Shown in pieces: positions 1 to 64,000 of a DNA stretch of 64,000 nucleotides. Position numbers and translations under genes: made by a program. Source of the DNA: Sphingobacterium sp. ML3W. GTDB lineage: Bacteria; Bacteroidota; Bacteroidia; Sphingobacteriales; Sphingobacteriaceae. Below the pieces are notes generated by a model. The model did no database searches and was not told where the DNA came from. It saw only the letters and a list, made by a program, of their open reading frames with translations. Within the stretch, counting starts at the first letter, position 1, and every line of letters begins with the position of its first letter. The DNA lies in contig NZ_CP107036.1 of the NCBI RefSeq assembly GCF_029542085.1, forward strand, positions 124,001 through 188,000, read 5' to 3'.

Positions 1-45
1 ATGTAAAGTTGTTTCTGGAGGGATGGTGAAAATAACTCTTTTAAT

Positions 46-79
46 AAAAAAAGATCTCAGAATTCTGAGATCTTTTTTT
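46..79. terminator. Bidirectional intrinsic terminator
   Basis: A perfect inverted repeat (AAGATCTCAG / CTGAGATCTT) is flanked by A and T runs on both sides, so it can end transcription from either direction. It lies directly after the stop codon of the minus-strand lipoprotein gene and could also end a gene lying left of the window. Confidence 0.85.
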
Positions 80-80
80 A

Positions 81-509
81 TTAATTACCACCATTTGTGG
101 CATCGGTCAATGTGACTTTGACGAACATGTCTGTTGGACGGACAGGTTTATTATCATTTCCAACATAATCTGCATAAAGATATACTTTACCAATTTTATA
201 CTCCACACGGTAATTGTAGGGGCCAACGGCTGAGGGAATATTGATAAAGAAATCTTTATCATTATCGAATGATATAGCAACCCCAACATGTCCAAAATTA
301 AAATACTTTGCATCTAATTCAGGAAAGTCCAATTCATTTGAAAATGAGTATCCTGATTGGTCAGGTACCCACGAGGAAGATTTTACGTTGGTACTGAAAG
401 TTACTCCATCTAAAACGTTTACCTCTTGCGTAATATACTCCTTTTTACAAGAAGAGAATGAAACCAAGGCTGCGGTTCCAATTAAAGCTGCGAATAAAAG
501 TCTTTTCAT
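81..509 (-). CDS. Hypothetical small lipoprotein
   Basis: This encodes 142 residues. The N-terminus has a basic start, a hydrophobic stretch and a lipobox ending in Cys21 (SFSSC), followed by KKEY, so a lipidated, envelope-anchored protein is expected. The mature part is polar and rich in aromatic and Asn/Asp residues with alternating hydrophobics, which suggests a small beta-sandwich. I recognise no family motif. The gene stands alone between two terminators: it lies downstream of clpC on the same strand, but the clpC terminator separates the two. The function is unknown. The lipoprotein call rests on the signal sequence only. Confidence 0.75.
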   Translation of the reverse strand: MKRLLFAALIGTAALVSFSSCKKEYITQEVNVLDGVTFSTNVKSSSWVPDQSGYSFSNELDFPELDAKYFNFGHVGVAISFDNDKDFFINIPSAVGPYNYRVEYKIGKVYLYADYVGNDNKPVRPTDMFVKVTLTDATNGGN

Positions 510-590
510 ATCGTTTGTGTTATTTGTGACATTTTTTATTATAGGACGATAAAATAGCGCTAAAGTTTAACGTCAAACTTCTTTACAACA

Positions 591-617
591 AAAAATGCAC
601 CATAATGGTGCATTTTC
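591..617 (-). terminator. Intrinsic terminator of clpC
   Basis: The stem AAAATGCACC / GGTGCATTTT has a four-base loop (ATAA). Read on the minus strand it is followed by a T run. It lies about 30 bp past the clpC stop codon. Confidence 0.8.
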
Positions 618-645
618 TTGAAATTATTTCGAGTACAGCAATCGA

Positions 646-3171
646 TTATTTCTCAGCTGTATCTTTTGAAGACTTCGGATCTGAGCTAGAGACCTCAATA
701 TCTTTGGTTTCTGGATTGATGCTCACGGTTAAAACTGAACCTGTTTGCACATTTCCTTTGAGGATTTCTTCCGCAATTGGATCTTCCAGATATTTTTGGA
801 TTGCCCGTTTTAATGGACGTGCACCGAAATTACTGTCATAGCCTTTATCGGCGATGAAATCTTTCGCCTCATCCGTCAAGTTAATGGTATATCCTAAATC
901 TGCGATTCGTTTAAACAAAGACGTCAATTCGATATCAATGATCTTAAAGATATTTTCTTTTGTTAACGAATTGAAAACAATAACATCGTCAATACGGTTC
1001 AAAAACTCTGGCGCAAAAGCTCTTTTTAAGGCAGTTTCGATTACTCCACGGGAGTGTGCATCTGTTTGTTGCGATTTTGCCGCAGTAGTAAAACCGACAC
1101 CTTGACCAAACTCTTTCAATTGACGTGCACCAATGTTGGAGGTCATGATGATAATCGTGTTACGGAAGTCCACCTTACGACCCAAACTATCAGTCAACTG
1201 ACCTTCATCTAATACTTGCAGTAACAGGTTGAATACATCAGGGTGCGCTTTCTCAATCTCATCCAAAAGCACTACCGCATAAGGTTTGCGACGTACTTTC
1301 TCTGTTAACTGTCCACCTTCTTCATAACCTACATATCCCGGAGGCGCTCCGACCAGACGTGAGATAGCAAATTTCTCCATGTATTCACTCATGTCAATTT
1401 GGATCAATGCGTCTTCAGTATCAAACATAAATCGAGCTAGTTCTTTCGCTAATTCTGTTTTACCGACACCAGTAGGACCTAGGAATATAAAGGAACCAAT
1501 AGGTTTCTTAGGGTCTTTCAGTCCAGCACGTGTCCGTTGGATGGCTTTAACCAATTTACCGACGGCATCATCCTGACCGATGATTCTTCCTTTCATTAGC
1601 TCACCCATATTCAACAGTTTTTGGCTGTCGGATTGGCTGACACGTTGCACTGGGATACCAGTCATCATCGCAACAACTTCCGCTACATTTTCTTCGGAAA
1701 CAGTGTATCGCTTAGATTTGGTTTCTTCTTCCCACGCAATCTTCTCTTTCTCTAACTCGTCGATAAGCTTTTTCTCTGTATCACGTAATTTAGCAGCTTC
1801 CTCGTATTTTTGACTACGCACAACCTTGTTTTTCTCCAATTTGACTTCCTCGATTTTATTCTCGATATCAATAATGGATTGTGGAACATGAATATTGTTC
1901 AAGTGTACACGTGAGCCCGCTTCGTCCAAAGCGTCAATCGCTTTATCCGGTAGGAAACGATCCGTAATATAACGTGTTGTCAATGACACACAGGCCTCAA
2001 TTGCATCTGGCGTATAAGTCACATTGTGGTGATCCTCATATTTCTCTTTGATACGATTCAAGATCTCTACAGTTTCATCATGTGTAGCCGGCTCGATAGT
2101 CACACGTTGAAAACGACGGTCTAAAGCACCGTCTTTCTCAATATACTGACGATATTCGTCCAGTGTAGTCGCACCGATACATTGTATTTCTCCTCTTGCC
2201 AAGGCTGGTTTAAACATATTGGAAGCGTCCAAAGATCCTGAAGCACCGCCAGCGCCCACAATGGTGTGAATTTCGTCGATAAACAAAATCACATCCGGTG
2301 ATTTTTCAAGCTCATTCATGACTGCTTTCATGCGCTCTTCAAATTGACCACGATATTTTGTGCCAGCAACCAAAGAGGCTAGATCTAAAGTGACCACACG
2401 CTTGTTGAACAATACACGTGATACTTTGCGTTGCACGATACGTAACGCCAATCCTTCTGCTATAGCCGATTTACCTACTCCAGGTTCACCGATCAATAAC
2501 GGATTATTCTTTTTACGACGTGATAAGATCTGTGATACACGTTCGATTTCTTTTTCACGACCTACAATAGGATCCAGTCTACCTTCTTCAGCAGCTTTGG
2601 TCAAATCTCGGCCAAAGTTGTCCAATACAGGCGTTTTGGATTTAATATCCGAAACCTTTTTAGGTTGGATATATTGATCATCCTCAGCAAAATCATCGTC
2701 ACCTGTAGGAGAGCCGGGAGCTTCATCCTTAATGGTGGTTCTATTTTGCTCAACTTCAGATTTGAAGATGTCATAAGTCACATTATATTGCTGTAAAATC
2801 TGCGAAGCGATATTATCTTCATCCCGTAAGATAGCCAATAATAGGTGCTCGGTGCCAATAATATCTGACTTGAAAATTTTCGCTTCCAAATAAGTTATTT
2901 TCAGCACTTTCTCAGCTTGTTTAGTTAATGGCATGTTGCCAATAGGCGCACGTGATACAGATGCCCCCTTCACTGCGTCCTCCACAGATTGACGTAGGGC
3001 AGTTGTGTCAATGCCTATGTTTTTAAGGATTTTGATCGCCATTCCATCGCCCTCACGAATCAAGCCGAGCAACAAATGCTCTGTGCCTATATAATCGTGA
3101 CGCAATCTCAAAGCCTCCTCTCTACTGTACGATATAACATCCTTTACGCGCGGTGAAAATTTTGCTTCCAT
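646..3171 (-). CDS. clpC: ATP-dependent Clp protease ATP-binding subunit ClpC
   Basis: This is an 841-residue Hsp100 unfoldase that feeds substrates to ClpP. Two Clp_N repeats occupy about residues 1-145. The first AAA+ domain has Walker A GEPGVGKS near 228-235 and Walker B ILFIDE near 295-300. A ClpC-type middle domain with a UVR-like segment ([15 protein letters not shown]) lies around 455-475. The second AAA+ domain has Walker [13 protein letters not shown] tripeptide (GQGVGFTT), matching the ClpP-docking loop, lies in the second AAA+ domain and argues for ClpC rather than the disaggregase ClpB. The length fits the ClpC family. The gene is transcribed divergently from ettA, with about 185 bp between the start codons. 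A degenerate -7-like element lies on the minus strand near 3227-3234, but I do not rely on it. Confidence 0.97.
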
Positions 3172-3307
3172 TGAATACCTTTCTGTTTTATATTAAGGAT
3201 ATATAAATGTAGTAAATTCTACATTTCAAACCTTAAAATTATTTTAAATAATGTCATCAACAATTAAGCCATGACCATTATACGTCCAAAATGTCAGTAT
3301 AAAAGAT

Positions 3308-3315
3308 TACATTTG
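3308..3315 (+). promoter_or_regulatory. Candidate -7 box upstream of ettA
   Basis: TACATTTG is an exact match to the Bacteroidota -7 consensus TAnnTTTG and lies 42 bp before the ettA start codon. I see no clear -33 TTTG at the right distance, so this is only a candidate. Confidence 0.4.
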
Positions 3316-3356
3316 TATGTTAATATAACAAGAGTTTTCCAATTTTTTTAAATTTT

Positions 3357-5039
3357 ATGTCAGACGAGAAGATTATTTTTTCGATGGCGGGAGTCAACAA
3401 AATCTATCCGCCTCAAAAACAAGTTCTAAAAAATATCTATTTATCTTTTTTCTATGGTGCCAAGATTGGTGTGATCGGTTTGAACGGATCCGGAAAATCT
3501 TCATTATTGAAAATTATTGCGGGTTTGGATAAATCTTATCAGGGTGAAGTTGTGTTTTCTCCAGGTTACTCTGTGGGATATTTGGCACAGGAACCCCAAT
3601 TGGATCTCGAAAAGACCGTACTGGAAATTGTGCAGGAAGGTGTTGCTGAAATTACAGCAACCTTAAAAGAATACGAAGAAATCAATGAAAAATTTGGCTT
3701 GCCTGAGGTCTACGAAAATCCGGATGAAATGGATAGATTGCTAGCGAGACAAGGTGAATTGCAAGATAAAATTGATGCAACAAATGCTTGGGAAATCGAT
3801 TCTAAATTGGATAGAGCAATGGATGCATTGCGTTGTCCAGAACCTGATGCTAAAATTGCCAATTTGTCAGGTGGTGAACGCAGACGTGTAGCATTATGTC
3901 GCTTATTATTACAAGAACCAGATGTATTATTGCTTGATGAGCCGACTAACCACTTGGATGCAGAGTCTATTGACTGGTTAGAACAACACTTGAAACAGTA
4001 TAAAGGAACTGTCATTGCCGTAACCCACGACCGTTACTTCTTGGATAACGTCGCAGGATGGATCTTAGAACTTGATCGTGGTGAGGGAATTCCGTGGAAA
4101 GGAAACTATTCTTCGTGGTTAGATCAAAAAGCTAAACGTCTGGCACAAGAAGAAAAGCAAGAAACCAAACGTCAGAAAACTTTGGAGCGTGAGTTGGAAT
4201 GGGTACGTATGGCTCCAAAAGCCCGTCATGCTAAATCTAAAGCCCGTCTTCATAACTATGAAAAATTGGCGTCTGAGGAAACCAAAGAACGTGAAGAAAA
4301 ATTGGAGTTGTTTATTCCTCCAGGACCGCGCTTGGGTAACTCTGTTATTGAAGCAACAGATATTTCCAAATCCTATGGTGACCGTATCTTATTTGAAAAT
4401 TTAAGTTTCATGTTGCCTCCAGCCGGTATCGTTGGTATAATTGGGCCAAATGGTGCAGGTAAAACAACTTTATTCCGCTTGATCACAGGACAGGAAACGC
4501 CAGATACAGGTTCGTTCAAAGTAGGCGAGACGGTCAAATTGGGTTATGTCGATCAGATGCACCATGATCTTGATCCTGAAAAATCTGTTTGGGAAAATAT
4601 CACCGGTGGTAATGATAATATGATCTTAGGCAATCGCTCCGTAAATTCCAGAGCTTATGTCTCTAAATTTAACTTTAATGGTGCTGATCAACAAAAGAAA
4701 GTCGGTGTACTTTCTGGTGGAGAACGTAATCGCGTCCATTTGGCGATCACATTGAAAGAAGGCTCAAACGTACTTTTACTCGATGAGCCGACCAATGATA
4801 TTGACGTAAATACATTGCGCGCGTTAGAGGAAGGTTTGGAGAATTTCGGTGGTTGTGCTGTGGTGATTTCCCACGATAGATGGTTCTTGGACCGTATCTG
4901 TACGCATATTCTTGCGTTTGAAGGTGATTCTCAAGTGTATTTCTTTGAAGGTAACTATACTGAATATGAGGAGAACCGCAAGAAACGCTTGGGTGATGTG
5001 ACTCCACATCGTATTAAATACAAAAAATTGGTGAAATAA
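3357..5039 (+). CDS. ettA: Energy-dependent translational throttle protein EttA (ABC-F ATPase)
   Basis: This is a 560-residue cytoplasmic ABC-F protein with two ATPase domains and no membrane segments. In the first domain, Walker A is GLNGSGKS (41-48), the signature LSGGE is at 170-174, and Walker B and its catalytic acid are at LLLDEP (D194, E195). The second domain carries GPNGAGKT, LSGGERNRV and LLLDEPTND. The N-terminus (MAGVNKIYPPQKQVLKNI) is typical of EttA. In this family the charged linker between the two domains contacts the P-site tRNA, and EttA gates entry into elongation according to the ATP/ADP ratio. The next gene, a PAS histidine kinase, starts 2 bp after the stop codon, so the two are probably co-transcribed. 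Confidence 0.95.
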   Translation: MSDEKIIFSMAGVNKIYPPQKQVLKNIYLSFFYGAKIGVIGLNGSGKSSLLKIIAGLDKSYQGEVVFSPGYSVGYLAQEPQLDLEKTVLEIVQEGVAEITATLKEYEEINEKFGLPEVYENPDEMDRLLARQGELQDKIDATNAWEIDSKLDRAMDALRCPEPDAKIANLSGGERRRVALCRLLLQEPDVLLLDEPTNHLDAESIDWLEQHLKQYKGTVIAVTHDRYFLDNVAGWILELDRGEGIPWKGNYSSWLDQKAKRLAQEEKQETKRQKTLERELEWVRMAPKARHAKSKARLHNYEKLASEETKEREEKLELFIPPGPRLGNSVIEATDISKSYGDRILFENLSFMLPPAGIVGIIGPNGAGKTTLFRLITGQETPDTGSFKVGETVKLGYVDQMHHDLDPEKSVWENITGGNDNMILGNRSVNSRAYVSKFNFNGADQQKKVGVLSGGERNRVHLAITLKEGSNVLLLDEPTNDIDVNTLRALEEGLENFGGCAVVISHDRWFLDRICTHILAFEGDSQVYFFEGNYTEYEENRKKRLGDVTPHRIKYKKLVK

Positions 5040-5041
5040 CG

Positions 5042-6232
5042 ATGATCATGGAAGGCGGAAGGCTTCTGGCGGCCATAATAGACCACGCAATTGATGGAAT
5101 TATCACCATTGACAACAGGGGGAATGTGGAAAGCATTAACCCTGCTGCCTTAGAATTGTTTGGTTATAACGCCGAAGAAGTTATAGGACATAATGTTTCG
5201 ATGTTAATGCCTGAGCCTGATCGGGGGAATCACGATAATTATATCCATAATTATCAAACGACAGGTCATAAGAAAATTATCGGGATCGGACGGGAGGTGA
5301 TGGGATTAAAGAAGAATGGAGAAACATTTCCGTTCCGGCTTGCGGTCAGTGAAGTTTGGCTTAAAGATAAAAATATTTTTACAGGATTTATCCATGATCT
5401 CTCCCGTGAAAAGGCTGCTGAGGACATGCTAAAACAGCATGCAGCCGAATTGGAACATAAAGTCAGTGAGCGAACCCGTGATCTAATATCGATGGTTTCG
5501 GAACTGGAAAAAGCAAAGGCGGAGGTCTCTAAATCTTTGGAGAAAGAAATTGAACTTAACCAGCTTAAATCACGTTTTGTTTCTATGGCTTCACATGAGT
5601 TTCGCACACCTTTAAGTTCCGTTCAATTATCAGCTTCGTTGATCGAAAAATATGCGGATCGCCCCGATGATAAGGCGAGTATCATTAAACATACCAACAA
5701 GATTAAAGGTGCAGTGCAGCTCTTGACCAGTATTTTGAACGATTTTCTCTCATTGGAGAAATTGGAGGCGGGTATTGTAGTCATGAATAAGCAGTATATT
5801 AATTTGGTTGAACTGGCTGAGGAGATTACGGAGGAAATGCAATTGATCTGTAAAAAAAACCAGCATATTGTGTATCAGCATACAGGTGAGATCGGACATT
5901 TTTCTTTGGACCAGAATCTATTGAAAAATGCTTTGGTGAATTTGATTTCCAATGCAATCAAATACTCGGGCGAAGATACATTAATTGAATTTACAACCTG
6001 TATTGATGACGATGGCTGTTCGATTTCAGTCAAAGATAATGGAATCGGTATCCCCCAAGAGGACCAAGTGCATTTGTTTGAGCCTTTTTTCAGAGCCCAT
6101 AACACAGGGAATATTCCGGGTACGGGACTGGGGCTAAATATCGTGAAAAGATATATTGAACTTATGCAAGGTAAAATGGAGTTTGTATCGGAGGTACATA
6201 AAGGAACATCATTTAAGGTCAGTTTTGAATAG
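5042..6232 (+). CDS. Soluble PAS-domain histidine kinase with a FixL-like heme pocket
   Basis: This encodes 396 residues with no membrane segment. The PAS domain (about 10-120) follows rhizobial FixL closely. It has LMPEPDR, then His64 at the place of the FixL proximal heme ligand (Bradyrhizobium His200), and IIGIGR with Arg84 at the place of the oxygen-contacting Arg220. It also has GETFPFRL and FTGFIHDLS. The equivalent of Arg206 is Asn70. A coiled linker (120-175) leads to a HisKA H-box, SMASHEFRTP, with phospho-acceptor His185. The ATPase domain has an N box (LISNAIKYSG), DNGIGI, LFEPFF and GTGLGL. I infer a heme-based oxygen (or NO) sensor; heme binding is unproven. It starts 2 bp after ettA, and a second in-frame ATG lies 6 bp into the gene. 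The partner is probably the receiver-CRP protein that follows. Confidence 0.85.
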   Translation: MIMEGGRLLAAIIDHAIDGIITIDNRGNVESINPAALELFGYNAEEVIGHNVSMLMPEPDRGNHDNYIHNYQTTGHKKIIGIGREVMGLKKNGETFPFRLAVSEVWLKDKNIFTGFIHDLSREKAAEDMLKQHAAELEHKVSERTRDLISMVSELEKAKAEVSKSLEKEIELNQLKSRFVSMASHEFRTPLSSVQLSASLIEKYADRPDDKASIIKHTNKIKGAVQLLTSILNDFLSLEKLEAGIVVMNKQYINLVELAEEITEEMQLICKKNQHIVYQHTGEIGHFSLDQNLLKNALVNLISNAIKYSGEDTLIEFTTCIDDDGCSISVKDNGIGIPQEDQVHLFEPFFRAHNTGNIPGTGLGLNIVKRYIELMQGKMEFVSEVHKGTSFKVSFE

Positions 6233-6336
6233 GTGTTGGAGTCGCTTTATCGGTGGCAGAAAAATCGAACAGCTGAACTTATGAAATAAATGCTTGGCAT
6301 TCAGGAGGCATTGAAGGTAAATAGGAATGAATAATT

Positions 6337-7413
6337 ATGTTAGGAATGAAAAATAAAAAGACAATTCTAATTATTGAGGATAATATTGACATTAGAGAGG
6401 GGACAACTGAGATTTTGGAGCTGACAGGACGGTATGATGTTATTACAGCGGAGAATGGTCGGATAGGAGTTGATTTGGCAACCCGGCATATTCCTGATTT
6501 GATTCTCTGTGACATCATGATGCCCGAATTGGATGGATATGGTGTACTATTTATGTTAAGCAAAATAGAAAGCACTTCAAAAATTCCTTTTATTTTTCTG
6601 ACCGCCAAAGCCGAACGTGCGGATATGCGCAAGGCAATGGAGATGGGGGCTGATGATTACCTGACCAAACCTTTTGACGATGTGGAGCTGATGAATGCAA
6701 TTGAGGTTCGTCTAAAAAAGCATGAGCAGTTATCCGCTAATACACCTGAAGACGCTGATCTAAATCTGAGTGAAGAGGAGCAAGTTTTATTGCTACAGGA
6801 ATTACTCGCGAACTCGCGTGTGAAAACGGTAAAGAAGAAACAGTCAATCTTTGAGAAAGACGATTCGCCTACTTATGTCTATTATGTCAAATCAGGGCAG
6901 ATTCGAAGCTTTAAATCATATAAAGATGGACGCGAATTGTCGACTGGAATTTATATCGAAGGGAATTATTTTGCTTACGCTTCGGTGCTGTTGAATGAGA
7001 ACTATGAAGATTATGCAGAAGCTGTTGAACCGAGCGAAGTTATTTTAATTCCGAAGGATGCTTTTTTGGAGCTCTTATGGAAAAAACCGGCTATAGCAAG
7101 CAAGTTTATCAAATTGCTTTCTGTCGACCTTCGTGAAAAAGAGGAACAACTATTGGGCTTTGCATACCATTCTGTACGTAAACGTGTGGCCAATGCTCTG
7201 ATCAGTGTAGCCGAAAAAAGCGGAATTAATATCAATGAGGTCAATGCCTGTACAATTGATATTACCAGAGATGGAATTGCTTCGATAGCCGGTACGGCAA
7301 ATGAAACTGTTTCACGTATGCTTTCTGATTTTAAAGAGGAAAAGCTGATCTCGAAAGAAAAAGGAAAGATTTTTATCAATTCTATCAAAAAATTGAGAGA
7401 CGTAAAACAGTAA
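6337..7413 (+). CDS. Response regulator: receiver domain fused to CRP/FNR-type transcription factor
   Basis: This encodes 358 residues. The N-terminal receiver (about 8-125) has the acidic pair E14/D15, phospho-acceptor D59 (LCDIMMPELDG), T89 and K111 (YLTKPF). A cyclic-nucleotide-binding-like beta-roll follows (about 160-270) but lacks the CRP-type phosphate-binding cassette, so cAMP binding is unlikely. The C-terminal Crp winged helix (about 285-350) has a recognition helix with E323-T-V-S326-R327, the ExxSR pattern of FNR/FixK proteins. The arrangement resembles FixJ and FixK merged into one protein: phosphorylation by the upstream heme-PAS kinase would set DNA binding. It lies about 100 bp after the kinase and ends at a strong terminator. 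Likely targets are the palindromes at 7516, 22923 and 23052; this is an inference. Confidence 0.88.
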   Translation: MLGMKNKKTILIIEDNIDIREGTTEILELTGRYDVITAENGRIGVDLATRHIPDLILCDIMMPELDGYGVLFMLSKIESTSKIPFIFLTAKAERADMRKAMEMGADDYLTKPFDDVELMNAIEVRLKKHEQLSANTPEDADLNLSEEEQVLLLQELLANSRVKTVKKKQSIFEKDDSPTYVYYVKSGQIRSFKSYKDGRELSTGIYIEGNYFAYASVLLNENYEDYAEAVEPSEVILIPKDAFLELLWKKPAIASKFIKLLSVDLREKEEQLLGFAYHSVRKRVANALISVAEKSGININEVNACTIDITRDGIASIAGTANETVSRMLSDFKEEKLISKEKGKIFINSIKKLRDVKQ

Positions 7414-7471
7414 CAATTAAACAAGTAAATATTTCCTGGGCTTTAAGCTTACGGCTCTTAAATATCAACAC

Positions 7472-7510
7472 AAAAAGGGTGTGTCCGAAGAATTCGGACA
7501 CACCCTTTTT
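7472..7510 (+). terminator. Strong intrinsic terminator
   Basis: A 13-bp perfect GC-containing stem (GGGTGTGTCCGAA / TTCGGACACACCC) with a 3-base loop is preceded by A5 and followed by T5. It ends the ettA-kinase-regulator unit before the hemN operon promoter. Confidence 0.93.
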
Positions 7511-7515
7511 GTGTA

Positions 7516-7535
7516 ATTGTGATATATATCATTGT
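7516..7535 (+). promoter_or_regulatory. Candidate CRP/FNR-family operator upstream of the hemN operon
   Basis: The core GTGA-TATATA-TCAT contains the perfect 12-mer palindrome TGATATATATCA. The centre (7525.5) lies 59.5 bp upstream of the end of the -7 box at 7578-7585. The two palindromes upstream of ccoNO share the GTGA-N6-TCA core, and the nearer of them has almost the same spacing to its -7 box. Confidence 0.6.
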
Positions 7536-7577
7536 CAGGTATGGTCTTGTATCATGTTTTTGGGCTGAGCTATAAGC

Positions 7578-7585
7578 TAATTTTG
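7578..7585 (+). promoter_or_regulatory. -7 box of the hemN operon
   Basis: TAATTTTG matches TAnnTTTG exactly, 43 bp before the ATG at 7628. There is no good -33 element, as expected for a promoter that needs an activator. Confidence 0.55.
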
Positions 7586-7627
7586 TTTTTAGGATAAACT
7601 TATACGTGGTTGATTGTAGAATTCAAA

Positions 7628-8047
7628 ATGAAAGTAGTTGTATATAATGTGAGGTCATTTGAAAAGGAGTTTTGGGCATTGGCCAATGCAAAACAGCATG
7701 ATCTCACCTTGATTTCAAACGGATTAAATGCCGAAACGCAAAATTATGCGCGCGGGAAGGATGCGATTGTCATCTCTGGAGGAGATATTTTGGACGATAA
7801 AATGCTACTTAATTTGAAGGAATTAGGGATCAATAAGATCATGACAAGAAGTAAAGAAACATCCCATATTGATCTGGTGAAGGCAGGCTCCCTGCGTATT
7901 CAGATTGCGAATGCACCTTTTGAGGATCAAAGCCCAAAAGGACTGGCAGAACAGACTATTCGGAATCTCAATCTCTGGGGGATGGAAAAATGTGTTGGTA
8001 AAGCATGTTGTTGTTTAAATGACTGCGCAAAAAATAATTTTCAATGA
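7628..8047 (+). CDS. Stand-alone D-2-hydroxyacid dehydrogenase N-terminal-like domain with C-terminal Cys cluster
   Basis: This encodes 139 residues. The sequence follows the N-terminal half of D-lactate dehydrogenase (MKVVVYNVRSFEKEF, then a DAIVISGGD segment, IDLVKAGSLRIQIANAP and AEQTIRN). The NAD-binding Rossmann domain and the catalytic Arg, Glu and His are absent, so it cannot be a working dehydrogenase. It ends in a dense cysteine patch: Cys122, Cys127-128-129 and Cys133. The patch could bind a metal or cluster or act in redox sensing; this is inference. The stop codon overlaps the hemN start (ATGA), so translation is coupled and the gene belongs to the hemN-ccoI-ccoS operon. A TTG 18 bp upstream is in frame, but I prefer the ATG at 7628. 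Confidence 0.7.
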   Translation: MKVVVYNVRSFEKEFWALANAKQHDLTLISNGLNAETQNYARGKDAIVISGGDILDDKMLLNLKELGINKIMTRSKETSHIDLVKAGSLRIQIANAPFEDQSPKGLAEQTIRNLNLWGMEKCVGKACCCLNDCAKNNFQ

Positions 8048-9414
8048 GTACACAAGACAAGACTATGGCGGAGCTGGTGCAGAAATATAATGTTGCAGCA
8101 CCACGGTACACCAGTTATCCAACTGTTCCATTTTGGGATGAGAAAACATTTTCTACTGATGCTTGGACGGATCAGGTATACCTTACTTTCAAACAGTCAA
8201 AAGATAGGGGGTTAAGTCTGTATATACATCTTCCTTTTTGCGAGAGCTTATGCACATACTGTGGCTGTAATACGCGTATCACAAAAAATCATCAGGTTGA
8301 ACTGCCTTATATTGCTGCCCTCCTAAAGGAGTGGGAGATGTATCGGACTGTTTTCAAAGGTGCAAAACCGCTCGTGTCAGAAATACATTTGGGTGGTGGT
8401 ACACCGACATTTTTTCAACCTGAGAACCTGAAATTGTTGATTGAGGGAATTCTTGAACATGTCGATGTCACAGCAGATCGCTCTTTTTCATTTGAAGCGC
8501 ACCCTGCTAATACCACAACCGAGCACCTACAGATTCTTTTCAACCTAGGCTTCCGTCGTCTCAGCTTAGGGATACAGGATTTTGATCCTTTGGTGCAATT
8601 TATGATCAATAGACAGCAGACCTTCGAGGAAGTAGAAGCGGTGATGTTGAATGCCAGAGAGATCGGTTTTGTATCCATTAATTTCGATTTGATCTACGGA
8701 TTGCCTAAGCAGACCCAAGCATCTGTACAGGATACGATTGAAAAATCTATGCTGCTCAAGCCAGATCGTATATCTTTTTATAGCTATGCCCATGTCCCCT
8801 GGTTAAAACCCGGGCAGCGGCATTATACCGAGGCGGATCTGCCGAAAGGTACTGCCAAACTAGCACTTTATAATCTCGGGAAAAAGCTGATCTTGGCACA
8901 AGGTTACGCAGATATCGGGATGGATCATTTTGCGAAAAAAGATGATGAACTTTATTTGGCTTTCCAAGAAGGACGCTTGCACCGTAATTTCATGGGGTAT
9001 GCGGATCGGTTTAACCCCTTATTAATTGGCATTGGTGTGTCCTCGATCAGCGACGCTTGGGGTGGTTTTGCGCAAAATGTAAAAACAGTTAAAGAATATC
9101 ATAAGCTGATCGCATCAGGTGTCTTGCCTGTAGTGAAAGGGCATATACTTAATGCAGAAGATCTGGTCATAAGACGTTATATCCTTGATATGATGTGTAA
9201 AGGTAAAGTACAATTGGATCCTACATCGGATTTAACTGAGCAGATTAAAGATGAATTGTCAACATTGGTCCAAGACGGCTTAGTCAGCATAGAAGGAGAT
9301 CTGATTCGATGCACTACTATCGGACGTTCATTTCTACGGAATATCTGTATGGCTTTTGATCAACGTTTTTTAAAGCTGCGTACAAAAACGCAGTTATTTA
9401 GTGAAGCAATTTAA
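8044..9414 (+). CDS. hemN: Oxygen-independent coproporphyrinogen III oxidase HemN
   Basis: This 456-residue radical-SAM enzyme converts coproporphyrinogen III to protoporphyrinogen IX without oxygen. The iron-sulfur motif is CESLCTYCGC (Cys66, Cys70, Cys73, Cys75). The CxxxCxxCxC form, with the fourth cysteine, marks true HemN rather than HemW. LGGGTPTFF and the C-terminal HemN region are present, and the length is normal. It overlaps the preceding gene by 4 bp and is followed by ccoI after 8 bp. Placement with cbb3 assembly genes behind a CRP/FNR-like site fits induction at low oxygen to supply heme for the oxidase. Confidence 0.96.
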   Translation: MSTQDKTMAELVQKYNVAAPRYTSYPTVPFWDEKTFSTDAWTDQVYLTFKQSKDRGLSLYIHLPFCESLCTYCGCNTRITKNHQVELPYIAALLKEWEMYRTVFKGAKPLVSEIHLGGGTPTFFQPENLKLLIEGILEHVDVTADRSFSFEAHPANTTTEHLQILFNLGFRRLSLGIQDFDPLVQFMINRQQTFEEVEAVMLNAREIGFVSINFDLIYGLPKQTQASVQDTIEKSMLLKPDRISFYSYAHVPWLKPGQRHYTEADLPKGTAKLALYNLGKKLILAQGYADIGMDHFAKKDDELYLAFQEGRLHRNFMGYADRFNPLLIGIGVSSISDAWGGFAQNVKTVKEYHKLIASGVLPVVKGHILNAEDLVIRRYILDMMCKGKVQLDPTSDLTEQIKDELSTLVQDGLVSIEGDLIRCTTIGRSFLRNICMAFDQRFLKLRTKTQLFSEAI

Positions 9415-9422
9415 TTGGGGAT

Positions 9423-11816
9423 ATGGCGGTAACAAAAGAAAAAGTACAACAAATCGAGAAATGTTTCCACTGTGGAGACACAATCGAAGAAACAGGTTAC
9501 CATCTCGATGAGCATGATTTTTGCTGCCTCGGATGCCAAACTGTCTATCAGGTTTTGCAGAATGGGGGGATGCAACAATACTACCGTTATAATCAGCATC
9601 CTGGAAAATCCAATAAAGAAAAACAAGCGGATTTTTCGTATTTGGATGAGCCACAGATTGCGGCTAAATTAGTCGATTTTAAGGATGATAAGATGACTAT
9701 CATTACCTTTTATATTCCTGCTATCCATTGTAGCTCGTGTATTTGGCTGTTGGAAAATCTCTATAAATTAAATCCAAACGTGTTACAGTCCCGCGTGGAC
9801 TTTATGAAAAAACAGGCCAGTATCACTTTTAATCATACTTTACTTCCGCTCAAAGATTTAGTATATCTATTAGCTAATATTGGTTACGATCCCAAAATTA
9901 CACTGCAGGATGTCGTTAAAGAGGGAAACAAGAATAACCTGAATCCCTTGGTTGCCAAGATTGCAGTAGCAGGATTCTGTTTCGGAAATTCGATGCTATT
10001 TAGTTTCCCGGACTACTTTGGTATGGGAGAATTTGAAAAGGAGTATGCGAGTTTTTTCGGTTATATCAATTTAGCTTTTGGATTGCCAGTTTTGTTGTAT
10101 TGTGCTTCGGATTACTTTAAGTCTGCGTATGTCAGTTTGAAACAAAAAAGGTTGAATCTGGATGTCCCTTTGGCCTTGGGTATTTTGGTCCTGTTTTTAC
10201 GTTCGGCTTTCGAAGTAATAACGCAGACTGGAGCTGGTTTTACAGATACTTTATGTAGTTTGGTGTTCTTTATTCTGATCGGAAAATGGGTGCAGCAGCG
10301 GACCTATTATCATATTTCTTTTGAAAGGGATTATCGGAGCTATTTCCCCGTTGCGGTAACTGTACTTACTGAAGATGGGGACAAACCTGTGCAATTGGCC
10401 GATATTAATATCGGTGATCGTATACTTGTTCGTAACAATGAGATTATCCCGGCAGATGCCATATTATTAAAAGGCGATGCGGGGATTGACTTTAGTTTTG
10501 TGACCGGAGAATCAAGTCCTGTGAGTAAAACCTTAGGGGAAATTATTTACGCCGGGGGACGTCAGACGGGCGAGGCGATCGAACTGGAGGTTATAAAGCC
10601 GATTTCACAGTCGTATCTGACCAAATTATGGAATAATGAAAATTATAAAGATTACGATAAGCATTTTCAGACTTTTGTGAACTTTATAAGTAAATATTTT
10701 ACTGTTGTTTTATTGGCGATCGCTTTTTTCGCAGCACTATATTGGGCTGTGGACGGAAGCGCCAATAGGGCTTGGGGAGCTTTTACGGCAGTGCTGATTA
10801 TAGCGTGTCCTTGTGCATTGGCGTTGAGCTCTCCTTTTACCCTATCTGCGGCATTAAGTATTTTCGATAGAAACAAGTTCTATGTTAAAAATACAGCGGC
10901 AATCGAGCAGATGGCAACAATAGATACACTCGTTTTCGATAAAACAGGAACTATTTCGTCGCCTAAAGCAACCTCAATTTATTTTGAAGGCTCACTTAAT
11001 ACAAATGAAAAAACGTTGGTATATGCAGTATGTCGTAATTCTAGTCACCCCTTGAGCCGAGAGATTGTGAAATGGCTGGATGTGTGTTCTGATGTTCCGG
11101 TCCGAGATTTTAAAGAGTTGCCAGGAAAAGGGATGGAGGCGATGGTTGAGGGGCTAGTTGTCAAAATCGGTAGTGCCAGTTTTTTGAATATAGGAAATAT
11201 CAAAACTGACAGATCTGTCGTATTTATACGTATCGACGAAGAGCTGAAAGGATATTTTACGATGGAACAGGCTTGGAGAGATGGCTTGCCGGCTTTGATC
11301 GAAAATTTCACACCTCGTTATGATCTTCACCTGATATCAGGGGATAATGACCGACGCATGGATGCGCTAAAATTGATTTTTCCTTCGGAAGCTTGCTTGA
11401 TGTTTAATCAGTCTCCAATGGAAAAACTGGGGCGCATTCAAAAATTTCAGCAGGCGGGAAAACATGTCTGTATGATCGGGGATGGATTGAATGATGCGGG
11501 AGCATTGCGTAAAGCAGATTTAGGGATTGCTGTCAGTGATGATATCAATAACTTTTCGCCTGGATGTGATGCTATTTTAGACGGTGAGTCATTTTCAAAA
11601 TTATCGGATTTCTTTGCTTTCAGCAAAGATGCTGTAAAGGTAATCCATATGAGCTTTGGGATATCCTTGCTCTATAATATAATCGGGTTGAGTTTTGCTA
11701 TTCAAGGGATTATGTCGCCCTTATTTGCTGCAATCTTGATGCCGATAAGTACAGTTACAATTATCTCATTTACCAGCTTAATGACAAGATGGTATGCAAA
11801 ACGTCATAAACTATAG
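9423..11816 (+). CDS. ccoI: Copper-exporting P1B-type ATPase CcoI/FixI for cbb3 oxidase assembly
   Basis: This is a 797-residue membrane P-type ATPase. The N-terminal Cys-rich module has CFHCG (Cys14, Cys17) and CCLGC (Cys34, Cys35, Cys38). It is followed by an HMA domain whose motif is CSSC (103-106). The transmembrane metal site is CPC (462-464). The phosphorylation site is Asp506 in DKTGT, and the hinge is GDGLND (686-691). The Cys-rich N-terminal module plus HMA domain is typical of FixI/CcoI, which delivers Cu to the CuB centre of the cbb3 oxidase. It follows hemN by 8 bp, and ccoS begins 5 bp after its stop. Confidence 0.93.
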   Translation: MAVTKEKVQQIEKCFHCGDTIEETGYHLDEHDFCCLGCQTVYQVLQNGGMQQYYRYNQHPGKSNKEKQADFSYLDEPQIAAKLVDFKDDKMTIITFYIPAIHCSSCIWLLENLYKLNPNVLQSRVDFMKKQASITFNHTLLPLKDLVYLLANIGYDPKITLQDVVKEGNKNNLNPLVAKIAVAGFCFGNSMLFSFPDYFGMGEFEKEYASFFGYINLAFGLPVLLYCASDYFKSAYVSLKQKRLNLDVPLALGILVLFLRSAFEVITQTGAGFTDTLCSLVFFILIGKWVQQRTYYHISFERDYRSYFPVAVTVLTEDGDKPVQLADINIGDRILVRNNEIIPADAILLKGDAGIDFSFVTGESSPVSKTLGEIIYAGGRQTGEAIELEVIKPISQSYLTKLWNNENYKDYDKHFQTFVNFISKYFTVVLLAIAFFAALYWAVDGSANRAWGAFTAVLIIACPCALALSSPFTLSAALSIFDRNKFYVKNTAAIEQMATIDTLVFDKTGTISSPKATSIYFEGSLNTNEKTLVYAVCRNSSHPLSREIVKWLDVCSDVPVRDFKELPGKGMEAMVEGLVVKIGSASFLNIGNIKTDRSVVFIRIDEELKGYFTMEQAWRDGLPALIENFTPRYDLHLISGDNDRRMDALKLIFPSEACLMFNQSPMEKLGRIQKFQQAGKHVCMIGDGLNDAGALRKADLGIAVSDDINNFSPGCDAILDGESFSKLSDFFAFSKDAVKVIHMSFGISLLYNIIGLSFAIQGIMSPLFAAILMPISTVTIISFTSLMTRWYAKRHKL

Positions 11817-11821
11817 TTGTT

Positions 11822-11983
11822 ATGGAAATCATGTATATTCTAATCGGTTGTAGTGTATTATTAGCTTTGGTATTTTTATGTGCTTTCTTTTGGGCGAATA
11901 AGTCAGGACAGCATGATGATACCTATACCCCTTCAGTAAGAATTTTGTTTGATGATGACACAGCGGAAGAAGTGGAAAAATAA
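11822..11983 (+). CDS. ccoS: cbb3-type cytochrome oxidase assembly protein CcoS
   Basis: This encodes 53 residues, found by translating directly after ccoI. One transmembrane helix (about 3-24, YILIGCSVLLALVFLCAFFW) is followed by KSGQHDDTYTPSVRILFDD, which matches the CcoS/FixS signature of a single helix and a KSGQYDD-like tail. CcoS is needed for cofactor insertion into CcoN. A second in-frame ATG at codon 4 is an alternative start. It is the last gene of the hemN operon; the structural oxidase genes lie 11 kb away, at 23144. Confidence 0.9.
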   Translation: MEIMYILIGCSVLLALVFLCAFFWANKSGQHDDTYTPSVRILFDDDTAEEVEK

Positions 11984-11992
11984 ATTGTAATA

Positions 11993-12008
11993 ACTAAAAC
12001 GTTATCGT
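11993..12008 (+). promoter_or_regulatory. LacI/PurR-type operator
   Basis: ACTAAAACGTTATCGT is a near-palindrome centred on CG and resembles LacI-family operators (13 of 16 positions equal the E. coli PurR consensus as I remember it). It lies between ccoS and the uronate genes. The nearest candidate regulator is the LacI-family gene at 14217-15242. Confidence 0.5.
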
Positions 12009-12089
12009 AATTAAATCAATTACTTTTTTTTGTAATTAAGGTTATTATCAATAAAATTGGGGATAAATACCAATTTGAAATAGAAATAC

Positions 12090-12908
12090 ATGAGTAATAA
12101 TCCATTTTCATTAAAAGATAAGATTGTCGTGATCACAGGTGGTACGGGGATTCTTGGTGAGGCATTTGTGGAGGCGTTGGCTGAGGCAGGGGCAAAAGTA
12201 GCTATTCTTGGGCGTAACGAGCAGATCGGAAAAGAGCGTGTACAGCAAGTAGAATCTCTCGGAGGGGAGGCCATATTTGTAGAGGTTGATATCATGGACG
12301 AACAGGATGTCATTAGAGCAAAGGATGAGATCCTTGATAAATGGGGGCGAATAGACGCTCTGGTGAACGCTGTCGGTGGAAATATTCCAGGCGCGACAAT
12401 AGGTGCTGACCAAGATCTATTTGCAAGTAATATTCAAGACACGATTAAAGCGATCGAGCTAAATCTCTATGGAACAATTATCCCAACACATATTATTGGT
12501 CGCGTAATTGCAGAAAGCGGAAAAGGAGCCATCGTAAATATCTCCTCCTTGACAGCAAACCGGCCTTTCACTCGGGTATTGGGATATACAGTTGCCAAAC
12601 ATGGTATTGACGGCTATACAAAATGGATGGCAACGGAACTTGCGCAGCGTTATGGTGATCAAGTTCGCGTCAATGCAATTGCGCCGGGTGTCTTCTTGAC
12701 CAAACAAAACAAAAATCTATTGATAAATCCAGACGGTAGCTATAGTGAACGTACCAAGCGGATACTTAGCGGAACACCTTATAACCGACTGGGAGATCCA
12801 CGGGAATTAAAAGGAACTTTAATCTATCTATTGAGCGATGCCTCAGCTTTTGTAACTGGTGAGACAGTCTTTGTAGATGGTGGTTTTAATGCATGGTGCG
12901 GCGTTTAA
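12090..12908 (+). CDS. SDR-family D-mannonate oxidoreductase (fructuronate reductase)
   Basis: This 272-residue short-chain dehydrogenase has the nucleotide-binding motif TGGTGILG (16-23) and an NVSS-like active-site Ser in NISSLTANRP. The catalytic pair is Tyr166/Lys170 (YTVAK), and the end is FVDGGFNAWCGV. Members next to uxuA interconvert D-fructuronate and D-mannonate and replace the classical long-chain UxuB; the assignment rests on this neighbourhood and on overall resemblance. uxuA starts 12 bp after the stop, so the two form an operon. A LacI-type operator lies about 80 bp before the start codon. Confidence 0.85.
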   Translation: MSNNPFSLKDKIVVITGGTGILGEAFVEALAEAGAKVAILGRNEQIGKERVQQVESLGGEAIFVEVDIMDEQDVIRAKDEILDKWGRIDALVNAVGGNIPGATIGADQDLFASNIQDTIKAIELNLYGTIIPTHIIGRVIAESGKGAIVNISSLTANRPFTRVLGYTVAKHGIDGYTKWMATELAQRYGDQVRVNAIAPGVFLTKQNKNLLINPDGSYSERTKRILSGTPYNRLGDPRELKGTLIYLLSDASAFVTGETVFVDGGFNAWCGV

Positions 12909-12920
12909 CGAGATTTTGAG

Positions 12921-14081
12921 ATGAATAAATTAGAACAAACATGGCGTTGGTATGGTCCCAACGATCCAGTATCCTTGCAGGATGTTAAACAGGCAGGTGC
13001 AACGGGCATCGTTACGGCTCTACATCATATTCCCCATGGCGAGGTTTGGCCTCTTGCCGATATTCAGGAGCGAAAACGTATTATCGAAGATGCAGGTTTG
13101 GTTTGGTCCGTGGTAGAGAGTGTAACGGTCCATGAAGAAATTAAAACAAAAGGACCTCGAGTTGATGAATATATCGCTAAGTATAACCAGACACTAGCTA
13201 ATCTTGCGGAATGCGGTATTAAAACAGTCTGTTACAATTTTATGCCAGTACTGGATTGGACCAGAACGCAACTGGATTTGGTGATGGCAGATGGCTCAAA
13301 GGCTCTTTATTTTGACTGGATTGACCTGGCACTTTTTGATATCTTTATTTTAGAACGAGCTGATGCGGAAAAAGACTATTCAGAAAATATTGTCAAAAGA
13401 GCAACGAAGCGCTTTGGTGAAATTTCCGAACAACAAAAAGATAGCTTGGCCGATGTCGTTCTGATGGGAATTCCGGGAGAAAAAAATGTGGAATTGGATG
13501 CTTTAAAAGCCAGTATTGATACGTATAAACATATTGGAAGGGATGGCTTGCGTAGCAATCTAGTCTACTTTCTAAACGGAATTTCTGCGGTATGTGAGGC
13601 AAACGGCATCTGTATGACGATCCATCCCGATGATCCACCTTATCCGATTTTAGGTTTGCCACGTATTGCTAGCAATGGTGAAGATCTTGGCTATATCTTG
13701 AGTGAAGTGCCTCAACAATTCAATGGTATCTGTTTTTGTACAGGTTCTTTAGGAGCTAGCCAGACCAATGATTTACCGGCGATATTAGAGCAGGTAAAGG
13801 CGCGGGTAAACTTTGTCCATTTGCGGAATGTTAAGAAAGATACCATTGGTAGTTTCTATGAAGCAGATCATTTGGATGGGGATGTGAATATGCATAAAAT
13901 TATGCAAATTTTGGTTGCTGAAAATCAGTTGCGATCTACTGCTATTCCATTTAGACCTGATCATGGACATCAGATGTTGGACGATCTTAACAAGGTGACA
14001 AACCCTGGTTATTCTGCTATTGGCCGATTAAGAGGTTTAGCTGAATTACGAGGATTGGAATATGGAATTGCTGGTGAGTAA
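12921..14081 (+). CDS. uxuA: Mannonate dehydratase UxuA
   Basis: This encodes 386 residues. The start (EQTWRWYGPNDPVSLQDVKQAG) and the segments HHIPHGEVW, WSVVESV, CYNFMPVLDWTR and MTIHPDDPPYPILGLPRI are hallmarks of the xylose-isomerase-like UxuA family. The enzyme dehydrates D-mannonate to 2-keto-3-deoxygluconate in hexuronate breakdown, using a divalent metal held by His, Cys and Asp residues. It is 12 bp downstream of the SDR oxidoreductase and ends before a bidirectional terminator. No uxaC, kdgK or eda lies in the window, so the rest of the pathway must be encoded elsewhere. Confidence 0.95.
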   Translation: MNKLEQTWRWYGPNDPVSLQDVKQAGATGIVTALHHIPHGEVWPLADIQERKRIIEDAGLVWSVVESVTVHEEIKTKGPRVDEYIAKYNQTLANLAECGIKTVCYNFMPVLDWTRTQLDLVMADGSKALYFDWIDLALFDIFILERADAEKDYSENIVKRATKRFGEISEQQKDSLADVVLMGIPGEKNVELDALKASIDTYKHIGRDGLRSNLVYFLNGISAVCEANGICMTIHPDDPPYPILGLPRIASNGEDLGYILSEVPQQFNGICFCTGSLGASQTNDLPAILEQVKARVNFVHLRNVKKDTIGSFYEADHLDGDVNMHKIMQILVAENQLRSTAIPFRPDHGHQMLDDLNKVTNPGYSAIGRLRGLAELRGLEYGIAGE

Positions 14082-14133
14082 TCTATTGTAATAATTGTAG
14101 TGATTACTTTCGCTGATGAGAAGGTTATAGTAT

Positions 14134-14186
14134 AAAAAAACAGTCAGGAGATAATAGCGCAAGCGATATTTTCTGACTGTTTTTTA
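14134..14186. terminator. Bidirectional terminator between uxuA and the lacI-type gene
   Basis: The arms AAAAAAACAGTCAG and CTGACTGTTTTTT enclose a 25-base loop that holds a small GCGCAAGCG hairpin. The A and T runs make it work for both convergent genes. Confidence 0.85.
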
Positions 14187-14216
14187 TTATTTTCCTTCGA
14201 TGTAAAAGGGAAGGGG

Positions 14217-15242
14217 TTATAACGAAGATTTTCTTACGACAAGCTGTGTCGGAAGTTCTATGGTTTCAAATTCGTGAATTGGTCTTGTCTGATTAATTGT
14301 GTCAATCAGTTTTTTTGTTGCTATTTCACCGATTTCAGTTGCAGGTTGTACGACAGTTGACAGTGCAGGGTTTAATGAGGCTGCAATTTGTGTATTAGAA
14401 AATCCGATGACAGCAACTTCCGTCGGAACTTTGATCTGAAGTTCGGCTAAAATGCCCAATGTCCTTGTTGTGATAACATCCGTTGCGCCGAAAATTGCAT
14501 CGATTTTTTTGCCATCAATATATTCTTTAATTATAATTTCTTTTATACTATTGTCTAAATCAACCGTGCTGTTAAAGCTACATTCGATGTAATGTCTTTC
14601 ATTAAAAGGTATGCCCGCATCAGAGAGAGCTGCTTTAAAACCACTTAAACGTTCTTCGGCAACACCTAGGTTTTTTCCTGTGATATGTAAAATATTCCGT
14701 TTTCCTTGTTGAATAAGGTGTTGGGTTGCATTGTATGCTCCTTGAAAATTATTGACTCCGACTTTAAATGTGTCCAATTTGTGATTGATGCGGTCAAAGA
14801 TAACAACCGGTATTTTAGCTTTAATGAGGTCTTTAAGCTCTTCAATATTTGACCCAGAAGACACGGGAGCGATCATTAGCCCATCTATGCCTCGCATTCT
14901 TAATACATCTATACAATTCTTTTCTACGCGTTCATCCTCTCTACTTTGCATAAAGATAACATCGTAGATGGTTTGTTGGGAAGCGATCTGAATTCCATCG
15001 AGAATTTGAGATACGAATGTATTGCTGATATTGGAAACAATGACTCCAATGGTATTTGATTTTCCGATTTTTAAACTTCGTGCCAACTTATTGGGATGGA
15101 AATTATGCTTTTTAGCGTACTCCTGAACCATTTTTTTAGTTGCTTCACTGATTTCGTAGCTGTCTGATAGTGCTTTGGAAACTGTCGAAACAGAAATGTT
15201 GAGTTCTAAGGCTATATCTTTCAGGGTAGTTCTGCTCATCAC
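14217..15242 (-). CDS. LacI-family transcriptional regulator
   Basis: This encodes 341 residues. The N-terminal helix-turn-helix (TTLKDIALELNISVSTVSKAL, about 5-25) and hinge helix (NKLARSLK) are classical LacI. The rest is a periplasmic-binding-like effector domain (IGVIVSNISNTFVSQIL; ILHITGKNL; DAIFGATD; VAVIGFSN). It is convergent with the uxu pair, which suggests it responds to a uronate intermediate and acts at the operator at 11993. Effector and target are inferred from position only. MSR at codon 2 is an alternative start. Confidence 0.9.
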   Translation of the reverse strand: MMSRTTLKDIALELNISVSTVSKALSDSYEISEATKKMVQEYAKKHNFHPNKLARSLKIGKSNTIGVIVSNISNTFVSQILDGIQIASQQTIYDVIFMQSREDERVEKNCIDVLRMRGIDGLMIAPVSSGSNIEELKDLIKAKIPVVIFDRINHKLDTFKVGVNNFQGAYNATQHLIQQGKRNILHITGKNLGVAEERLSGFKAALSDAGIPFNERHYIECSFNSTVDLDNSIKEIIIKEYIDGKKIDAIFGATDVITTRTLGILAELQIKVPTEVAVIGFSNTQIAASLNPALSTVVQPATEIGEIATKKLIDTINQTRPIHEFETIELPTQLVVRKSSL

Positions 15243-15564
15243 TTTGGAGGTTGTTATAAGAAGATAAATCTACATAAAAAAAAAGACAAACCAGCTGTTT
15301 TTGATAATTATCAAAGGTTTGCGTTGTAACAATAATATAGTCCGGTTTATAGCATTTTTATGTTTAACAAATTCAAATTTTTGAATCCTTTTACTTTTAA
15401 AAACTGCATTTCCAGCCAATGAGTCCGAGTGTTTAGCCTATTTTAATGTTTTTTTCGCTGCGGTTCGAGACCTGTTCGGAACTGAATCGGGATTTAAAGG
15501 GGGCTAAGTGTAGATGTTGGCATGGTTCGACCAGACTGGTACTGTTGTTCTAGCGTGTTTAACT

Positions 15565-15586
15565 CGGACTCACCACGGACTCACCA
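15565..15586. repeat. Tandem 11-bp direct repeat
   Basis: CGGACTCACCA occurs twice in tandem. The overlapping segment ACTCGGACTCA (15562-15572) is an exact inverted copy of TGAGTCCGAGT at 15420-15430. Confidence 0.7.
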
Positions 15587-15608
15587 CGGAAAGAATACGG
15601 ATTTACCC

Positions 15609-15644
15609 CGAAGCTGTCCCGACTGAGATACGAAGCTGTCCCGA
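15609..15644. repeat. 14-bp direct repeat pair
   Basis: CGAAGCTGTCCCGA occurs at 15609-15622 and again at 15631-15644, with 8 bp between copies. Confidence 0.75.
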
Positions 15645-15892
15645 GGTTTATCCCTTGTGCAGCCGATTGAGCCGGGAGCTACACAAGGAATATTATATAT
15701 TAACCTGCTGGTTCTATCGTTTGGTCCTTGGCTGGGGATGAGACTGGTTTAATACGAGGGGAGTGAAACCCCAAGTATTCCCTTTGATTCAAAATAAAAG
15801 GAATCTCCTGGTATTGCCCATTTTTGGTTGGATCCCCTAACGGCCTTTTTTTGATCCGTGTTCGGATATCGCTCGTCCCCGCTTCGCCGATG

Positions 15893-15975
15893 CTCGGGAT
15901 TTTCCTATAGATTCTCTATCCATCCCCTATACAAACGATAGGTAATGGATGGATAAACGGTAGAGAAAAGCCGAG
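15893..15975. repeat. Long imperfect hairpin
   Basis: Nested complementary arms lie in order: CTCGG/CCGAG (15893/15971), TTCTCT/AGAGAA (15912/15962), TATCCATCC/GGATGGATA (15917/15947) and CCTAT/ATAGG (15926/15938), around a 7-base loop. Such nesting suggests a structured RNA or a DNA cruciform; no T run follows, so it is not a simple terminator. Confidence 0.6.
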
Positions 15976-16107
15976 GGAGATAACAGGAAGGTGCGAACAC
16001 AGCCCGGAAGCAGGATGCTTTTGCCCGTAGGGATACCAATTTTGGTATTTTTTAGATATAAGTCAAATATTAAAGTAGCAATAACCTACTATTAAGTTAG
16101 AATACAG

Positions 16108-16155
16108 TTAGGTATTGGTTAGGTTTTATCTAAACTATACCTAACCAATACCTAA
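16108..16155. repeat. 17-bp perfect inverted repeat rich in TTAGG/CCTAA
   Basis: TTAGGTATTGGTTAGGT (16108-16124) and its exact reverse complement (16139-16155) flank a 14-base loop. Further CCTAA copies follow up to 16180. Confidence 0.8.
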
Positions 16156-16674
16156 ACTAAACCTAAACAAACCCTAACTAAACGATGAATTTCTGCTGAC
16201 CTTGAAGACTCCACTTTTGCATTATCTTTCTGCAGTCTCCGCGGTCTGTTTCCGGCCTCGGTTTTTATGCCCGTCCATGATCCGATCTGCCTGCTGCGGC
16301 TCTTCGGCTTTTTTTCTGGTCGTCTATCTTTCCGGGATGTTCGCTGCTGTGGGCATACCGGCTTTCTGTCCCTACTGCGGCGTAGAGGTAGGATGCCCTT
16401 CCCCATACGACTGTTGTTTTTTGCGTCCCGTTTCGCTCGGGGACACTTTTTCCCATGAGTTCCCCGTTTCCATAACCTCTGCGCCCAGTGTATCCACTGC
16501 CGTGCCGGATTCCGCGGTTCCTCCGTCCACGTTCCTGCGGCCTTTCCACAGCATTTTCCCGTATAACCGTTCATTTTTGCTCCCCGGCGCCCCCCCGAAA
16601 TGCTATTCTACAAAAACAATCCACCAAGTTTCCAGCGAGTTACAGACATATTGAAATAAAATAAAACAAAAGTC

Positions 16675-16706
16675 TTGGAAGTTTGTTAGTAAACTCCCTA
16701 TCTTTG
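16675..16706 (+). promoter_or_regulatory. rRNA operon promoter P1
   Basis: A -33 TTG (16675-16677), 21 bp spacer and -7 TATCTTTG (16699-16706) followed by C match the Bacteroidota vegetative promoter. Confidence 0.75.
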
Positions 16707-16827
16707 CACCACTCCGCAAGGGAGGGACGGTTACTCCGGAAGGGGATACCACTGAAAAAAGAAGGGTCTGACGGGAGTTAGGCGCGGAAATCGGAAAAAA
16801 GGAAGAGAAAAAAAACTTCAAAAGTTT

Positions 16828-16858
16828 TTTGGTATTTCAAAAAAGATTTCTACCTTTG
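16828..16858 (+). promoter_or_regulatory. rRNA operon promoter P2
   Basis: TTTG (16828-16831), 19 bp, then TACCTTTG (16851-16858) followed by C is a near-ideal -33/-7 pair. It lies about 150 bp after P1 and about 245 bp before the 16S gene. Confidence 0.82.
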
Positions 16859-17103
16859 CAGTCCCAACGGAAACGGAGGGAAAGATAAAAAGATAAAGAG
16901 GAGCGCAATGCTCATCGGAATATAGCGGATACGGAAGTTGAAGCGAGAGAAGTTCTTTAAGAAAACACAATCATGTAAGCGTGACGAGTAGACAAAACGA
17001 AAGTCATGAACAAATTCAAGAATTAGTTCAATTCGATCCAAGATCAGAGATATAAAAAAAGAATTCTGATTATGTAAATAGTTGGAATCAAAAACTTCAT
17101 TTT

Positions 17104-18632
<1,529 letters not shown>

Positions 18633-18754
18633 TAGAGTATCGCGGATCGGTACTCGTCACGTTACATATGATTGAAAAAGAAGAAAAAACATCAGAAGAA
18701 AGTGCCCGCCCCTATAAGGAGCGGTCCCTGAGAGAAGAGATGAACAGAATAGCT

Positions 18755-18831
18755 AGTCCCGTAGCTCAGTTGGTTAGAGCACTACACTGATAATGTAGGG
18801 GTCAGCAGTTCAAATCTGCTCGGGACTACCA
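18755..18831 (+). tRNA. tRNA-Ile (GAT anticodon)
   Basis: A cloverleaf folds with acceptor AGTCCCG/CGGGACT, anticodon loop CTGATAA (GAT at 18789-18791) and T loop TTCAAAT. The 3' CCA is encoded. It lies in the 16S-23S spacer, the usual place. Confidence 0.97.
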
Positions 18832-18928
18832 GATAGTAATGAGTATTTAGTATCTAGTATTTAGACAAATGGATGGCGACATACAGGGATCTAAGGACTA
18901 ATGTCTAACATCTCAGGTCTAACAAAAA

Positions 18929-19002
18929 GGGGAATTAGCTCAGCTGGCTAGAGCACCTGCCTTGCACGCAGGGGGTCAACGGTTCGAATCCGTTATTCTC
19001 CA
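18929..19002 (+). tRNA. tRNA-Ala (TGC anticodon)
   Basis: The acceptor is GGGGAAT/ATTCTCC (one G-U pair), the anticodon loop is CTTGCAC with TGC, and the T loop is TTCGAAT. The discriminator is A and CCA is not encoded, unlike the neighbouring tRNA-Ile. It is the second tRNA of the ribosomal spacer. Confidence 0.97.
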
Positions 19003-19086
19003 CGTCTCCGGGGATATGCATCACAGATACATATCATATAAACCGGAAAAAGAGTTCTTTGACATATTGAAAGAGAAAAAAAATTA

Positions 19087-19103
19087 CAAGAGAAGACAAC
19101 AGT
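19087..19103 (+). other. Left arm of the 23S processing stem
   Basis: AAGAG plus AAGACAACAGT before the 23S gene pair with ACTGTTGTCTT-C-CTCTT at 22125-22140 after it, giving 16 bp with one bulged base. Such stems flanking 23S rRNA are RNase III processing sites. Confidence 0.7.
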
Positions 19104-19232
19104 ATAGAGACAATACTTGTATGTGTTTGATGTAGGGAGGAGACCCTCGGTCGAAGGCCGAACGAATCTTTACGTAGCATACGGGTATATATATCACAAG
19201 CAGCCGCATAGTAGCAAAAGGCTATGCCGGTG

Positions 19233-22113
<2,881 letters not shown>

Positions 22114-22262
22114 AGCAGACAGACACTGTTGTCTTCCTCTTTAATTTTTGAATTAATCTTTCAATATATATGTCATTATGGTTTAAGCTATAAGATGGGT
22201 ATAAACTTTCACAGGAAAGTCTACATACTGCTATCTAAAACTTGATACTATACAAGATCTTT

Positions 22263-22370
22263 AGGTGCCTATATCGGCGGTGTCTACCTCTTCCCATTCC
22301 GAACAGAGCAGTCAAGCCCGCCAGAGCCGATGGTATTGCCGTAACAGGTGGGAGAGTAGGTCGGTGCCTT
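22263..22370 (+). rRNA. rrf: 5S ribosomal RNA
   Basis: Terminal stem AGGTGCC/GGTGCCT closes the molecule. CCCATTCCGAACAGAGCAG is the conserved loop B/C region, and GGGAGAGTAGGTCGGTGCC the 3' part. It is about 150 bp after 23S. Confidence 0.95.
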
Positions 22371-22380
22371 TTTTTACACG

Positions 22381-22415
22381 GAAGCCCTTGCTGGAAACAG
22401 TCAAGGGCTTCTTTC
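22381..22415 (+). terminator. rRNA operon terminator
   Basis: The arms GAAGCCCTTG and CAAGGGCTTC are followed by TTTCGTTT, just after the 5S gene. It should keep rRNA transcription out of the oxidase genes. Confidence 0.8.
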
Positions 22416-22922
22416 GTTTACAGACTTCCCAAAAGGTTCCAAAGAAAAGTGGTGCCGCCACAAAGCCACACAGAGATAAGTCTCCGAAGTTGTACTATAA
22501 AATACGGTTCTGCCGGGTACTGATCTAAAGTATTGCGCTATTATTCCGTTTATATACTTTCCAGAAAACGATGCATTGGATCCACTGCGAAAATGCGGCT
22601 ATAGGACAGTCCTTATCATGACGGTGTATACCTGCTTGCCACCTAAGACCGTATCTTACCTCATGTTATTGCAGCTCTTACCATAGTGATCTTAAATTGA
22701 ATATACCTGCTATTATGTGAATATTTCCTAAATAGAAGTAGAGCAGCAGATTATATAGCAAATACCAGTGACCTCCTGCTTTTGATAAGAGCTATTCAGA
22801 ATTATAAGGCATTTATATACTGGGTCAGCGTCGATAGCCTTTGGATGTTCTCATCCAGACGATGAAAATAACCTTATTGAATGCCGCCTTAATCAAAAGA
22901 AAATATACCTATCTCTTCTATG

Positions 22923-22942
22923 AAAGTGACAACGGTCACTTT
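22923..22942 (+). promoter_or_regulatory. Distal CRP/FNR-family operator of ccoNO
   Basis: AAAGTGA-N6-TCACTTT is a perfect 7+7 bp inverted repeat with the 6-bp spacing of CRP/FNR sites. It has the same arms as the site at 23052; the centres are 129 bp apart. Confidence 0.75.
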
Positions 22943-23051
22943 TGCTCTCAAAATACATAGCTTGAATCGCGGCCCTATTCATATTTATCATTTAAATGGC
23001 TTAAAATCAATTATTACATAACGGATATTCGATAATTTGCCCCATTAAAAC

Positions 23052-23071
23052 AAAGTGACGCACATCACTTT
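23052..23071 (+). promoter_or_regulatory. Proximal CRP/FNR-family operator of ccoNO
   Basis: AAAGTGA-CGCACA-TCACTTT is a perfect inverted repeat. The centre (23061.5) is 58.5 bp upstream of the end of the -7 box, a class-I-like activator position and nearly the same as at the hemN operon. Confidence 0.8.
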
Positions 23072-23112
23072 TGTACGCACTCTCTATCATTAGATTGTCA
23101 TAGAATGCTGCT

Positions 23113-23120
23113 TACTTTTG
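23113..23120 (+). promoter_or_regulatory. -7 box of ccoNO
   Basis: TACTTTTG matches TAnnTTTG, 24 bp before the start codon. The -33 region is poor, in keeping with an activated promoter. Confidence 0.6.
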
Positions 23121-23143
23121 ATTCAGAATCAACAATTTAAGTA

Positions 23144-25282
23144 ATGCAGTTAGAGCAATTTAATTACGACAATAGAATTGTCAGAAATTTCGGAATCGCT
23201 ACCATTATTTGGGGGATAGTTGGTATGACTATAGGATTGCTTGTGGCAACGCAACTCGTCTGGCCCCAAATGAACTTCGGATTGCAATATACAACATTTG
23301 GCCGTGTACGTCCAGTACATACAAACGCTGTGATATTCGCTTTCGTGGGTAACGGTATTTTTATGGGAGTCTATTACTCCTTGCAGCGGGTGCTTAAAGC
23401 AAGAATGTTCAGTGATGTCCTGAGTAAGCTTCATTTCTGGGGCTGGCAATTGATCATTGTTGCTTCGGCTATCACACTTCCGTTGGGGCTGACCTCAAGC
23501 CATGAGTATGCTGAAATGGAGTGGCCAATTGATATTGCAATTACCCTGATCTGGGTTGTATTTGGAATCAATATGTTTGGCACAATTATCAAACGACGCG
23601 AACGTCACATGTATGTCGCAGTTTGGTTCTATATCGCTACGTTTGTTACTGTAGCAGTCTTGCATATCGTTAACTCCATTCAATTGCCTGTAGCCGGATG
23701 GAAAAGCTATTATGTATACAAAGGTGTTCAGGATGCATTGGTACAATGGTGGTATGGCCATAATGCAGTGGCCTTTTTCCTAACGACTCCTTACCTGGGG
23801 ATGATGTATTATTTTTTGCCAAAAATGGCCAACCGTCCCGTTTATTCCTATAAATTGAGTATTCTGCACTTTTGGTCACTGATCTTTATCTATATCTGGG
23901 CAGGACCTCATCATTTGTTATATACAGCATTACCAAGCTGGGTACAGTCCTTAGGAGTTGTATTCTCGATTATGTTGATTGCACCAAGCTGGGGTGGTAT
24001 GATAAACGGTCTGTTAACGCTGCGTGGTGCCTGGGACAAGGTGCGGACAGAACCGATGCTGAAATTTATGGTCGTAGCACTGACCTGTTATGGTATGGCA
24101 ACCTTTGAAGGTCCAATGCTGTCTTTAAAGCAAGTCAATGCGATCGCACACTTTACAGATTGGATCGTTGCACACGTACACGTAGGAGCATTAGGATGGA
24201 ACGGATTTATGACCTTCGGTATCCTTTATTGGTTGATCCCACGTATTTATAAAACAGAACTATATTCTAAAAAGCTAGCATCGACACACTTTTGGATTGG
24301 TACATTGGGGATTTTATTTTATGCGATTCCAATGTACTGGGCAGCAGTTGTGCAAGGCTTGATGTGGAAAGAGTTTACACCGGAAGGCGTATTGAAGTAT
24401 CCGAACTTCTTAGCAACAACATTGGAAATCTTACCAATGCATATGATGAGAGCATTAGGTGGGGCACTATACTTATCTGGGGTTTTCTTGATGACATTCA
24501 ACTTGATTAAGACCATGAAGCAAGGGAAACTTTTGGCAAATGAACCTGCTGAAGCTCCTGCTTTATTACCGGTTCAGGTTAGTGAGCAATCTCAACATCG
24601 CCGTCTTGAACGTAAGCCCATTTTGTTTATGGTATTGGCACTTATTGCAATTCTAATCGGTGGTATGGTTGAAATGGTTCCAACATTTACCATTTCAAAA
24701 AATGTACCGACAATCGCAAGTGTACAGCCTTATACAGCGTTGGAACTGCAAGGTCGGGATCTCTATGTAAGGGAAGGTTGTGTGAATTGTCATACACAGA
24801 CTATTCGGCCATTTAGATCGGAGACTGCCCGTTATGGCGAGTATAGCAAGGCGGGTGAATATGTTTACGATACACCATTCTTATGGGGATCGAAAAGAAC
24901 TGGACCTGATTTGCATCGTATTGGTTCTAAATATCCTAATAAGTGGCATTTTGATCATCTTTTAGATCCAACCATTACCTCTCCTGGAAGTATTATGCCA
25001 TCATATCCTTGGCTAATCGACCAAAAGCTGGATAATACGATTCTAAAAGATAAAATGAAAGCCCTTCGCAAATTGGGAATCCCCTATACGGATGTGGCAA
25101 TAGCGAATGCAGAACAGGATCTGAACAAACAAGCACAGAAAATTGCGGATGATCTGAAACAAAATCAAGTCAATGTGTTAGCCGATCGTGAAATTATAGC
25201 GGTAATAGCTTATCTACAACGATTGGGAACAGATATAAAAGCAGCTCCGAAAGTGGCTGAGGATGTTAACGTAAATCAATAG
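23144..25282 (+). CDS. ccoNO: cbb3-type cytochrome c oxidase, fused subunits I and II (CcoN-CcoO)
   Basis: This encodes 712 residues. Residues 1 to about 480 form the multi-helix CcoN core of a heme-copper oxidase (WWYGHNAVAFFLTTPYLG, WAGPHHLLYTALP, HVHVGALGWNG carry heme and CuB ligands). A basic linker (about 485-500) and one more helix lead into CcoO, which holds a c-type heme site CVNCH (546-550) and the segments RPFRSETARYG and RTGPDLHRIG. The N-O fusion is known in Bacteroidota. The enzyme reduces oxygen with high affinity at the inner membrane. It heads the ccoNO-Q-P-G-H operon and lies behind two CRP/FNR-like palindromes. Confidence 0.97.
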   Translation: MQLEQFNYDNRIVRNFGIATIIWGIVGMTIGLLVATQLVWPQMNFGLQYTTFGRVRPVHTNAVIFAFVGNGIFMGVYYSLQRVLKARMFSDVLSKLHFWGWQLIIVASAITLPLGLTSSHEYAEMEWPIDIAITLIWVVFGINMFGTIIKRRERHMYVAVWFYIATFVTVAVLHIVNSIQLPVAGWKSYYVYKGVQDALVQWWYGHNAVAFFLTTPYLGMMYYFLPKMANRPVYSYKLSILHFWSLIFIYIWAGPHHLLYTALPSWVQSLGVVFSIMLIAPSWGGMINGLLTLRGAWDKVRTEPMLKFMVVALTCYGMATFEGPMLSLKQVNAIAHFTDWIVAHVHVGALGWNGFMTFGILYWLIPRIYKTELYSKKLASTHFWIGTLGILFYAIPMYWAAVVQGLMWKEFTPEGVLKYPNFLATTLEILPMHMMRALGGALYLSGVFLMTFNLIKTMKQGKLLANEPAEAPALLPVQVSEQSQHRRLERKPILFMVLALIAILIGGMVEMVPTFTISKNVPTIASVQPYTALELQGRDLYVREGCVNCHTQTIRPFRSETARYGEYSKAGEYVYDTPFLWGSKRTGPDLHRIGSKYPNKWHFDHLLDPTITSPGSIMPSYPWLIDQKLDNTILKDKMKALRKLGIPYTDVAIANAEQDLNKQAQKIADDLKQNQVNVLADREIIAVIAYLQRLGTDIKAAPKVAEDVNVNQ

Positions 25283-25286
25283 CGCT

Positions 25287-25481
25287 ATGTTTAAACAAAT
25301 CACAAATTTGAACGGAAGTGAGCTTTACCTTATTGTGTCACTTTGGATATTCCTGATTTTCTTTATCTCAGTCGCAATTATGTTGTTTCGCATGAAAAAG
25401 GACTATGTGACTTACATGAAGGAATTGCCTTTGGAAGAGGAAACTGAAAAGGAAACGAATCATTCACCTGAAAGTATATAG
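25287..25481 (+). CDS. ccoQ: cbb3 oxidase small subunit CcoQ/FixQ-like
   Basis: This encodes 64 residues: one transmembrane helix (about 14-34, YLIVSLWIFLIFFISVAIML) and a charged tail rich in Glu. Size, topology and position between ccoNO (4 bp before) and ccoP (3 bp after) identify it as the CcoQ-type subunit that stabilises the oxidase. The sequence alone would be weak evidence. Confidence 0.85.
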   Translation: MFKQITNLNGSELYLIVSLWIFLIFFISVAIMLFRMKKDYVTYMKELPLEEETEKETNHSPESI

Positions 25482-25484
25482 TAT

Positions 25485-26378
25485 ATGAGTTTATTATTAG
25501 ATACCGTACCTGCCACGGTAGAAGCTGTTCAGTCTACCTGGGGTTTTGGTACGGATAATTTATACACAGATATCTTAATTATTGTATTGATTGTCGTGAT
25601 GTTGGCTCTTTTGGCCTCGGCATTGATGGTCAACCGCGCAATGAAATCCATCATTAAGATTACGATGCCTGAATTGGTCAAAGAGGAAGAACTCAAGAAA
25701 TTAGCCAATAAAGGATGGTTGAAACGATCTTGGAATAAGATCATGGGGATTAGGCCTATTTCTGAGGAAAAAGACATTGTCATCGATCACGAATACGATG
25801 GTATCCGAGAACTGGATAATCCCATTCCAATCTGGTTTAATTTTTTGTTCTATGGAACAATCTTCTTTGGGGTGGTCTACTTATTCATCTATCAGGTCTC
25901 TGGGATCGGTATGAATCAAGATCAGGAGTACGCACATGAAATGGTTGTTGCAGAAAAAGAAAGACAGGCTTATTTAGCTGCTTCTGCTAGCAACGTTGAT
26001 GAAAATACGGTTGAATTTGAACCAGACATGGCTGTTGAGGGGAAAGCAATATTCGCTGCAAACTGTGTCGCCTGTCATGGAGGAAACGGGGAAGGTGGTA
26101 TTGGACCTAACTTAACGGATAAATTTTGGTTGCATGGCGGGGAGATTAAAGATCTTTTCAAAACAATTAAGTATGGTGTTCCGGATAAAGGAATGGTGCC
26201 TTGGGAACAGACCTTGAGTCCGGCGCAAATTGCACAGGTGGCAAGTTACATTGTTACACTGAGAGATACACATCCTGCCAATCCAAAAGAACCGCAAGGG
26301 GAAGAGGTAACCTACGGAAAAGCTGAAGATGGAGCGAAAGCAAATAATGTGGCTGAGGCAGATAAAAAAGCAGAATAA
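25485..26378 (+). CDS. ccoP: cbb3 oxidase diheme-type subunit III with a single heme c (CcoP)
   Basis: This encodes 297 residues. Two membrane helices (about 28-48 and 115-137) come before a periplasmic cytochrome c domain with one heme site, CVACH (Cys194, Cys197, His198), and GIGPNLTDKFW with a distal Met in GMVPWEQ. Proteobacterial CcoP has two CxxCH motifs; only one is present here. The segment DGIRELDNPIPIWFNFLFY is a typical CcoP element. The C-terminal 30 residues are a charged tail. CcoP passes electrons to CcoO. It lies 3 bp after ccoQ and 15 bp before ccoG. Confidence 0.95.
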   Translation: MSLLLDTVPATVEAVQSTWGFGTDNLYTDILIIVLIVVMLALLASALMVNRAMKSIIKITMPELVKEEELKKLANKGWLKRSWNKIMGIRPISEEKDIVIDHEYDGIRELDNPIPIWFNFLFYGTIFFGVVYLFIYQVSGIGMNQDQEYAHEMVVAEKERQAYLAASASNVDENTVEFEPDMAVEGKAIFAANCVACHGGNGEGGIGPNLTDKFWLHGGEIKDLFKTIKYGVPDKGMVPWEQTLSPAQIAQVASYIVTLRDTHPANPKEPQGEEVTYGKAEDGAKANNVAEADKKAE

Positions 26379-26393
26379 TAAATTAAAATAGCA

Positions 26394-27782
26394 ATGAGTA
26401 CAGTAGTAGTTAATAATGCCAATAATGGCGGATCTAAGTCAAAAAACAGACATTGGATTTATGCCAAAAAACCGCAGGGTATACTTTATAAAAAGAGACA
26501 ATGGGTTGGTTATACACTGCTACTGTTCTTATTTGTAGCTCCTTTCATCAAGGTAAATGGTGAACCGTTCTTAATGTTTAATATTATTGAGCGGAAATTT
26601 TCGATTTTTGGCAACCTTTTCTATCCTCAGGATCTATACATCTTTGTGTTTGGGATGTTAATCGTAATGGTCTGTGTCGTGCTATTTACCGTTGTATTTG
26701 GTCGAGTTTGGTGCGGATGGACATGCCCACAAACGATTTTTCTCGAGTTGATCTTTAGAAGGATAGAGTATTGGATTGAAGGAGATTGGCAGCAACAGAA
26801 GAAATTAAATGAAGGTCCCAACACGGATCAAAAGCAGTTAAAGAAAGTGTTGAAGCATGGCATCTTTTTGATCATTTCGTTTTTTATATCGAACATCTTT
26901 TTGGCTTATATTATAGGTTCGGATGCGTTGATCAAAATCATTAGCGATCCACTGGATCAGCATATAGGTGGTTTGATCTCGATCATCTTATTTACGCTGG
27001 TTTTTTATGCTGTATTTGCTTATCTCAGGGAGATTGTATGTATCGCGATTTGTCCTTACGGAAGATTGCAAGGTGTCCTTTTGGATGACCAAAGTATCAC
27101 TGTAGCCTATGATCACAGGCGTGGTGAACCACGAGGAAAACAACAGAAAAATGCATCTGCTCAACAAGGGGATTGTGTTGACTGCAAGCTTTGTGTCCAT
27201 GTTTGTCCGACTGGGATTGATATTCGTAATGGCTTGCAATTGGAGTGTGTGAGCTGTACAGCCTGTATTGATGCCTGTGATGCTGTCATGGAAAAAATCG
27301 GCAAACCCAAAAAGCTGATCGGTTTCTATCCGATGGGAGAAATTGAAGGTACGCTCAAGAAGAAAAGTAATGTACGGACAGTTGCTTATTCTATTGTACT
27401 GGTGCTGTTAATGTCAGTATTTGGTTTTCTGCTATTTAATCGTTCTCAGGTGGATGGTCGATTGTTGCGGGCAAAGGGAAGTACTTATCAGCTTCGGGAC
27501 GACAAAACCATCAGTAATCTGTATGCTTTGGAATTAATCAATAAATCAGGTAAGGAGATACCTTTTAGATTGGTCTGCGAAGATCCGAGGCTGAAGATCC
27601 AATTGGTCAATCCGATTCAAAAAATCAGTAAAGATGGGCATGCGACTTTGAGCTTTTTTCTAATTATCGCGAACAAAGACGTCGAAACATATAAAAGTAA
27701 TATCAAATTATCTATCTATTCAGGGGACAAAAAGGTGGAAAGTCTAAAAACTACTTTCATTGCTCCTCCTGGCATGAATTAA
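26394..27782 (+). CDS. ccoG: Cytochrome oxidase accessory protein CcoG (FixG)
   Basis: This is a 462-residue polyferredoxin. Several membrane helices (residues about 40-240, with FGRVWCGWTCPQTIFLELIFR as the CcoG hallmark) are followed by two [4Fe-4S] sites: CVDCKLCVHVC (Cys261, 264, 267, 271) and CVSCTACIDAC. After another helix near 330 a periplasmic Ig-like FixG domain closes the protein. CcoG is thought to reduce Cu(II) to Cu(I) for cbb3 assembly. It is part of the ccoNOQPGH operon. Confidence 0.95.
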   Translation: MSTVVVNNANNGGSKSKNRHWIYAKKPQGILYKKRQWVGYTLLLFLFVAPFIKVNGEPFLMFNIIERKFSIFGNLFYPQDLYIFVFGMLIVMVCVVLFTVVFGRVWCGWTCPQTIFLELIFRRIEYWIEGDWQQQKKLNEGPNTDQKQLKKVLKHGIFLIISFFISNIFLAYIIGSDALIKIISDPLDQHIGGLISIILFTLVFYAVFAYLREIVCIAICPYGRLQGVLLDDQSITVAYDHRRGEPRGKQQKNASAQQGDCVDCKLCVHVCPTGIDIRNGLQLECVSCTACIDACDAVMEKIGKPKKLIGFYPMGEIEGTLKKKSNVRTVAYSIVLVLLMSVFGFLLFNRSQVDGRLLRAKGSTYQLRDDKTISNLYALELINKSGKEIPFRLVCEDPRLKIQLVNPIQKISKDGHATLSFFLIIANKDVETYKSNIKLSIYSGDKKVESLKTTFIAPPGMN

Positions 27783-27794
27783 AAAATAAAAACA

Positions 27795-28217
27795 ATGAAT
27801 TGGGGTACAAAAATTTTTTTGAGCTTGGCGGTATTTATGTTGTGCATTGTCGGGGCTGGATTGTATATGGTCAGCCACAACTCGGACAGCTTGGAAGAAG
27901 ATGATTACTATGAACAGGGTTTGAACTATGATCAAGCTTATGAAAAGAAACAGAATGTGCTGAACATGAAAGAGACGCCAACTATCGAGCTTAGAAAAGA
28001 TACACTTTATATCCATTTCGTCTCCAAAGTGAATAGGGGAAAGCTCTTGTTCCGTAAGCCTTCAGATAATAATCTAGATAAGGAGTTGCCATTTCAGACA
28101 ACAGGTAATCTATTTACATTGCCCATTTCCGCATTCGATAAAGGAATGTGGAATTTGTATGTTGAATGGGAAAACGCAGGTAAGGACTTTCTATTTGAGG
28201 AACATATTTTATTTTAA
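27795..28217 (+). CDS. ccoH: FixH/CcoH family protein
   Basis: This encodes 140 residues. One N-terminal membrane helix (about 5-27) is followed by EEDDYYEQGLNYDQAYEKKQN, the characteristic FixH segment, and a small periplasmic beta domain. CcoH is a stable partner of the cbb3 complex needed for its maturation. It follows ccoG by 12 bp and is followed 9 bp later by a TauE/SafE-like gene. Confidence 0.9.
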   Translation: MNWGTKIFLSLAVFMLCIVGAGLYMVSHNSDSLEEDDYYEQGLNYDQAYEKKQNVLNMKETPTIELRKDTLYIHFVSKVNRGKLLFRKPSDNNLDKELPFQTTGNLFTLPISAFDKGMWNLYVEWENAGKDFLFEEHILF

Positions 28218-28226
28218 ACCAAGAAA

Positions 28227-28916
28227 ATGAGTTATACCTACTTTGCATTTTTTATGGGCTTATTTGGAAGTATACATTGTGCGGTCATGTGTGGTCCCTT
28301 AATTTTTGTAATCGAGGGTAGGCAAGGACTAAGCTGGGCTGTTTTTCTAAATAAAGTACTTTATCAGTTAGGTAGGGTTTTGACTTACGGTAGTCTAGGT
28401 TTTCTTATGGGAACCATGGGTACATTTGCTCAAGTACAAGGCTGGCAACGTGCATTGAGCTGGATCACGGGAGTAATATTAGTGCTGATTGCCGTGGTTC
28501 AGCTTATAGGGAAAAACAATCGTACAATTGCCAGTTTGCAGACTCGTTCTGTGCAGCCCGTTGTCAGGCTTCTGTCGAAATGGTTATATAAGCCTGGGGG
28601 GAGTTTTATCGCGGGGGTACTGAACGGATTATTGCCCTGTGGCATGGTGTATATGGCTTTAATGTCGGCAATGAATGCAGACAGCTCACAGCAGAGTTTC
28701 CTATTTATGCTTTGCTTCGGATTGGGGACAATTCCGCTCTTATTTTTATTTTCCTTTTTGGGAAACTTTTCCCGATCTTTCAAAATTGGCTTTTCTAAAT
28801 GGATTCCCTTGTTATATTTTTTGCTGGGAATCTGGTTTATACTGCGAGGTGCAAACTTAGATATTCCCTATTTAAGTCCTTTAATTCATATTGACGGTGC
28901 GATAAACTGTGTTTAA
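28227..28916 (+). CDS. TauE/SafE-like (UreH-type) membrane protein of the cbb3 cluster
   Basis: This encodes 229 residues with about six hydrophobic helices. The first contains GLFGSIHCAVMCGPL, and a later one PCGMVYMALMSAMNA. The HCxxMCGP and PCGMVY motifs, repeated in each half, are typical of UreH-type proteins annotated as sulfite exporters that sit next to cbb3 genes. Given the His, Cys and Met residues in the membrane and the location, a role in copper handling for the oxidase is more plausible than sulfite export; this is inference. It ends the operon. Confidence 0.8.
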   Translation: MSYTYFAFFMGLFGSIHCAVMCGPLIFVIEGRQGLSWAVFLNKVLYQLGRVLTYGSLGFLMGTMGTFAQVQGWQRALSWITGVILVLIAVVQLIGKNNRTIASLQTRSVQPVVRLLSKWLYKPGGSFIAGVLNGLLPCGMVYMALMSAMNADSSQQSFLFMLCFGLGTIPLLFLFSFLGNFSRSFKIGFSKWIPLLYFLLGIWFILRGANLDIPYLSPLIHIDGAINCV

Positions 28917-28944
28917 CAGTAAACAATTTGTCCGCGCTAAGTAT

Positions 28945-28952
28945 TATATTTG
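28945..28952 (+). promoter_or_regulatory. -7 box of the cardiolipin synthase gene
   Basis: TATATTTG matches TAnnTTTG. A start of transcription about 7 bp later puts the in-frame TTG at 28950 outside the transcript, which favours the ATG at 28974. A TTTG lies at 28927, closer than usual. Confidence 0.5.
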
Positions 28953-28973
28953 ATATTAAACTTAGCACATCAT

Positions 28974-30437
28974 ATGGAGGTACTTCATCATATTTTACAA
29001 ATTGCTTTACAATATTACTGGATTCCCTTACTCATTTTATATATTGGTGTCATCGGTACCATCTTGATCGAAAACCGTAATCCTGCCAAAACGATCGCTT
29101 GGATTATGGTGATTGTCTTTCTACCTGTAATCGGTTTGCTCATTTATTATTTCTTTGGGCAGAAATTCAAGAAGGTTAAAAGGATGAAACGGATGTATCG
29201 CGAGCAATCAAAGAAATTGCTTGACGCTTGGCGTAAGGAATCGGAAATTATGGAGGAACATATTGATACCCTTAACGAGCGGATCGGTAGTTTAGCCATG
29301 GTTTATCGGTACCTCAAAAACCAGAAAATATCCACATTCTCCCTGAATAATGATGTGACCTTATTTATTAATGGCGAGGAAAAGTTTCCGGTACTGATTC
29401 AGCAATTGAAAAATGCAAAACATTCCATCCATATGGAGTACTATATATGGGAAATGGATGAAATTGGTCGTGAAATATTGGAGATTTTGGAAGAGAAGGC
29501 AAAAGCCGGGGTGACCGTACGTCTGATCCTGGATAGTTTCGGAGCACCTGATGTGATTAAATATTTGCGTCGACATAAACCCGATTTTCTTTTTGAAGCT
29601 TTTCTCCCGGTTACTTTTACTTCATTGGCAAATAGTAACTACCGAAATCACCGTAAGATTGCCGTTATTGATGGAAGAGTTGGTTTTGTTGGAGGAATCA
29701 ATATTTCGAATCGTTATATCAACGATGGGAAAAATGATGTTTATTGGCGCGATACTGCGATGATGATCATTGGTGCTGCCGTAAATACCTTACAAATTCA
29801 ATTTTGGAATAGTTGGAACCAAACGGATGCAGATTCATTCGAATTAGGTAAAGGCTATTTAAATAGATTCCCGATCACAAATGAAGATGCGAGTGGTGTT
29901 GGGTTTACAGCTAGTGATCCCGGTTCTCCCGCTCCATTCAATATGGAGGCAATTATAGCGGGGATCAATGAAGCAAAGGAATATGTACAATTGTGTACGC
30001 CCTATTTTATTCCAAGTGATCAACTGACGACAGCGCTGATGTTGGCTGTTTCTTCGGGAGTTCGAGTTGATCTTATGTTACCTGCACAATCTGATTCCTT
30101 TTTTGTGCAGCATGCTTCCTTTTCCTTTATCAAGCCGCTACTCGAAAGAGGAGTAAATGTATACCTGTATACCAAAGGATTTCTCCATGCCAAAACAATC
30201 TGTATCGATGGTAAACTAGCCTATATTGGCACGACCAACCTGGATATCAGAAGCTTTTATATCAATTTTGAGATATCGGGAATTGTCTCTGATAAAGCGC
30301 TTTGTGAACGTATGAACAATCAATTTCTTGCAGATATTGAATCCTCGGATTTAATTACAATTCGTAAATGGATGCAGAGAAGTCGATGGAAACGTGGGGT
30401 GGATTCCATCTGCCGTTTATTGGCACCTTTACTTTAA
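28974..30437 (+). CDS. cls: Cardiolipin synthase (phospholipase D family)
   Basis: This encodes 487 residues from the ATG at 28974. Two N-terminal helices (PLDNc-type membrane anchor, about 8-60) carry LIENRNPAKTIAWIMVIVFLP. Two HKD motifs follow: NHRKIAVIDGRVGFVGGINI and HAKTICIDGKLAYIGTTNLD. The protein condenses two phosphatidylglycerols to cardiolipin at the inner membrane. The length and order of domains are normal for bacterial Cls. It lies just after the cco operon but has its own -7 box. Confidence 0.95.
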   Translation: MEVLHHILQIALQYYWIPLLILYIGVIGTILIENRNPAKTIAWIMVIVFLPVIGLLIYYFFGQKFKKVKRMKRMYREQSKKLLDAWRKESEIMEEHIDTLNERIGSLAMVYRYLKNQKISTFSLNNDVTLFINGEEKFPVLIQQLKNAKHSIHMEYYIWEMDEIGREILEILEEKAKAGVTVRLILDSFGAPDVIKYLRRHKPDFLFEAFLPVTFTSLANSNYRNHRKIAVIDGRVGFVGGINISNRYINDGKNDVYWRDTAMMIIGAAVNTLQIQFWNSWNQTDADSFELGKGYLNRFPITNEDASGVGFTASDPGSPAPFNMEAIIAGINEAKEYVQLCTPYFIPSDQLTTALMLAVSSGVRVDLMLPAQSDSFFVQHASFSFIKPLLERGVNVYLYTKGFLHAKTICIDGKLAYIGTTNLDIRSFYINFEISGIVSDKALCERMNNQFLADIESSDLITIRKWMQRSRWKRGVDSICRLLAPLL

Positions 30438-30547
30438 GTGTTTGCTGGAATGAAGGTATAATAAATGTTAAAAATACCATAATAGGATTGGCCTTTGGTT
30501 AAAATTGAATATATTTAGCTATTCTTTTTTTAATTCTAAGACTTTCA

Positions 30548-33271
30548 ATGAAGCACATAAAACTATTGACTTTATCGATAGGGATTTTAGGAGTCGGGTC
30601 AACCTATGCACAGACTGCACCTACATTACCTATTAATACAATCGTAGAACGGGTTCAAAAATATTTTCAGGGCTACCCAACAGAAAAAGTACATCTGCAT
30701 TTTGATAAACCTTATTATGCGGTAGGGGATACGTTATGGTTTTCTTCCTATTTATCACGTAACCTTCCAGAATATGAACCAAGCAAAATAGCCTATGTGG
30801 AAGTTTTGAATAGTCGAGATTCTCTGATCCAAACTTTTAGAATCCCACTGGATAAAGGTGTTGGAAATGGGCAGATGGTCCTCGATCCGCAATTCATGAC
30901 ACAGGACAACTATCGTTTCAGAGCGTATACAAAATGGATGTCCAACTTTGACGCATCCTATTTTTTTAATAAAATAGTTCCGATAGGTGATGTGATCAAT
31001 AAAAAATTGATCACCAATATTGAATTTCAGAATAATCTTAACGGAAATAAAAGTCAGGCGGTAATACAGTTTAGGGATCGTGCAGGTAAACCGATGATTA
31101 ATTCTAAGATCAATTGGGAATTTGTTGCAGGATGGGAAACGGTAGATAAGGGGAAAGGCGAAACGGACGCTATGGGAAAGGTGACGATCAGTTTATCGGC
31201 AAAGGAGAAGGCTGATTTAGAGAAGGGACAATTAAAGGTTAGTATCCAAGAAAACAAAAATGAAAAACCTTTGTCCAGTTCTTTCCTGCTCAAAAATGCT
31301 TTGTGGGATGCTGATGTGCAGTTTTTTCCGGAGGGTGGTGACTTAATTGCTGGATTTGCCAAGAAAGTTGCTTTTAAAGCTGTCGGATCTGATGGTAAGA
31401 GTTTGAAAGTGAAAGGGACAATCCTTGATTCTAAAGGAAAGTCAGTCGCAGAATTTGAAGATTTTGGATCGGGTATGGGCTATTTCTCTTTATTGCCTTT
31501 GGCAGGAGAGAACTATCAGGCAGCCATAAAATTTGATAATGGACAGGAACGTAAATATAAGCTTCCGGCTGTTGTTAATGATAAAGCAAATGTTGTGTTT
31601 GTTAAGCAGGATGAAAAGAATGCTGAATTTGCTGTAGTGACCAGTGAAGAGAATTTTTCTAAAAATCAGGGACAATCCTATTATGTATTGGTTCAGTCCA
31701 ATGGACATCTTTGTTTTGGAGCTCAGGTAAATTTAAAGTCTTCATCGGCGCTGGTTAATATTCCAAAGGAACGTCTGCCAAATGGAATTGCCCAGGTTAC
31801 TTTATTGACCCCGGATGGCAAACCTCTAAGTGAACGTTTGGCATTTGTGCAGAGTGAGAAATTGCTTAATATTCAAGTTGCAAGTGATAAGCAAAGTTAT
31901 AAAGCGAAAGACCTGGTCAACCTGAAGCTTTCAGTTGATAATAATGGACAGAAATATCCGGGCAGTTATTCTGTTTCCGTTATTGATGAGTCTAAAGTTC
32001 CTTATAATGATCAAGCTGATCTTTCTATTGTGAGCAACTTTTTGTTGACTTCAGAGTTGAAAGGGAATGTCGAAAATCCAAATGCATATTTTGATGAAAA
32101 AAATCCGAATAGAGAAAAGGCATTGGATGCGTTATTAATGACTCAGGGATATCGCCGCTTTGATTACCCGGCTTTAATCTCCGAAAAGTTACCACAGATC
32201 AGTTTTCTCCCAGAGCAAGGGATAGAATTATCGGGTATTTTACGCATGAATACAGGCCGCCCATATCCTAATGGTGGGTTGTTGCTGTCTGTGCCTTCAC
32301 GGAATATTAAAAAAGATGTATATACCGATCAGAACGGTCGTTTTACATTTAAAGATCTTGTTTTTCCGGATTCATCGAAAGTGACAGTAAATGCAAGGTC
32401 AAATGATAATTACCGTAGTTTGGTGATCAATATGGATCAGAGTTATTATCCTGAAATCGACAAAAATAATGGTTATAAAAGTTATTTCGTTCCCAATATA
32501 GATCAGGCATTCGCTCCTTATTTGGATAACAGCCGTAAAGAGTATAGAAAATCTATCTTATTGGATGAAGTAGAAGTGACAGCTGTACAGAAAAAGGTAA
32601 TCACAAATAAGGATTTTCCTTCAATTTCTGGCTTATCTATGCCCGAACATCGTATCGAAGCCGAGCGTTTGACCGGGTGTAACGTATTGACCATGTGTCT
32701 GCAAACTGTTTTGACGGGCATTACTTATGATCCACAAACGTTGAAATATTATGTTTCGCGTGATTACAATGCCGGTGGGCGTACTCCAGTTCAGTTTTTT
32801 CTAAACGGTATGGCTATTGACGAACCTGGATTAAATAGTATTAACGTTGCAGATATTGAGGGAATAGAAATCTTTTTACGTGACGAACTGGGAACAGTAT
32901 CAAGAATGTATCAAAACAATGGTGTTGTGTCGATTTACACCAAGAAAGTTGAGGCCAAGAAACCTCGGATGGCCCTGAGTGAAATTGAGAAATTGTTGCC
33001 AAAATCGAATGTCATAGATATGTTCCCTTTAGGTTATGTTAAAGAGCGTAAATTTTATACGCCAAAGTATAACACACCTGAACAAAAATCTGCCAACGAT
33101 CTGCGGACTACGATTTATTGGAACCCGAAAGTACAGGTAACGGAAACAGGGGAGACAGCAATACAATTCTACAATGCTGATGGAAATGGTAATTATAAAG
33201 TGATTGTAGAAGGAATGGACCAAACAGGAAATATAGGTCGAAAGGTGATTAATTACCGCGTACAACCTTAG
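30548..33271 (+). CDS. Large secreted protein with MG2-like and TonB-plug-like domains
   Basis: This encodes 907 residues. A signal peptide ends at about TYAQ (residues 19-22). The opening (YPTEKVHLHFDKPYYAVGDTLWF) is the macroglobulin MG2-type start seen in many Bacteroidota envelope proteins. Several beta domains follow, then a carboxypeptidase-regulatory-like fold (GRPYPNGGLLLSVPS...DQNGRFTFKDL, about 565-610). Near residues 670-810 there is a plug-like segment (VQFFLNGMAIDEPGLNSINVADIEGIEIFL). No C-terminal outer-membrane barrel is present. The function is unknown; a role in envelope transport or as a partner of a TonB-dependent system is possible. It stands alone and ends at a strong terminator. 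Confidence 0.8.
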   Translation: MKHIKLLTLSIGILGVGSTYAQTAPTLPINTIVERVQKYFQGYPTEKVHLHFDKPYYAVGDTLWFSSYLSRNLPEYEPSKIAYVEVLNSRDSLIQTFRIPLDKGVGNGQMVLDPQFMTQDNYRFRAYTKWMSNFDASYFFNKIVPIGDVINKKLITNIEFQNNLNGNKSQAVIQFRDRAGKPMINSKINWEFVAGWETVDKGKGETDAMGKVTISLSAKEKADLEKGQLKVSIQENKNEKPLSSSFLLKNALWDADVQFFPEGGDLIAGFAKKVAFKAVGSDGKSLKVKGTILDSKGKSVAEFEDFGSGMGYFSLLPLAGENYQAAIKFDNGQERKYKLPAVVNDKANVVFVKQDEKNAEFAVVTSEENFSKNQGQSYYVLVQSNGHLCFGAQVNLKSSSALVNIPKERLPNGIAQVTLLTPDGKPLSERLAFVQSEKLLNIQVASDKQSYKAKDLVNLKLSVDNNGQKYPGSYSVSVIDESKVPYNDQADLSIVSNFLLTSELKGNVENPNAYFDEKNPNREKALDALLMTQGYRRFDYPALISEKLPQISFLPEQGIELSGILRMNTGRPYPNGGLLLSVPSRNIKKDVYTDQNGRFTFKDLVFPDSSKVTVNARSNDNYRSLVINMDQSYYPEIDKNNGYKSYFVPNIDQAFAPYLDNSRKEYRKSILLDEVEVTAVQKKVITNKDFPSISGLSMPEHRIEAERLTGCNVLTMCLQTVLTGITYDPQTLKYYVSRDYNAGGRTPVQFFLNGMAIDEPGLNSINVADIEGIEIFLRDELGTVSRMYQNNGVVSIYTKKVEAKKPRMALSEIEKLLPKSNVIDMFPLGYVKERKFYTPKYNTPEQKSANDLRTTIYWNPKVQVTETGETAIQFYNADGNGNYKVIVEGMDQTGNIGRKVINYRVQP

Positions 33272-33297
33272 CAAAATAAAGGAAAATATCTAATAGG

Positions 33298-33333
33298 AAC
33301 GCTGCTCTTTTGTGAAAGGGGCAGCGTTTTTTT
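33298..33333 (+). terminator. Intrinsic terminator
   Basis: The stem AACGCTGCTCTTT / AAAGGGGCAGCGTT is followed by seven Ts, just after the 907-residue protein gene. Confidence 0.9.
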
Positions 33334-33347
33334 ATGAAATAAAAAAA

Positions 33348-33372
33348 CACCTCCTTGATGGGCAAGGAGGTG
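33348..33372 (+). promoter_or_regulatory. Hairpin pairing a perfect Shine-Dalgarno sequence with an anti-Shine-Dalgarno copy
   Basis: CACCTCCTT (33348-33356) and AAGGAGGTG (33364-33372) form a 9-bp perfect stem with a 7-base loop. One arm copies the 16S 3' tail and the other is its full complement. It lies 27 bp before a 46-codon ORF. Confidence 0.7.
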
Positions 33373-33399
33373 CAAACTAACCAATTATAAACCTAAATT

Positions 33400-33540
33400 A
33401 TGAAAAGTATTTTGTCGCTTTTGAAAGCGTTTATCTTCTTATTTGTAAAGTATATTTCAAATCCTATGCCAAATAGATTCCTAGTCTATTTGGCAGTTAT
33501 TTTTAACAGAAATATTATAAATGTAGCTATGTTAACTTGA
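33400..33540 (+). CDS. Candidate 46-residue membrane peptide
   Basis: Translating from the ATG at 33400 gives 46 residues beginning MKSILSLLKAFIFLFVKYIS, a basic and hydrophobic N-terminus that looks like a signal or membrane segment, then FLVYLAVIF, a second hydrophobic patch. The leader (TAACCAATTATAAACC before the ATG) resembles the one ahead of the mini-ORF upstream of susC at 39817, including ATG and AAAAGTAT. It may be a true small protein, a leader peptide, or the broken start of a receptor gene. I cannot decide from sequence alone. Confidence 0.35.
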   Translation: MKSILSLLKAFIFLFVKYISNPMPNRFLVYLAVIFNRNIINVAMLT

Positions 33541-33631
33541 TGACTATCGATAATCAATTGTGTAGGAAAATACGAACCAGCTGAACAACTCACACAATGT
33601 AGGACTGGAATTGTAGTTATCTGAGCTGGAA

Positions 33632-34222
33632 TTAGATACCTTGTTGATTTAAATGATAATAACATTGCCTACAGCGTGGCTCATAGGCATCTTTTTCGCC
33701 AAGAAGTACTGTCTGGGTATCTTTTGTCAAGCGATATGAATAATTTGCTGGAGTCCCGCATTGCATGCAAACCGCATGGACTTTGGTGACATGTTCGGCT
33801 ACAGCCATCAAACTAGGGATAGGGCCGAAAGGCTGTCCCTTATAATCCATATCCAATCCTGCAATAATTACACGAATTCCACTGTTTGCCAATTTGACAC
33901 ACACTTCTGTCAATCCGTCATCAAAAAATTGCGCTTCATCTATTCCAACAACTTGGGTGGCCGAACTCAATAGTAATATAGCAGATGAATTTTCGACAGG
34001 GGTGGAGGGGATACTATTGCTATCATGGGAAACGACTAATTTTTCATCATATCGTTTATCCACGGAAGGTTTGAAAATTTCAACATTTAGTCGTGCATAT
34101 TGTGCCCGTTTTAGCCTACGTATTAACTCTTCGGTCTTGCCAGAGAACATTGACCCACAGATAACTTCAATACTTCCATATCGAGCTGGTCGCAATGTCA
34201 GATTATGTTCGGAAAAAAGCAT
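33632..34222 (-). CDS. tdk: Thymidine kinase
   Basis: This encodes 196 residues of the type-II thymidine kinase family. The P-loop is GSMFSGKT (23-30) and the Walker-B-like segment is GIDEAQFF. The thymidine lasso region is [14 protein letters not shown], and two CxxC pairs (CMQCG; CRQC) form the structural zinc site. The enzyme phosphorylates thymidine in nucleotide salvage in the cytoplasm. The length is normal. It is a single gene on the minus strand; no terminator with a clear T run is seen after it. Confidence 0.96.
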
Positions 34223-34455
34223 TTGATTAAATTATTTTTTTGGATAGCCGGCAAATAAGAAATTATTTGTCAATAGACCTCCTATTATATTCTGTTTTTG
34301 ACAACGCTAATATCGAAATTAAATATTAAATTTGAGTAGCAAAAAAGTGAATACAGATTCAAATATTTATAAATCAAAGGATTGAGTTTTCCACTTTTTA
34401 GGTTAGAGAATGTATAGGTATTATAAACGATTAATAGGCGATTTCAAATAAAATT

Positions 34456-35427
34456 ATGGGTACTAAAGAGGAAATTTTTAATAAGATAGGAGATTTATTA
34501 CAGGATTTGAATGCACAGTATTTGGTTTTGTCAGAAAGGAACATTATTACTGAAATAGGTGAGCTAGTGAACTTGGAAGCTAAAGCACAATCTGTTGCGG
34601 CTTATATCACTTTACTCAAAACAGATGCCGTGCTACAGGGCGGACAAGTTCAAAATACCTTGAGAGAGTCGGTGATGGAAAGTAGAAAAATAGCATTTAA
34701 TGACTATTTTACTCCACCTTCTTCGATACGAGCATCCAGCCAACCTATTGCGGAACCAGAGCGTGGTGAGAAAGATGTTGTTCGCACTGATGAACCTACA
34801 AAAATAAATGAAGATACTGTTGAAGCGAATGAGGAAATGCAGGAAACCAATGACTTATCAACAGCTTCTTATTCACCCGCAATAACTGACGAAGCTGATC
34901 ATATAACAAATGAAGCTGTTGGCGAGCATATTGAAGAAAAACAGTATAAAGTAGATGAGCCTACAATAGATCTTTTAGATGAAGAACCTGTTGTCGTTAC
35001 TGAAGTCGTGGAAGAACCAAAAGAGGTTATCATTGAGGAAGTTCCAGAGAGTATTATCCGTGAAGAAGTCAATACAGTCGTGGAGGAGGTTCCTTCAAGA
35101 CCGCTTACATTAAATGAGATTATTTCACAGCAAAAACAAGCAGGGGTACAGAACAGGGTATATCAAGTGAATCAATCTGGAAGTTCTGATAAACTGACGG
35201 ATATCAAAACCGGGATAAGTTTGAATGATAAACTTTTATTTATTAAAGACTTATTTAATGGTTATAGCTTGGCTTATAGTGAAGCTGTGGAACTACTGAA
35301 TAGATTCAGTAGTTATGCTGAAGCTGATGCATTTTTGCAAACGAATTATGCGGTTAAGAATAGATGGGCAGATAAACCTCATACCGTTGAAAAATTATAT
35401 GAGGTATTACGCAGAAGATATAGTTAA
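34456..35427 (+). CDS. Hypothetical protein with acidic disordered middle region
   Basis: This encodes 323 residues. The N-terminus (about 1-75) is alpha-helical without a signal peptide. Residues about 95-215 are low in complexity, dominated by Glu, Val, Pro and Thr (VVVTEVVEEPKEVIIEEVPE), and likely disordered. The C-terminal 75 residues form a helical domain (LNDKLLFIKDLFNGYSLAYSEAVELLNRF; RWADKPHTVEKLYEVLRRRY). I recognise no named family, though a similar layout occurs in related genomes as far as I recall. It is convergent with the gene at 35517 and shares a bidirectional terminator with it. The protein is probably cytoplasmic; the function is unknown. Confidence 0.8.
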   Translation: MGTKEEIFNKIGDLLQDLNAQYLVLSERNIITEIGELVNLEAKAQSVAAYITLLKTDAVLQGGQVQNTLRESVMESRKIAFNDYFTPPSSIRASSQPIAEPERGEKDVVRTDEPTKINEDTVEANEEMQETNDLSTASYSPAITDEADHITNEAVGEHIEEKQYKVDEPTIDLLDEEPVVVTEVVEEPKEVIIEEVPESIIREEVNTVVEEVPSRPLTLNEIISQQKQAGVQNRVYQVNQSGSSDKLTDIKTGISLNDKLLFIKDLFNGYSLAYSEAVELLNRFSSYAEADAFLQTNYAVKNRWADKPHTVEKLYEVLRRRYS

Positions 35428-35444
35428 TTTACTATTTTCAATAA

Positions 35445-35484
35445 GAAAAAAAGCATCTTTAATCAATTTAAAGATGCTTTTTTA
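35445..35484. terminator. Bidirectional terminator
   Basis: AAAAAAAGCATCTTTAA pairs with TTAAAGATGCTTTTTT around a short loop; A and T runs serve both convergent genes. Confidence 0.9.
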
Positions 35485-35516
35485 TGTGATAGCCTGACCA
35501 TTACTATTGTTTAGTT

Positions 35517-36143
35517 CTATTTCAATTGAAATTGCAACCATTCTTTGCCTTCATGACCATAAACAAAATATTTTGGTTGAAAGATCTCCGCCAAAGATTC
35601 CAACTCTGTTAGGTATTCGTACCCTGGAATGCTGGCAAAATTTGGCTTTGTCATAATAAACAGCTGATCAAGTTCGATCGCCTTTGATTGCGCAATTGCT
35701 GGATCATTTAATAAAAGTGGAATATGAGTAAATACACTTTCATCACTGTCAATTATAATTATTTTATCAGCTTCATAAGCAACTGTCGTAGGGATTCCGC
35801 CTGCGATTTTTATGGATTCTTGTAAATAGGCGGACTGATTGATCTCCTGGGGATCAATTCGATCTAAAACCAATACTTTGGGTCTGTCGCTAGCAGTTAT
35901 AAATTTGAGCTTGTGAATTAGTATACTGGTCTCATCTTCTACTTTCTCAATAAGCTCGATTACATTTTCCTTGATATTTAATTCTTCCCCAAGCGTCTTG
36001 ATATAGGCAATCACATCTTCAATGCTAATGATTTCTGATTGCTTTGCTATTAATCTAGCAGATATTTCCTGTGGAACAGAGGTGTTATTTAGATTTAGTT
36101 GTTCCAAAAAATGGGCAACTAATTTTTCTTGATTGCTTTGCAT
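35517..36143 (-). CDS. Hypothetical protein with a binding-protein-like C-terminal region
   Basis: This encodes 208 residues from the ATG at 36143; the frame is open for 28 more codons upstream. The N-terminal third is helical (EKLVAHFLEQLNLNNTSVPQ). The C-terminal part (KVLVLDRIDP, QESIKIAGGIPTTV, ADKIIIIDSD, YEYLTELESLAEIF) resembles the class-III (BtuF/TroA-type) substrate-binding fold. There is no convincing signal peptide, so a cytoplasmic protein is more likely than a periplasmic receptor. It is divergent from ybaB, with about 100 bp between the starts. A TAnnTTTG-like box at 36148-36155 (minus) lies so close that the mRNA would be nearly leaderless. Confidence 0.65.
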   Translation of the reverse strand: MQSNQEKLVAHFLEQLNLNNTSVPQEISARLIAKQSEIISIEDVIAYIKTLGEELNIKENVIELIEKVEDETSILIHKLKFITASDRPKVLVLDRIDPQEINQSAYLQESIKIAGGIPTTVAYEADKIIIIDSDESVFTHIPLLLNDPAIAQSKAIELDQLFIMTKPNFASIPGYEYLTELESLAEIFQPKYFVYGHEGKEWLQFQLK

Positions 36144-36242
36144 GCTGCAAAAATACAAAAAGGGTAGCATTAGCGAAAGTAAATTAGCAATAGTAGGTAT
36201 TGGAGGATTTTTGTAAATTGGCATCAAATAAATGTTATAGAT

Positions 36243-36548
36243 ATGTTTGACAAATTATTTCAGGCACAGCAAAAGGCAGAAGAAATCAAGAAAAGACTAG
36301 ATACCATTTCGGTATCCGGTGAGGCTGAAGGTGGTTTGATACGTGTGGTGGCGACAGCCAACAAGGAGATTAAAGAGATTACGATCGATCCTGTCTTTTT
36401 GTCCAATGCTGATAAAGAGGAATTAGAGGAATTGCTAGTGGTGGCTTTGAATAAAGCAATAATCCAAGCGGAGAATATCAGTCAAGCTGAAATGCAAGCT
36501 GCGAGTAAGGATATGTTAGGAGGCTTAGGCGGATTATTTAATCAATAA
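36243..36548 (+). CDS. ybaB: YbaB/EbfC family nucleoid-associated protein
   Basis: This encodes 101 residues. The opening (MFDKLFQAQQKAEEIKKRLD), the central beta strands (GLIRVVATANKEIKEITIDP) and the C-terminal Gly-rich tail (DMLGGLGGLFNQ) define the YbaB/EbfC family of small dimeric DNA-binding proteins. In other bacteria the gene often lies with dnaX and recR; here its partner is a UPF0173 hydrolase that starts 4 bp after its stop, so the two probably form an operon. Confidence 0.94.
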   Translation: MFDKLFQAQQKAEEIKKRLDTISVSGEAEGGLIRVVATANKEIKEITIDPVFLSNADKEELEELLVVALNKAIIQAENISQAEMQAASKDMLGGLGGLFNQ

Positions 36549-36552
36549 ATAC

Positions 36553-37242
36553 ATGATTATGAAAGCAACTTATTACGGTCAATCTTGTGTTGAGTTTGAT
36601 TTTAATGGAACGAAGGTTTTATTGGACCCATTCGTAACTTATAATCCATTAGCGAAAGCAATTGATGTAAATACAATTAAACCGGATTACATCTTTTTGA
36701 GCCACGGACATCAAGATCATGTCGCAGATATGGCTACCATTCAAAAGAATAGTAATGCGACAGTATTGGCCATCGTTGAGACAGCTGCTTGGGTAAGAAG
36801 ACAAGGGGTACCAGAAGATAAAGTTGTTGAATTCAATCTTGGCGGTACAATACAGTTACCTTTTGGCTCTGTTAAGATGGTTTATGCTGCTCATACGAAT
36901 AGTACGCCTGATGGCCAATATGGTGGGTTCCCAGTTGGATTTGTCTTTAATGTACACGGGAAAAAGATCTATTTTGCTGGTGATACTGCATTGACAATGG
37001 AAATGAAGCTGCTGGCTGATCTGAAGCTGGATTGGGCTTTTCTCCCTATTGGTGGATACTATACAATGGATGTGGATGATGCGATCAGAGCGGCGGAATT
37101 TATCAATTGTGCCCGTGTGGTTGGGATCCACTACGATTCATTTCCACCAATTGAGATCGACAAACAAAAGGCCTTTGACAAATTCCAAAATGAGGACATT
37201 TCATTGTCTCTTCCAAAAATAGGAGAGACAATAGAATTATAA
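36553..37242 (+). CDS. UPF0173 metal-dependent hydrolase (metallo-beta-lactamase fold)
   Basis: This encodes 229 residues. The metal motif SHGHQDHVAD (HxHxDH), a downstream His in AAHTNST, FAGDTAL and the late His in GIHYDSFPPIEID are all in the order expected for the fold. GGTIQLPFGSVKMVYAAHT is typical of the UPF0173 group. The protein is cytoplasmic and its physiological substrate is not known. It starts 4 bp after ybaB, MIM or MKA being alternative starts, and ends at a shared terminator. Confidence 0.93.
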   Translation: MIMKATYYGQSCVEFDFNGTKVLLDPFVTYNPLAKAIDVNTIKPDYIFLSHGHQDHVADMATIQKNSNATVLAIVETAAWVRRQGVPEDKVVEFNLGGTIQLPFGSVKMVYAAHTNSTPDGQYGGFPVGFVFNVHGKKIYFAGDTALTMEMKLLADLKLDWAFLPIGGYYTMDVDDAIRAAEFINCARVVGIHYDSFPPIEIDKQKAFDKFQNEDISLSLPKIGETIEL

Positions 37243-37246
37243 ACAA

Positions 37247-37278
37247 TAAAAAGACCGAGCTAGCTCGGTCTTTTTTGT
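37247..37278. terminator. Bidirectional terminator
   Basis: A perfect 14-bp palindrome (GACCGAGCTAGCTCGGTC core) with flanking A and T runs separates two convergent genes. Confidence 0.92.
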
Positions 37279-37322
37279 TACTATAGTTTCTGTCAAGATA
37301 TATTATTACTGTGCTTTTTCGT

Positions 37323-38144
37323 CTAGGATGATATGACAATTTTCTTTAGATCCTCTAGACTGAAAAGCGGGGTGTCGATGATTTTGTTTTTAAGGATCTG
37401 TTCCTTATTTTCTTCGAAATAAAAGAGCTTCCACTCTCCATTTTTGTATTCTAAGCTGCTTAGATTTTCGATCCAATCACCCGAATTCATATAGGTGCAT
37501 GTGCCTTTTCGGGTGATGACTTCCTTTATTTGAGGTTGATGAATGTGGCCACAGATTACAAAATCATAGTTTTTCTCAATAGCTAACTCCGTTGCTGTAT
37601 GTTCGAAGTCTGAAATATACTTAACGGCCTTTTTAACAGAATTTTTTATTTTTTTTGAGAGTGAGTATTTCTCCTTTCCCATTTTATCCAGACAATAATT
37701 GATCACATTATTAAGCTGGATCAATTTATCATAACCCCAACCCCCAAGTTTTGCCAACCATTTTGAATGATGAATAGATGCGTCGAAAACATCGCCATGA
37801 AAGATCCATACCTTTTGATTATTAAGTGAAAGAAGTAGCTTGTTGCTCAGTTTGATGTTTCCTAATTTGAGATCAGTAAACTTGCGTAGCATTTCGTCGT
37901 GATTACCAGTAATGTAATGGACTTCAGTGCCGGTTGAGCTCATATCGATAATCTTCTTAATGACCTTTAAATGATCTTGTGGAAAGTAGCTTTTTTTAAA
38001 TTGCCAAATATCTACAATATCGCCGTTGAGGATCAATATCTTGGGTGCGACGGATTCCAGGTAAAGTAAAAGTTCTTTGGCTCTACTTCCGTATGTACCT
38101 AAGTGTATGTCTGAGAGTACAAGTATATCAAGGCTTCTTTTCAT
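37323..38144 (-). CDS. UDP-2,3-diacylglucosamine diphosphatase-like metallophosphoesterase
   Basis: This encodes 273 residues. The calcineurin-like motifs appear in order: DIHLG (near 12), NGDIVDIW, GNHDE, HGDVFD and GHIHQPQ. The insertion between the GNHD and GHxH blocks and the overall length fit LpxH-type enzymes of lipid A synthesis (UDP-2,3-diacylglucosamine to lipid X). Related LpxH-like enzymes occur in more than one copy in Bacteroidota, so the exact substrate is uncertain. It is a single gene on the minus strand, with a terminator shared with the UPF0173 gene. Confidence 0.85.
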   Translation of the reverse strand: MKRSLDILVLSDIHLGTYGSRAKELLLYLESVAPKILILNGDIVDIWQFKKSYFPQDHLKVIKKIIDMSSTGTEVHYITGNHDEMLRKFTDLKLGNIKLSNKLLLSLNNQKVWIFHGDVFDASIHHSKWLAKLGGWGYDKLIQLNNVINYCLDKMGKEKYSLSKKIKNSVKKAVKYISDFEHTATELAIEKNYDFVICGHIHQPQIKEVITRKGTCTYMNSGDWIENLSSLEYKNGEWKLFYFEENKEQILKNKIIDTPLFSLEDLKKIVISS

Positions 38145-38599
38145 CGGAATAAACTATAAATATTCTTTTTACAAAAAAAAGGTAATTTTATTTTGTACTG
38201 ATGAAATTCCTGTTATTAAATTATTAAAATTGCCCGTAAAACGGTATGAATAAGTTTATTAGAATTTAATATTGGTTTATTTTTCAGGTGTAAAACTATG
38301 GTATGATCATTTTTTTGTTTAAAGTTTTGTTATTATTTCTCTGTTGTAAAAGTATTGTTGATTAGCTCGTTTTTATACTTGTGAGAGAGAGTGTTTGTGT
38401 TTTATATTATTGATAGTGAGTGGTTTATTTTGTTTTTTGAGTTTTAGTTGTTGGTCGATAATAGACAAAATGCGCTGTCATCTTACTAGTTTTCCCTTGC
38501 CTCTCCTTAACTCTAGGAAAAGTGGATTGATTTTTAAAAAAAGTTACTAAGGTTTTTCCGACTCCGTCGTTTTAGCTTACAATAATCATTGTAGACTAA
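38145..38599. other. AT-rich intergenic region upstream of fecR
   Basis: About 455 bp separates the divergent lpxH-like and fecR genes. It is T-rich with no open frame of note. The last 80 bp (AAAAAAAGTTACTAAGG onward) look like the leader seen ahead of anti-sigma genes, but no sigma gene precedes fecR here. Confidence 0.6.
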
Positions 38600-39787
38600 A
38601 TGAAAACTACCCAAGAAGTTGCCATTCTTATCAAGAAGCAGATTGAAGGGGTCATCACTTCCGAAGAAACTAAAGAGCTTAGAAAGTGGGCCCAAGAGGA
38701 TCCTAATAATGAGCTGTTTTTGAAAGAAGTGTTGGCCAGTGATAACGTATTTGACGATGTGTTGGTATACATGGAGTTCAGGCAACAGCTAGGAGATAGC
38801 TGGATATCGAATTTTAAACAAGATACTTCGGATAAAATACTTCGAGGACAAAGGAAGGAAAACAAAAGATTTCGTTTGAGATGGATTGGTTATGCAGCAG
38901 CCATCCTAATGGCATTTCTTGCTTATCAATTCTTTTATGTCAATGACAGAGCCTCACCATCCGAACAATTTGATTTGGCAAATGTTGAACCGGGAACAAA
39001 TAAAGCTGAATTGACCTTATCCGATGGTCATAAAATAAGTTTGAGAGCAGATAAGGATGGAATAAGTGGAGACCAACATTTAACGTATAATGATGGTACC
39101 CCCCTTTTTTCTCTAGATAAAGAAAAGTTGGCGAAACTTACAGCCAATATTGTTGTGCCCTGTGGAGGGAAATACCAAGTCACTCTTCCTGATGGAACAA
39201 AAGTTTGGTTGAATTCGTCTTCAAAATTGACCTATCCTTTAGTTTTTCAGGAAGATGAGCGAGTTGTTCGTTTGGAAGGAGAAGCCTATTTTGAGGTAGA
39301 TCGGATGATCAGAAATGGGAAAAAGAAAAAATTTATTGTTCAAACCCAAGATCAAAATATTGAGGTCACCGGAACAGAATTTAATGTCTCTGCTTATGGC
39401 GATGACATGAGAACCGTTACTACCTTGGTCAACGGAGCCATAGCTATTGTATCGGGTAACCGTCGTATGACCCTGAGGCCAAATGAACAAGCGACATTGT
39501 CGGAAAAAGGAATTGCCAAAAAGAATGTAGATGTACAGCATTTTATCGCTTGGAAAAATGATAAGTTTTTGTTTTATGAAACTGGATTGACAGATGTGAT
39601 GCGAGCGATAAGTAGATGGTACAACATAGAGGTCGTTTTTCCAGAACATGTACCTTCTACCTTTCTTTATGGTGAAATTGGGCGTGATAAAAAACTTGTA
39701 GAGGTGCTTCGGTTGCTGGAGAAAAGTGGTGTCAAGTTTAAAGCCGAATTGAAGGGTAGTCATCCTAAACTGATCATTTTGCCTTAG
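38600..39787 (+). CDS. FecR-family anti-sigma factor
   Basis: This encodes 395 residues. A cytoplasmic N-terminal domain (about 1-90) should bind an ECF sigma factor. One membrane helix follows (about 96-113, IGYAAAILMAFLAYQFFYV). The periplasmic FecR domain has CGGKYQVTLPDGTKVWLNS and VRLEGEAYFEV. The C-terminal DUF4974-like part (GLTDVMRAISRWYNIEVVF) should contact the STN domain of the receptor. The usual TPRGG is VPCGG here, with a Cys at the Arg position. Next come susC and susD. The sigma gene, normally directly upstream, is absent; one lies at 46325. Confidence 0.93.
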   Translation: MKTTQEVAILIKKQIEGVITSEETKELRKWAQEDPNNELFLKEVLASDNVFDDVLVYMEFRQQLGDSWISNFKQDTSDKILRGQRKENKRFRLRWIGYAAAILMAFLAYQFFYVNDRASPSEQFDLANVEPGTNKAELTLSDGHKISLRADKDGISGDQHLTYNDGTPLFSLDKEKLAKLTANIVVPCGGKYQVTLPDGTKVWLNSSSKLTYPLVFQEDERVVRLEGEAYFEVDRMIRNGKKKKFIVQTQDQNIEVTGTEFNVSAYGDDMRTVTTLVNGAIAIVSGNRRMTLRPNEQATLSEKGIAKKNVDVQHFIAWKNDKFLFYETGLTDVMRAISRWYNIEVVFPEHVPSTFLYGEIGRDKKLVEVLRLLEKSGVKFKAELKGSHPKLIILP

Positions 39788-39816
39788 TAATCAATAATTA
39801 ACCAAATACATAAATC

Positions 39817-39852
39817 ATGATGAAAAGTATAAGAAGACCATATCCAACGTAA
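39817..39852 (+). other. Eleven-codon mini-ORF in the susC leader
   Basis: ATG ATG AAA AGT ATA AGA AGA CCA and so on ends at TAA after 11 residues. The flanking sequence resembles the leader of the small ORF at 33400. A hairpin follows within 25 bp, as in leader-peptide attenuators. There is no proof of translation. Confidence 0.3.
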
Positions 39853-39874
39853 TTGGATCAATATTCAAAAAAAA

Positions 39875-39911
39875 CCGAACAGATGTCCCTCAACACTGTC
39901 CGGCCATTTTT
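39875..39911 (+). terminator. Terminator-like hairpin between fecR and susC
   Basis: CCGAACAGATGT pairs imperfectly with ACACTGTCCGG (39893-39903), followed by CCATTTTTTGG. It may lower read-through from fecR into susC. Confidence 0.5.
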
Positions 39912-39983
39912 TGGATATACAAATCAGAGCACTTAGATAAAATTGAACCCTTTAATAATTTGTAACCCTAATTGTACAAAAAT

Positions 39984-42900
39984 ATGATTTTTATACAAAA
40001 AAATGACTATGGCAACCTTGTTGTCAGACCTAAACTTAAAAGATGGGTATTAAAAATGAAATTAACCATTCTATTTACAGTTCTGAGTATCCTCAAGCTT
40101 TCTGCAACAGGTTTTGCGCAGAACGTTTCGCTTAAGGCCATAAATTCTCCGCTGATTGAGGTGATGCAGAATCTTCAGAAGCAAAGTGGCCTGCCTTTTC
40201 TTTTAAATGGAAAGGATATTGCAAATACTAAGATCAATGCTGATCTCAAAAATGTCAGTTTAGAAAAAGCATTGAACATTATCTTCGTCAACAAATCTAT
40301 TAGCTGGGAGGTCAGTGATGGTACTATCGTGTTGCAACGAGCGGAGAAACCTGATTCAGGTATTTCTGTTCGTAAAACAGAAAACATTCAGCAAAGTCGT
40401 ACTATTCAAGGTAAGGTAACCGATGAACGTGGAAATCCCCTGGTGGGTGTTTCTGTACGCGTTAAAGGTACTAATACAGGAGTTGCGACAAATAATGAAG
40501 GTAACTATTCGATAGCAGTTTCGGGATCAAAACTAATTTTGCAATTTTCTATTGTTGGCTTTTTCGGACAGGAGGTACAAGTCACGGATCAACAGTCTGT
40601 CAATGTAATCATGAAGGAAACTTTTGACGATCTGGAAGAAGTCGTGGTCATAGGATATGGTACGCAGAAAAAGAAGTTAAGCACTGGAGCGACTGTGCAG
40701 GTTAAAGGCGAAGACTTGGAAAAATTAAGCACACCATCTATTTTGGAAGCTTTACAGAGCCAATCTCCGGGTGTTCAGATTACACAAAACTCTGGCATGC
40801 CCGGTGAAAGTTTTAAAGTAACTATTCGGGGCTTAGGGACCATTAACAATTCCTCCCCCTTGTATGTTATAGACGGAATTGCTGGCGGCGATATCAACTT
40901 ATTGAATCCTTCAGATATAGAGAGCATCGATATTCTAAAGGATGCAGCCTCTGCTGCTATCTATGGCTCAAGAGCGGCAAATGGTGTGGTCTTGATTACT
41001 ACTAAACAGGGTAAAGTAGGTAAAATGATGTTTAATTTGGATAGTTATACAGGATTCCAAAACATTTATAGAAAGCCATCGCTCTTGAACGCTAAAGAGT
41101 ATATGCTTATACAAGATGAGCGAAGGTTTAATGAAAGTGGTTCGGGTTTCGATTGGGCAAATCTGATTCCGAAGCAATATCAGCAGATCATGGACGGGAA
41201 ATGGAATGGTACAAACTGGCTGGAGGAAATTGAAAACAAAAACGCCCTATTGCACAACACTTCATTGAATTTAACGGGTGGAAATGAGCAATCTAAATTT
41301 TCGTTGGGTTATTCCATCACGAAACGCGACGGTGTATTGGGCAAACCTGTCGAACCTCATCTCGATCGTCATACTTTCCGTCTTAATTCGGACCATATTT
41401 TCTTGAAAAATGATCGGTTCAATGTGATCAAGTTCGGGGAGAACGTGAACTACTCCTTCAATAAAAAATCAGGTATCGGTATCGGTAATATCTATTGGAA
41501 CGATGTTCATAATATGCTGGTTGGTAATCCATTATTGCCAATTTATAATGAAAACGGTGGATATTATGATTTTAATAGTAAAGTCGCGGATAAATGGGAT
41601 TTTGATGCCGCTACACTAAATCCGGTTGCGGACATGTTCTACCGTCGTGGGCATAATCTCAGTAAATCACATGCGCTATCTGCCAATACCTATTTAGAAA
41701 TCCAACCGATAGAGGGACTTATCTTTAAATCTAATTTTGGGTACCGATTAAATGCTTCATCCTACAGGTCTTATGTTCCTGTTTTCAAATTATCTACTAC
41801 GTCAGAGAATCCAACAGATGATATCGATCAAAATCAAAGTATGGGACACAATTGGGTTTGGGAAAATACCTTGAGCTATAAACTGAACTATCGGAATAAT
41901 CATCAGTTCGATGTTGTTCTTGGACAAACGCTGGAGAAATGGGGTATGGGCGAAACTGTTGGAGCCCAATCTTCCAACTCGATTTTTCCTGGTCAATGGG
42001 ATAAGGCATGGGTCGGAAATGGGCAATTGCTCGAAGGCTTCCCTGTGTCGGGAAACGCCTGGGGACAAGGTTCATTGGCCTCTTTTTTTGGACGGGCAAA
42101 TTACAATTTTAAAGAGACCTATATGGCCTCATTCACAATGCGTGCGGATGGCTCTTCAAACTTTGCGAAAGGTAAACGCTGGGGCTACTTTCCCTCGGCA
42201 TCATTGGGATGGGTAATGACCAATGAAGAATTCTTAAAAAATCAGGATAGCTGGTTGAATTTTTTGAAAATCAGAGGTAGTTGGGGACAGAATGGAAATG
42301 CCAGTATCCCCAATTTTCAATATTTATCAACGATAGCCATTGATAATTTCGGCGGGTATTATTTCGGAAATAACAAAAATACATTAATCAAGGGAGCATA
42401 TCCAGATATTCTACCCAATCCTGATGTAACCTGGGAAACTTCTGAACAGTTGAATCTCGGGTTTGATTCCCGTTTTGTGAACAATCGTTTAGCGATCGTA
42501 TTCGATTGGTACAAAAAGTCTACCATAGACTGGCTTATCAGGGCGCCAATATTGGCATCCTATGGTACAGGGGCCCCTTTTATTAATGGTGGTGATGTGA
42601 ACAATACAGGGGTTGAATTGGGGATCAATTGGAATGACCAAAAGGGAGATTTTCGCTATGGTATAGGTGTTAATGGTGCTTATAATAAAAATAAAGTCGT
42701 ACGCATCGCAAATAGGGAGGGAATTATTCATGGACGACCAGATGTTTTAAGTCAAGGGACATTGCCGATGTACCGTGCCCAAGTAGGGTTTCCTATAGGT
42801 TATTTTTATGGCTATCAAACAGAAGGGGTTTTTCAGAATCAAGCACAGATTGACGCGTTGCGAAACAGTGGACGTGGTGTCTTATCCAATGCGCAGCCCG

Positions 42901-43469
42901 GAGATCTGATCTTCACAGACACGAATGGTGATGGCGCGATTACGGACGATGATAAGGTGATGATCGGTAACCCGCATCCAAAATTCACTGGTGGATTGAA
43001 CTTGACTTTTGGTTATAAGGGATTCGATCTGGCAGTTACAGCCATTGGATCATTTGGACATCAAATTGCGAAATCTTACCGTTCTTTTTCAGATTCTCCA
43101 CTACAGAACTATACGACTGAAGTATTTCAACGCTGGCATGGCGAGGGAACATCAAATCGATACCCGAGATTGACGGCAGGATCACATAGCAATTTTCAGA
43201 ATATCTCAGATATCTATATTGAAAATGGAGACTTTGTGAAGCTCCAGAATATTACCATGGGATATAACTTTAAGAGCCTTTGGAAAAAAGCTCCATTTAG
43301 CCAGGCACGAATTTATGCTACGGTGCAGAACCTTGTTACATTCACCAACTATAGTGGTATGGATCCAGAAATTGGGTATGGGGATGCAGAGAGCTGGGTG
43401 TCTGGCATTGATGTAGGCTTTTATCCGCAACCACGTACAATACTTCTTGGTCTTAACCTTAAATTTTAG
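39984..43469 (+). CDS. SusC/RagA-family TonB-dependent receptor with STN domain
   Basis: This encodes 1161 residues. After a short basic extension comes a signal peptide (KLTILFTVLSILKLSATGFAQ). An STN domain follows (about 45-115: PLIEVMQNLQKQSGLPFLLNG), then a carboxypeptidase-regulatory-like domain (IQGKVTDERGNPLVGVSVRVKGT) and a SusC TonB-box region (EEVVVIGYGTQKKKLSTGA). The plug (LYVIDGIAGGDINLLNPSDIESIDILKDAASAAIYGSRAANGVVLITTK) and a large outer-membrane barrel ending in Phe complete it. The STN domain means it can signal through FecR. The receptor takes up an oligomeric nutrient together with SusD. An upstream TTG and the ATG at 40056 are alternative starts. Confidence 0.95.
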   Translation: MIFIQKNDYGNLVVRPKLKRWVLKMKLTILFTVLSILKLSATGFAQNVSLKAINSPLIEVMQNLQKQSGLPFLLNGKDIANTKINADLKNVSLEKALNIIFVNKSISWEVSDGTIVLQRAEKPDSGISVRKTENIQQSRTIQGKVTDERGNPLVGVSVRVKGTNTGVATNNEGNYSIAVSGSKLILQFSIVGFFGQEVQVTDQQSVNVIMKETFDDLEEVVVIGYGTQKKKLSTGATVQVKGEDLEKLSTPSILEALQSQSPGVQITQNSGMPGESFKVTIRGLGTINNSSPLYVIDGIAGGDINLLNPSDIESIDILKDAASAAIYGSRAANGVVLITTKQGKVGKMMFNLDSYTGFQNIYRKPSLLNAKEYMLIQDERRFNESGSGFDWANLIPKQYQQIMDGKWNGTNWLEEIENKNALLHNTSLNLTGGNEQSKFSLGYSITKRDGVLGKPVEPHLDRHTFRLNSDHIFLKNDRFNVIKFGENVNYSFNKKSGIGIGNIYWNDVHNMLVGNPLLPIYNENGGYYDFNSKVADKWDFDAATLNPVADMFYRRGHNLSKSHALSANTYLEIQPIEGLIFKSNFGYRLNASSYRSYVPVFKLSTTSENPTDDIDQNQSMGHNWVWENTLSYKLNYRNNHQFDVVLGQTLEKWGMGETVGAQSSNSIFPGQWDKAWVGNGQLLEGFPVSGNAWGQGSLASFFGRANYNFKETYMASFTMRADGSSNFAKGKRWGYFPSASLGWVMTNEEFLKNQDSWLNFLKIRGSWGQNGNASIPNFQYLSTIAIDNFGGYYFGNNKNTLIKGAYPDILPNPDVTWETSEQLNLGFDSRFVNNRLAIVFDWYKKSTIDWLIRAPILASYGTGAPFINGGDVNNTGVELGINWNDQKGDFRYGIGVNGAYNKNKVVRIANREGIIHGRPDVLSQGTLPMYRAQVGFPIGYFYGYQTEGVFQNQAQIDALRNSGRGVLSNAQPGDLIFTDTNGDGAITDDDKVMIGNPHPKFTGGLNLTFGYKGFDLAVTAIGSFGHQIAKSYRSFSDSPLQNYTTEVFQRWHGEGTSNRYPRLTAGSHSNFQNISDIYIENGDFVKLQNITMGYNFKSLWKKAPFSQARIYATVQNLVTFTNYSGMDPEIGYGDAESWVSGIDVGFYPQPRTILLGLNLKF

Positions 43470-43481
43470 TTCTAGTTAGAT

Positions 43482-45176
43482 ATGAAAAAGACAATATTAA
43501 TATGCTTGTTTGCCGGAATGCTTTCGTCCTGTGGAAAATTTCTGGATTCAGAAAGCCTTGATAAAAAGAATACAGACAACTTCCCGGTAACAGTGGCGGA
43601 TGCCAATATCCTGTTGGCAGGAATCTATAATGGGTTGAGTAGGGGAGTAAGTAGTGTCGAAAGTTCCCATTTTTATATGTCGGAATTGGCTTCGGATGAT
43701 CGTTTTGGCGGGGGTGGGGCAGATAACCGGGATATGCAGGGACTGGATCATCTCATGAATACAGCCCCAGATTATTTTTTGCCATTTTGGACTGCACGCT
43801 ATGCGGGGATTTATAGAGCGAATACAGCTATTGAAACACTCGATAAGGTGACAGGTTGGGCAAATGATGCGCAAAGGGATCAATTGCTCGGCGAGGTTTA
43901 TTTTTTAAGAGCCTTATTTTATTTCGAACTTTCACAGATGTTTGGTGAAGTACCCCTGCTCCTGAGTTCTGTGGTGGCTAATGTCCCCAGAAGTCCAGCA
44001 GATCAGACCTACGGACAGATTGCAAGTGATTTGATGAAGGCTATTGAGCTTATGCCCGCAACCAAATCTAATATAGTAGTCTCAGGTCATGCCTCTAAAT
44101 GGGCAGCACAAGCATTGCTTGCCCGTGTATATTTGTTTTATACAGGATACTATAAGAAAACAGATTTGCCATTGGCTGCCGGTGGTATTGTGGGAAAAGT
44201 ACAAGTGATTCAATTGCTTGAAAACTGTATTCAAAACAGTGGACACGATTTGGTAGGCGATTTTAGAAACTTATGGCCATACACCAATAAGGAGACAGCA
44301 AGAGATTATAAGTACGTACAAGATAATAAACTGGCCTGGGTGGGAGATGGAAATATAGAAACCGTATTTGCGATTAAATTTGGAACTGTAGTGGATTGGG
44401 GGGATGAATATCAACAAGGTTATTCGAACCAGTATAATCTTCATTTTGGACTTCGTACGGGTAATGGTTCGGAGCGTACTTTTCCGTTTGGGCAGGGATG
44501 GGGTGCTGGACCTGTCAATAGTGAATTATGGAAAGATTGGGCGCAAGCAGAACCAACGGACATGCGTATGTGGGCTTCCATCATTAATGTAGAGACTGAT
44601 CTGGAAGATTATACCTATGGGGCTGACAATCAAATGGAAGAAACTGGGCTGTGGCAGAAAAAATATATTGCGGTATCTGCTTATGATGACAAGAAGAACT
44701 TTGTACCATCTTATGCTATCCTTTTAGATAAAGCTTTGGCGGAATATCAATTGGCTCATACCCAAGATTTGGTCATGATCCGCTTTTCAGACGTGTTGCT
44801 CATGCACGCAGAGTTGAAAGGAGATGCGACGAATTTAAACAGGGTAAGAAGGAGAGCGGGGTTAAAGGATATTTCATATTCTTTAGCAGCACTGAAACGT
44901 GAAAGAAGATGGGAGCTGGCTTTTGAAGGCGTACGTTATTTTGACTTGATGCGCTGGCATGATGCAGCTGCGGATTTGGCGAAGCAAGAAGGGGTGCTGA
45001 TTAAGAATAAAGGGATAGATGTACCAATGAAGGCTTTTGGTGGTGGTTATAGAGCTCGTTATGAGCAAACTGGAGGGTTCTGGCCAATACCTGTTTCACA
45101 GATTACACTTTCGGACGGGGTTTTGACACAGAATAAAGGTTGGGGGACAGCTGCGGCTGAATTTACAGGATGGTAA
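43482..45176 (+). CDS. SusD/RagB-family nutrient-binding lipoprotein
   Basis: This encodes 564 residues. The lipobox GMLSSC (Cys near 17) makes it a surface lipoprotein. The SusD core is clear: helical tetratricopeptide-like N-terminal part with FLRALFYFELSQMFGEVPLLL, AKWAAQALLARVYLFYTGYY, and the C-terminal ERRWELAFEGVRYFDLMRWHD and the FWPIPVSQI end. It forms the lid of the SusC transporter. It starts 12 bp after susC and is followed 18 bp later by another lipoprotein. No glycoside hydrolase is linked, so the substrate cannot be guessed. Confidence 0.95.
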   Translation: MKKTILICLFAGMLSSCGKFLDSESLDKKNTDNFPVTVADANILLAGIYNGLSRGVSSVESSHFYMSELASDDRFGGGGADNRDMQGLDHLMNTAPDYFLPFWTARYAGIYRANTAIETLDKVTGWANDAQRDQLLGEVYFLRALFYFELSQMFGEVPLLLSSVVANVPRSPADQTYGQIASDLMKAIELMPATKSNIVVSGHASKWAAQALLARVYLFYTGYYKKTDLPLAAGGIVGKVQVIQLLENCIQNSGHDLVGDFRNLWPYTNKETARDYKYVQDNKLAWVGDGNIETVFAIKFGTVVDWGDEYQQGYSNQYNLHFGLRTGNGSERTFPFGQGWGAGPVNSELWKDWAQAEPTDMRMWASIINVETDLEDYTYGADNQMEETGLWQKKYIAVSAYDDKKNFVPSYAILLDKALAEYQLAHTQDLVMIRFSDVLLMHAELKGDATNLNRVRRRAGLKDISYSLAALKRERRWELAFEGVRYFDLMRWHDAAADLAKQEGVLIKNKGIDVPMKAFGGGYRARYEQTGGFWPIPVSQITLSDGVLTQNKGWGTAAAEFTGW

Positions 45177-45194
45177 ATCTTAACATATTGAACT

Positions 45195-46031
45195 ATGAAT
45201 AATCTTATAAAATATATTTTTCTGGTATGCGTGCTATCGTTCACTATTTCTTGTGAGCCTATTGAAAAGCGCCTTGAGATGGGACCTGCAATCACGGCGG
45301 ACCAATTGGATATTACCGCCATTCCTTTAATGGTCAACGGGAAGAGAAGCAATAAAGTCATTCTAGACAATAAAAGTCCAGTACTATCCTTATGGAACTA
45401 TGGTTCGGGGAGATCTACACGCAAATCAGATACTGTTTTGATGGTTGCTACAGGAGAGCGAACCATTCGATTTGTAGGTCTCAATCCCGATGGTACCAAG
45501 GTTCAAAAGAATTTGACGGTTCGGGTTGATGAACTAACATTTCCTGTTCCGCCCGAGTGGGCAATGTTAACAGGAGGAAGTAAAAGAACATGGAAATGGG
45601 ATGAAACAAAACCTGCTGTATGGGGTAATGGAGGATATTTGGGAAACTTTGCACCGGCATGGTGGACGTTAAAAGAAGCAGAGATGGATGAACAGGAAGC
45701 AGGAGCTGGCATTGGTGCAAAGATGGAACTCAATTTGGATGATGCCATTTTTACGAAGGTAAGATCGAACGGTTCAAAAGAAGTAGGGGTCTTTAGTTTT
45801 GATATGAACCAAAAAACAAAAGATGGTGAAGGAAAAATATGGGGACAAGGAAAGTTTCGAACCAGTGGAGCAGCCATTCTTGTTGGGAAGTCTCCAGATG
45901 AAGGGGGGAAAGCTGTTTACGAATTTGATATTATCGTTCTGAATGATAAGGAATTGGTCTTGGCTTATGCACCTCCTGGAACTGAGGCTTGGGGGACCGC
46001 TTACTTTTGGGTCTTTAGGGCAATTGATTAG
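45195..46031 (+). CDS. Lipoprotein of the SusCD locus
   Basis: This encodes 278 residues with lipobox FTISC (Cys near 20). Residues about 35-125 look like an Ig/PKD-like beta domain (SPVLSLWNYGSGRSTRKSDTVLMVATGERTIRFVGLNPDG). The rest (TWKWDETKPAVWGNGGYLGN, TAYFWVFRAID) resembles the C-terminal carbohydrate-binding-like domain seen in accessory lipoproteins of SusCD loci. It is probably an outer-surface ligand-binding protein. It is 18 bp after susD and ends the operon at a terminator. Confidence 0.8.
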   Translation: MNNLIKYIFLVCVLSFTISCEPIEKRLEMGPAITADQLDITAIPLMVNGKRSNKVILDNKSPVLSLWNYGSGRSTRKSDTVLMVATGERTIRFVGLNPDGTKVQKNLTVRVDELTFPVPPEWAMLTGGSKRTWKWDETKPAVWGNGGYLGNFAPAWWTLKEAEMDEQEAGAGIGAKMELNLDDAIFTKVRSNGSKEVGVFSFDMNQKTKDGEGKIWGQGKFRTSGAAILVGKSPDEGGKAVYEFDIIVLNDKELVLAYAPPGTEAWGTAYFWVFRAID

Positions 46032-46104
46032 TAATGTACATCATACTGAAGACTAGCTGAAAAGTTAGTTCATATTTAATAGCGTTACATATTAAACAAC
46101 AGGA

Positions 46105-46151
46105 ACGAAGCAATCTGTGATTTATCATTATCAGATTGCTTCGTGCTTTTA
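46105..46151 (+). terminator. Intrinsic terminator of the susCD operon
   Basis: A 13-bp perfect stem (ACGAAGCAATCTG / CAGATTGCTTCGT) is followed by GCTTTTAT. It separates the sigma gene from the susCD operon. Confidence 0.85.
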
Positions 46152-46324
46152 TAGGTAATCGAAATAACAATTTAACTAAGGTCCTTTTTATTTTGCAATT
46201 GAAGTCTTTGTATAGTGTCATTAACGAATGATTTTTTTTAAAATTGAACAAAATTCTTTCAACTTAGGTAATTATGTGTTAAATTTATATTGACCAGTTA
46301 TGAGGGGTGGAATCCAAATTATTT

Positions 46325-46909
46325 ATGAAAAAACTAGATCAACATGTATTGGATTTGCAAGACGGTAAAGAAGCTGCATTAGCATCCCTTATTGATGAGT
46401 TTAGTGAGAAACTGCTTTTTTTTGCCTATAAAATTGTAAAAGACAAAAATATTGCGGAGGAAATTATTTCGGATTCATTTATTAAGTTATGGGAACGCAG
46501 AGGCAATTTTAGTTCTATCGAATGCATCAAATCTTTTTTGTTCTTAGTGACTAAAAATGCTTGTTTAGATGCTTTAAAACAAAGTAGATCCAAATTTGAG
46601 CATAGCGAATCTTTTTTAATGGATCTTAAGACAGATACACAGGATGTTTTAACGAAAATCATTTATTATGAGCTTATTGATTTAATTGCCAAAGAGATCG
46701 AAAAATTTCCCAAAAGGCAGGCACAGATCATACAGTTATCTTTAATAGAAGGTAGATCTACAGAAGAGATTTGTGAAGAATTGGAGACTACTCCGAGCAC
46801 GGTTTATTTTGCCCGGTCAAAAGCTATTTCAACCTTAAAACAAGTGTTCAAACAGAAGAATATTTCATATTATCAAGTTAGCTTTTTGCTTTCCATGCTC
46901 TGGCCCTAA
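46325..46909 (+). CDS. ECF-type RNA polymerase sigma factor
   Basis: This encodes 194 residues from the ATG at 46325 (an in-frame GTG lies 18 bp earlier). Region 2 is EKLLFFAYKIVKDKNIAEEIISDSFIKLWERR with the DSFIKLW motif, and region 4 is FPKRQAQIIQLSLIEGRSTEEICEELETTPSTVYFARSKAISTLK. The layout matches the Bacteroidota sigma-70 expansion family that pairs with FecR. It lies 290 bp after the susCD lipoprotein and behind a terminator, so it has its own promoter. It is the nearest candidate partner for FecR at 38600, but that is inference. Confidence 0.92.
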   Translation: MKKLDQHVLDLQDGKEAALASLIDEFSEKLLFFAYKIVKDKNIAEEIISDSFIKLWERRGNFSSIECIKSFLFLVTKNACLDALKQSRSKFEHSESFLMDLKTDTQDVLTKIIYYELIDLIAKEIEKFPKRQAQIIQLSLIEGRSTEEICEELETTPSTVYFARSKAISTLKQVFKQKNISYYQVSFLLSMLWP

Positions 46910-47046
46910 TAGATCGTAGTTCCTAAAAATGAGGAAATTTTTGGAGAAGAGGGGGGAGGCAACAGTTGTTTGTAAAGCTCTCAGTTTAATAGGGCCCCAA
47001 CTTTGAAGCTAGCATTGGTTTGATTTGTTGAAAGGGGAAGAGATAT

Positions 47047-47082
47047 AAAAAAAGGCACATCATGTCATGTGCCTTTTTTTTA
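47047..47082. terminator. Bidirectional terminator
   Basis: AAAAAAAGGCACAT pairs with ATGTGCCTTTTTTT. It lies between the convergent sigma gene and the sugar-kinase-like gene. Confidence 0.9.
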
Positions 47083-47107
47083 ATATGTTAAAGATTATTT
47101 TACTTAT

Positions 47108-47971
47108 CTATTTAGCAGTTGCTGCCGCTCTATCGATGTGGAACTGTACCAGGTCATCGATAGGAGAACGCAAAATCTTGCCCACTTTCATTCCATATTG
47201 TTCAGCCTTTTCAGCCAATACATTTCTGAAATTGTAACCTACGGAACCAATGCAATTGAAAGTATAGCTTTGATAATTAGGATATTTACTTACTAAATTT
47301 CTGAAGAAAGCTTCAAAAGCTTCATCGACAATATTTCGTGTATATTCGATATTTACATTGTTGTCATATACGAATTTACTGAAACTTGCACAGAAACGAT
47401 TAGGCATAGGTTTGGTATAAACCGCGTCCATGATTTCATCTTTCGTCATTTTATATGTGTTCCAAAACACTTCCTTTACATCTTTAGGCATTAAATTACG
47501 AACATAATCTGCAAGTAATTTTTTACCAATGTAACTACCCGATCCTTCATCGCCTAAAATGTAAGCTCCGGAATCAATATTTAATGTAATTTCTTTGCCG
47601 TCATAGAGACAAGAATTTGTTCCTGTACCCAAAATCGCAGCAAACCCAGCTTCTGATCCTAGCAATGCTCTTGCTGCAGCAAGTAGATCATGTCCAACTT
47701 CCACTTTCGCTGTAGTAAATACGTGTTTTAGTGCATCAACTACGATCTGAGCTTTTTCTTTATTATGGACCCCTGCACCATAATAATTTACTTCCGCGAT
47801 TTTTTCAAAGGGTAAATCCTGCGGTAATCCTTTTTTTAGGGAGTTTACAATGTATTCACTGTCAACAAAATACGGGTTGTACCCTTCTGTGTTGAAGTAG
47901 ATTTTTTTATTTGAATCGTCTAACAAACACCAGTTTGTTTTTGTTGATCCCCCGTCAGCAATGATTATCAT
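47108..47971 (-). CDS. N-acetylglucosamine kinase-like ATPase (BadF/BadG family)
   Basis: This encodes 287 residues of the ASKHA fold. The first phosphate loop is ADGGSTKTNW (near 5-14), followed by VNYYGAGVHN, then the adenosine-side motif AILGTGTNSCLYDG and GDEGSGSYIG. The length and the GDEGSGS motif fit GlcNAc-kinase-type BadF/BadG proteins, which phosphorylate amino sugars with ATP. An MFS sugar permease of the FHS family lies upstream on the same strand, although a terminator stands between them, so recovery of an amino sugar is plausible but unproven. Confidence 0.85.
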   Translation of the reverse strand: MIIIADGGSTKTNWCLLDDSNKKIYFNTEGYNPYFVDSEYIVNSLKKGLPQDLPFEKIAEVNYYGAGVHNKEKAQIVVDALKHVFTTAKVEVGHDLLAAARALLGSEAGFAAILGTGTNSCLYDGKEITLNIDSGAYILGDEGSGSYIGKKLLADYVRNLMPKDVKEVFWNTYKMTKDEIMDAVYTKPMPNRFCASFSKFVYDNNVNIEYTRNIVDEAFEAFFRNLVSKYPNYQSYTFNCIGSVGYNFRNVLAEKAEQYGMKVGKILRSPIDDLVQFHIDRAAATAK

Positions 47972-48121
47972 TATTGAGTAGTTTTAATTGTGTTTATCGT
48001 TATAAAATGAGTAATCAATTCATTAATCAATTCCCCGAAAATACATTTTTTAATTTTAAATATCATAATTTATCCGAGTATTTTTGAAAAAATAAATTTT
48101 ATGAATTTGCTCATAATATAA

Positions 48122-48157
48122 AAAAACTGGCTTAACAGTGTCGTTAAGCCAGTTTTT
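48122..48157 (-). terminator. Intrinsic terminator of the permease gene
   Basis: AAAAACTGGCTTAAC pairs with GTTAAGCCAGTTTTT around a 6-base loop, downstream of the permease stop on the minus strand; it could act in both directions. Confidence 0.9.
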
Positions 48158-48212
48158 GGGTCGTGTAGTAAAATTGATTAAATAGTGTACTATTTACAAT
48201 TAGTTGATGTTT

Positions 48213-49940
48213 TTAATGTGCTCCTTCAGCCTCGATTTCATCAATATTGATTCCTTGTTTAGTTAAAATTCCTTTGACAAATACAGCAAAGAAAACAATA
48301 TAACAGAATCCGATCAATGGTAGGATATAGGAGTTGTGTATTCCAATAAGATCGGCCAATTTTCCTTGGATAGGAGGAAGGACGCCACCACCAAGAATCA
48401 TCATAACTAAGAATGCTGAGCCCTGAGCAGTATATTTTCCAAGACCAACAATTGATAAACTGAAAATAGATGACCACATAATTGAACAAGCAAGTCCTCC
48501 TGATAAAAATGCATAAATCGCGATTGTACCTGAAGAGAAAAGGCCGATTAACATAGCGATGATTCCAAATAAACCGAAAATGATCAATGTACGGGCTGGT
48601 TTCTCTTTACTCAGATAGAAAGCAACGATTTGCAGAATAATACAGACCACATAGTAATAAAGGTGTGACATTTCGAAGCCCGCAAGGGTGTTCACGCCAA
48701 TAATAATCGAGAAAGCAATTAAAGGGACAATAATCAGTAGTCCATTTTTAGCCGACTTGCTTAGGTTGAATGCTGTAATAGCACCTGCCCATCGGCCAAT
48801 CATCATACTACCCCAATACATGGATACATATGGTGTGATTTGTGAAGACTGTAGGTGGCCAAATTCTTTTAATGTAAGCAACTCACCTAAGTTACTACCA
48901 ATAGCAACTTCGATACCTACATAGATAAATAATGCAAGCATTCCCAAAGCCAGTTGCGGATATTTCATTGCTCCCCAGCCTTCAGGGTTCTTTTTCGCGC
49001 TTCTGTTGGAGAAAAGTAAACCGCCGATAACAACAATTAATGCACCTGCTAACCATAGCATACGTTGTGTTTCAAGTGGTTTGGCAACTTCTTTAATATG
49101 TGCTTTTAATTGATCGATTTGTAGCTGATCAGTGAGGCTTGATGCTTGTTGATGTAGCTGTTCGATATGCAATGCAAGGTCACTTTTGTAACTTAGGAAT
49201 ACTGGAGTGAACATACCGAATAGTAGAACTGTCATGATGATCAAGGTACGTAAAGCCTTATTGGCCTTTTCCATGGGTTCATTGCTAATTCCAGCTGGAA
49301 CTTTTTTACTGAAATTGAACAATGCTGCAGCTAAAAGAAACAACAAACCAACACCAACATATAGGTATACAACCTTATTTAAAGGGAGATTGGCAATTTC
49401 AGAATCTGAGATCGGCTCAAATGTTCCAAATAGAGAGAAACCAATAACCAATGGTCCTATTGTTGTTCCGAATGAGTTGATACCACCTCCGAGGTTAACA
49501 CGTGAAGCTCCCGTCTTTGGGTCACCTAATAAAACAGCGAAAGGATTAGCAGCTGTTTGCTGTAAAGAGAATCCAAGTGCAACCACAAATAGACCCAACA
49601 ACATTCCAATATATAAATTTACCTCGACCGCCACAATCATTGCTGCTGCTCCCAACGCAGAAAACAGTAGACCATAGACGATACTTTTTTTGTAACCCCA
49701 TTTTCCAACAAGGTCTTTACCACCAATTGAACTGAAGATAAAGAGGAGTAATGCACCAATGTAGTAGGCCGTGTAAAAAGCAAAGTCAATGAGCTGCGAT
49801 TGAAATTGATCTAAGTGAAAATAATTCTTGCAGAATGGGATAAATACGCTATTTCCCGCTGCAATGAACCCCCAAAAGAAAAACACAATAATCAATGTGT
49901 AGAGTGCGGGGTAATTGGTTTTAGTTTGTTGCTGTTCCAT
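48213..49940 (-). CDS. Major facilitator sugar permease, FHS/FucP-like
   Basis: This encodes 575 residues with about 12 to 14 hydrophobic helices. The start (TLIIVFFFWGFIAAGNSVFIPFCK) and FSLQQTAANPFAVLLGDPKTGASRVNLGGGINSFGTTIGP are hallmarks of the FHS (fucose-galactose-glucose:H+) symporter family. A hydrophilic loop of about 70 residues in the middle (SYKSDLALHIEQLHQQASSL onward) makes it longer than the E. coli FucP of about 440 residues. The next gene on the strand is the GlcNAc-kinase-like ATPase, which suggests an amino-sugar or hexose substrate. The substrate cannot be fixed from sequence. Confidence 0.9.
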   Translation of the reverse strand: MEQQQTKTNYPALYTLIIVFFFWGFIAAGNSVFIPFCKNYFHLDQFQSQLIDFAFYTAYYIGALLLFIFSSIGGKDLVGKWGYKKSIVYGLLFSALGAAAMIVAVEVNLYIGMLLGLFVVALGFSLQQTAANPFAVLLGDPKTGASRVNLGGGINSFGTTIGPLVIGFSLFGTFEPISDSEIANLPLNKVVYLYVGVGLLFLLAAALFNFSKKVPAGISNEPMEKANKALRTLIIMTVLLFGMFTPVFLSYKSDLALHIEQLHQQASSLTDQLQIDQLKAHIKEVAKPLETQRMLWLAGALIVVIGGLLFSNRSAKKNPEGWGAMKYPQLALGMLALFIYVGIEVAIGSNLGELLTLKEFGHLQSSQITPYVSMYWGSMMIGRWAGAITAFNLSKSAKNGLLIIVPLIAFSIIIGVNTLAGFEMSHLYYYVVCIILQIVAFYLSKEKPARTLIIFGLFGIIAMLIGLFSSGTIAIYAFLSGGLACSIMWSSIFSLSIVGLGKYTAQGSAFLVMMILGGGVLPPIQGKLADLIGIHNSYILPLIGFCYIVFFAVFVKGILTKQGINIDEIEAEGAH

Positions 49941-50235
49941 ATAAGGGATCTAAAAACTTAAATTTTGAAAGGTACGAACTTATGAAAAAAAATATAAAAT
50001 TCAATCTAAAAATGTCGTTAAATCGTTTTACTAGCTACAATAGTAAATATTTTTTTTGAAATATTTTGAAATAACAAAATTTGTTTTTTTCTTTGTCTAG
50101 GTTCTCAAGATTTAATCCACTTCGGGTTTAAAAGAAATCATTAAGTTCTTCATTCACTTAAGCAAGGAAACATGTTTAGGTGTATAATCAGAATAAAGCT
50201 CAAAAGAAAATCCAAAAATCATACACAACACATTA

Positions 50236-51735
50236 ATGGATATTAACGAATTAAACGCTAAACTCGTATCGGAATTGCGCGAGATTGCTAAGTTGATCGG
50301 TATCGCGGATGCTGATAAATTGCGTAAGCAAGAATTAATAGAAAGAATTAGCAATACCGGTGGGGAAGAAGAAGCAGCTCCGGCTTCTGTAGAAAAAGTT
50401 GCTAAAGTGGAGGAAGATAATCAGGAACAAGGTGAACGCACTCGTAAGCGCGTAAGAACGGTGAAGACCGTCGAGCCTGTGACTGTCAGAAAACGTGAGC
50501 CTGTTGAAAGTGAGGAAAGCAGTCCCGCGGTAGAAAGTACTCCTACAACAGATAAAGGTTCCCAACCTGAAAAAACACCTCAAACTCCTAAAGCTGAAAA
50601 TACTTCTTCTAGTACAGATTTCGACAATGTTATCGTTAATGAGGGTGTGTTAGAAATTATGCCAGATGGCTATGGTTTCTTGCGTTCATCAGACTATAAC
50701 TATCTGACATCTCCAGATGATATCTATGTATCACAGTCTCAGATCAAATTATTTGGTTTGAAAACAGGAGATACCGTTCGTGGTTGTATTCGCCCTCCAA
50801 AAGAAGGTGAGAAATATTTTCCATTGGTTAGAGTAGAGGCCATCAACGGACAGAATCCTGCAGAGGTGCGTGACCGTGTGCCTTTTGACTACTTGACACC
50901 TTTATTCCCAGATGAGCGCTTAAATCTGGATATGGGTATGGGTAACTACTCAACTCGTATTATGGATTTGTTTACGCCAATCGGTAAAGGTCAACGTGGA
51001 TTGATCGTTGCTCAACCAAAAACGGGTAAAACAAATTTATTGAAGGAAGTTGCTAACGCAATTGCGAAGAATCATCCTGAGGTATATCTTATTATCTTGT
51101 TGATTGATGAGCGCCCTGAGGAGGTTACGGATATGGCAAGAAGTGTACGTGCCGAGGTTGTATCATCTACTTTTGATGAGCCAGCTGATCGCCATGTGAA
51201 AATTGCTAATATTGTATTGGAGAAAGCGAAACGTATGGTAGAGTGCGGTCATGATGTTGTAATCCTATTGGATTCAATCACTCGTCTGGCGCGTGCTTAC
51301 AATACTGTTGCTCCTGCTTCAGGTAAAATCTTGTCGGGTGGTGTGGATGCAAATGCACTACATAAACCAAAACGTTTCTTTGGTGCGGCTAGAAATATCG
51401 AAAACGGCGGTTCATTAACAATCCTTGCAACAGCTTTGACAGATACTGGTTCCAAAATGGATGAGGTGATCTTTGAAGAATTTAAAGGAACGGGTAATAT
51501 GGAATTGCAGTTGGATCGTAAATTAGCGAATAAGCGTATCTTCCCTGCTATCGACATTACAGCGTCAAGTACGCGTCGTGATGATCTATTGACAGATAAA
51601 GAATCATTGCAACGTATTTGGGTACTTCGCAATCACTTGTCAGATATGAATTCTACAGAAGCAATGGAATTCTTGCAAGGGCAAATGCGTGGTACTAAAT
51701 CAAATGAAGAATTTTTGATCAGTATGAATGGGTAA
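50236..51735 (+). CDS. rho: Transcription termination factor Rho
   Basis: This encodes 499 residues. The N-terminal Rho_N helices ([20 protein letters not shown]) are followed by a low-complexity basic/acidic linker (about 45-130). The RNA-binding cold-shock-like domain follows ([18 protein letters not shown]), then the hexameric ATPase core with Walker [35 protein letters not shown] and the Q/R-loop region. The linker makes it longer than the E. coli protein, as is usual in Bacteroidota. Rho ends transcription of untranslated RNA. A terminator lies about 25 bp after the stop. Confidence 0.98.
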
Positions 51736-51757
51736 TCCCATCAAATTTTAATATTTT

Positions 51758-51792
51758 AGCCATCATTTTACTAAAATGATGGCTTTTTTTGT
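51758..51792 (+). terminator. Intrinsic terminator of rho
   Basis: AGCCATCATTTTA pairs with TAAAATGATGGCT and is followed by seven Ts. Confidence 0.92.
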
Positions 51793-51913
51793 GTCCGATC
51801 GTATGATATGGTTAAGTATAACTCAATGTTGAGATATTAAAACGATATTGAGCTGCTAATACATACAAATAAGCCACTTTGAAAATTGCAATAAGTACAT
51901 AAATATAATATTG

Positions 51914-52594
51914 ATGAAAAAACATATTCCAAATCTGCTGACCTGCCTAAATCTCTTTAGTGGTTGTATTGCTGTACTGATGGCGTTGGATGGCAACATA
52001 AAAGCGGTAACTATATGTGTGCTTGCTTCTGGAATATTTGATTTTTTTGATGGTATGGTCGCAAGGCTGCTTCATGTAAAGTCGCCTATTGGAAAAGAGC
52101 TGGATTCACTTGCCGATATGGTCAGCTTTGGATTTCTACCAGGGGTAATTATGTTTACACTATTGCAAAAAGTGTTTCCCGGTGGATCTTTATTTCCTTA
52201 TCTAGGCTTTATTGTTACTGTATTTTCTGCTTTGCGTTTGGCTAAGTTTAATTTGGATGAGCGGCAAACAGCAGATTTTATTGGACTTAATACACCAATG
52301 AATACTTTTTATGTACTTTCATTGCCTTATATTGCGGATAAGTATCCTGAACTCATTATAAATCCAATATTTTTGATTTGTAGTGCACTCTTGACCAGTT
52401 ACTTGTTGATTAGCGAGATTCGACTGTTTTCGATGAAATTCAGTTCAATGGACTGGGCGACGAATAAATATCGCTTTATTTTTCTATTCTTAACTTTGGT
52501 TTTATTTGCAATTGGACAGTTTATGGCTTTGCCAATTATTCTACTTTTGTATTTTATACTTTCAGCATTGCATTTTAATAAAAAAACGATCTAA
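51914..52594 (+). CDS. pssA: CDP-diacylglycerol-serine O-phosphatidyltransferase
   Basis: This encodes 226 residues from the ATG at 51914 (a TTG codon precedes it). The CDP-alcohol phosphotransferase motif DG-x2-AR-x8-G-x3-D-x3-D is present in FDGMVARLLHVKSPIGKELD followed by SLAD. About six to eight membrane helices follow, in the size range of PssA. It makes phosphatidylserine from CDP-diacylglycerol and serine, the route to phosphatidylethanolamine. The stop codon lies inside a terminator stem shared with the convergent Hpt gene. Confidence 0.93.
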   Translation: MKKHIPNLLTCLNLFSGCIAVLMALDGNIKAVTICVLASGIFDFFDGMVARLLHVKSPIGKELDSLADMVSFGFLPGVIMFTLLQKVFPGGSLFPYLGFIVTVFSALRLAKFNLDERQTADFIGLNTPMNTFYVLSLPYIADKYPELIINPIFLICSALLTSYLLISEIRLFSMKFSSMDWATNKYRFIFLFLTLVLFAIGQFMALPIILLLYFILSALHFNKKTI

Positions 52595-52609
52595 CTTAGA
52601 TCGTTTTTT
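52581..52609. terminator. Bidirectional terminator overlapping two stop codons
   Basis: AAAAAACGATCTAA and TTAGATCGTTTTTT form a 14-bp stem with a 1-base centre (C). The stop of pssA (52592-52594) and the stop of the Hpt gene (52596-52598, minus) lie within it. Confidence 0.93.
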
Positions 52610-52940
52610 CATATTGTTCGAGTTCAAATAACAGTTCTTTCATTTCGATGTCCAGCACCTCAAAAGTTGCTCTAAGCCCCTCTAAGGATTCCTGATTTTT
52701 GGCACTTAATTCCAAATTCTCAAATTTAGCTTTTAAGTGAAAAGCTCCGATATAATCCATAGTCGGTTTAATATGATGAGCTGCATCTGCAATTTTTTGA
52801 TGATTACCTGTATTTAGGGCATTTCGCAAGTTGTCTAAGTCTACTGGGGTCTGGATAAGATACATTGATACAAATTGTTTGATCAAATCTGTATTGTCAA
52901 ACATATTCTGGTTGATCAGGTCAATGTCGATATGATTCAT
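52596..52940 (-). CDS. Stand-alone Hpt (histidine phosphotransfer) domain protein
   Basis: This encodes 114 residues, all helical. The motif AAHHIKPTMDYIGA matches the Hpt pattern AHxLKxxxxxxGA, with His55 as phospho-acceptor. LKAKFENLE and the length fit a single four-helix Hpt domain. It should shuttle phosphoryl groups between hybrid kinases and response regulators. No cognate hybrid kinase is in the window. The start codon lies inside folK (20-bp overlap), so the two genes are translationally linked. Confidence 0.87.
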   Translation of the reverse strand: MNHIDIDLINQNMFDNTDLIKQFVSMYLIQTPVDLDNLRNALNTGNHQKIADAAHHIKPTMDYIGAFHLKAKFENLELSAKNQESLEGLRATFEVLDIEMKELLFELEQYEKTI

Positions 52941-53424
52941 CGTCGCTAATTTTCTTTACGGGTAATTCGTCCTTGCAATTATGCAATAAAGATACATTAT
53001 TTTTTTTGTAAACGGGGTGTATGTATGTTGGGGCTATTTCTGCTAAGGGCTCCAGTGTAAAGCGTCGTTCTGAAATAAAAGGATGTGGTATAATCAGGTC
53101 GGGGTGGCTGATGACTTCGTCGTTGAAATAAAGTAAATCGATGTCTATTGCCCGCTCTCCCCATTTCTTCAGTCGTATTCTTCCCAGGTCTAATTCAATC
53201 TGTTGGGTAAGATTTAAACATTCAAGTGCAGATAAATGTGAGCTTATTAGGATAACTTGATTAAGAAATGAAGGTTGATCCTCAACTCCCCAAGCTGCAG
53301 TTTCATAAATTGAGGATTCTTGCAAGATCATTCCAATCTGTTGTTCGAGGGATTGTTTTGCTAAAGAGAGTTGTTGTAGGCGATCTCCTAAGTTAGTTCC
53401 CAATAATATAAAAATCTTGTTCAT
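52921..53424 (-). CDS. folK: 2-amino-4-hydroxy-6-hydroxymethyldihydropteridine pyrophosphokinase FolK
   Basis: This encodes 167 residues. LLGTNLGDR at the start, FLNQV in the middle, and GERAIDIDLLYFND followed by IIPHPFISERRFTLEPLAEIAP are the HPPK hallmarks; the two Asp in DIDLL bind Mg-ATP. The enzyme pyrophosphorylates the pterin in folate synthesis. The length is normal, with a short unusual C-terminal tail that overlaps the Hpt gene. Confidence 0.97.
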   Translation of the reverse strand: MNKIFILLGTNLGDRLQQLSLAKQSLEQQIGMILQESSIYETAAWGVEDQPSFLNQVILISSHLSALECLNLTQQIELDLGRIRLKKWGERAIDIDLLYFNDEVISHPDLIIPHPFISERRFTLEPLAEIAPTYIHPVYKKNNVSLLHNCKDELPVKKISDDESYRH

Positions 53425-53546
53425 GTCGCTAAATTAAGTCTTTATGAAATAAAATACTGGGGGAATAAAAAATATTGCATTACCTTTAGCGTAAAATAAA
53501 TCATTCCCTTTGCAAGAACTGCATAAACTGGAATTAATTATAAAAT

Positions 53547-55313
53547 ATGAAATCATTTTTTAAGTATGTATTGGCAACGATTACAGGGATTGTTATATCT
53601 TTTGTGATTTTGTTTATTGTTTTTATGGGTATTATCGGTGCGATTATTAGCTCTGCTTCCTCTGATCAGGAGGTCGTTGTCAAAACCAATTCGGTGCTGT
53701 TTCTATCTTTTGACTATGATATTAATGAACGGAATGATAATAATCCTTTTGGAAGCTTAAATCTTCCGGGTTATTCTACCAAGAGTATCGGGTTGGATGA
53801 TATTCTAGCAAGAATAAGGTATGCCGCAACAGATGCGAATATTAAGGGGATTTATATGGATGCGGGTAGTATTGGTACTGGTTTTGCAAGTTTAAAGGCA
53901 GTGCGCGATGAACTGTTAACATTTAAAAAAACAGGGAAATTTGTTGTTGCCTACAATGCAGGGTATAATCAAAAAGCATATTATGTAGCCAGTATTGCAG
54001 ATAAGGTATATGTCAATCCCCAAGGTACCATAGATTTTAGAGGTCTTTCTAGTTCGACAATGTTTTACAAAGACCTATTGGACAAAGTTGGGGTTGAGAT
54101 GCAGATTGTGAAAGTAGGGACGTTTAAGAGCGCGGTGGAGCCTTACTTCCTAAATAAGATGAGTGATCCAAACCGTTTGCAGGTAACATCGTATCTGGGA
54201 AGTATATATGATACTTTTATCAATGAAATCGCTGCAAGCCGGAATATTCCAGCAGATTCATTACGAGGTATTGCCAATGATTACTTGGTCAGAAATGCCG
54301 ATGATGCAGTGCGATATAAGCTTGCTGATGCAAAGATATATAAAGATGAGTTATTGTCGGATTTGAGAAAAAGATTGAAGATAGGTGAGAAGGATGAGAT
54401 ATCTTTTGTTTCATTGTTCGATTACAATAAAAAGGTGAAGGATGATGCCAGTGGATCTGAAATAGCTGTACTTTATGCTGTTGGCGAGATTGTGGATGGT
54501 GAAGGTACTCGTCCGGGAGAGATCGGAGGGGATAAATTTTCAAGAGAATTACGGAAGCTGCGAGAGGATGATGCAATCAAAGCTGTTGTGTTGCGTGTGA
54601 ATTCACCTGGGGGTTCGGCACTTGCTTCAGATATTATCTGGAGGGAGGTGATTTTGACTAAAAAAGTTAAACCAGTAATTGTTTCTATGGGAGATGTTGC
54701 GGCTTCAGGTGGCTATTATATTGCTGCGGCTGCTGACTCCATATTTGCTGAGCCAACGACCATCACCGGATCAATTGGTGTATTTGGTGTAATACCGAAT
54801 TTCCAGAATCTGATGAACAATAAAATTGGCGTTCACTACGATGGTGTAAAGACGGGTAAATTTGCAGATTTGATGACTACTTTTGATCGCCCATTGACCG
54901 CTGAAGAAAGGGATATTATCCAACGTGAGGTTGACAAAGTATATGCTACTTTTACAAAAGTTGTGTCCGAAGGTAGAAAGATGTCATTGACGAATGTTGA
55001 TAGTATTGGTCAGGGCCGTGTTTGGACAGGTACACAGGGGGTGAGTAACAAATTGGTGGATCGTCTGGGTAATCTTGATGTTGCCGTTCAGGCGGCGGCT
55101 AAAAAGGCAAATCTAAGCAAGTATAAAGTTTCACAATATCCTGCGAAGGAAGATCCGTTTACCTCAATATTGAACAATTCGAAGGAAAAAGTTCAGGTTT
55201 GGGTTGCTAAAGAACAAATGGGCGAATACTATCGTTATTTTGATGTGATGCGGAAGGCGACAGCGCAGAGTGGGGTTCAGGCAAGGTTGCCTTATGCTGT
55301 TGAAATCCATTAA
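53547..55313 (+). CDS. sppA: Signal peptide peptidase SppA (67-kDa type)
   Basis: This encodes 588 residues. One N-terminal membrane helix (about 8-33) anchors the protein, followed by two tandem S49 domains. The catalytic Lys is Lys194 (VGTFKSAVEPY) in the first domain. The nucleophile Ser387 lies in GDVAASGGYYIAAAAD in the second domain, as in E. coli SppA. SPGGSALASD and TITGSIGVFG complete the motif set. The enzyme degrades cleaved signal peptides in the membrane. It is divergent from folK and ends at a terminator before pgk. Confidence 0.96.
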   Translation: MKSFFKYVLATITGIVISFVILFIVFMGIIGAIISSASSDQEVVVKTNSVLFLSFDYDINERNDNNPFGSLNLPGYSTKSIGLDDILARIRYAATDANIKGIYMDAGSIGTGFASLKAVRDELLTFKKTGKFVVAYNAGYNQKAYYVASIADKVYVNPQGTIDFRGLSSSTMFYKDLLDKVGVEMQIVKVGTFKSAVEPYFLNKMSDPNRLQVTSYLGSIYDTFINEIAASRNIPADSLRGIANDYLVRNADDAVRYKLADAKIYKDELLSDLRKRLKIGEKDEISFVSLFDYNKKVKDDASGSEIAVLYAVGEIVDGEGTRPGEIGGDKFSRELRKLREDDAIKAVVLRVNSPGGSALASDIIWREVILTKKVKPVIVSMGDVAASGGYYIAAAADSIFAEPTTITGSIGVFGVIPNFQNLMNNKIGVHYDGVKTGKFADLMTTFDRPLTAEERDIIQREVDKVYATFTKVVSEGRKMSLTNVDSIGQGRVWTGTQGVSNKLVDRLGNLDVAVQAAAKKANLSKYKVSQYPAKEDPFTSILNNSKEKVQVWVAKEQMGEYYRYFDVMRKATAQSGVQARLPYAVEIH

Positions 55314-55330
55314 TGATAATTTAATCCGAT

Positions 55331-55368
55331 AAAAAGGCATTTATTTGATGAAAATAAATGCCTTTTTT
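55331..55368 (+). terminator. Intrinsic terminator of sppA
   Basis: AAAAAGGCATTTATTT pairs with AAAATAAATGCCTTTTTT around GATG. Confidence 0.92.
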
Positions 55369-55424
55369 CTATATTTAGCTGTTCGTTTGGCAAACGACAG
55401 ATCCTAAAACATTAAAGTTACATA

Positions 55425-56615
55425 ATGAAAACAGTAGACGATTTAAATTTTGCAGGTAAAAAAGCCTTGGTTCGCGTAGATTTCAACGTTCCTTTGGATG
55501 AAAATTTCAATATTACGGATGATAATCGTATTCAGGGAGCTGCTCCAACAATAAAGAAAATTTTGAACGACGGCGGAAGCGTGATATTGATGTCCCATTT
55601 AGGAAGACCAAAAGATGGTCCTACTGATAAGTATTCATTAAAACATATTGTGGCTCATCTATCTAAGGTATTAGGTACAGAAGTTCAATTTGCCGATGAT
55701 TGTATTGGAAATGAAGCTGTAGAAAAAGCTGCTGCATTGCAGGCTGGCCAAGTTTTATTACTTGAGAATCTACGTTTTTATAAAGAAGAGGAAAAAGGTG
55801 ATGTAGGATTTGCTGAAAAGCTTTCAAAATTGGGTGATGTTTATGTGAATGATGCCTTCGGTACCGCGCATAGAGCACATGCCTCAACTGCGATTGTCGC
55901 ACAGTTTTTTCCATCAGCTAAATATAGCGGTTATTTGATGGCTGCCGAGGTAGGGAATGCAGAGAAAGTTTTGAATAACCCTGTTAGACCTTTTACAGCG
56001 ATTATGGGTGGAGCGAAAGTTTCTGATAAGATCCAATTGATCGAAGCTTTACTGGATAAAGTGGATAACTTATTGATCGGTGGAGGTATGGCTTATACTT
56101 TTATCAAAGCAAGAGGTGGTGAAATTGGTAAGTCATTGGTTGAGATGGATAAACTTGACCTCGCAAATGAATTGGTAAAGAAAGCAAAAGAAAAAGGAGT
56201 GAATCTTGTTATTCCTACAGATGCTCAAATTGCTGATGCGTTTTCTAATGATGCCAATGTATATGATGGACCAAATGATCAAATTCCTGCGGACCTTCAG
56301 GGCTTGGATATTGGTCAGGAGTCAGCTGAGAATTTTGCGGCTATTATCAAGGATTCAAAAACAGTTCTTTGGAATGGACCTATGGGTGTTTTTGAATTTG
56401 ATACTTTTGCAAAGGGTACGAAGGCTGTGGCTAACGCTGTTGTGGAAGCAACAAAAAATGGTGCATTTTCTTTAATCGGCGGTGGAGATTCAGCTGCAGC
56501 AGTAAGTAAATTTGGTATGACTGAAGATGTCAGTTATGTCAGTACAGGTGGGGGAGCACTATTGGAATATATGGAAGGTAAAGTTCTTCCTGGTGTAAAA
56601 GCACTCGAAGACTAA
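55425..56615 (+). CDS. pgk: Phosphoglycerate kinase
   Basis: This encodes 396 residues. Substrate-site segments [38 protein letters not shown] and the HRAHAST region lie in the N-terminal half. The nucleotide half has [32 protein letters not shown] and [13 protein letters not shown]. The length is typical. It makes ATP from 1,3-bisphosphoglycerate in glycolysis. It is a single gene between two terminators. Confidence 0.98.
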
Positions 56616-56634
56616 TAAAACAAACAGAATATAG

Positions 56635-56667
56635 AAAAGGGATAATGCTGAATTATCCCTTTTTTTA
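56635..56667 (+). terminator. Intrinsic terminator of pgk
   Basis: AAAGGGATAAT pairs with ATTATCCCTTT followed by a T run. Confidence 0.9.
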
Positions 56668-56877
56668 TGGAGAAAGACTGCCTTAAATCTATTGCGTTTT
56701 TTTATTGACGTTGGTAGGAGCTAATGACTTGTGAAAAAAGCTTTCTATTTATTATAGCTGCGATCCGTTTGTTAATGTCAGATTTAAATCAATTATCTGT
56801 TAAATATCTGTATAGTGTTGGTGAGTGTTTACCGTATTTGCTAAATTTAACATAACATGATTATATAGGTTTTATTG

Positions 56878-57720
56878 ATGGATGCTAATCACAAAAAAGA
56901 AAAAGATAGTTCGGGTTTTTTTTCGGTGTTGACATACAATGTGGCGGGATTGCCAGGGTTTATTTCTTCTGCAATTACAGGCAGGAGTAGGAGTATTGCT
57001 GAAATAGGCAAAAAGATTAATCCTTTTGATATCGTAAATGTGCAGGAGGATTTCAATTATAACAATAGTCTTTATTTGGGTGGGAACCAACACCCTTATC
57101 GGACCAAACCCAAGGGGCGTGTGCCTTTTGGTGATGGTCTGAATACTCTGTCTCGTTTTCCGATGTCAGATGTAGTGCGGGTTCCCTGGAAAAAACGCAC
57201 AGGAGCTGATTCTCTGACACCTAAAGGCTTTACTTTGGTCAAGGTGGAAATAGTTTCGGGGATATGGCTAGACGTCTATAATGTACATGCAAACGCTCAG
57301 AACAATAGGCGAGCCTCTAATGCTAGAAGGGACAATCTCAATCAACTGCGCGATTATATAGGTGAAAACTCTAGTGAGAATGCACTGATTGTTATGGGGG
57401 ACTTTAATGCACATTATAGTTTCGGTGATGATAATCTACATGATTTTATGGAGTCAACCACATTGGTGGACAGCTGGGTTGAACTCCAAAACGGCGGACT
57501 GGTACCAGAAGCGAAGCATGCATTCAAACCTCCTCATATGTTGTCAATTGGCAACCAGAACGAGTCAATAGACAAGATTCTTTACCGTAGCAACGGTCAT
57601 CTAAATTTGGCTGCACGTGACTATAATATAGAAAATAATCTGTTTACGAACCTCAGGGGTCTACCTTTGTCAGATCATTATGCGCTGGCTGCTAATTTTA
57701 ATTGGGCTATTCACCCTTAG
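56878..57720 (+). CDS. Endonuclease/exonuclease/phosphatase (EEP) family hydrolase
   Basis: This encodes 280 residues from the ATG at 56878. SVLTYNVAGLPG, NVQEDFNYNN (metal-binding Glu), YNVHANAQ, VMGDFNAHYS and LSDHYALAANF mark the EEP fold, with the catalytic Asp and His in GDFN and SDH. Related proteins include sphingomyelinase-like and nuclease-like enzymes; the substrate cannot be told. No signal peptide is seen, so it is probably cytoplasmic. Its stop overlaps the stop of the convergent 949-residue gene by 2 bp, with no terminator between them. Confidence 0.87.
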   Translation: MDANHKKEKDSSGFFSVLTYNVAGLPGFISSAITGRSRSIAEIGKKINPFDIVNVQEDFNYNNSLYLGGNQHPYRTKPKGRVPFGDGLNTLSRFPMSDVVRVPWKKRTGADSLTPKGFTLVKVEIVSGIWLDVYNVHANAQNNRRASNARRDNLNQLRDYIGENSSENALIVMGDFNAHYSFGDDNLHDFMESTTLVDSWVELQNGGLVPEAKHAFKPPHMLSIGNQNESIDKILYRSNGHLNLAARDYNIENNLFTNLRGLPLSDHYALAANFNWAIHP

Positions 57721-60566
57721 TAGGTGTAATTTAAACTTACCGTTGGAACGACGCGCTGCGTCGCTGTATTATCATTGATGTAGGTTCCTTTTACGACAAA
57801 CTCAAAGTCGGGCAATGGATATCTAAAAGCATTGAAATCAAAGGAAAGGTATCCTCCAAAACTCTTCGGTGCCGCTTCTTTATGTTTGTGGATATTTTGA
57901 TAGTCTGCAAATACACCACCTTTTATACGTTTTATATAGGTTAGTGATCCTATATTAAAATCAGGATAGGCGATTGGAAAACGATAATTGACCAATAATG
58001 TATTTTTTATCTTTTCATATTTGTAATAACTAAACCCGCTGACGAGCGGGATATCGTTGATATATTCATAAATTCCCGTTCCCGCCTGTGCACTCAAGCG
58101 AATTTGAAATCCATGATTGTTTACAAAGCCGGGTAGATAAAATACTGTTCTCGCAGATAGAATTTCACCTTTGGCCTTGTTTTCAAAAGGTGTGTGCCTA
58201 TAAGTTATACTGAAATTTTGTCCCCATCGCGGGTATTGATCCATATTTGCCATTCGGGCATTTCGGTTGAAATAAAGTTGGTACGTTAACGGAAATGCAG
58301 TTTCGTAATTAAAGTTTTTGAGGTCATTCCGACTTAGGCTGTAACGTTTCAAATAGGCTGTTGCAAAATTGAATCCTGTGGAATAATTGTAATCAAGCCT
58401 ATAAAAAGATAGGGGGATAGAAATTTGTGAGGAAACGTAATGTTCTCTCCAATCGAACCTTACACTGCTGTCTGGTTTATTGGGCACGCTTGCTGCTGCG
58501 ATCTGCCCTCTATTTTCGTAGCGAAGTGAGAATTTCGGAAAATACTTGTTGTAAGTAAGTTCGGCCGAATAAATACTTTTTCTGATGTCTGTATCGTATT
58601 CATAGCCAAGCGCAATTTGGGTCGTGTTTAAAATGTTATTTGAAAGCCAAAAAATGCCAGGTTTGAAATTATCAAAACTTTCAAAGTTACTACTACTTAA
58701 AGAAAGACTATGGAAGTTAAACGTTCGTCCAAGTCCTTTGTATGGCTCAATGGTGTAATGATGGCTGGAATCTGGTGCTGTGGCAGCAATATTGAATATG
58801 CTGTCTTTCTTTACAGCGTCAGCATAGTAGTGGGAAAAATAATCGATTTCTGGTTTTATATCGAAGGTTGTATCTAAACTTGTTTGGCTGATTTTATAAC
58901 CATTGTATTGATAGTTGTTAAAAAGCAATTGCTTAGTTTCTTTATTATAAAAAGGATTAAAAGCGCCGAATGGAGCTTTGGTCAGGAGATGTTTCGCTTC
59001 CGATTGACGATCTATTTTGTAAATGTTATCAATACCATTAAAGTTGGCTTTGACAAGTATATCCATACCTGAAAGGTATTGTGGTCTTTCGTATTGTTGA
59101 TCGCCCCATGAGGTGATGTTTGTGATTTTATCATTTTTGAGATCTATTTCGCAGAGTGCGGTTCCCATTTCTGATAAGCGGATAGCAATTACTTTGTCTC
59201 CTGTTGGGTTAAAAGCGGGATGTTGAAGCTGTTCTGAATCCACTGTTTTTATCCGCTTGATTACAGAGCCGTTTTTAAGGCTTATAAGCGTAAGATAACT
59301 TGTGTTGGATAAATCTACTTCAATACAAGCAATAGATTCGTCTATGGGGCTAAATACGGGTGAATAATATCTAGACTGCTTGGTCAGTGTTTTGATTTTT
59401 CCTGTTTTCCGATTCATTAAATTGATGACACTATATGTTCTCTTGTTATAACGTGGATCTTTTCGGAGTTCATCCCATACAATATATTCTTTGTTGATGT
59501 CGAAATGTGGGGTCAACTGGATACCCGTTTTTACAAGTTGTGATTCCGACTTCTTATCGTTGTCATAAGTATATATTGCATTTGTTTTTTCGGGATTTTG
59601 CTTGATGAAATAAATTAAATTTCCCTCTGATTTTGGTAATAAATTGCTGTTATAATAGCGGTTATTTTGACCGGAAATTTCAGTGTAATTTTGGGCTAAA
59701 TAATTTACTGTTTTTTGCTGCCATATTGAGTCTAGTTTTGTGATAGTTTTATTGAATAAATAGCGGCTATTTCCACCTATTTTTTTCTTCAGTACACGGT
59801 TGATATTATAAGGATAGAGTGGCCGTTTGTTGAGCTCTGAAAATAAATCTGCTTCGTAATTTGGTGGCAGTTCCGATTTAAGTGTTGATGTCATCAAGTA
59901 GCCAATTGTGTAGTAACTGGGGACAATATCCTTAAAGGATCCGAGTAGGTATTTATCGAAACTATAGTTCTGTTTAGATTGGAAGTTGGCTTTGATCGGC
60001 ATTTCAAAAGAAGGCAATCGACCTCTTCCTCCACGAGAATAAATGGTTTCAGTCAGCGTAGCATCGCCTTCGAAAAACCAGGAAGGAACTGTAAGTCCAT
60101 AATAAGCCAAGGCCAATTGTTCGAAAAAGGGAGCTCTTAATTTTCCTGTCAATTTGTCAAACTGGTTAACATGTCTGGACTCATGGAGGATCAGATTGGG
60201 TAACCAAGTTTGGTTATCAGGTTCGGCTCCGGCAGTGCTATATAGCTCGGATTTTCGAGGAGATAACTGTACAAAGCCGTTTGTCTGTAGGTTCGTATTG
60301 TGTATAATGAAGGGGATCTGTCGCGGCGTTATTTTATAATTTCTACTTGTTGTACGTAAAGAGTTGTGGACCTGATTTGCTAGGGTAGGGGCTTTACCTT
60401 TCATCTCTTCAGGGAAAATGAGTTTAAAATTCGGGGTCTCGATTTTGAACCATTTCTGACTTAAAGGGGCTTGGCTGTCTTCAAAAAATTGTGCAAATGT
60501 TTTTTCTGAATATATTGTTAATATTATTAATATTAAAGTGTTGGTAATTATGTTTTTATATTTCAT
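57717..60566 (-). CDS. Predicted zinc-protease/TolB-propeller/outer-membrane-barrel protein
   Basis: This encodes 949 residues with a signal peptide ending near TFAQ (residue 26). A gluzincin-like domain has HESRH (128-132) and a third-ligand candidate, Glu166, in FFEGDAT. The middle (about 290-600) has repeated TolB/WD40-like blades (FSPIDESIACIEVD; FNPTGDKVIAIRLSEMG). The C-terminal 350 residues have alternating hydrophobic and aromatic strands (GFQIRLSAQAGTGIYEYI) and end in NYTY, as outer-membrane barrels do. The metal site is inferred from motif order. I recall similar proteins in Bacteroidota only as hypothetical or TolB-like. It is convergent with the EEP gene. Confidence 0.8.
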   Translation of the reverse strand: MKYKNIITNTLILIILTIYSEKTFAQFFEDSQAPLSQKWFKIETPNFKLIFPEEMKGKAPTLANQVHNSLRTTSRNYKITPRQIPFIIHNTNLQTNGFVQLSPRKSELYSTAGAEPDNQTWLPNLILHESRHVNQFDKLTGKLRAPFFEQLALAYYGLTVPSWFFEGDATLTETIYSRGGRGRLPSFEMPIKANFQSKQNYSFDKYLLGSFKDIVPSYYTIGYLMTSTLKSELPPNYEADLFSELNKRPLYPYNINRVLKKKIGGNSRYLFNKTITKLDSIWQQKTVNYLAQNYTEISGQNNRYYNSNLLPKSEGNLIYFIKQNPEKTNAIYTYDNDKKSESQLVKTGIQLTPHFDINKEYIVWDELRKDPRYNKRTYSVINLMNRKTGKIKTLTKQSRYYSPVFSPIDESIACIEVDLSNTSYLTLISLKNGSVIKRIKTVDSEQLQHPAFNPTGDKVIAIRLSEMGTALCEIDLKNDKITNITSWGDQQYERPQYLSGMDILVKANFNGIDNIYKIDRQSEAKHLLTKAPFGAFNPFYNKETKQLLFNNYQYNGYKISQTSLDTTFDIKPEIDYFSHYYADAVKKDSIFNIAATAPDSSHHYTIEPYKGLGRTFNFHSLSLSSSNFESFDNFKPGIFWLSNNILNTTQIALGYEYDTDIRKSIYSAELTYNKYFPKFSLRYENRGQIAAASVPNKPDSSVRFDWREHYVSSQISIPLSFYRLDYNYSTGFNFATAYLKRYSLSRNDLKNFNYETAFPLTYQLYFNRNARMANMDQYPRWGQNFSITYRHTPFENKAKGEILSARTVFYLPGFVNNHGFQIRLSAQAGTGIYEYINDIPLVSGFSYYKYEKIKNTLLVNYRFPIAYPDFNIGSLTYIKRIKGGVFADYQNIHKHKEAAPKSFGGYLSFDFNAFRYPLPDFEFVVKGTYINDNTATQRVVPTVSLNYTY

Positions 60567-61211
60567 ATATATGGCTAATTTATGAATTGCTATTTTTTTT
60601 AGCTAAATATTTTGGTTTTATATGAATCTTATGTTTTTATTAAATTATTAAATATATTGATTTGTATATAGTTATGATTTTATTGAGTTTGTGTTTTTTG
60701 CTGTTTATTTATTGTTTTTAGTTTGTTTTAAATGCTTGCTTTCGCTGTAGAAATTCGTTGCTCAACTGGAAAGAAGCACGTGACGAATATACTCAAATAT
60801 TCAGGTATAAGTTAGGTGCTGCTGAAAAATATTTGGACATTTTTTATGCGTACGAATTTTATGCTTACGAAAGGGAGAAGGTTTTTTGTCCGGAAAGCGG
60901 GATGTGTAGATAAATTCTTCTTTATGTTTTTTTTTTGTAAAGATGATAGTCGAGCTATGGTGTTCTTATGATGGTTCGTTTTGTTTGTTTTTTTATTGGA
61001 TCTTAGTGTACAGGAGGGAATATTTGGTAGTGACAAAATGTCTTGTTTCAAGAGAAGAATGGTCGGCTGTTCGCTCAATGAAGATAAAATATGAATGAAG
61101 TTTTATGGTCTTTTTATTATTTATTTTTTTATTCAGAATTTACTTTAAAAAAGCGATTTTTGTAACATATAATTTTGTACCGATGTAGGATTTTAAAATC
61201 GAAAGGAAGAT
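60567..61211. other. AT-rich intergenic region upstream of mgtE
   Basis: About 645 bp with very low GC (especially 60567-60740) lies between divergent genes. I see no gene, no clear riboswitch and no terminator. A 64-codon open frame (60722-60913) has no ATG and is not called. A -7 box for mgtE lies at 61170. Confidence 0.6.
61170..61177 (+). promoter_or_regulatory. -7 box of mgtE
   Basis: TAATTTTG matches TAnnTTTG and lies 35 bp before the mgtE start. The -33 element is unclear. Confidence 0.5.
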
Positions 61212-62588
61212 ATGGAAGAACTGGAAATGCAGGTAAGTCAAATAGAACAATTGATAGCGAATGGTGATTTTGTTGGGCTGGAAGAATTTCTAAATGAATT
61301 GAATATTTCTGAGGTAGAGGAGTTGATTGATGAGCTGCCTGAACATGGTTCACTCTTTATAGAATCCTTAAATTTGAACCGTGCTGTAAACGTTTTTCGG
61401 ATCCTTGATTTTCCCACCCAAAATCGAATTTTTAAAAAGCTTTCTAAAGCTAAAATAAGTGCTTTAATTAATGAGTTGCCACCTGATGATCGGACTTCTT
61501 TTTTCTCCGAAATGAAGGATGATATAAAGCATTTAATCTTGCTCCTGCCACCAAAGGATAGGGTGGAAGCTTTGGCTTTATTAGGCTATCCCGAAGATAG
61601 TGTCGGGCGCTTGATGACACCAGATTATATTACTGTAAAAGCACATTGGAGTATCGAAAGAATACTTGGACATATTCGTCGATATGGAAAGGATTCTGAG
61701 ACTATTGATGTGCTTTATGTCATAGATTCAAATGGTAAGTTGATTGACGATATTCGTATCAAAGATGTGCTGATGGCAGAGCCCGAAACAATAGTGGGCG
61801 ATCTCATAGATTATCGATTAATTTCTTTGAATGCCTATGACCCGCAGGAGGAGGCAATTAATATTTTTCGTATGAATAATAGGGTTGCGCTTCCGGTTGT
61901 CGATGGACAGGGGGTGATGCTTGGGATCATTACGGTAGATGATATCTTGTGGGTAGCCAATGAAGAGTATACCGAGGATATGCAACGTATTGGTGGTACA
62001 GAGGCTTTGGATGAACCCTATTTGGATGTTTCCATCAAAAATCTTGTTAAGAAACGCGCGGGCTGGTTGATTGTTTTATTTCTAGGACAGTTATTGACAG
62101 CAACCGTCATCGAACATTTTGAAGAGCAAATGGCGAGCGCAATTATGTTATTTGCGTTAATGCCAGTGATTATATCCAGTGGTGGTAATAGCGGTTCGCA
62201 GGCTTCTACATTAATTATACAAGCGATGGCATTAGGGGAGGTAACACTTTCGGATTGGTGGCGCGTAATGCGAAGGGAGATATTGTCTGGTCTGTTGCTT
62301 GGGCTTATCCTGGGTGCCCTTGGTTTTTTGAGAATCATGGCTTGGCAGTCCTTTGCACATAGTTATGGTGAATATTGGGTACTGGTTGCTTTGGTGATTT
62401 CCTTGTCCTTGATAGGTGTTGTCCTTTGGGGCTCGCTTATGGGATCTATGCTTCCTTTTGTGATGAAGAGGTTAGGGGCCGACCCTGCGAGTTCATCAGC
62501 ACCATTTGTATCAACTCTTGTGGATGTTACAGGCCTTTTAATTTATTTTACCGTAGCCACATTAATTCTCAAAGGAGTATTACTTTAA
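61212..62588 (+). CDS. mgtE: Magnesium transporter MgtE
   Basis: This encodes 458 residues. The N-terminal helical domain (about 1-135) has ELPEHGSLFIESLN and PPDDRTSFFSEM, then a pair of CBS domains (about 140-265; ALPVVDGQGVMLGIITVDDIL). Five membrane helices follow with the pore motif VIISSGGNSGSQASTLIIQA and the RLGADPASSSAPFVSTLVDV segment that holds the Mg-selective Asp. The cytosolic part closes the channel when Mg is high. The length is typical. It has its own -7 box and no partner genes. Confidence 0.97.
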   Translation: MEELEMQVSQIEQLIANGDFVGLEEFLNELNISEVEELIDELPEHGSLFIESLNLNRAVNVFRILDFPTQNRIFKKLSKAKISALINELPPDDRTSFFSEMKDDIKHLILLLPPKDRVEALALLGYPEDSVGRLMTPDYITVKAHWSIERILGHIRRYGKDSETIDVLYVIDSNGKLIDDIRIKDVLMAEPETIVGDLIDYRLISLNAYDPQEEAINIFRMNNRVALPVVDGQGVMLGIITVDDILWVANEEYTEDMQRIGGTEALDEPYLDVSIKNLVKKRAGWLIVLFLGQLLTATVIEHFEEQMASAIMLFALMPVIISSGGNSGSQASTLIIQAMALGEVTLSDWWRVMRREILSGLLLGLILGALGFLRIMAWQSFAHSYGEYWVLVALVISLSLIGVVLWGSLMGSMLPFVMKRLGADPASSSAPFVSTLVDVTGLLIYFTVATLILKGVLL

Positions 62589-62848
62589 TCCATGCGCTCA
62601 AGGTTGATTTGTTTGAGGGAATCGACGAATAACGCTTGCTAGCATTTAAGTAAAAGAAGAATTATGCTGTTAGCGTTGCTTAAAGAAGGTTTTTAGCGAG
62701 GACAGGAGAAAAGAAAAAATAAATTATTCTAGTTGGATTTTAGGAAGTTGTAAAAAATGTGTTCAAAAAATTTGTAGTATTCTAATAATCTTCCGATACT
62801 TGCATCACGGAAACGCGATAGGGTCTCCGGAAAAATTGAAGAAAACAT

Positions 62849-62922
62849 TCCTGAATAGCTCAGCAGGTTAGAGCATCTGACTGTTAATCAGAGGGTCGCT
62901 GGTTCGAGCCCAGCTTCAGGAG
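62849..62922 (+). tRNA. tRNA-Asn (GTT), copy 1
   Basis: The acceptor is TCCTGAA/TTCAGGA, the anticodon loop CTGTTAA with GTT, the T loop TTCGAGC and the discriminator G. CCA is not encoded. It has D-loop sequence CAGCAGGTTA. A degenerate promoter (TTTG at 62771, 20 bp, GATACTTG) may precede it. Confidence 0.97.
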
Positions 62923-62973
62923 CAATTTAATAACTTACATAACCGGAGTTTTTAAAAGTATTCAATTTTTCAT

Positions 62974-63047
62974 TCCTGAATAGCTCAGCCGGTTAGAGCA
63001 TCTGACTGTTAATCAGAGGGTCGCTGGTTCGAGCCCAGCTTCAGGAG
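62974..63047 (+). tRNA. tRNA-Asn (GTT), copy 2
   Basis: Identical to copy 1 except for one base in the D loop (CAGCCGGTTA). It lies 51 bp after copy 1 with no clear promoter of its own. Confidence 0.97.
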
Positions 63048-63069
63048 CAATAAGCAAATGATAAAATTA

Positions 63070-63101
63070 TTTGCGAATAATATAAAAATGTACTATTTTT
63101 G
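63070..63101 (+). promoter_or_regulatory. Promoter of the third tRNA-Asn
   Basis: TTTG (63070-63073), 20 bp, and TATTTTTG (63094-63101) form an ideal -33/-7 pair, 40 bp before tRNA-Asn copy 3. Confidence 0.7.
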
Positions 63102-63141
63102 TGCATTCAATGAGAAAGGAGTTTCTCGGAAGATTAAACAT

Positions 63142-63215
63142 TCCTGAATAGCTCAGCAGGTTAGAGCATCTGACTGTTAATCAGAGGGTCGCTGGTTCGA
63201 GCCCAGCTTCAGGAG
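63142..63215 (+). tRNA. tRNA-Asn (GTT), copy 3
   Basis: Identical to copy 1 over all 74 bases. It lies 94 bp after copy 2, behind its own consensus promoter, and is followed at once by a terminator. Confidence 0.97.
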
Positions 63216-63223
63216 CAATATTG

Positions 63224-63248
63224 AAACCGGCTTTATGCCGGTTTTTTT
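63224..63248 (+). terminator. Intrinsic terminator of the tRNA-Asn cluster
   Basis: AAACCGGC pairs with GCCGGTTT around a 5-base loop and runs into seven Ts. Confidence 0.92.
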
Positions 63249-63272
63249 GTTTACCATGCTTATTAAAAAACT

Positions 63273-64000
63273 ATGAGTTTAGTAATTATTGGTACGGTGG
63301 CTTTTGATACAATTGAAACACCGTTCGGTAAAACTGACAAAATTCTAGGTGGCGCCGGTACTTTTGCGAGTTTAGCGGCGTCCTATTTATGTGATCAAAT
63401 CAAATTGGTCAGTGTTATTGGAGAAGATTTTGGAAGCCGTAATCTTGCTGTTATAAAGGATCGTGGCATCGATGTATCGGGTGTTCAGATTGTTCAGGGA
63501 GGACAAACGTTTTCGTGGTCTGGAAGATATCACAATGACATGAATAGTCGGGATACGCTAGCAACGGACTTAAATGTATTGGCGGATTTCGACCCAATTA
63601 TTCCTGATAGCTATCAAGATTGCGAATATCTTTTGTTAGGCAATCTAACTCCACAAGTGCAGTTAACAACCTTGGCCCGCCTGAAAAGGAAACCAAAACT
63701 CGTTGTGCTGGACACGATGAACTATTGGATGAATGTTGCTTTGGATGATTTAAAGAAAGTTCTCCAAAAGGTAGATGTCTTGACGATCAATGATGCTGAG
63801 GCTAGGCAGCTATCCGGTGAATATTCATTGGTTAAAGCGGCAAAAGTTATTTTGGCTATGGGACCAAAATATTTGATTATAAAAAAAGGTGAGCATGGTG
63901 CATTGCTTTTTGGCGAGAATCAGATTTTTTCTGCTCCGGCTTTGCCTTTAGCCGATGTATTTGATCCGACAGGAGCAGGAGATTCATTTGCCGGTGGATT
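63273..64000 (+). CDS. PfkB-family sugar kinase, cut by the window end
   Basis: At least 242 residues are visible; the gene runs off the right edge. The start MSLVIIGTVAFDTIETPFGK is the PfkB N-terminal strand, LGGAGTFASLAASYL the substrate-side glycine pair, and DPTGAGDSFAGG at the end is PfkB signature 2 with the catalytic Asp in GAGD. The family phosphorylates ribose, fructose, adenosine or related sugars with ATP; the substrate cannot be told. It begins 25 bp after the tRNA-Asn terminator. Confidence 0.92.
   Translation, partial: MSLVIIGTVAFDTIETPFGKTDKILGGAGTFASLAASYLCDQIKLVSVIGEDFGSRNLAVIKDRGIDVSGVQIVQGGQTFSWSGRYHNDMNSRDTLATDLNVLADFDPIIPDSYQDCEYLLLGNLTPQVQLTTLARLKRKPKLVVLDTMNYWMNVALDDLKKVLQKVDVLTINDAEARQLSGEYSLVKAAKVILAMGPKYLIIKKGEHGALLFGENQIFSAPALPLADVFDPTGAGDSFAGG

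Follow-up and report, generated by a model that had tools for sequence, protein, structure and literature searches.

The window analysed here, a 64,000-nucleotide stretch of the Sphingobacterium sp. ML3W genome, carries a histidine kinase gene followed by a gene for a response regulator in which a receiver is fused to an FNR/CRP-type DNA-binding module (Table 1). Downstream of this kinase-fusion pair, where the original prediction had pointed to cbb3 assembly genes, lie hemN, ccoI and ccoS (8044-11983); the labels of ccoI and of the lactate-dehydrogenase-like (LDH-like) gene come from family matches and context. The genes of the high-affinity cbb3 oxidase itself are found in the same window (23144-28217), with hexuronate genes and an rRNA operon in between, and this oxidase operon had gone unmentioned before.

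Table 1. Features of the kinase-fusion locus and of the cbb3 genes, numbered from the first letter of the window
Feature	Position	Strand	Basis or remark
Histidine kinase ORF, 396 aa	5042..6232	+	PAS, HisKA and HATPase_c by domain search
PAS domain of kinase, residues 9-120	5066-5401	+	domain search
Predicted heme pocket of kinase PAS	5231..5293	+	ungapped FixL alignment; conservation in 84 kinases
Pocket residues His64; Asn70; Arg84	5231-5233; 5249-5251; 5291-5293	+
Predicted phospho-acceptor His185 in HisKA	5594-5596	+
Response regulator ORF, 358 aa	6337..7413	+	receiver fused to FNR/CRP-type module
Receiver domain, residues 10-123	6364-6705	+	Asp59 at 6511-6513
cNMP_binding fold, residues 163-247	6823-7077	+	domain search
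HTH_Crp_2, residues 282-355	7180-7401	+	domain search
Recognition-helix residues N-E-T-V-S-R, 322-327	7300..7317	+	conservation in 84 homologues
Operator site 1, LDH-like/hemN/ccoI/ccoS operon: TGTGATATATATCATT	7518..7533	+	putative binding site of the fusion
Weak operator site 2, hemN operon	7542..7553	+	centre 22 bp downstream of site 1; weak here
-7 promoter box of hemN operon: TAATTTTG	7578..7585	+
Short D-lactate-dehydrogenase-like gene	7628..8047	+	C-terminal cysteine motif; first gene of hemN operon
hemN, oxygen-independent coproporphyrinogen III oxidase	8044..9414	+	TIGR00538, 432.7 bits, cut-off 325
ccoI-like copper-type P-type ATPase	9423..11816	+	named by family and context
ccoS (FixS), cbb3 assembly protein	11822..11983	+	TIGR00847 above cut-off; PF03597
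Perfect palindrome AAGTGA-N6-TCACTT, the distal one ahead of ccoNO	22924..22941	+	one of just two genome-wide
Operator site 1 of ccoNO (proximal palindrome)	23053..23070	+
Weak operator site 2 of ccoNO	23078..23089	+	22 bp downstream of site 1
ccoNO promoter, -7 box: TACTTTTG	23113..23120	+
ccoNO, fused cbb3 oxidase subunits I and II	23144..25282	+	TIGR00780 and TIGR00781 above cut-off
ccoP	25485-26378	+	FixP_N; TIGR00782 110.7, below cut-off of 180
ccoG	26394-27782	+	TIGR02745 above cut-off
FixH family gene	27795-28217	+	PF05751

The PAS domain of the kinase matches FixL structures in the PDB with E values of 7.8e-29 (1d06) and 2.2e-28 (1dp6), and it aligns without gaps to FixL of S. meliloti (54/112 residues identical) and B. 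japonicum (50/115), which bears out the earlier likening of this domain to rhizobial FixL. In the alignment, His64 and Arg84 fall on the heme-ligand histidine and the distal arginine, which we take to be His200 and Arg220 of B. japonicum FixL (the residue numbers follow the original prediction), and Asn70 and Lys78 stand in the places of Arg206 and His214, the heme-propionate contacts of FixL. Among 84 homologous kinases, His64 is retained in 80 and Arg84 in 78, and the IIGIGR stretch is conserved along with them; the six kinases without His64 or Arg84 are variant sensors at the same place in other lineages. Position 70 is Asn in 67 of the homologues and Arg in nine, so that the replacement of Arg206, noticed earlier and confirmed by the alignment, is by this measure a trait of the lineage and no peculiarity of a single kinase. 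We infer that the PAS domain binds heme and O2 at His64/Arg84. The remainder of the protein has a different affinity: its core resembles HK853 in fold comparison, the NCBIfam FixL model NF041777 gave 166 bits, below its cut-off of 850, and judged by sequence the kinase and rhizobial FixL are not orthologues. No FixL PAS appeared among the listed matches of the fold search with the kinase model, but this search barely probes the PAS domain, because the kinase core fills the matches of the whole-kinase model; the PAS loop 80-82 scores low in that model. Both proteins look soluble, as had been proposed, since the highest 19-residue mean hydropathy is only 1.23 for the kinase and 1.33 for the regulator.

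Domain searches recovered the complete receiver and the CRP-type module that had been described in the second gene, and Asp59 of the receiver is conserved in 83/84 homologous fusions. Among solved structures, the output module is nearest to FNR by sequence (E about 1e-15), and the predicted regulator model (mean pLDDT 87.5, pTM 0.46) matches CRP/FNR chains across about 200 residues in a fold search, in which none of the best 50 matches shown was described as a chain with both receiver and CRP/FNR domains. In the recognition helix, E323 and R327 are kept in 83/84 homologues, S326 in 76/84 and N322 in 64/84. The FNR cysteine cluster is missing from the fusion, in which the only frequent cysteines are Cys58 (83/84) and Cys305 (44/84), and residue 225, assigned by eye to the position of the cAMP-phosphate arginine, is acidic in 82/84 (D225 here). 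The FNR model NF008365 (74 bits, cut-off 228) and the FixK model NF050806 (69.3 bits, cut-off 300) both score below their cut-offs, and a receiver is attached besides. FixJ consists of a receiver with a LuxR/NarL-type HTH output; no LuxR-type domain was found in the fusion among Pfam matches at 0.01, its output being cNMP_binding plus HTH_Crp_2.

Across the 151 family genomes examined, the fusion was also present in all 107 that carry the PAS domain and lay directly downstream at 109 of 113 PAS loci, and a kinase match was found upstream of the fusion at 52/52 named loci; the pairing is therefore conserved across Sphingobacteriaceae, where the original prediction had proposed to look for it. 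With His185 invariant in the 84 homologues, Asp59 in 83/84 and the genes paired, the two proteins have the sequence hallmarks of a two-component system, and the kinase likely phosphorylates the adjacent fusion, presumably by transfer from His185 to Asp59. Kinase and ccoN occur together in 99 of the 151 genomes, the kinase alone in 8, ccoN alone in 11 and neither in 33 (Fisher p 1.6e-16, uncorrected for phylogeny). These 8 of the 107 kinase-bearing genomes had no ccoN match above the cut-off; seven were fetched (G148 was left out), and in three of these seven the operator described below was not seen near the pair. A phylum survey found the fusion in 48/345 genomes at 1e-60 and the PAS domain in 64/345 at 1e-22; hand counts outside Sphingobacteriaceae gave 41 and 57 genomes, respectively, with both in 11 and adjacent in 9 of these 11. 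The pair is thus not phylum-wide.

A candidate operator was found at the ccoNO and hemN-ccoI-ccoS promoters: the palindrome GTGA-N6-TCAC, which resembles CRP half-site spacing, followed after 22 bp by a weaker copy of itself. The motif was first spotted on inspection of the window by eye; the relatives in which it was then tested are akin to each other. Scores of at least 15 were obtained at 30/32 ccoNO and 18/27 LDH-like/hemN promoters, where shuffles expect 1.04 and 0.82, and upstream of the kinase (1/32), fusion (1/32), ccoP (0/31) and hemN (0/28) genes. Over the promoter set, the second-site offset has its sole peak at +22 bp, and the distance from the site to the box TAnnTTT(G/A) is constant at 32/32 ccoNO promoters, at 23 of the 24 scored LDH-like/hemN promoters (3/27 were omitted, with a score under 14 or too near an end) and at the hemN-operon promoter in 41/42 named genomes, a set overlapping in species with the other family set. 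Within the 6.55-Mb genome, AAGTGA-N6-TCACTT has exactly two copies, both upstream of ccoNO, and operator and promoter box stand together at just two places, ahead of ccoNO and of the hemN operon. Classical FNR boxes (TTGA-N6-TCAA) occur three times in the window (2048, 15301 and 24488) and at neither of the putative target promoters, so they were rejected as the operator there. No operator was seen upstream of the kinase or fusion gene in the family set, where scores are near shuffle level (mean for fusion upstream regions 11.81, against 11.45 +- 0.18 when shuffled), so autoregulation is not predicted there. When nine distant loci were scanned less stringently, however, two of them (L197 and L199) had a site ahead of the operon to which the pair belongs.

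With ccoN loci oriented by tblastn, the operator was present at 18/19 ccoN promoters in genomes with the kinase and at 0/11 in genomes without it, the latter belonging to three genera. One genome (L062) has the pair, yet no site at ccoN; two of the 11 genomes without the kinase (G029 and G058) have a homologous fusion, another or no detected PAS partner, and no operator at ccoN. Through this co-occurrence we assign the operator provisionally to the fusion. PMC9723704 gives the span of the promoter box as -12 to -5. Were the box so placed here, the strong and weak sites would be centred at about -63.5 and -41.5. The latter is the classical activation position of FNR/CRP.

In five of seven flank-examined ccoN genomes without the kinase (11 such genomes in total; L207, among the seven, is a short contig), the locus holds an FNR-like gene. 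These one-component regulators (L204, L205, L206, L209 and L210) adjoin ccoI and are 32-35% identical to the DNA-binding half of the fusion, and the two sequences inspected (L204 and L206) have an N-terminal C-x2-C-x8-C and a central Cys. The TGA-N6-TCA core lies upstream of ccoI in 3/3 FNR-like loci scanned, with ATGA half-sites as against GTGA at kinase-fusion loci.

The best-supported reading is a soluble, two-gene, FixL-like low-oxygen switch adjoining the cbb3 genes, as originally suggested, and it is supported by the conserved pairing as well as by the operator that the promoters of the cbb3 and hemN operons share. What is new is the likely target, namely the ccoNO and hemN-ccoI-ccoS promoters with their conserved operator. 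It seems probable from these comparisons that at low O2 a predicted FixL-type heme kinase activates the fusion, which would switch on hemN-ccoI-ccoS and ccoNO-ccoP-ccoG via the tandem operators. O2 at the PAS heme would turn the kinase off, as in FixL; when oxygen is scarce, the kinase would phosphorylate Asp59 of the neighbouring fusion from His185, receiver phosphorylation would drive dimerisation of the FNR-like module, and the dimers would occupy the strong and the weak site and activate both operons. The receiver would take over the role of the Fe-S cluster in FNR, so that the rhizobial FixJ plus FixK cascade would run in one protein, and a FixL-FixJ-FixK cascade collapsed into one step is our best reading. 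We lean, with some reserve, towards the fuller proposition that Sphingobacteriaceae have a one-step FixL switch, in which a receiver replaced the Fe-S sensor of FNR and a heme kinase drives FNR-type boxes through tandem dimers at -63.5 and -41.5 on two promoters only, and that the cbb3 locus holds either the heme switch or an FNR with cysteines, with the TGA-N6-TCA core in common.

Another CRP/FNR-type regulator might own the operator, with the pair merely adjoining the cbb3 genes and controlling something else. The genome does encode two further HTH_Crp_2 proteins above the cut-off (L114 and L115) and six weaker matches, and L114, which has N-terminal cysteines, is found here and in 64/151 family genomes. 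However, L114 was unmatched at 1e-30 in seven genomes with the operator at ccoN (G016, G064, G096, G107, G117, G127 and G147) and was found in three operator-free ones (G004, G046 and G058), and of these two regulators the fusion tracks the operator better; we consider this explanation unlikely. The pair could also control the cbb3 genes through a PAS domain that senses NO, CO or redox state, or that works without heme, as the replacements by Asn70 and Lys78 and the variant sensors of other lineages might hint. S. meliloti FixL itself, however, has Arg, not His, at the Lys78 position, His64, Arg84 and IIGIGR are retained, and hemN and cbb3 are oxygen-linked genes, which makes another signal quite improbable. 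The fusion might instead be a repressor of both operons that is released at low oxygen, and ccoNO does have an extra palindrome, 129 bp upstream of its proximal one; but with the box at -12 to -5 the sites would sit at activator positions and leave box and start free, and we give repression very little credence.

The low-oxygen switch favoured here shares with the rhizobial FixL-FixJ-FixK (and hFixL-FxkR-FixK) cascade a FixL-type PAS domain with heme-ligand His and distal Arg and, by prediction, cco and hemN as targets of a CRP/FNR-type regulator without Fe-S, as described for the final regulator of that cascade in PMC4999443 and PMC7888657. It differs in having one regulator, not two, with the receiver on an FNR-like module and no FixJ-type HTH, in its HK853-like kinase core and Asn for Arg206, and in the predicted tandem operator at Bacteroidota promoters. 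With FNR, the fusion shares the E..SR recognition residues, a weak site predicted at about -41.5 and likely the same target genes, but it has a receiver and a predicted heme kinase instead of the cysteine cluster, and sites with GTGA, not TTGA, half-sites. With CRP it shares the fold; the fused receiver sets it apart, and the acidic residue at the by-eye arginine position may do so too.

Among the papers listed in searches of an open library, none dealt with control of the cbb3 oxidase by a FixL-type regulator in Bacteroidota, and neither these listings nor passages of PMC4999443 and PMC9239204 described, for this phylum, a FixL-like kinase paired with a receiver-CRP fusion. The transcriptome of Flavobacterium psychrophilum has strong cbb3 induction at low oxygen, and neither Crp nor Fnr occurs in the main text of that paper (PMC9723704). 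In the Alphaproteobacteria, the Caulobacterales lost FnrN and adopted FixLJ-FixK over existing FnrN sites (PMC4999443), a parallel to the proposed sensor swap at the cbb3 locus of this family. If our reading is true, the FixL to FixJ to FixK logic can collapse into a single DNA-binding response regulator, and the chemistry of oxygen sensing would have been exchanged naturally within the family while the TGA-N6-TCA operator core stayed common. The locus would provide a testable regulator together with its operator and a regulon of two promoters, and in close relatives control by a heme kinase can be compared with FNR-like control at one locus, a comparison set up by nature.

The paired genes (coordinates in the table) were found where the original prediction placed them, separated by 104 bp, and a simple 19-residue scan gave no stretch hydrophobic enough to span a membrane in either protein, as expected of a soluble pair. 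The sensor is FixL-like, yet the whole kinase is no orthologue of FixL. Its PAS domain matched those of S. meliloti FixL (54/112 identical) and B. japonicum FixL (50/115) without gaps, and His64, Arg84 and the IIGIGR stretch lined up with the FixL heme ligand, distal arginine and their neighbours, in line with the heme-PAS assignment made earlier; the Asn proposed in place of FixL Arg206 was recovered as Asn70, and FixL His214 corresponds to Lys78. Among 84 homologous kinases, His64 was retained in 80, Arg84 in 78 and Asn70 in 67, while nine had Arg at position 70 (this set and the 84 regulators used below comprise the window and two sets of loci overlapping in species). The predicted model, in which loop 80-82 has low confidence, places His64 within a helix (residues 60-74). 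Outside the PAS domain the kinase is HK853-like, and the NCBIfam FixL model scored 166 against a cut-off of 850. The ML3W genome, a single contig of 6.55 Mb, had no second match of this PAS at 1e-12, and the nearest matches for the window proteins were from Sphingobacterium. The EttA gene (ABC-F protein; TIGR03719 over cut-off) ends 2 bases ahead of the kinase start, an order retained in Sphingobacterium and Parapedobacter loci, and read-through from it may be the source of kinase expression.

Features of the locus and of related loci (window positions unless a locus is named)
Feature	Position	Strand	Remarks
EttA gene	3357-5042		
Kinase ORF	5042-6232	same as fusion	396 aa; PAS, HisKA, HATPase_c
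Receiver-FNR fusion ORF	6337-7413	same as kinase	358 aa; Response_reg, cNMP_binding, HTH_Crp_2
LDH-like gene	7628-8047		139 aa
Complete 16S-tRNA-tRNA-23S-5S operon	17104-22372		between ccoS and ccoNO
ccoNO start	23144		ML3W
LDH-like homologue, L197	3695-4711		
LDH-like homologue, L199	2051-3064		
LDH-like homologue, L216	8509-9513		
FNR-like gene directly upstream of ccoI			L204, L205, L206, L209, L210; no FixL-like kinase

The second protein proved to be the predicted receiver-CRP fusion, with all three domains detected and Asp59 retained in 83/84 homologous regulators. Its DNA-binding half is nearest to an FNR by sequence (E 7.8e-16 at best; Aliivibrio fischeri, from entry titles), and the match begins at FNR residue 56, past the cluster-binding region. 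The only widespread cysteines are receiver Cys58 (83/84) and Cys305 (44/84). The recognition helix keeps E323 and R327 in 83/84, S326 in 76/84 and N322 in 64/84, and residue 225, placed by eye opposite the phosphate-binding arginine of CRP, is acidic in 82/84. The sequence points to an FNR-like origin of the output half.

Conserved pairing was borne out across Sphingobacteriaceae, with counts drawn, like those for the operator below, from related genomes: the PAS domain, called present at ≥48% identity, occurred in 107/151 family genomes, all 107 of which had the fusion, and 109/113 PAS loci had it on the same strand, ≤3.5 kb further downstream. Two genomes (G029 and G058) had the fusion without such a PAS. 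Among 137 fusion loci, 109 stood behind such a kinase, four behind a PAS kinase of 28-31% identity and 24 had no upstream PAS match. Receiver-CRP fusions behind 28-31% identical PAS kinases (G057:C9, G077:C5, G094:C26 and G029:C1:3318663) suggest that the fusion has come to serve other sensors. In a genus-assigned set of 52 loci (Sphingobacterium, Parapedobacter, Olivibacter, Rhinopithecimicrobium, Flavobacterium, Dyadobacter and MAGs), every fusion had a kinase match ahead of it; in six (L192, L193, L194, L196, L200 and L203) the sensor lacked His64 or Arg84, or its PAS was unaligned. At phylum level, the thresholds used gave the fusion in 48/345 genomes and the PAS in 64/345. Kinase and ccoN occurred together in 99 family genomes, kinase only in 8, ccoN only in 11 and neither in 33 (Fisher p 1.6e-16, uncorrected for phylogeny).

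The gene order kinase, fusion, LDH-like, hemN, ccoI, ccoS, ccoNO (fused cbb3 subunits I and II), ccoP recurs in many genera. Genes for mannonate oxidoreductase, mannonate dehydratase and a LacI-type regulator occupy the ccoS-ccoNO interval of the window (11984-23143) together with the rRNA operon; in other genera ccoNO lies close behind ccoS. The LDH-like gene, which opens the hemN operon, encodes a D-lactate dehydrogenase remnant whose NAD-binding half is absent; a C-terminal C-x(2-6)-C-x-C-x(2-4)-C motif is present in 61/65 of the short forms, and full-length homologues (330-346 aa) made up 6/71 in the sets examined. The remnant appears to have been put to a new use, perhaps in binding metal.

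A likely operator, the palindrome GTGA-N6-TCAC, marks two promoters. Scores ≥15 were reached in the window and fetched relatives at 30/32 ccoNO promoters (1.04 in dinucleotide shuffles) and 18/27 LDH-like/hemN-operon promoters (0.82), and stayed near shuffle level upstream of the kinase (1/32), fusion (1/32), ccoP (0/31) and hemN (0/28). The only perfect AAGTGA-N6-TCACTT palindromes in the ML3W genome, at 22924 and 23053, are both upstream of ccoNO. A TAnnTTT(G/A) box begins 51.5 or 52.5 bp from the site centre in 32/32 ccoNO promoters and in 23/24 LDH-like promoters scoring ≥14, and the spacing is kept in 41/42 promoters of the genus-assigned set. The mean match to a second TGA-N6-TCA site is highest at exactly +22 bp, reaching 3.62/6 letters (ccoNO) and 5.04/6 (hemN operon) vs 0.38-2.62 at other offsets (14-35). 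If the box spans positions -12 to -5, as reported for Flavobacterium psychrophilum (PMC9723704), the predicted sites would be centred at about -63.5 and -41.5. The operator-plus-box pattern occurs at two places in the ML3W genome, the hemN operon (7519) and ccoNO (23055), and 23 times in 10 genomes, 16 of them at these promoters (reversed control, 2), indicating a likely two-promoter regulon. Extra copies precede a gene of the CRP family (L142, G064), or stand ahead of an Rrf2-like and then a truncated-globin-like gene (L143, G016; labels by eye in both) and upstream of two other genes (L144 and L122, G052).

Operator and kinase go together: scores ≥14 were reached by 18/19 ccoN promoters from kinase-bearing genomes (exception, L062) vs 0/11 from kinase-free genomes. 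These 11 genomes fall in three genera, and two of them (G029 and G058) do have a homologue of the fusion but not the FixL-like PAS. The ML3W genome also encodes two other CRP-type regulators over the cut-off, L114 and L115, and has six weaker matches; L114, the one tracked across genomes, had matches in 64/151 family genomes, none in seven genomes with the operator and matches in three without it. Directly upstream of ccoI, 5/7 fetched kinase-free loci carry a gene matching the DNA-binding half of the fusion; in the two such proteins inspected, an N-terminal C-x2-C-x8-C is joined by a cysteine in the central part, as in FNR, and ATGAYNNNNRTCAT occurs upstream of ccoI in all three of these loci scanned. 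From a comparison of these five loci, the family appears to use, at one locus, either heme kinase plus receiver-FNR or a cysteine-bearing FNR. Eight genomes have the pair with ccoN not over cut-off; with a looser pattern, seven of them gave the operator directly behind the fusion in three, elsewhere in one and nowhere in three. In the first three of these it sits between the fusion and a full-length D-lactate dehydrogenase. We guess that fermentation and heme genes may be targets of older standing.

Published work describes a comparable circuit in Alphaproteobacteria, where O2 inactivates FixL and cco and hemN are under FixK, a regulator without Fe-S (PMC4999443), and a like action of hFixL-FxkR-FixK on fixNOQP at 1% O2 (PMC7888657). 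We infer each step here, from heme binding through activation: low oxygen would leave the heme free, the kinase would phosphorylate itself at His185, from where the phosphate would move to Asp59, and the FNR-like module would dimerise and take up the tandem sites, with RNA polymerase recruited at the hemN-ccoI-ccoS and ccoNOPG operons. The expected outcome is a joint increase in oxygen-independent heme synthesis, in the delivery of copper and in the high-affinity oxidase. The comparisons support the original reading of a two-gene, FixL-like low-oxygen switch beside cbb3 genes, and extend it by a predicted operator, a two-promoter regulon, an FNR-like output half and an FNR-like regulator that apparently takes the place of the pair at this locus in other family members.
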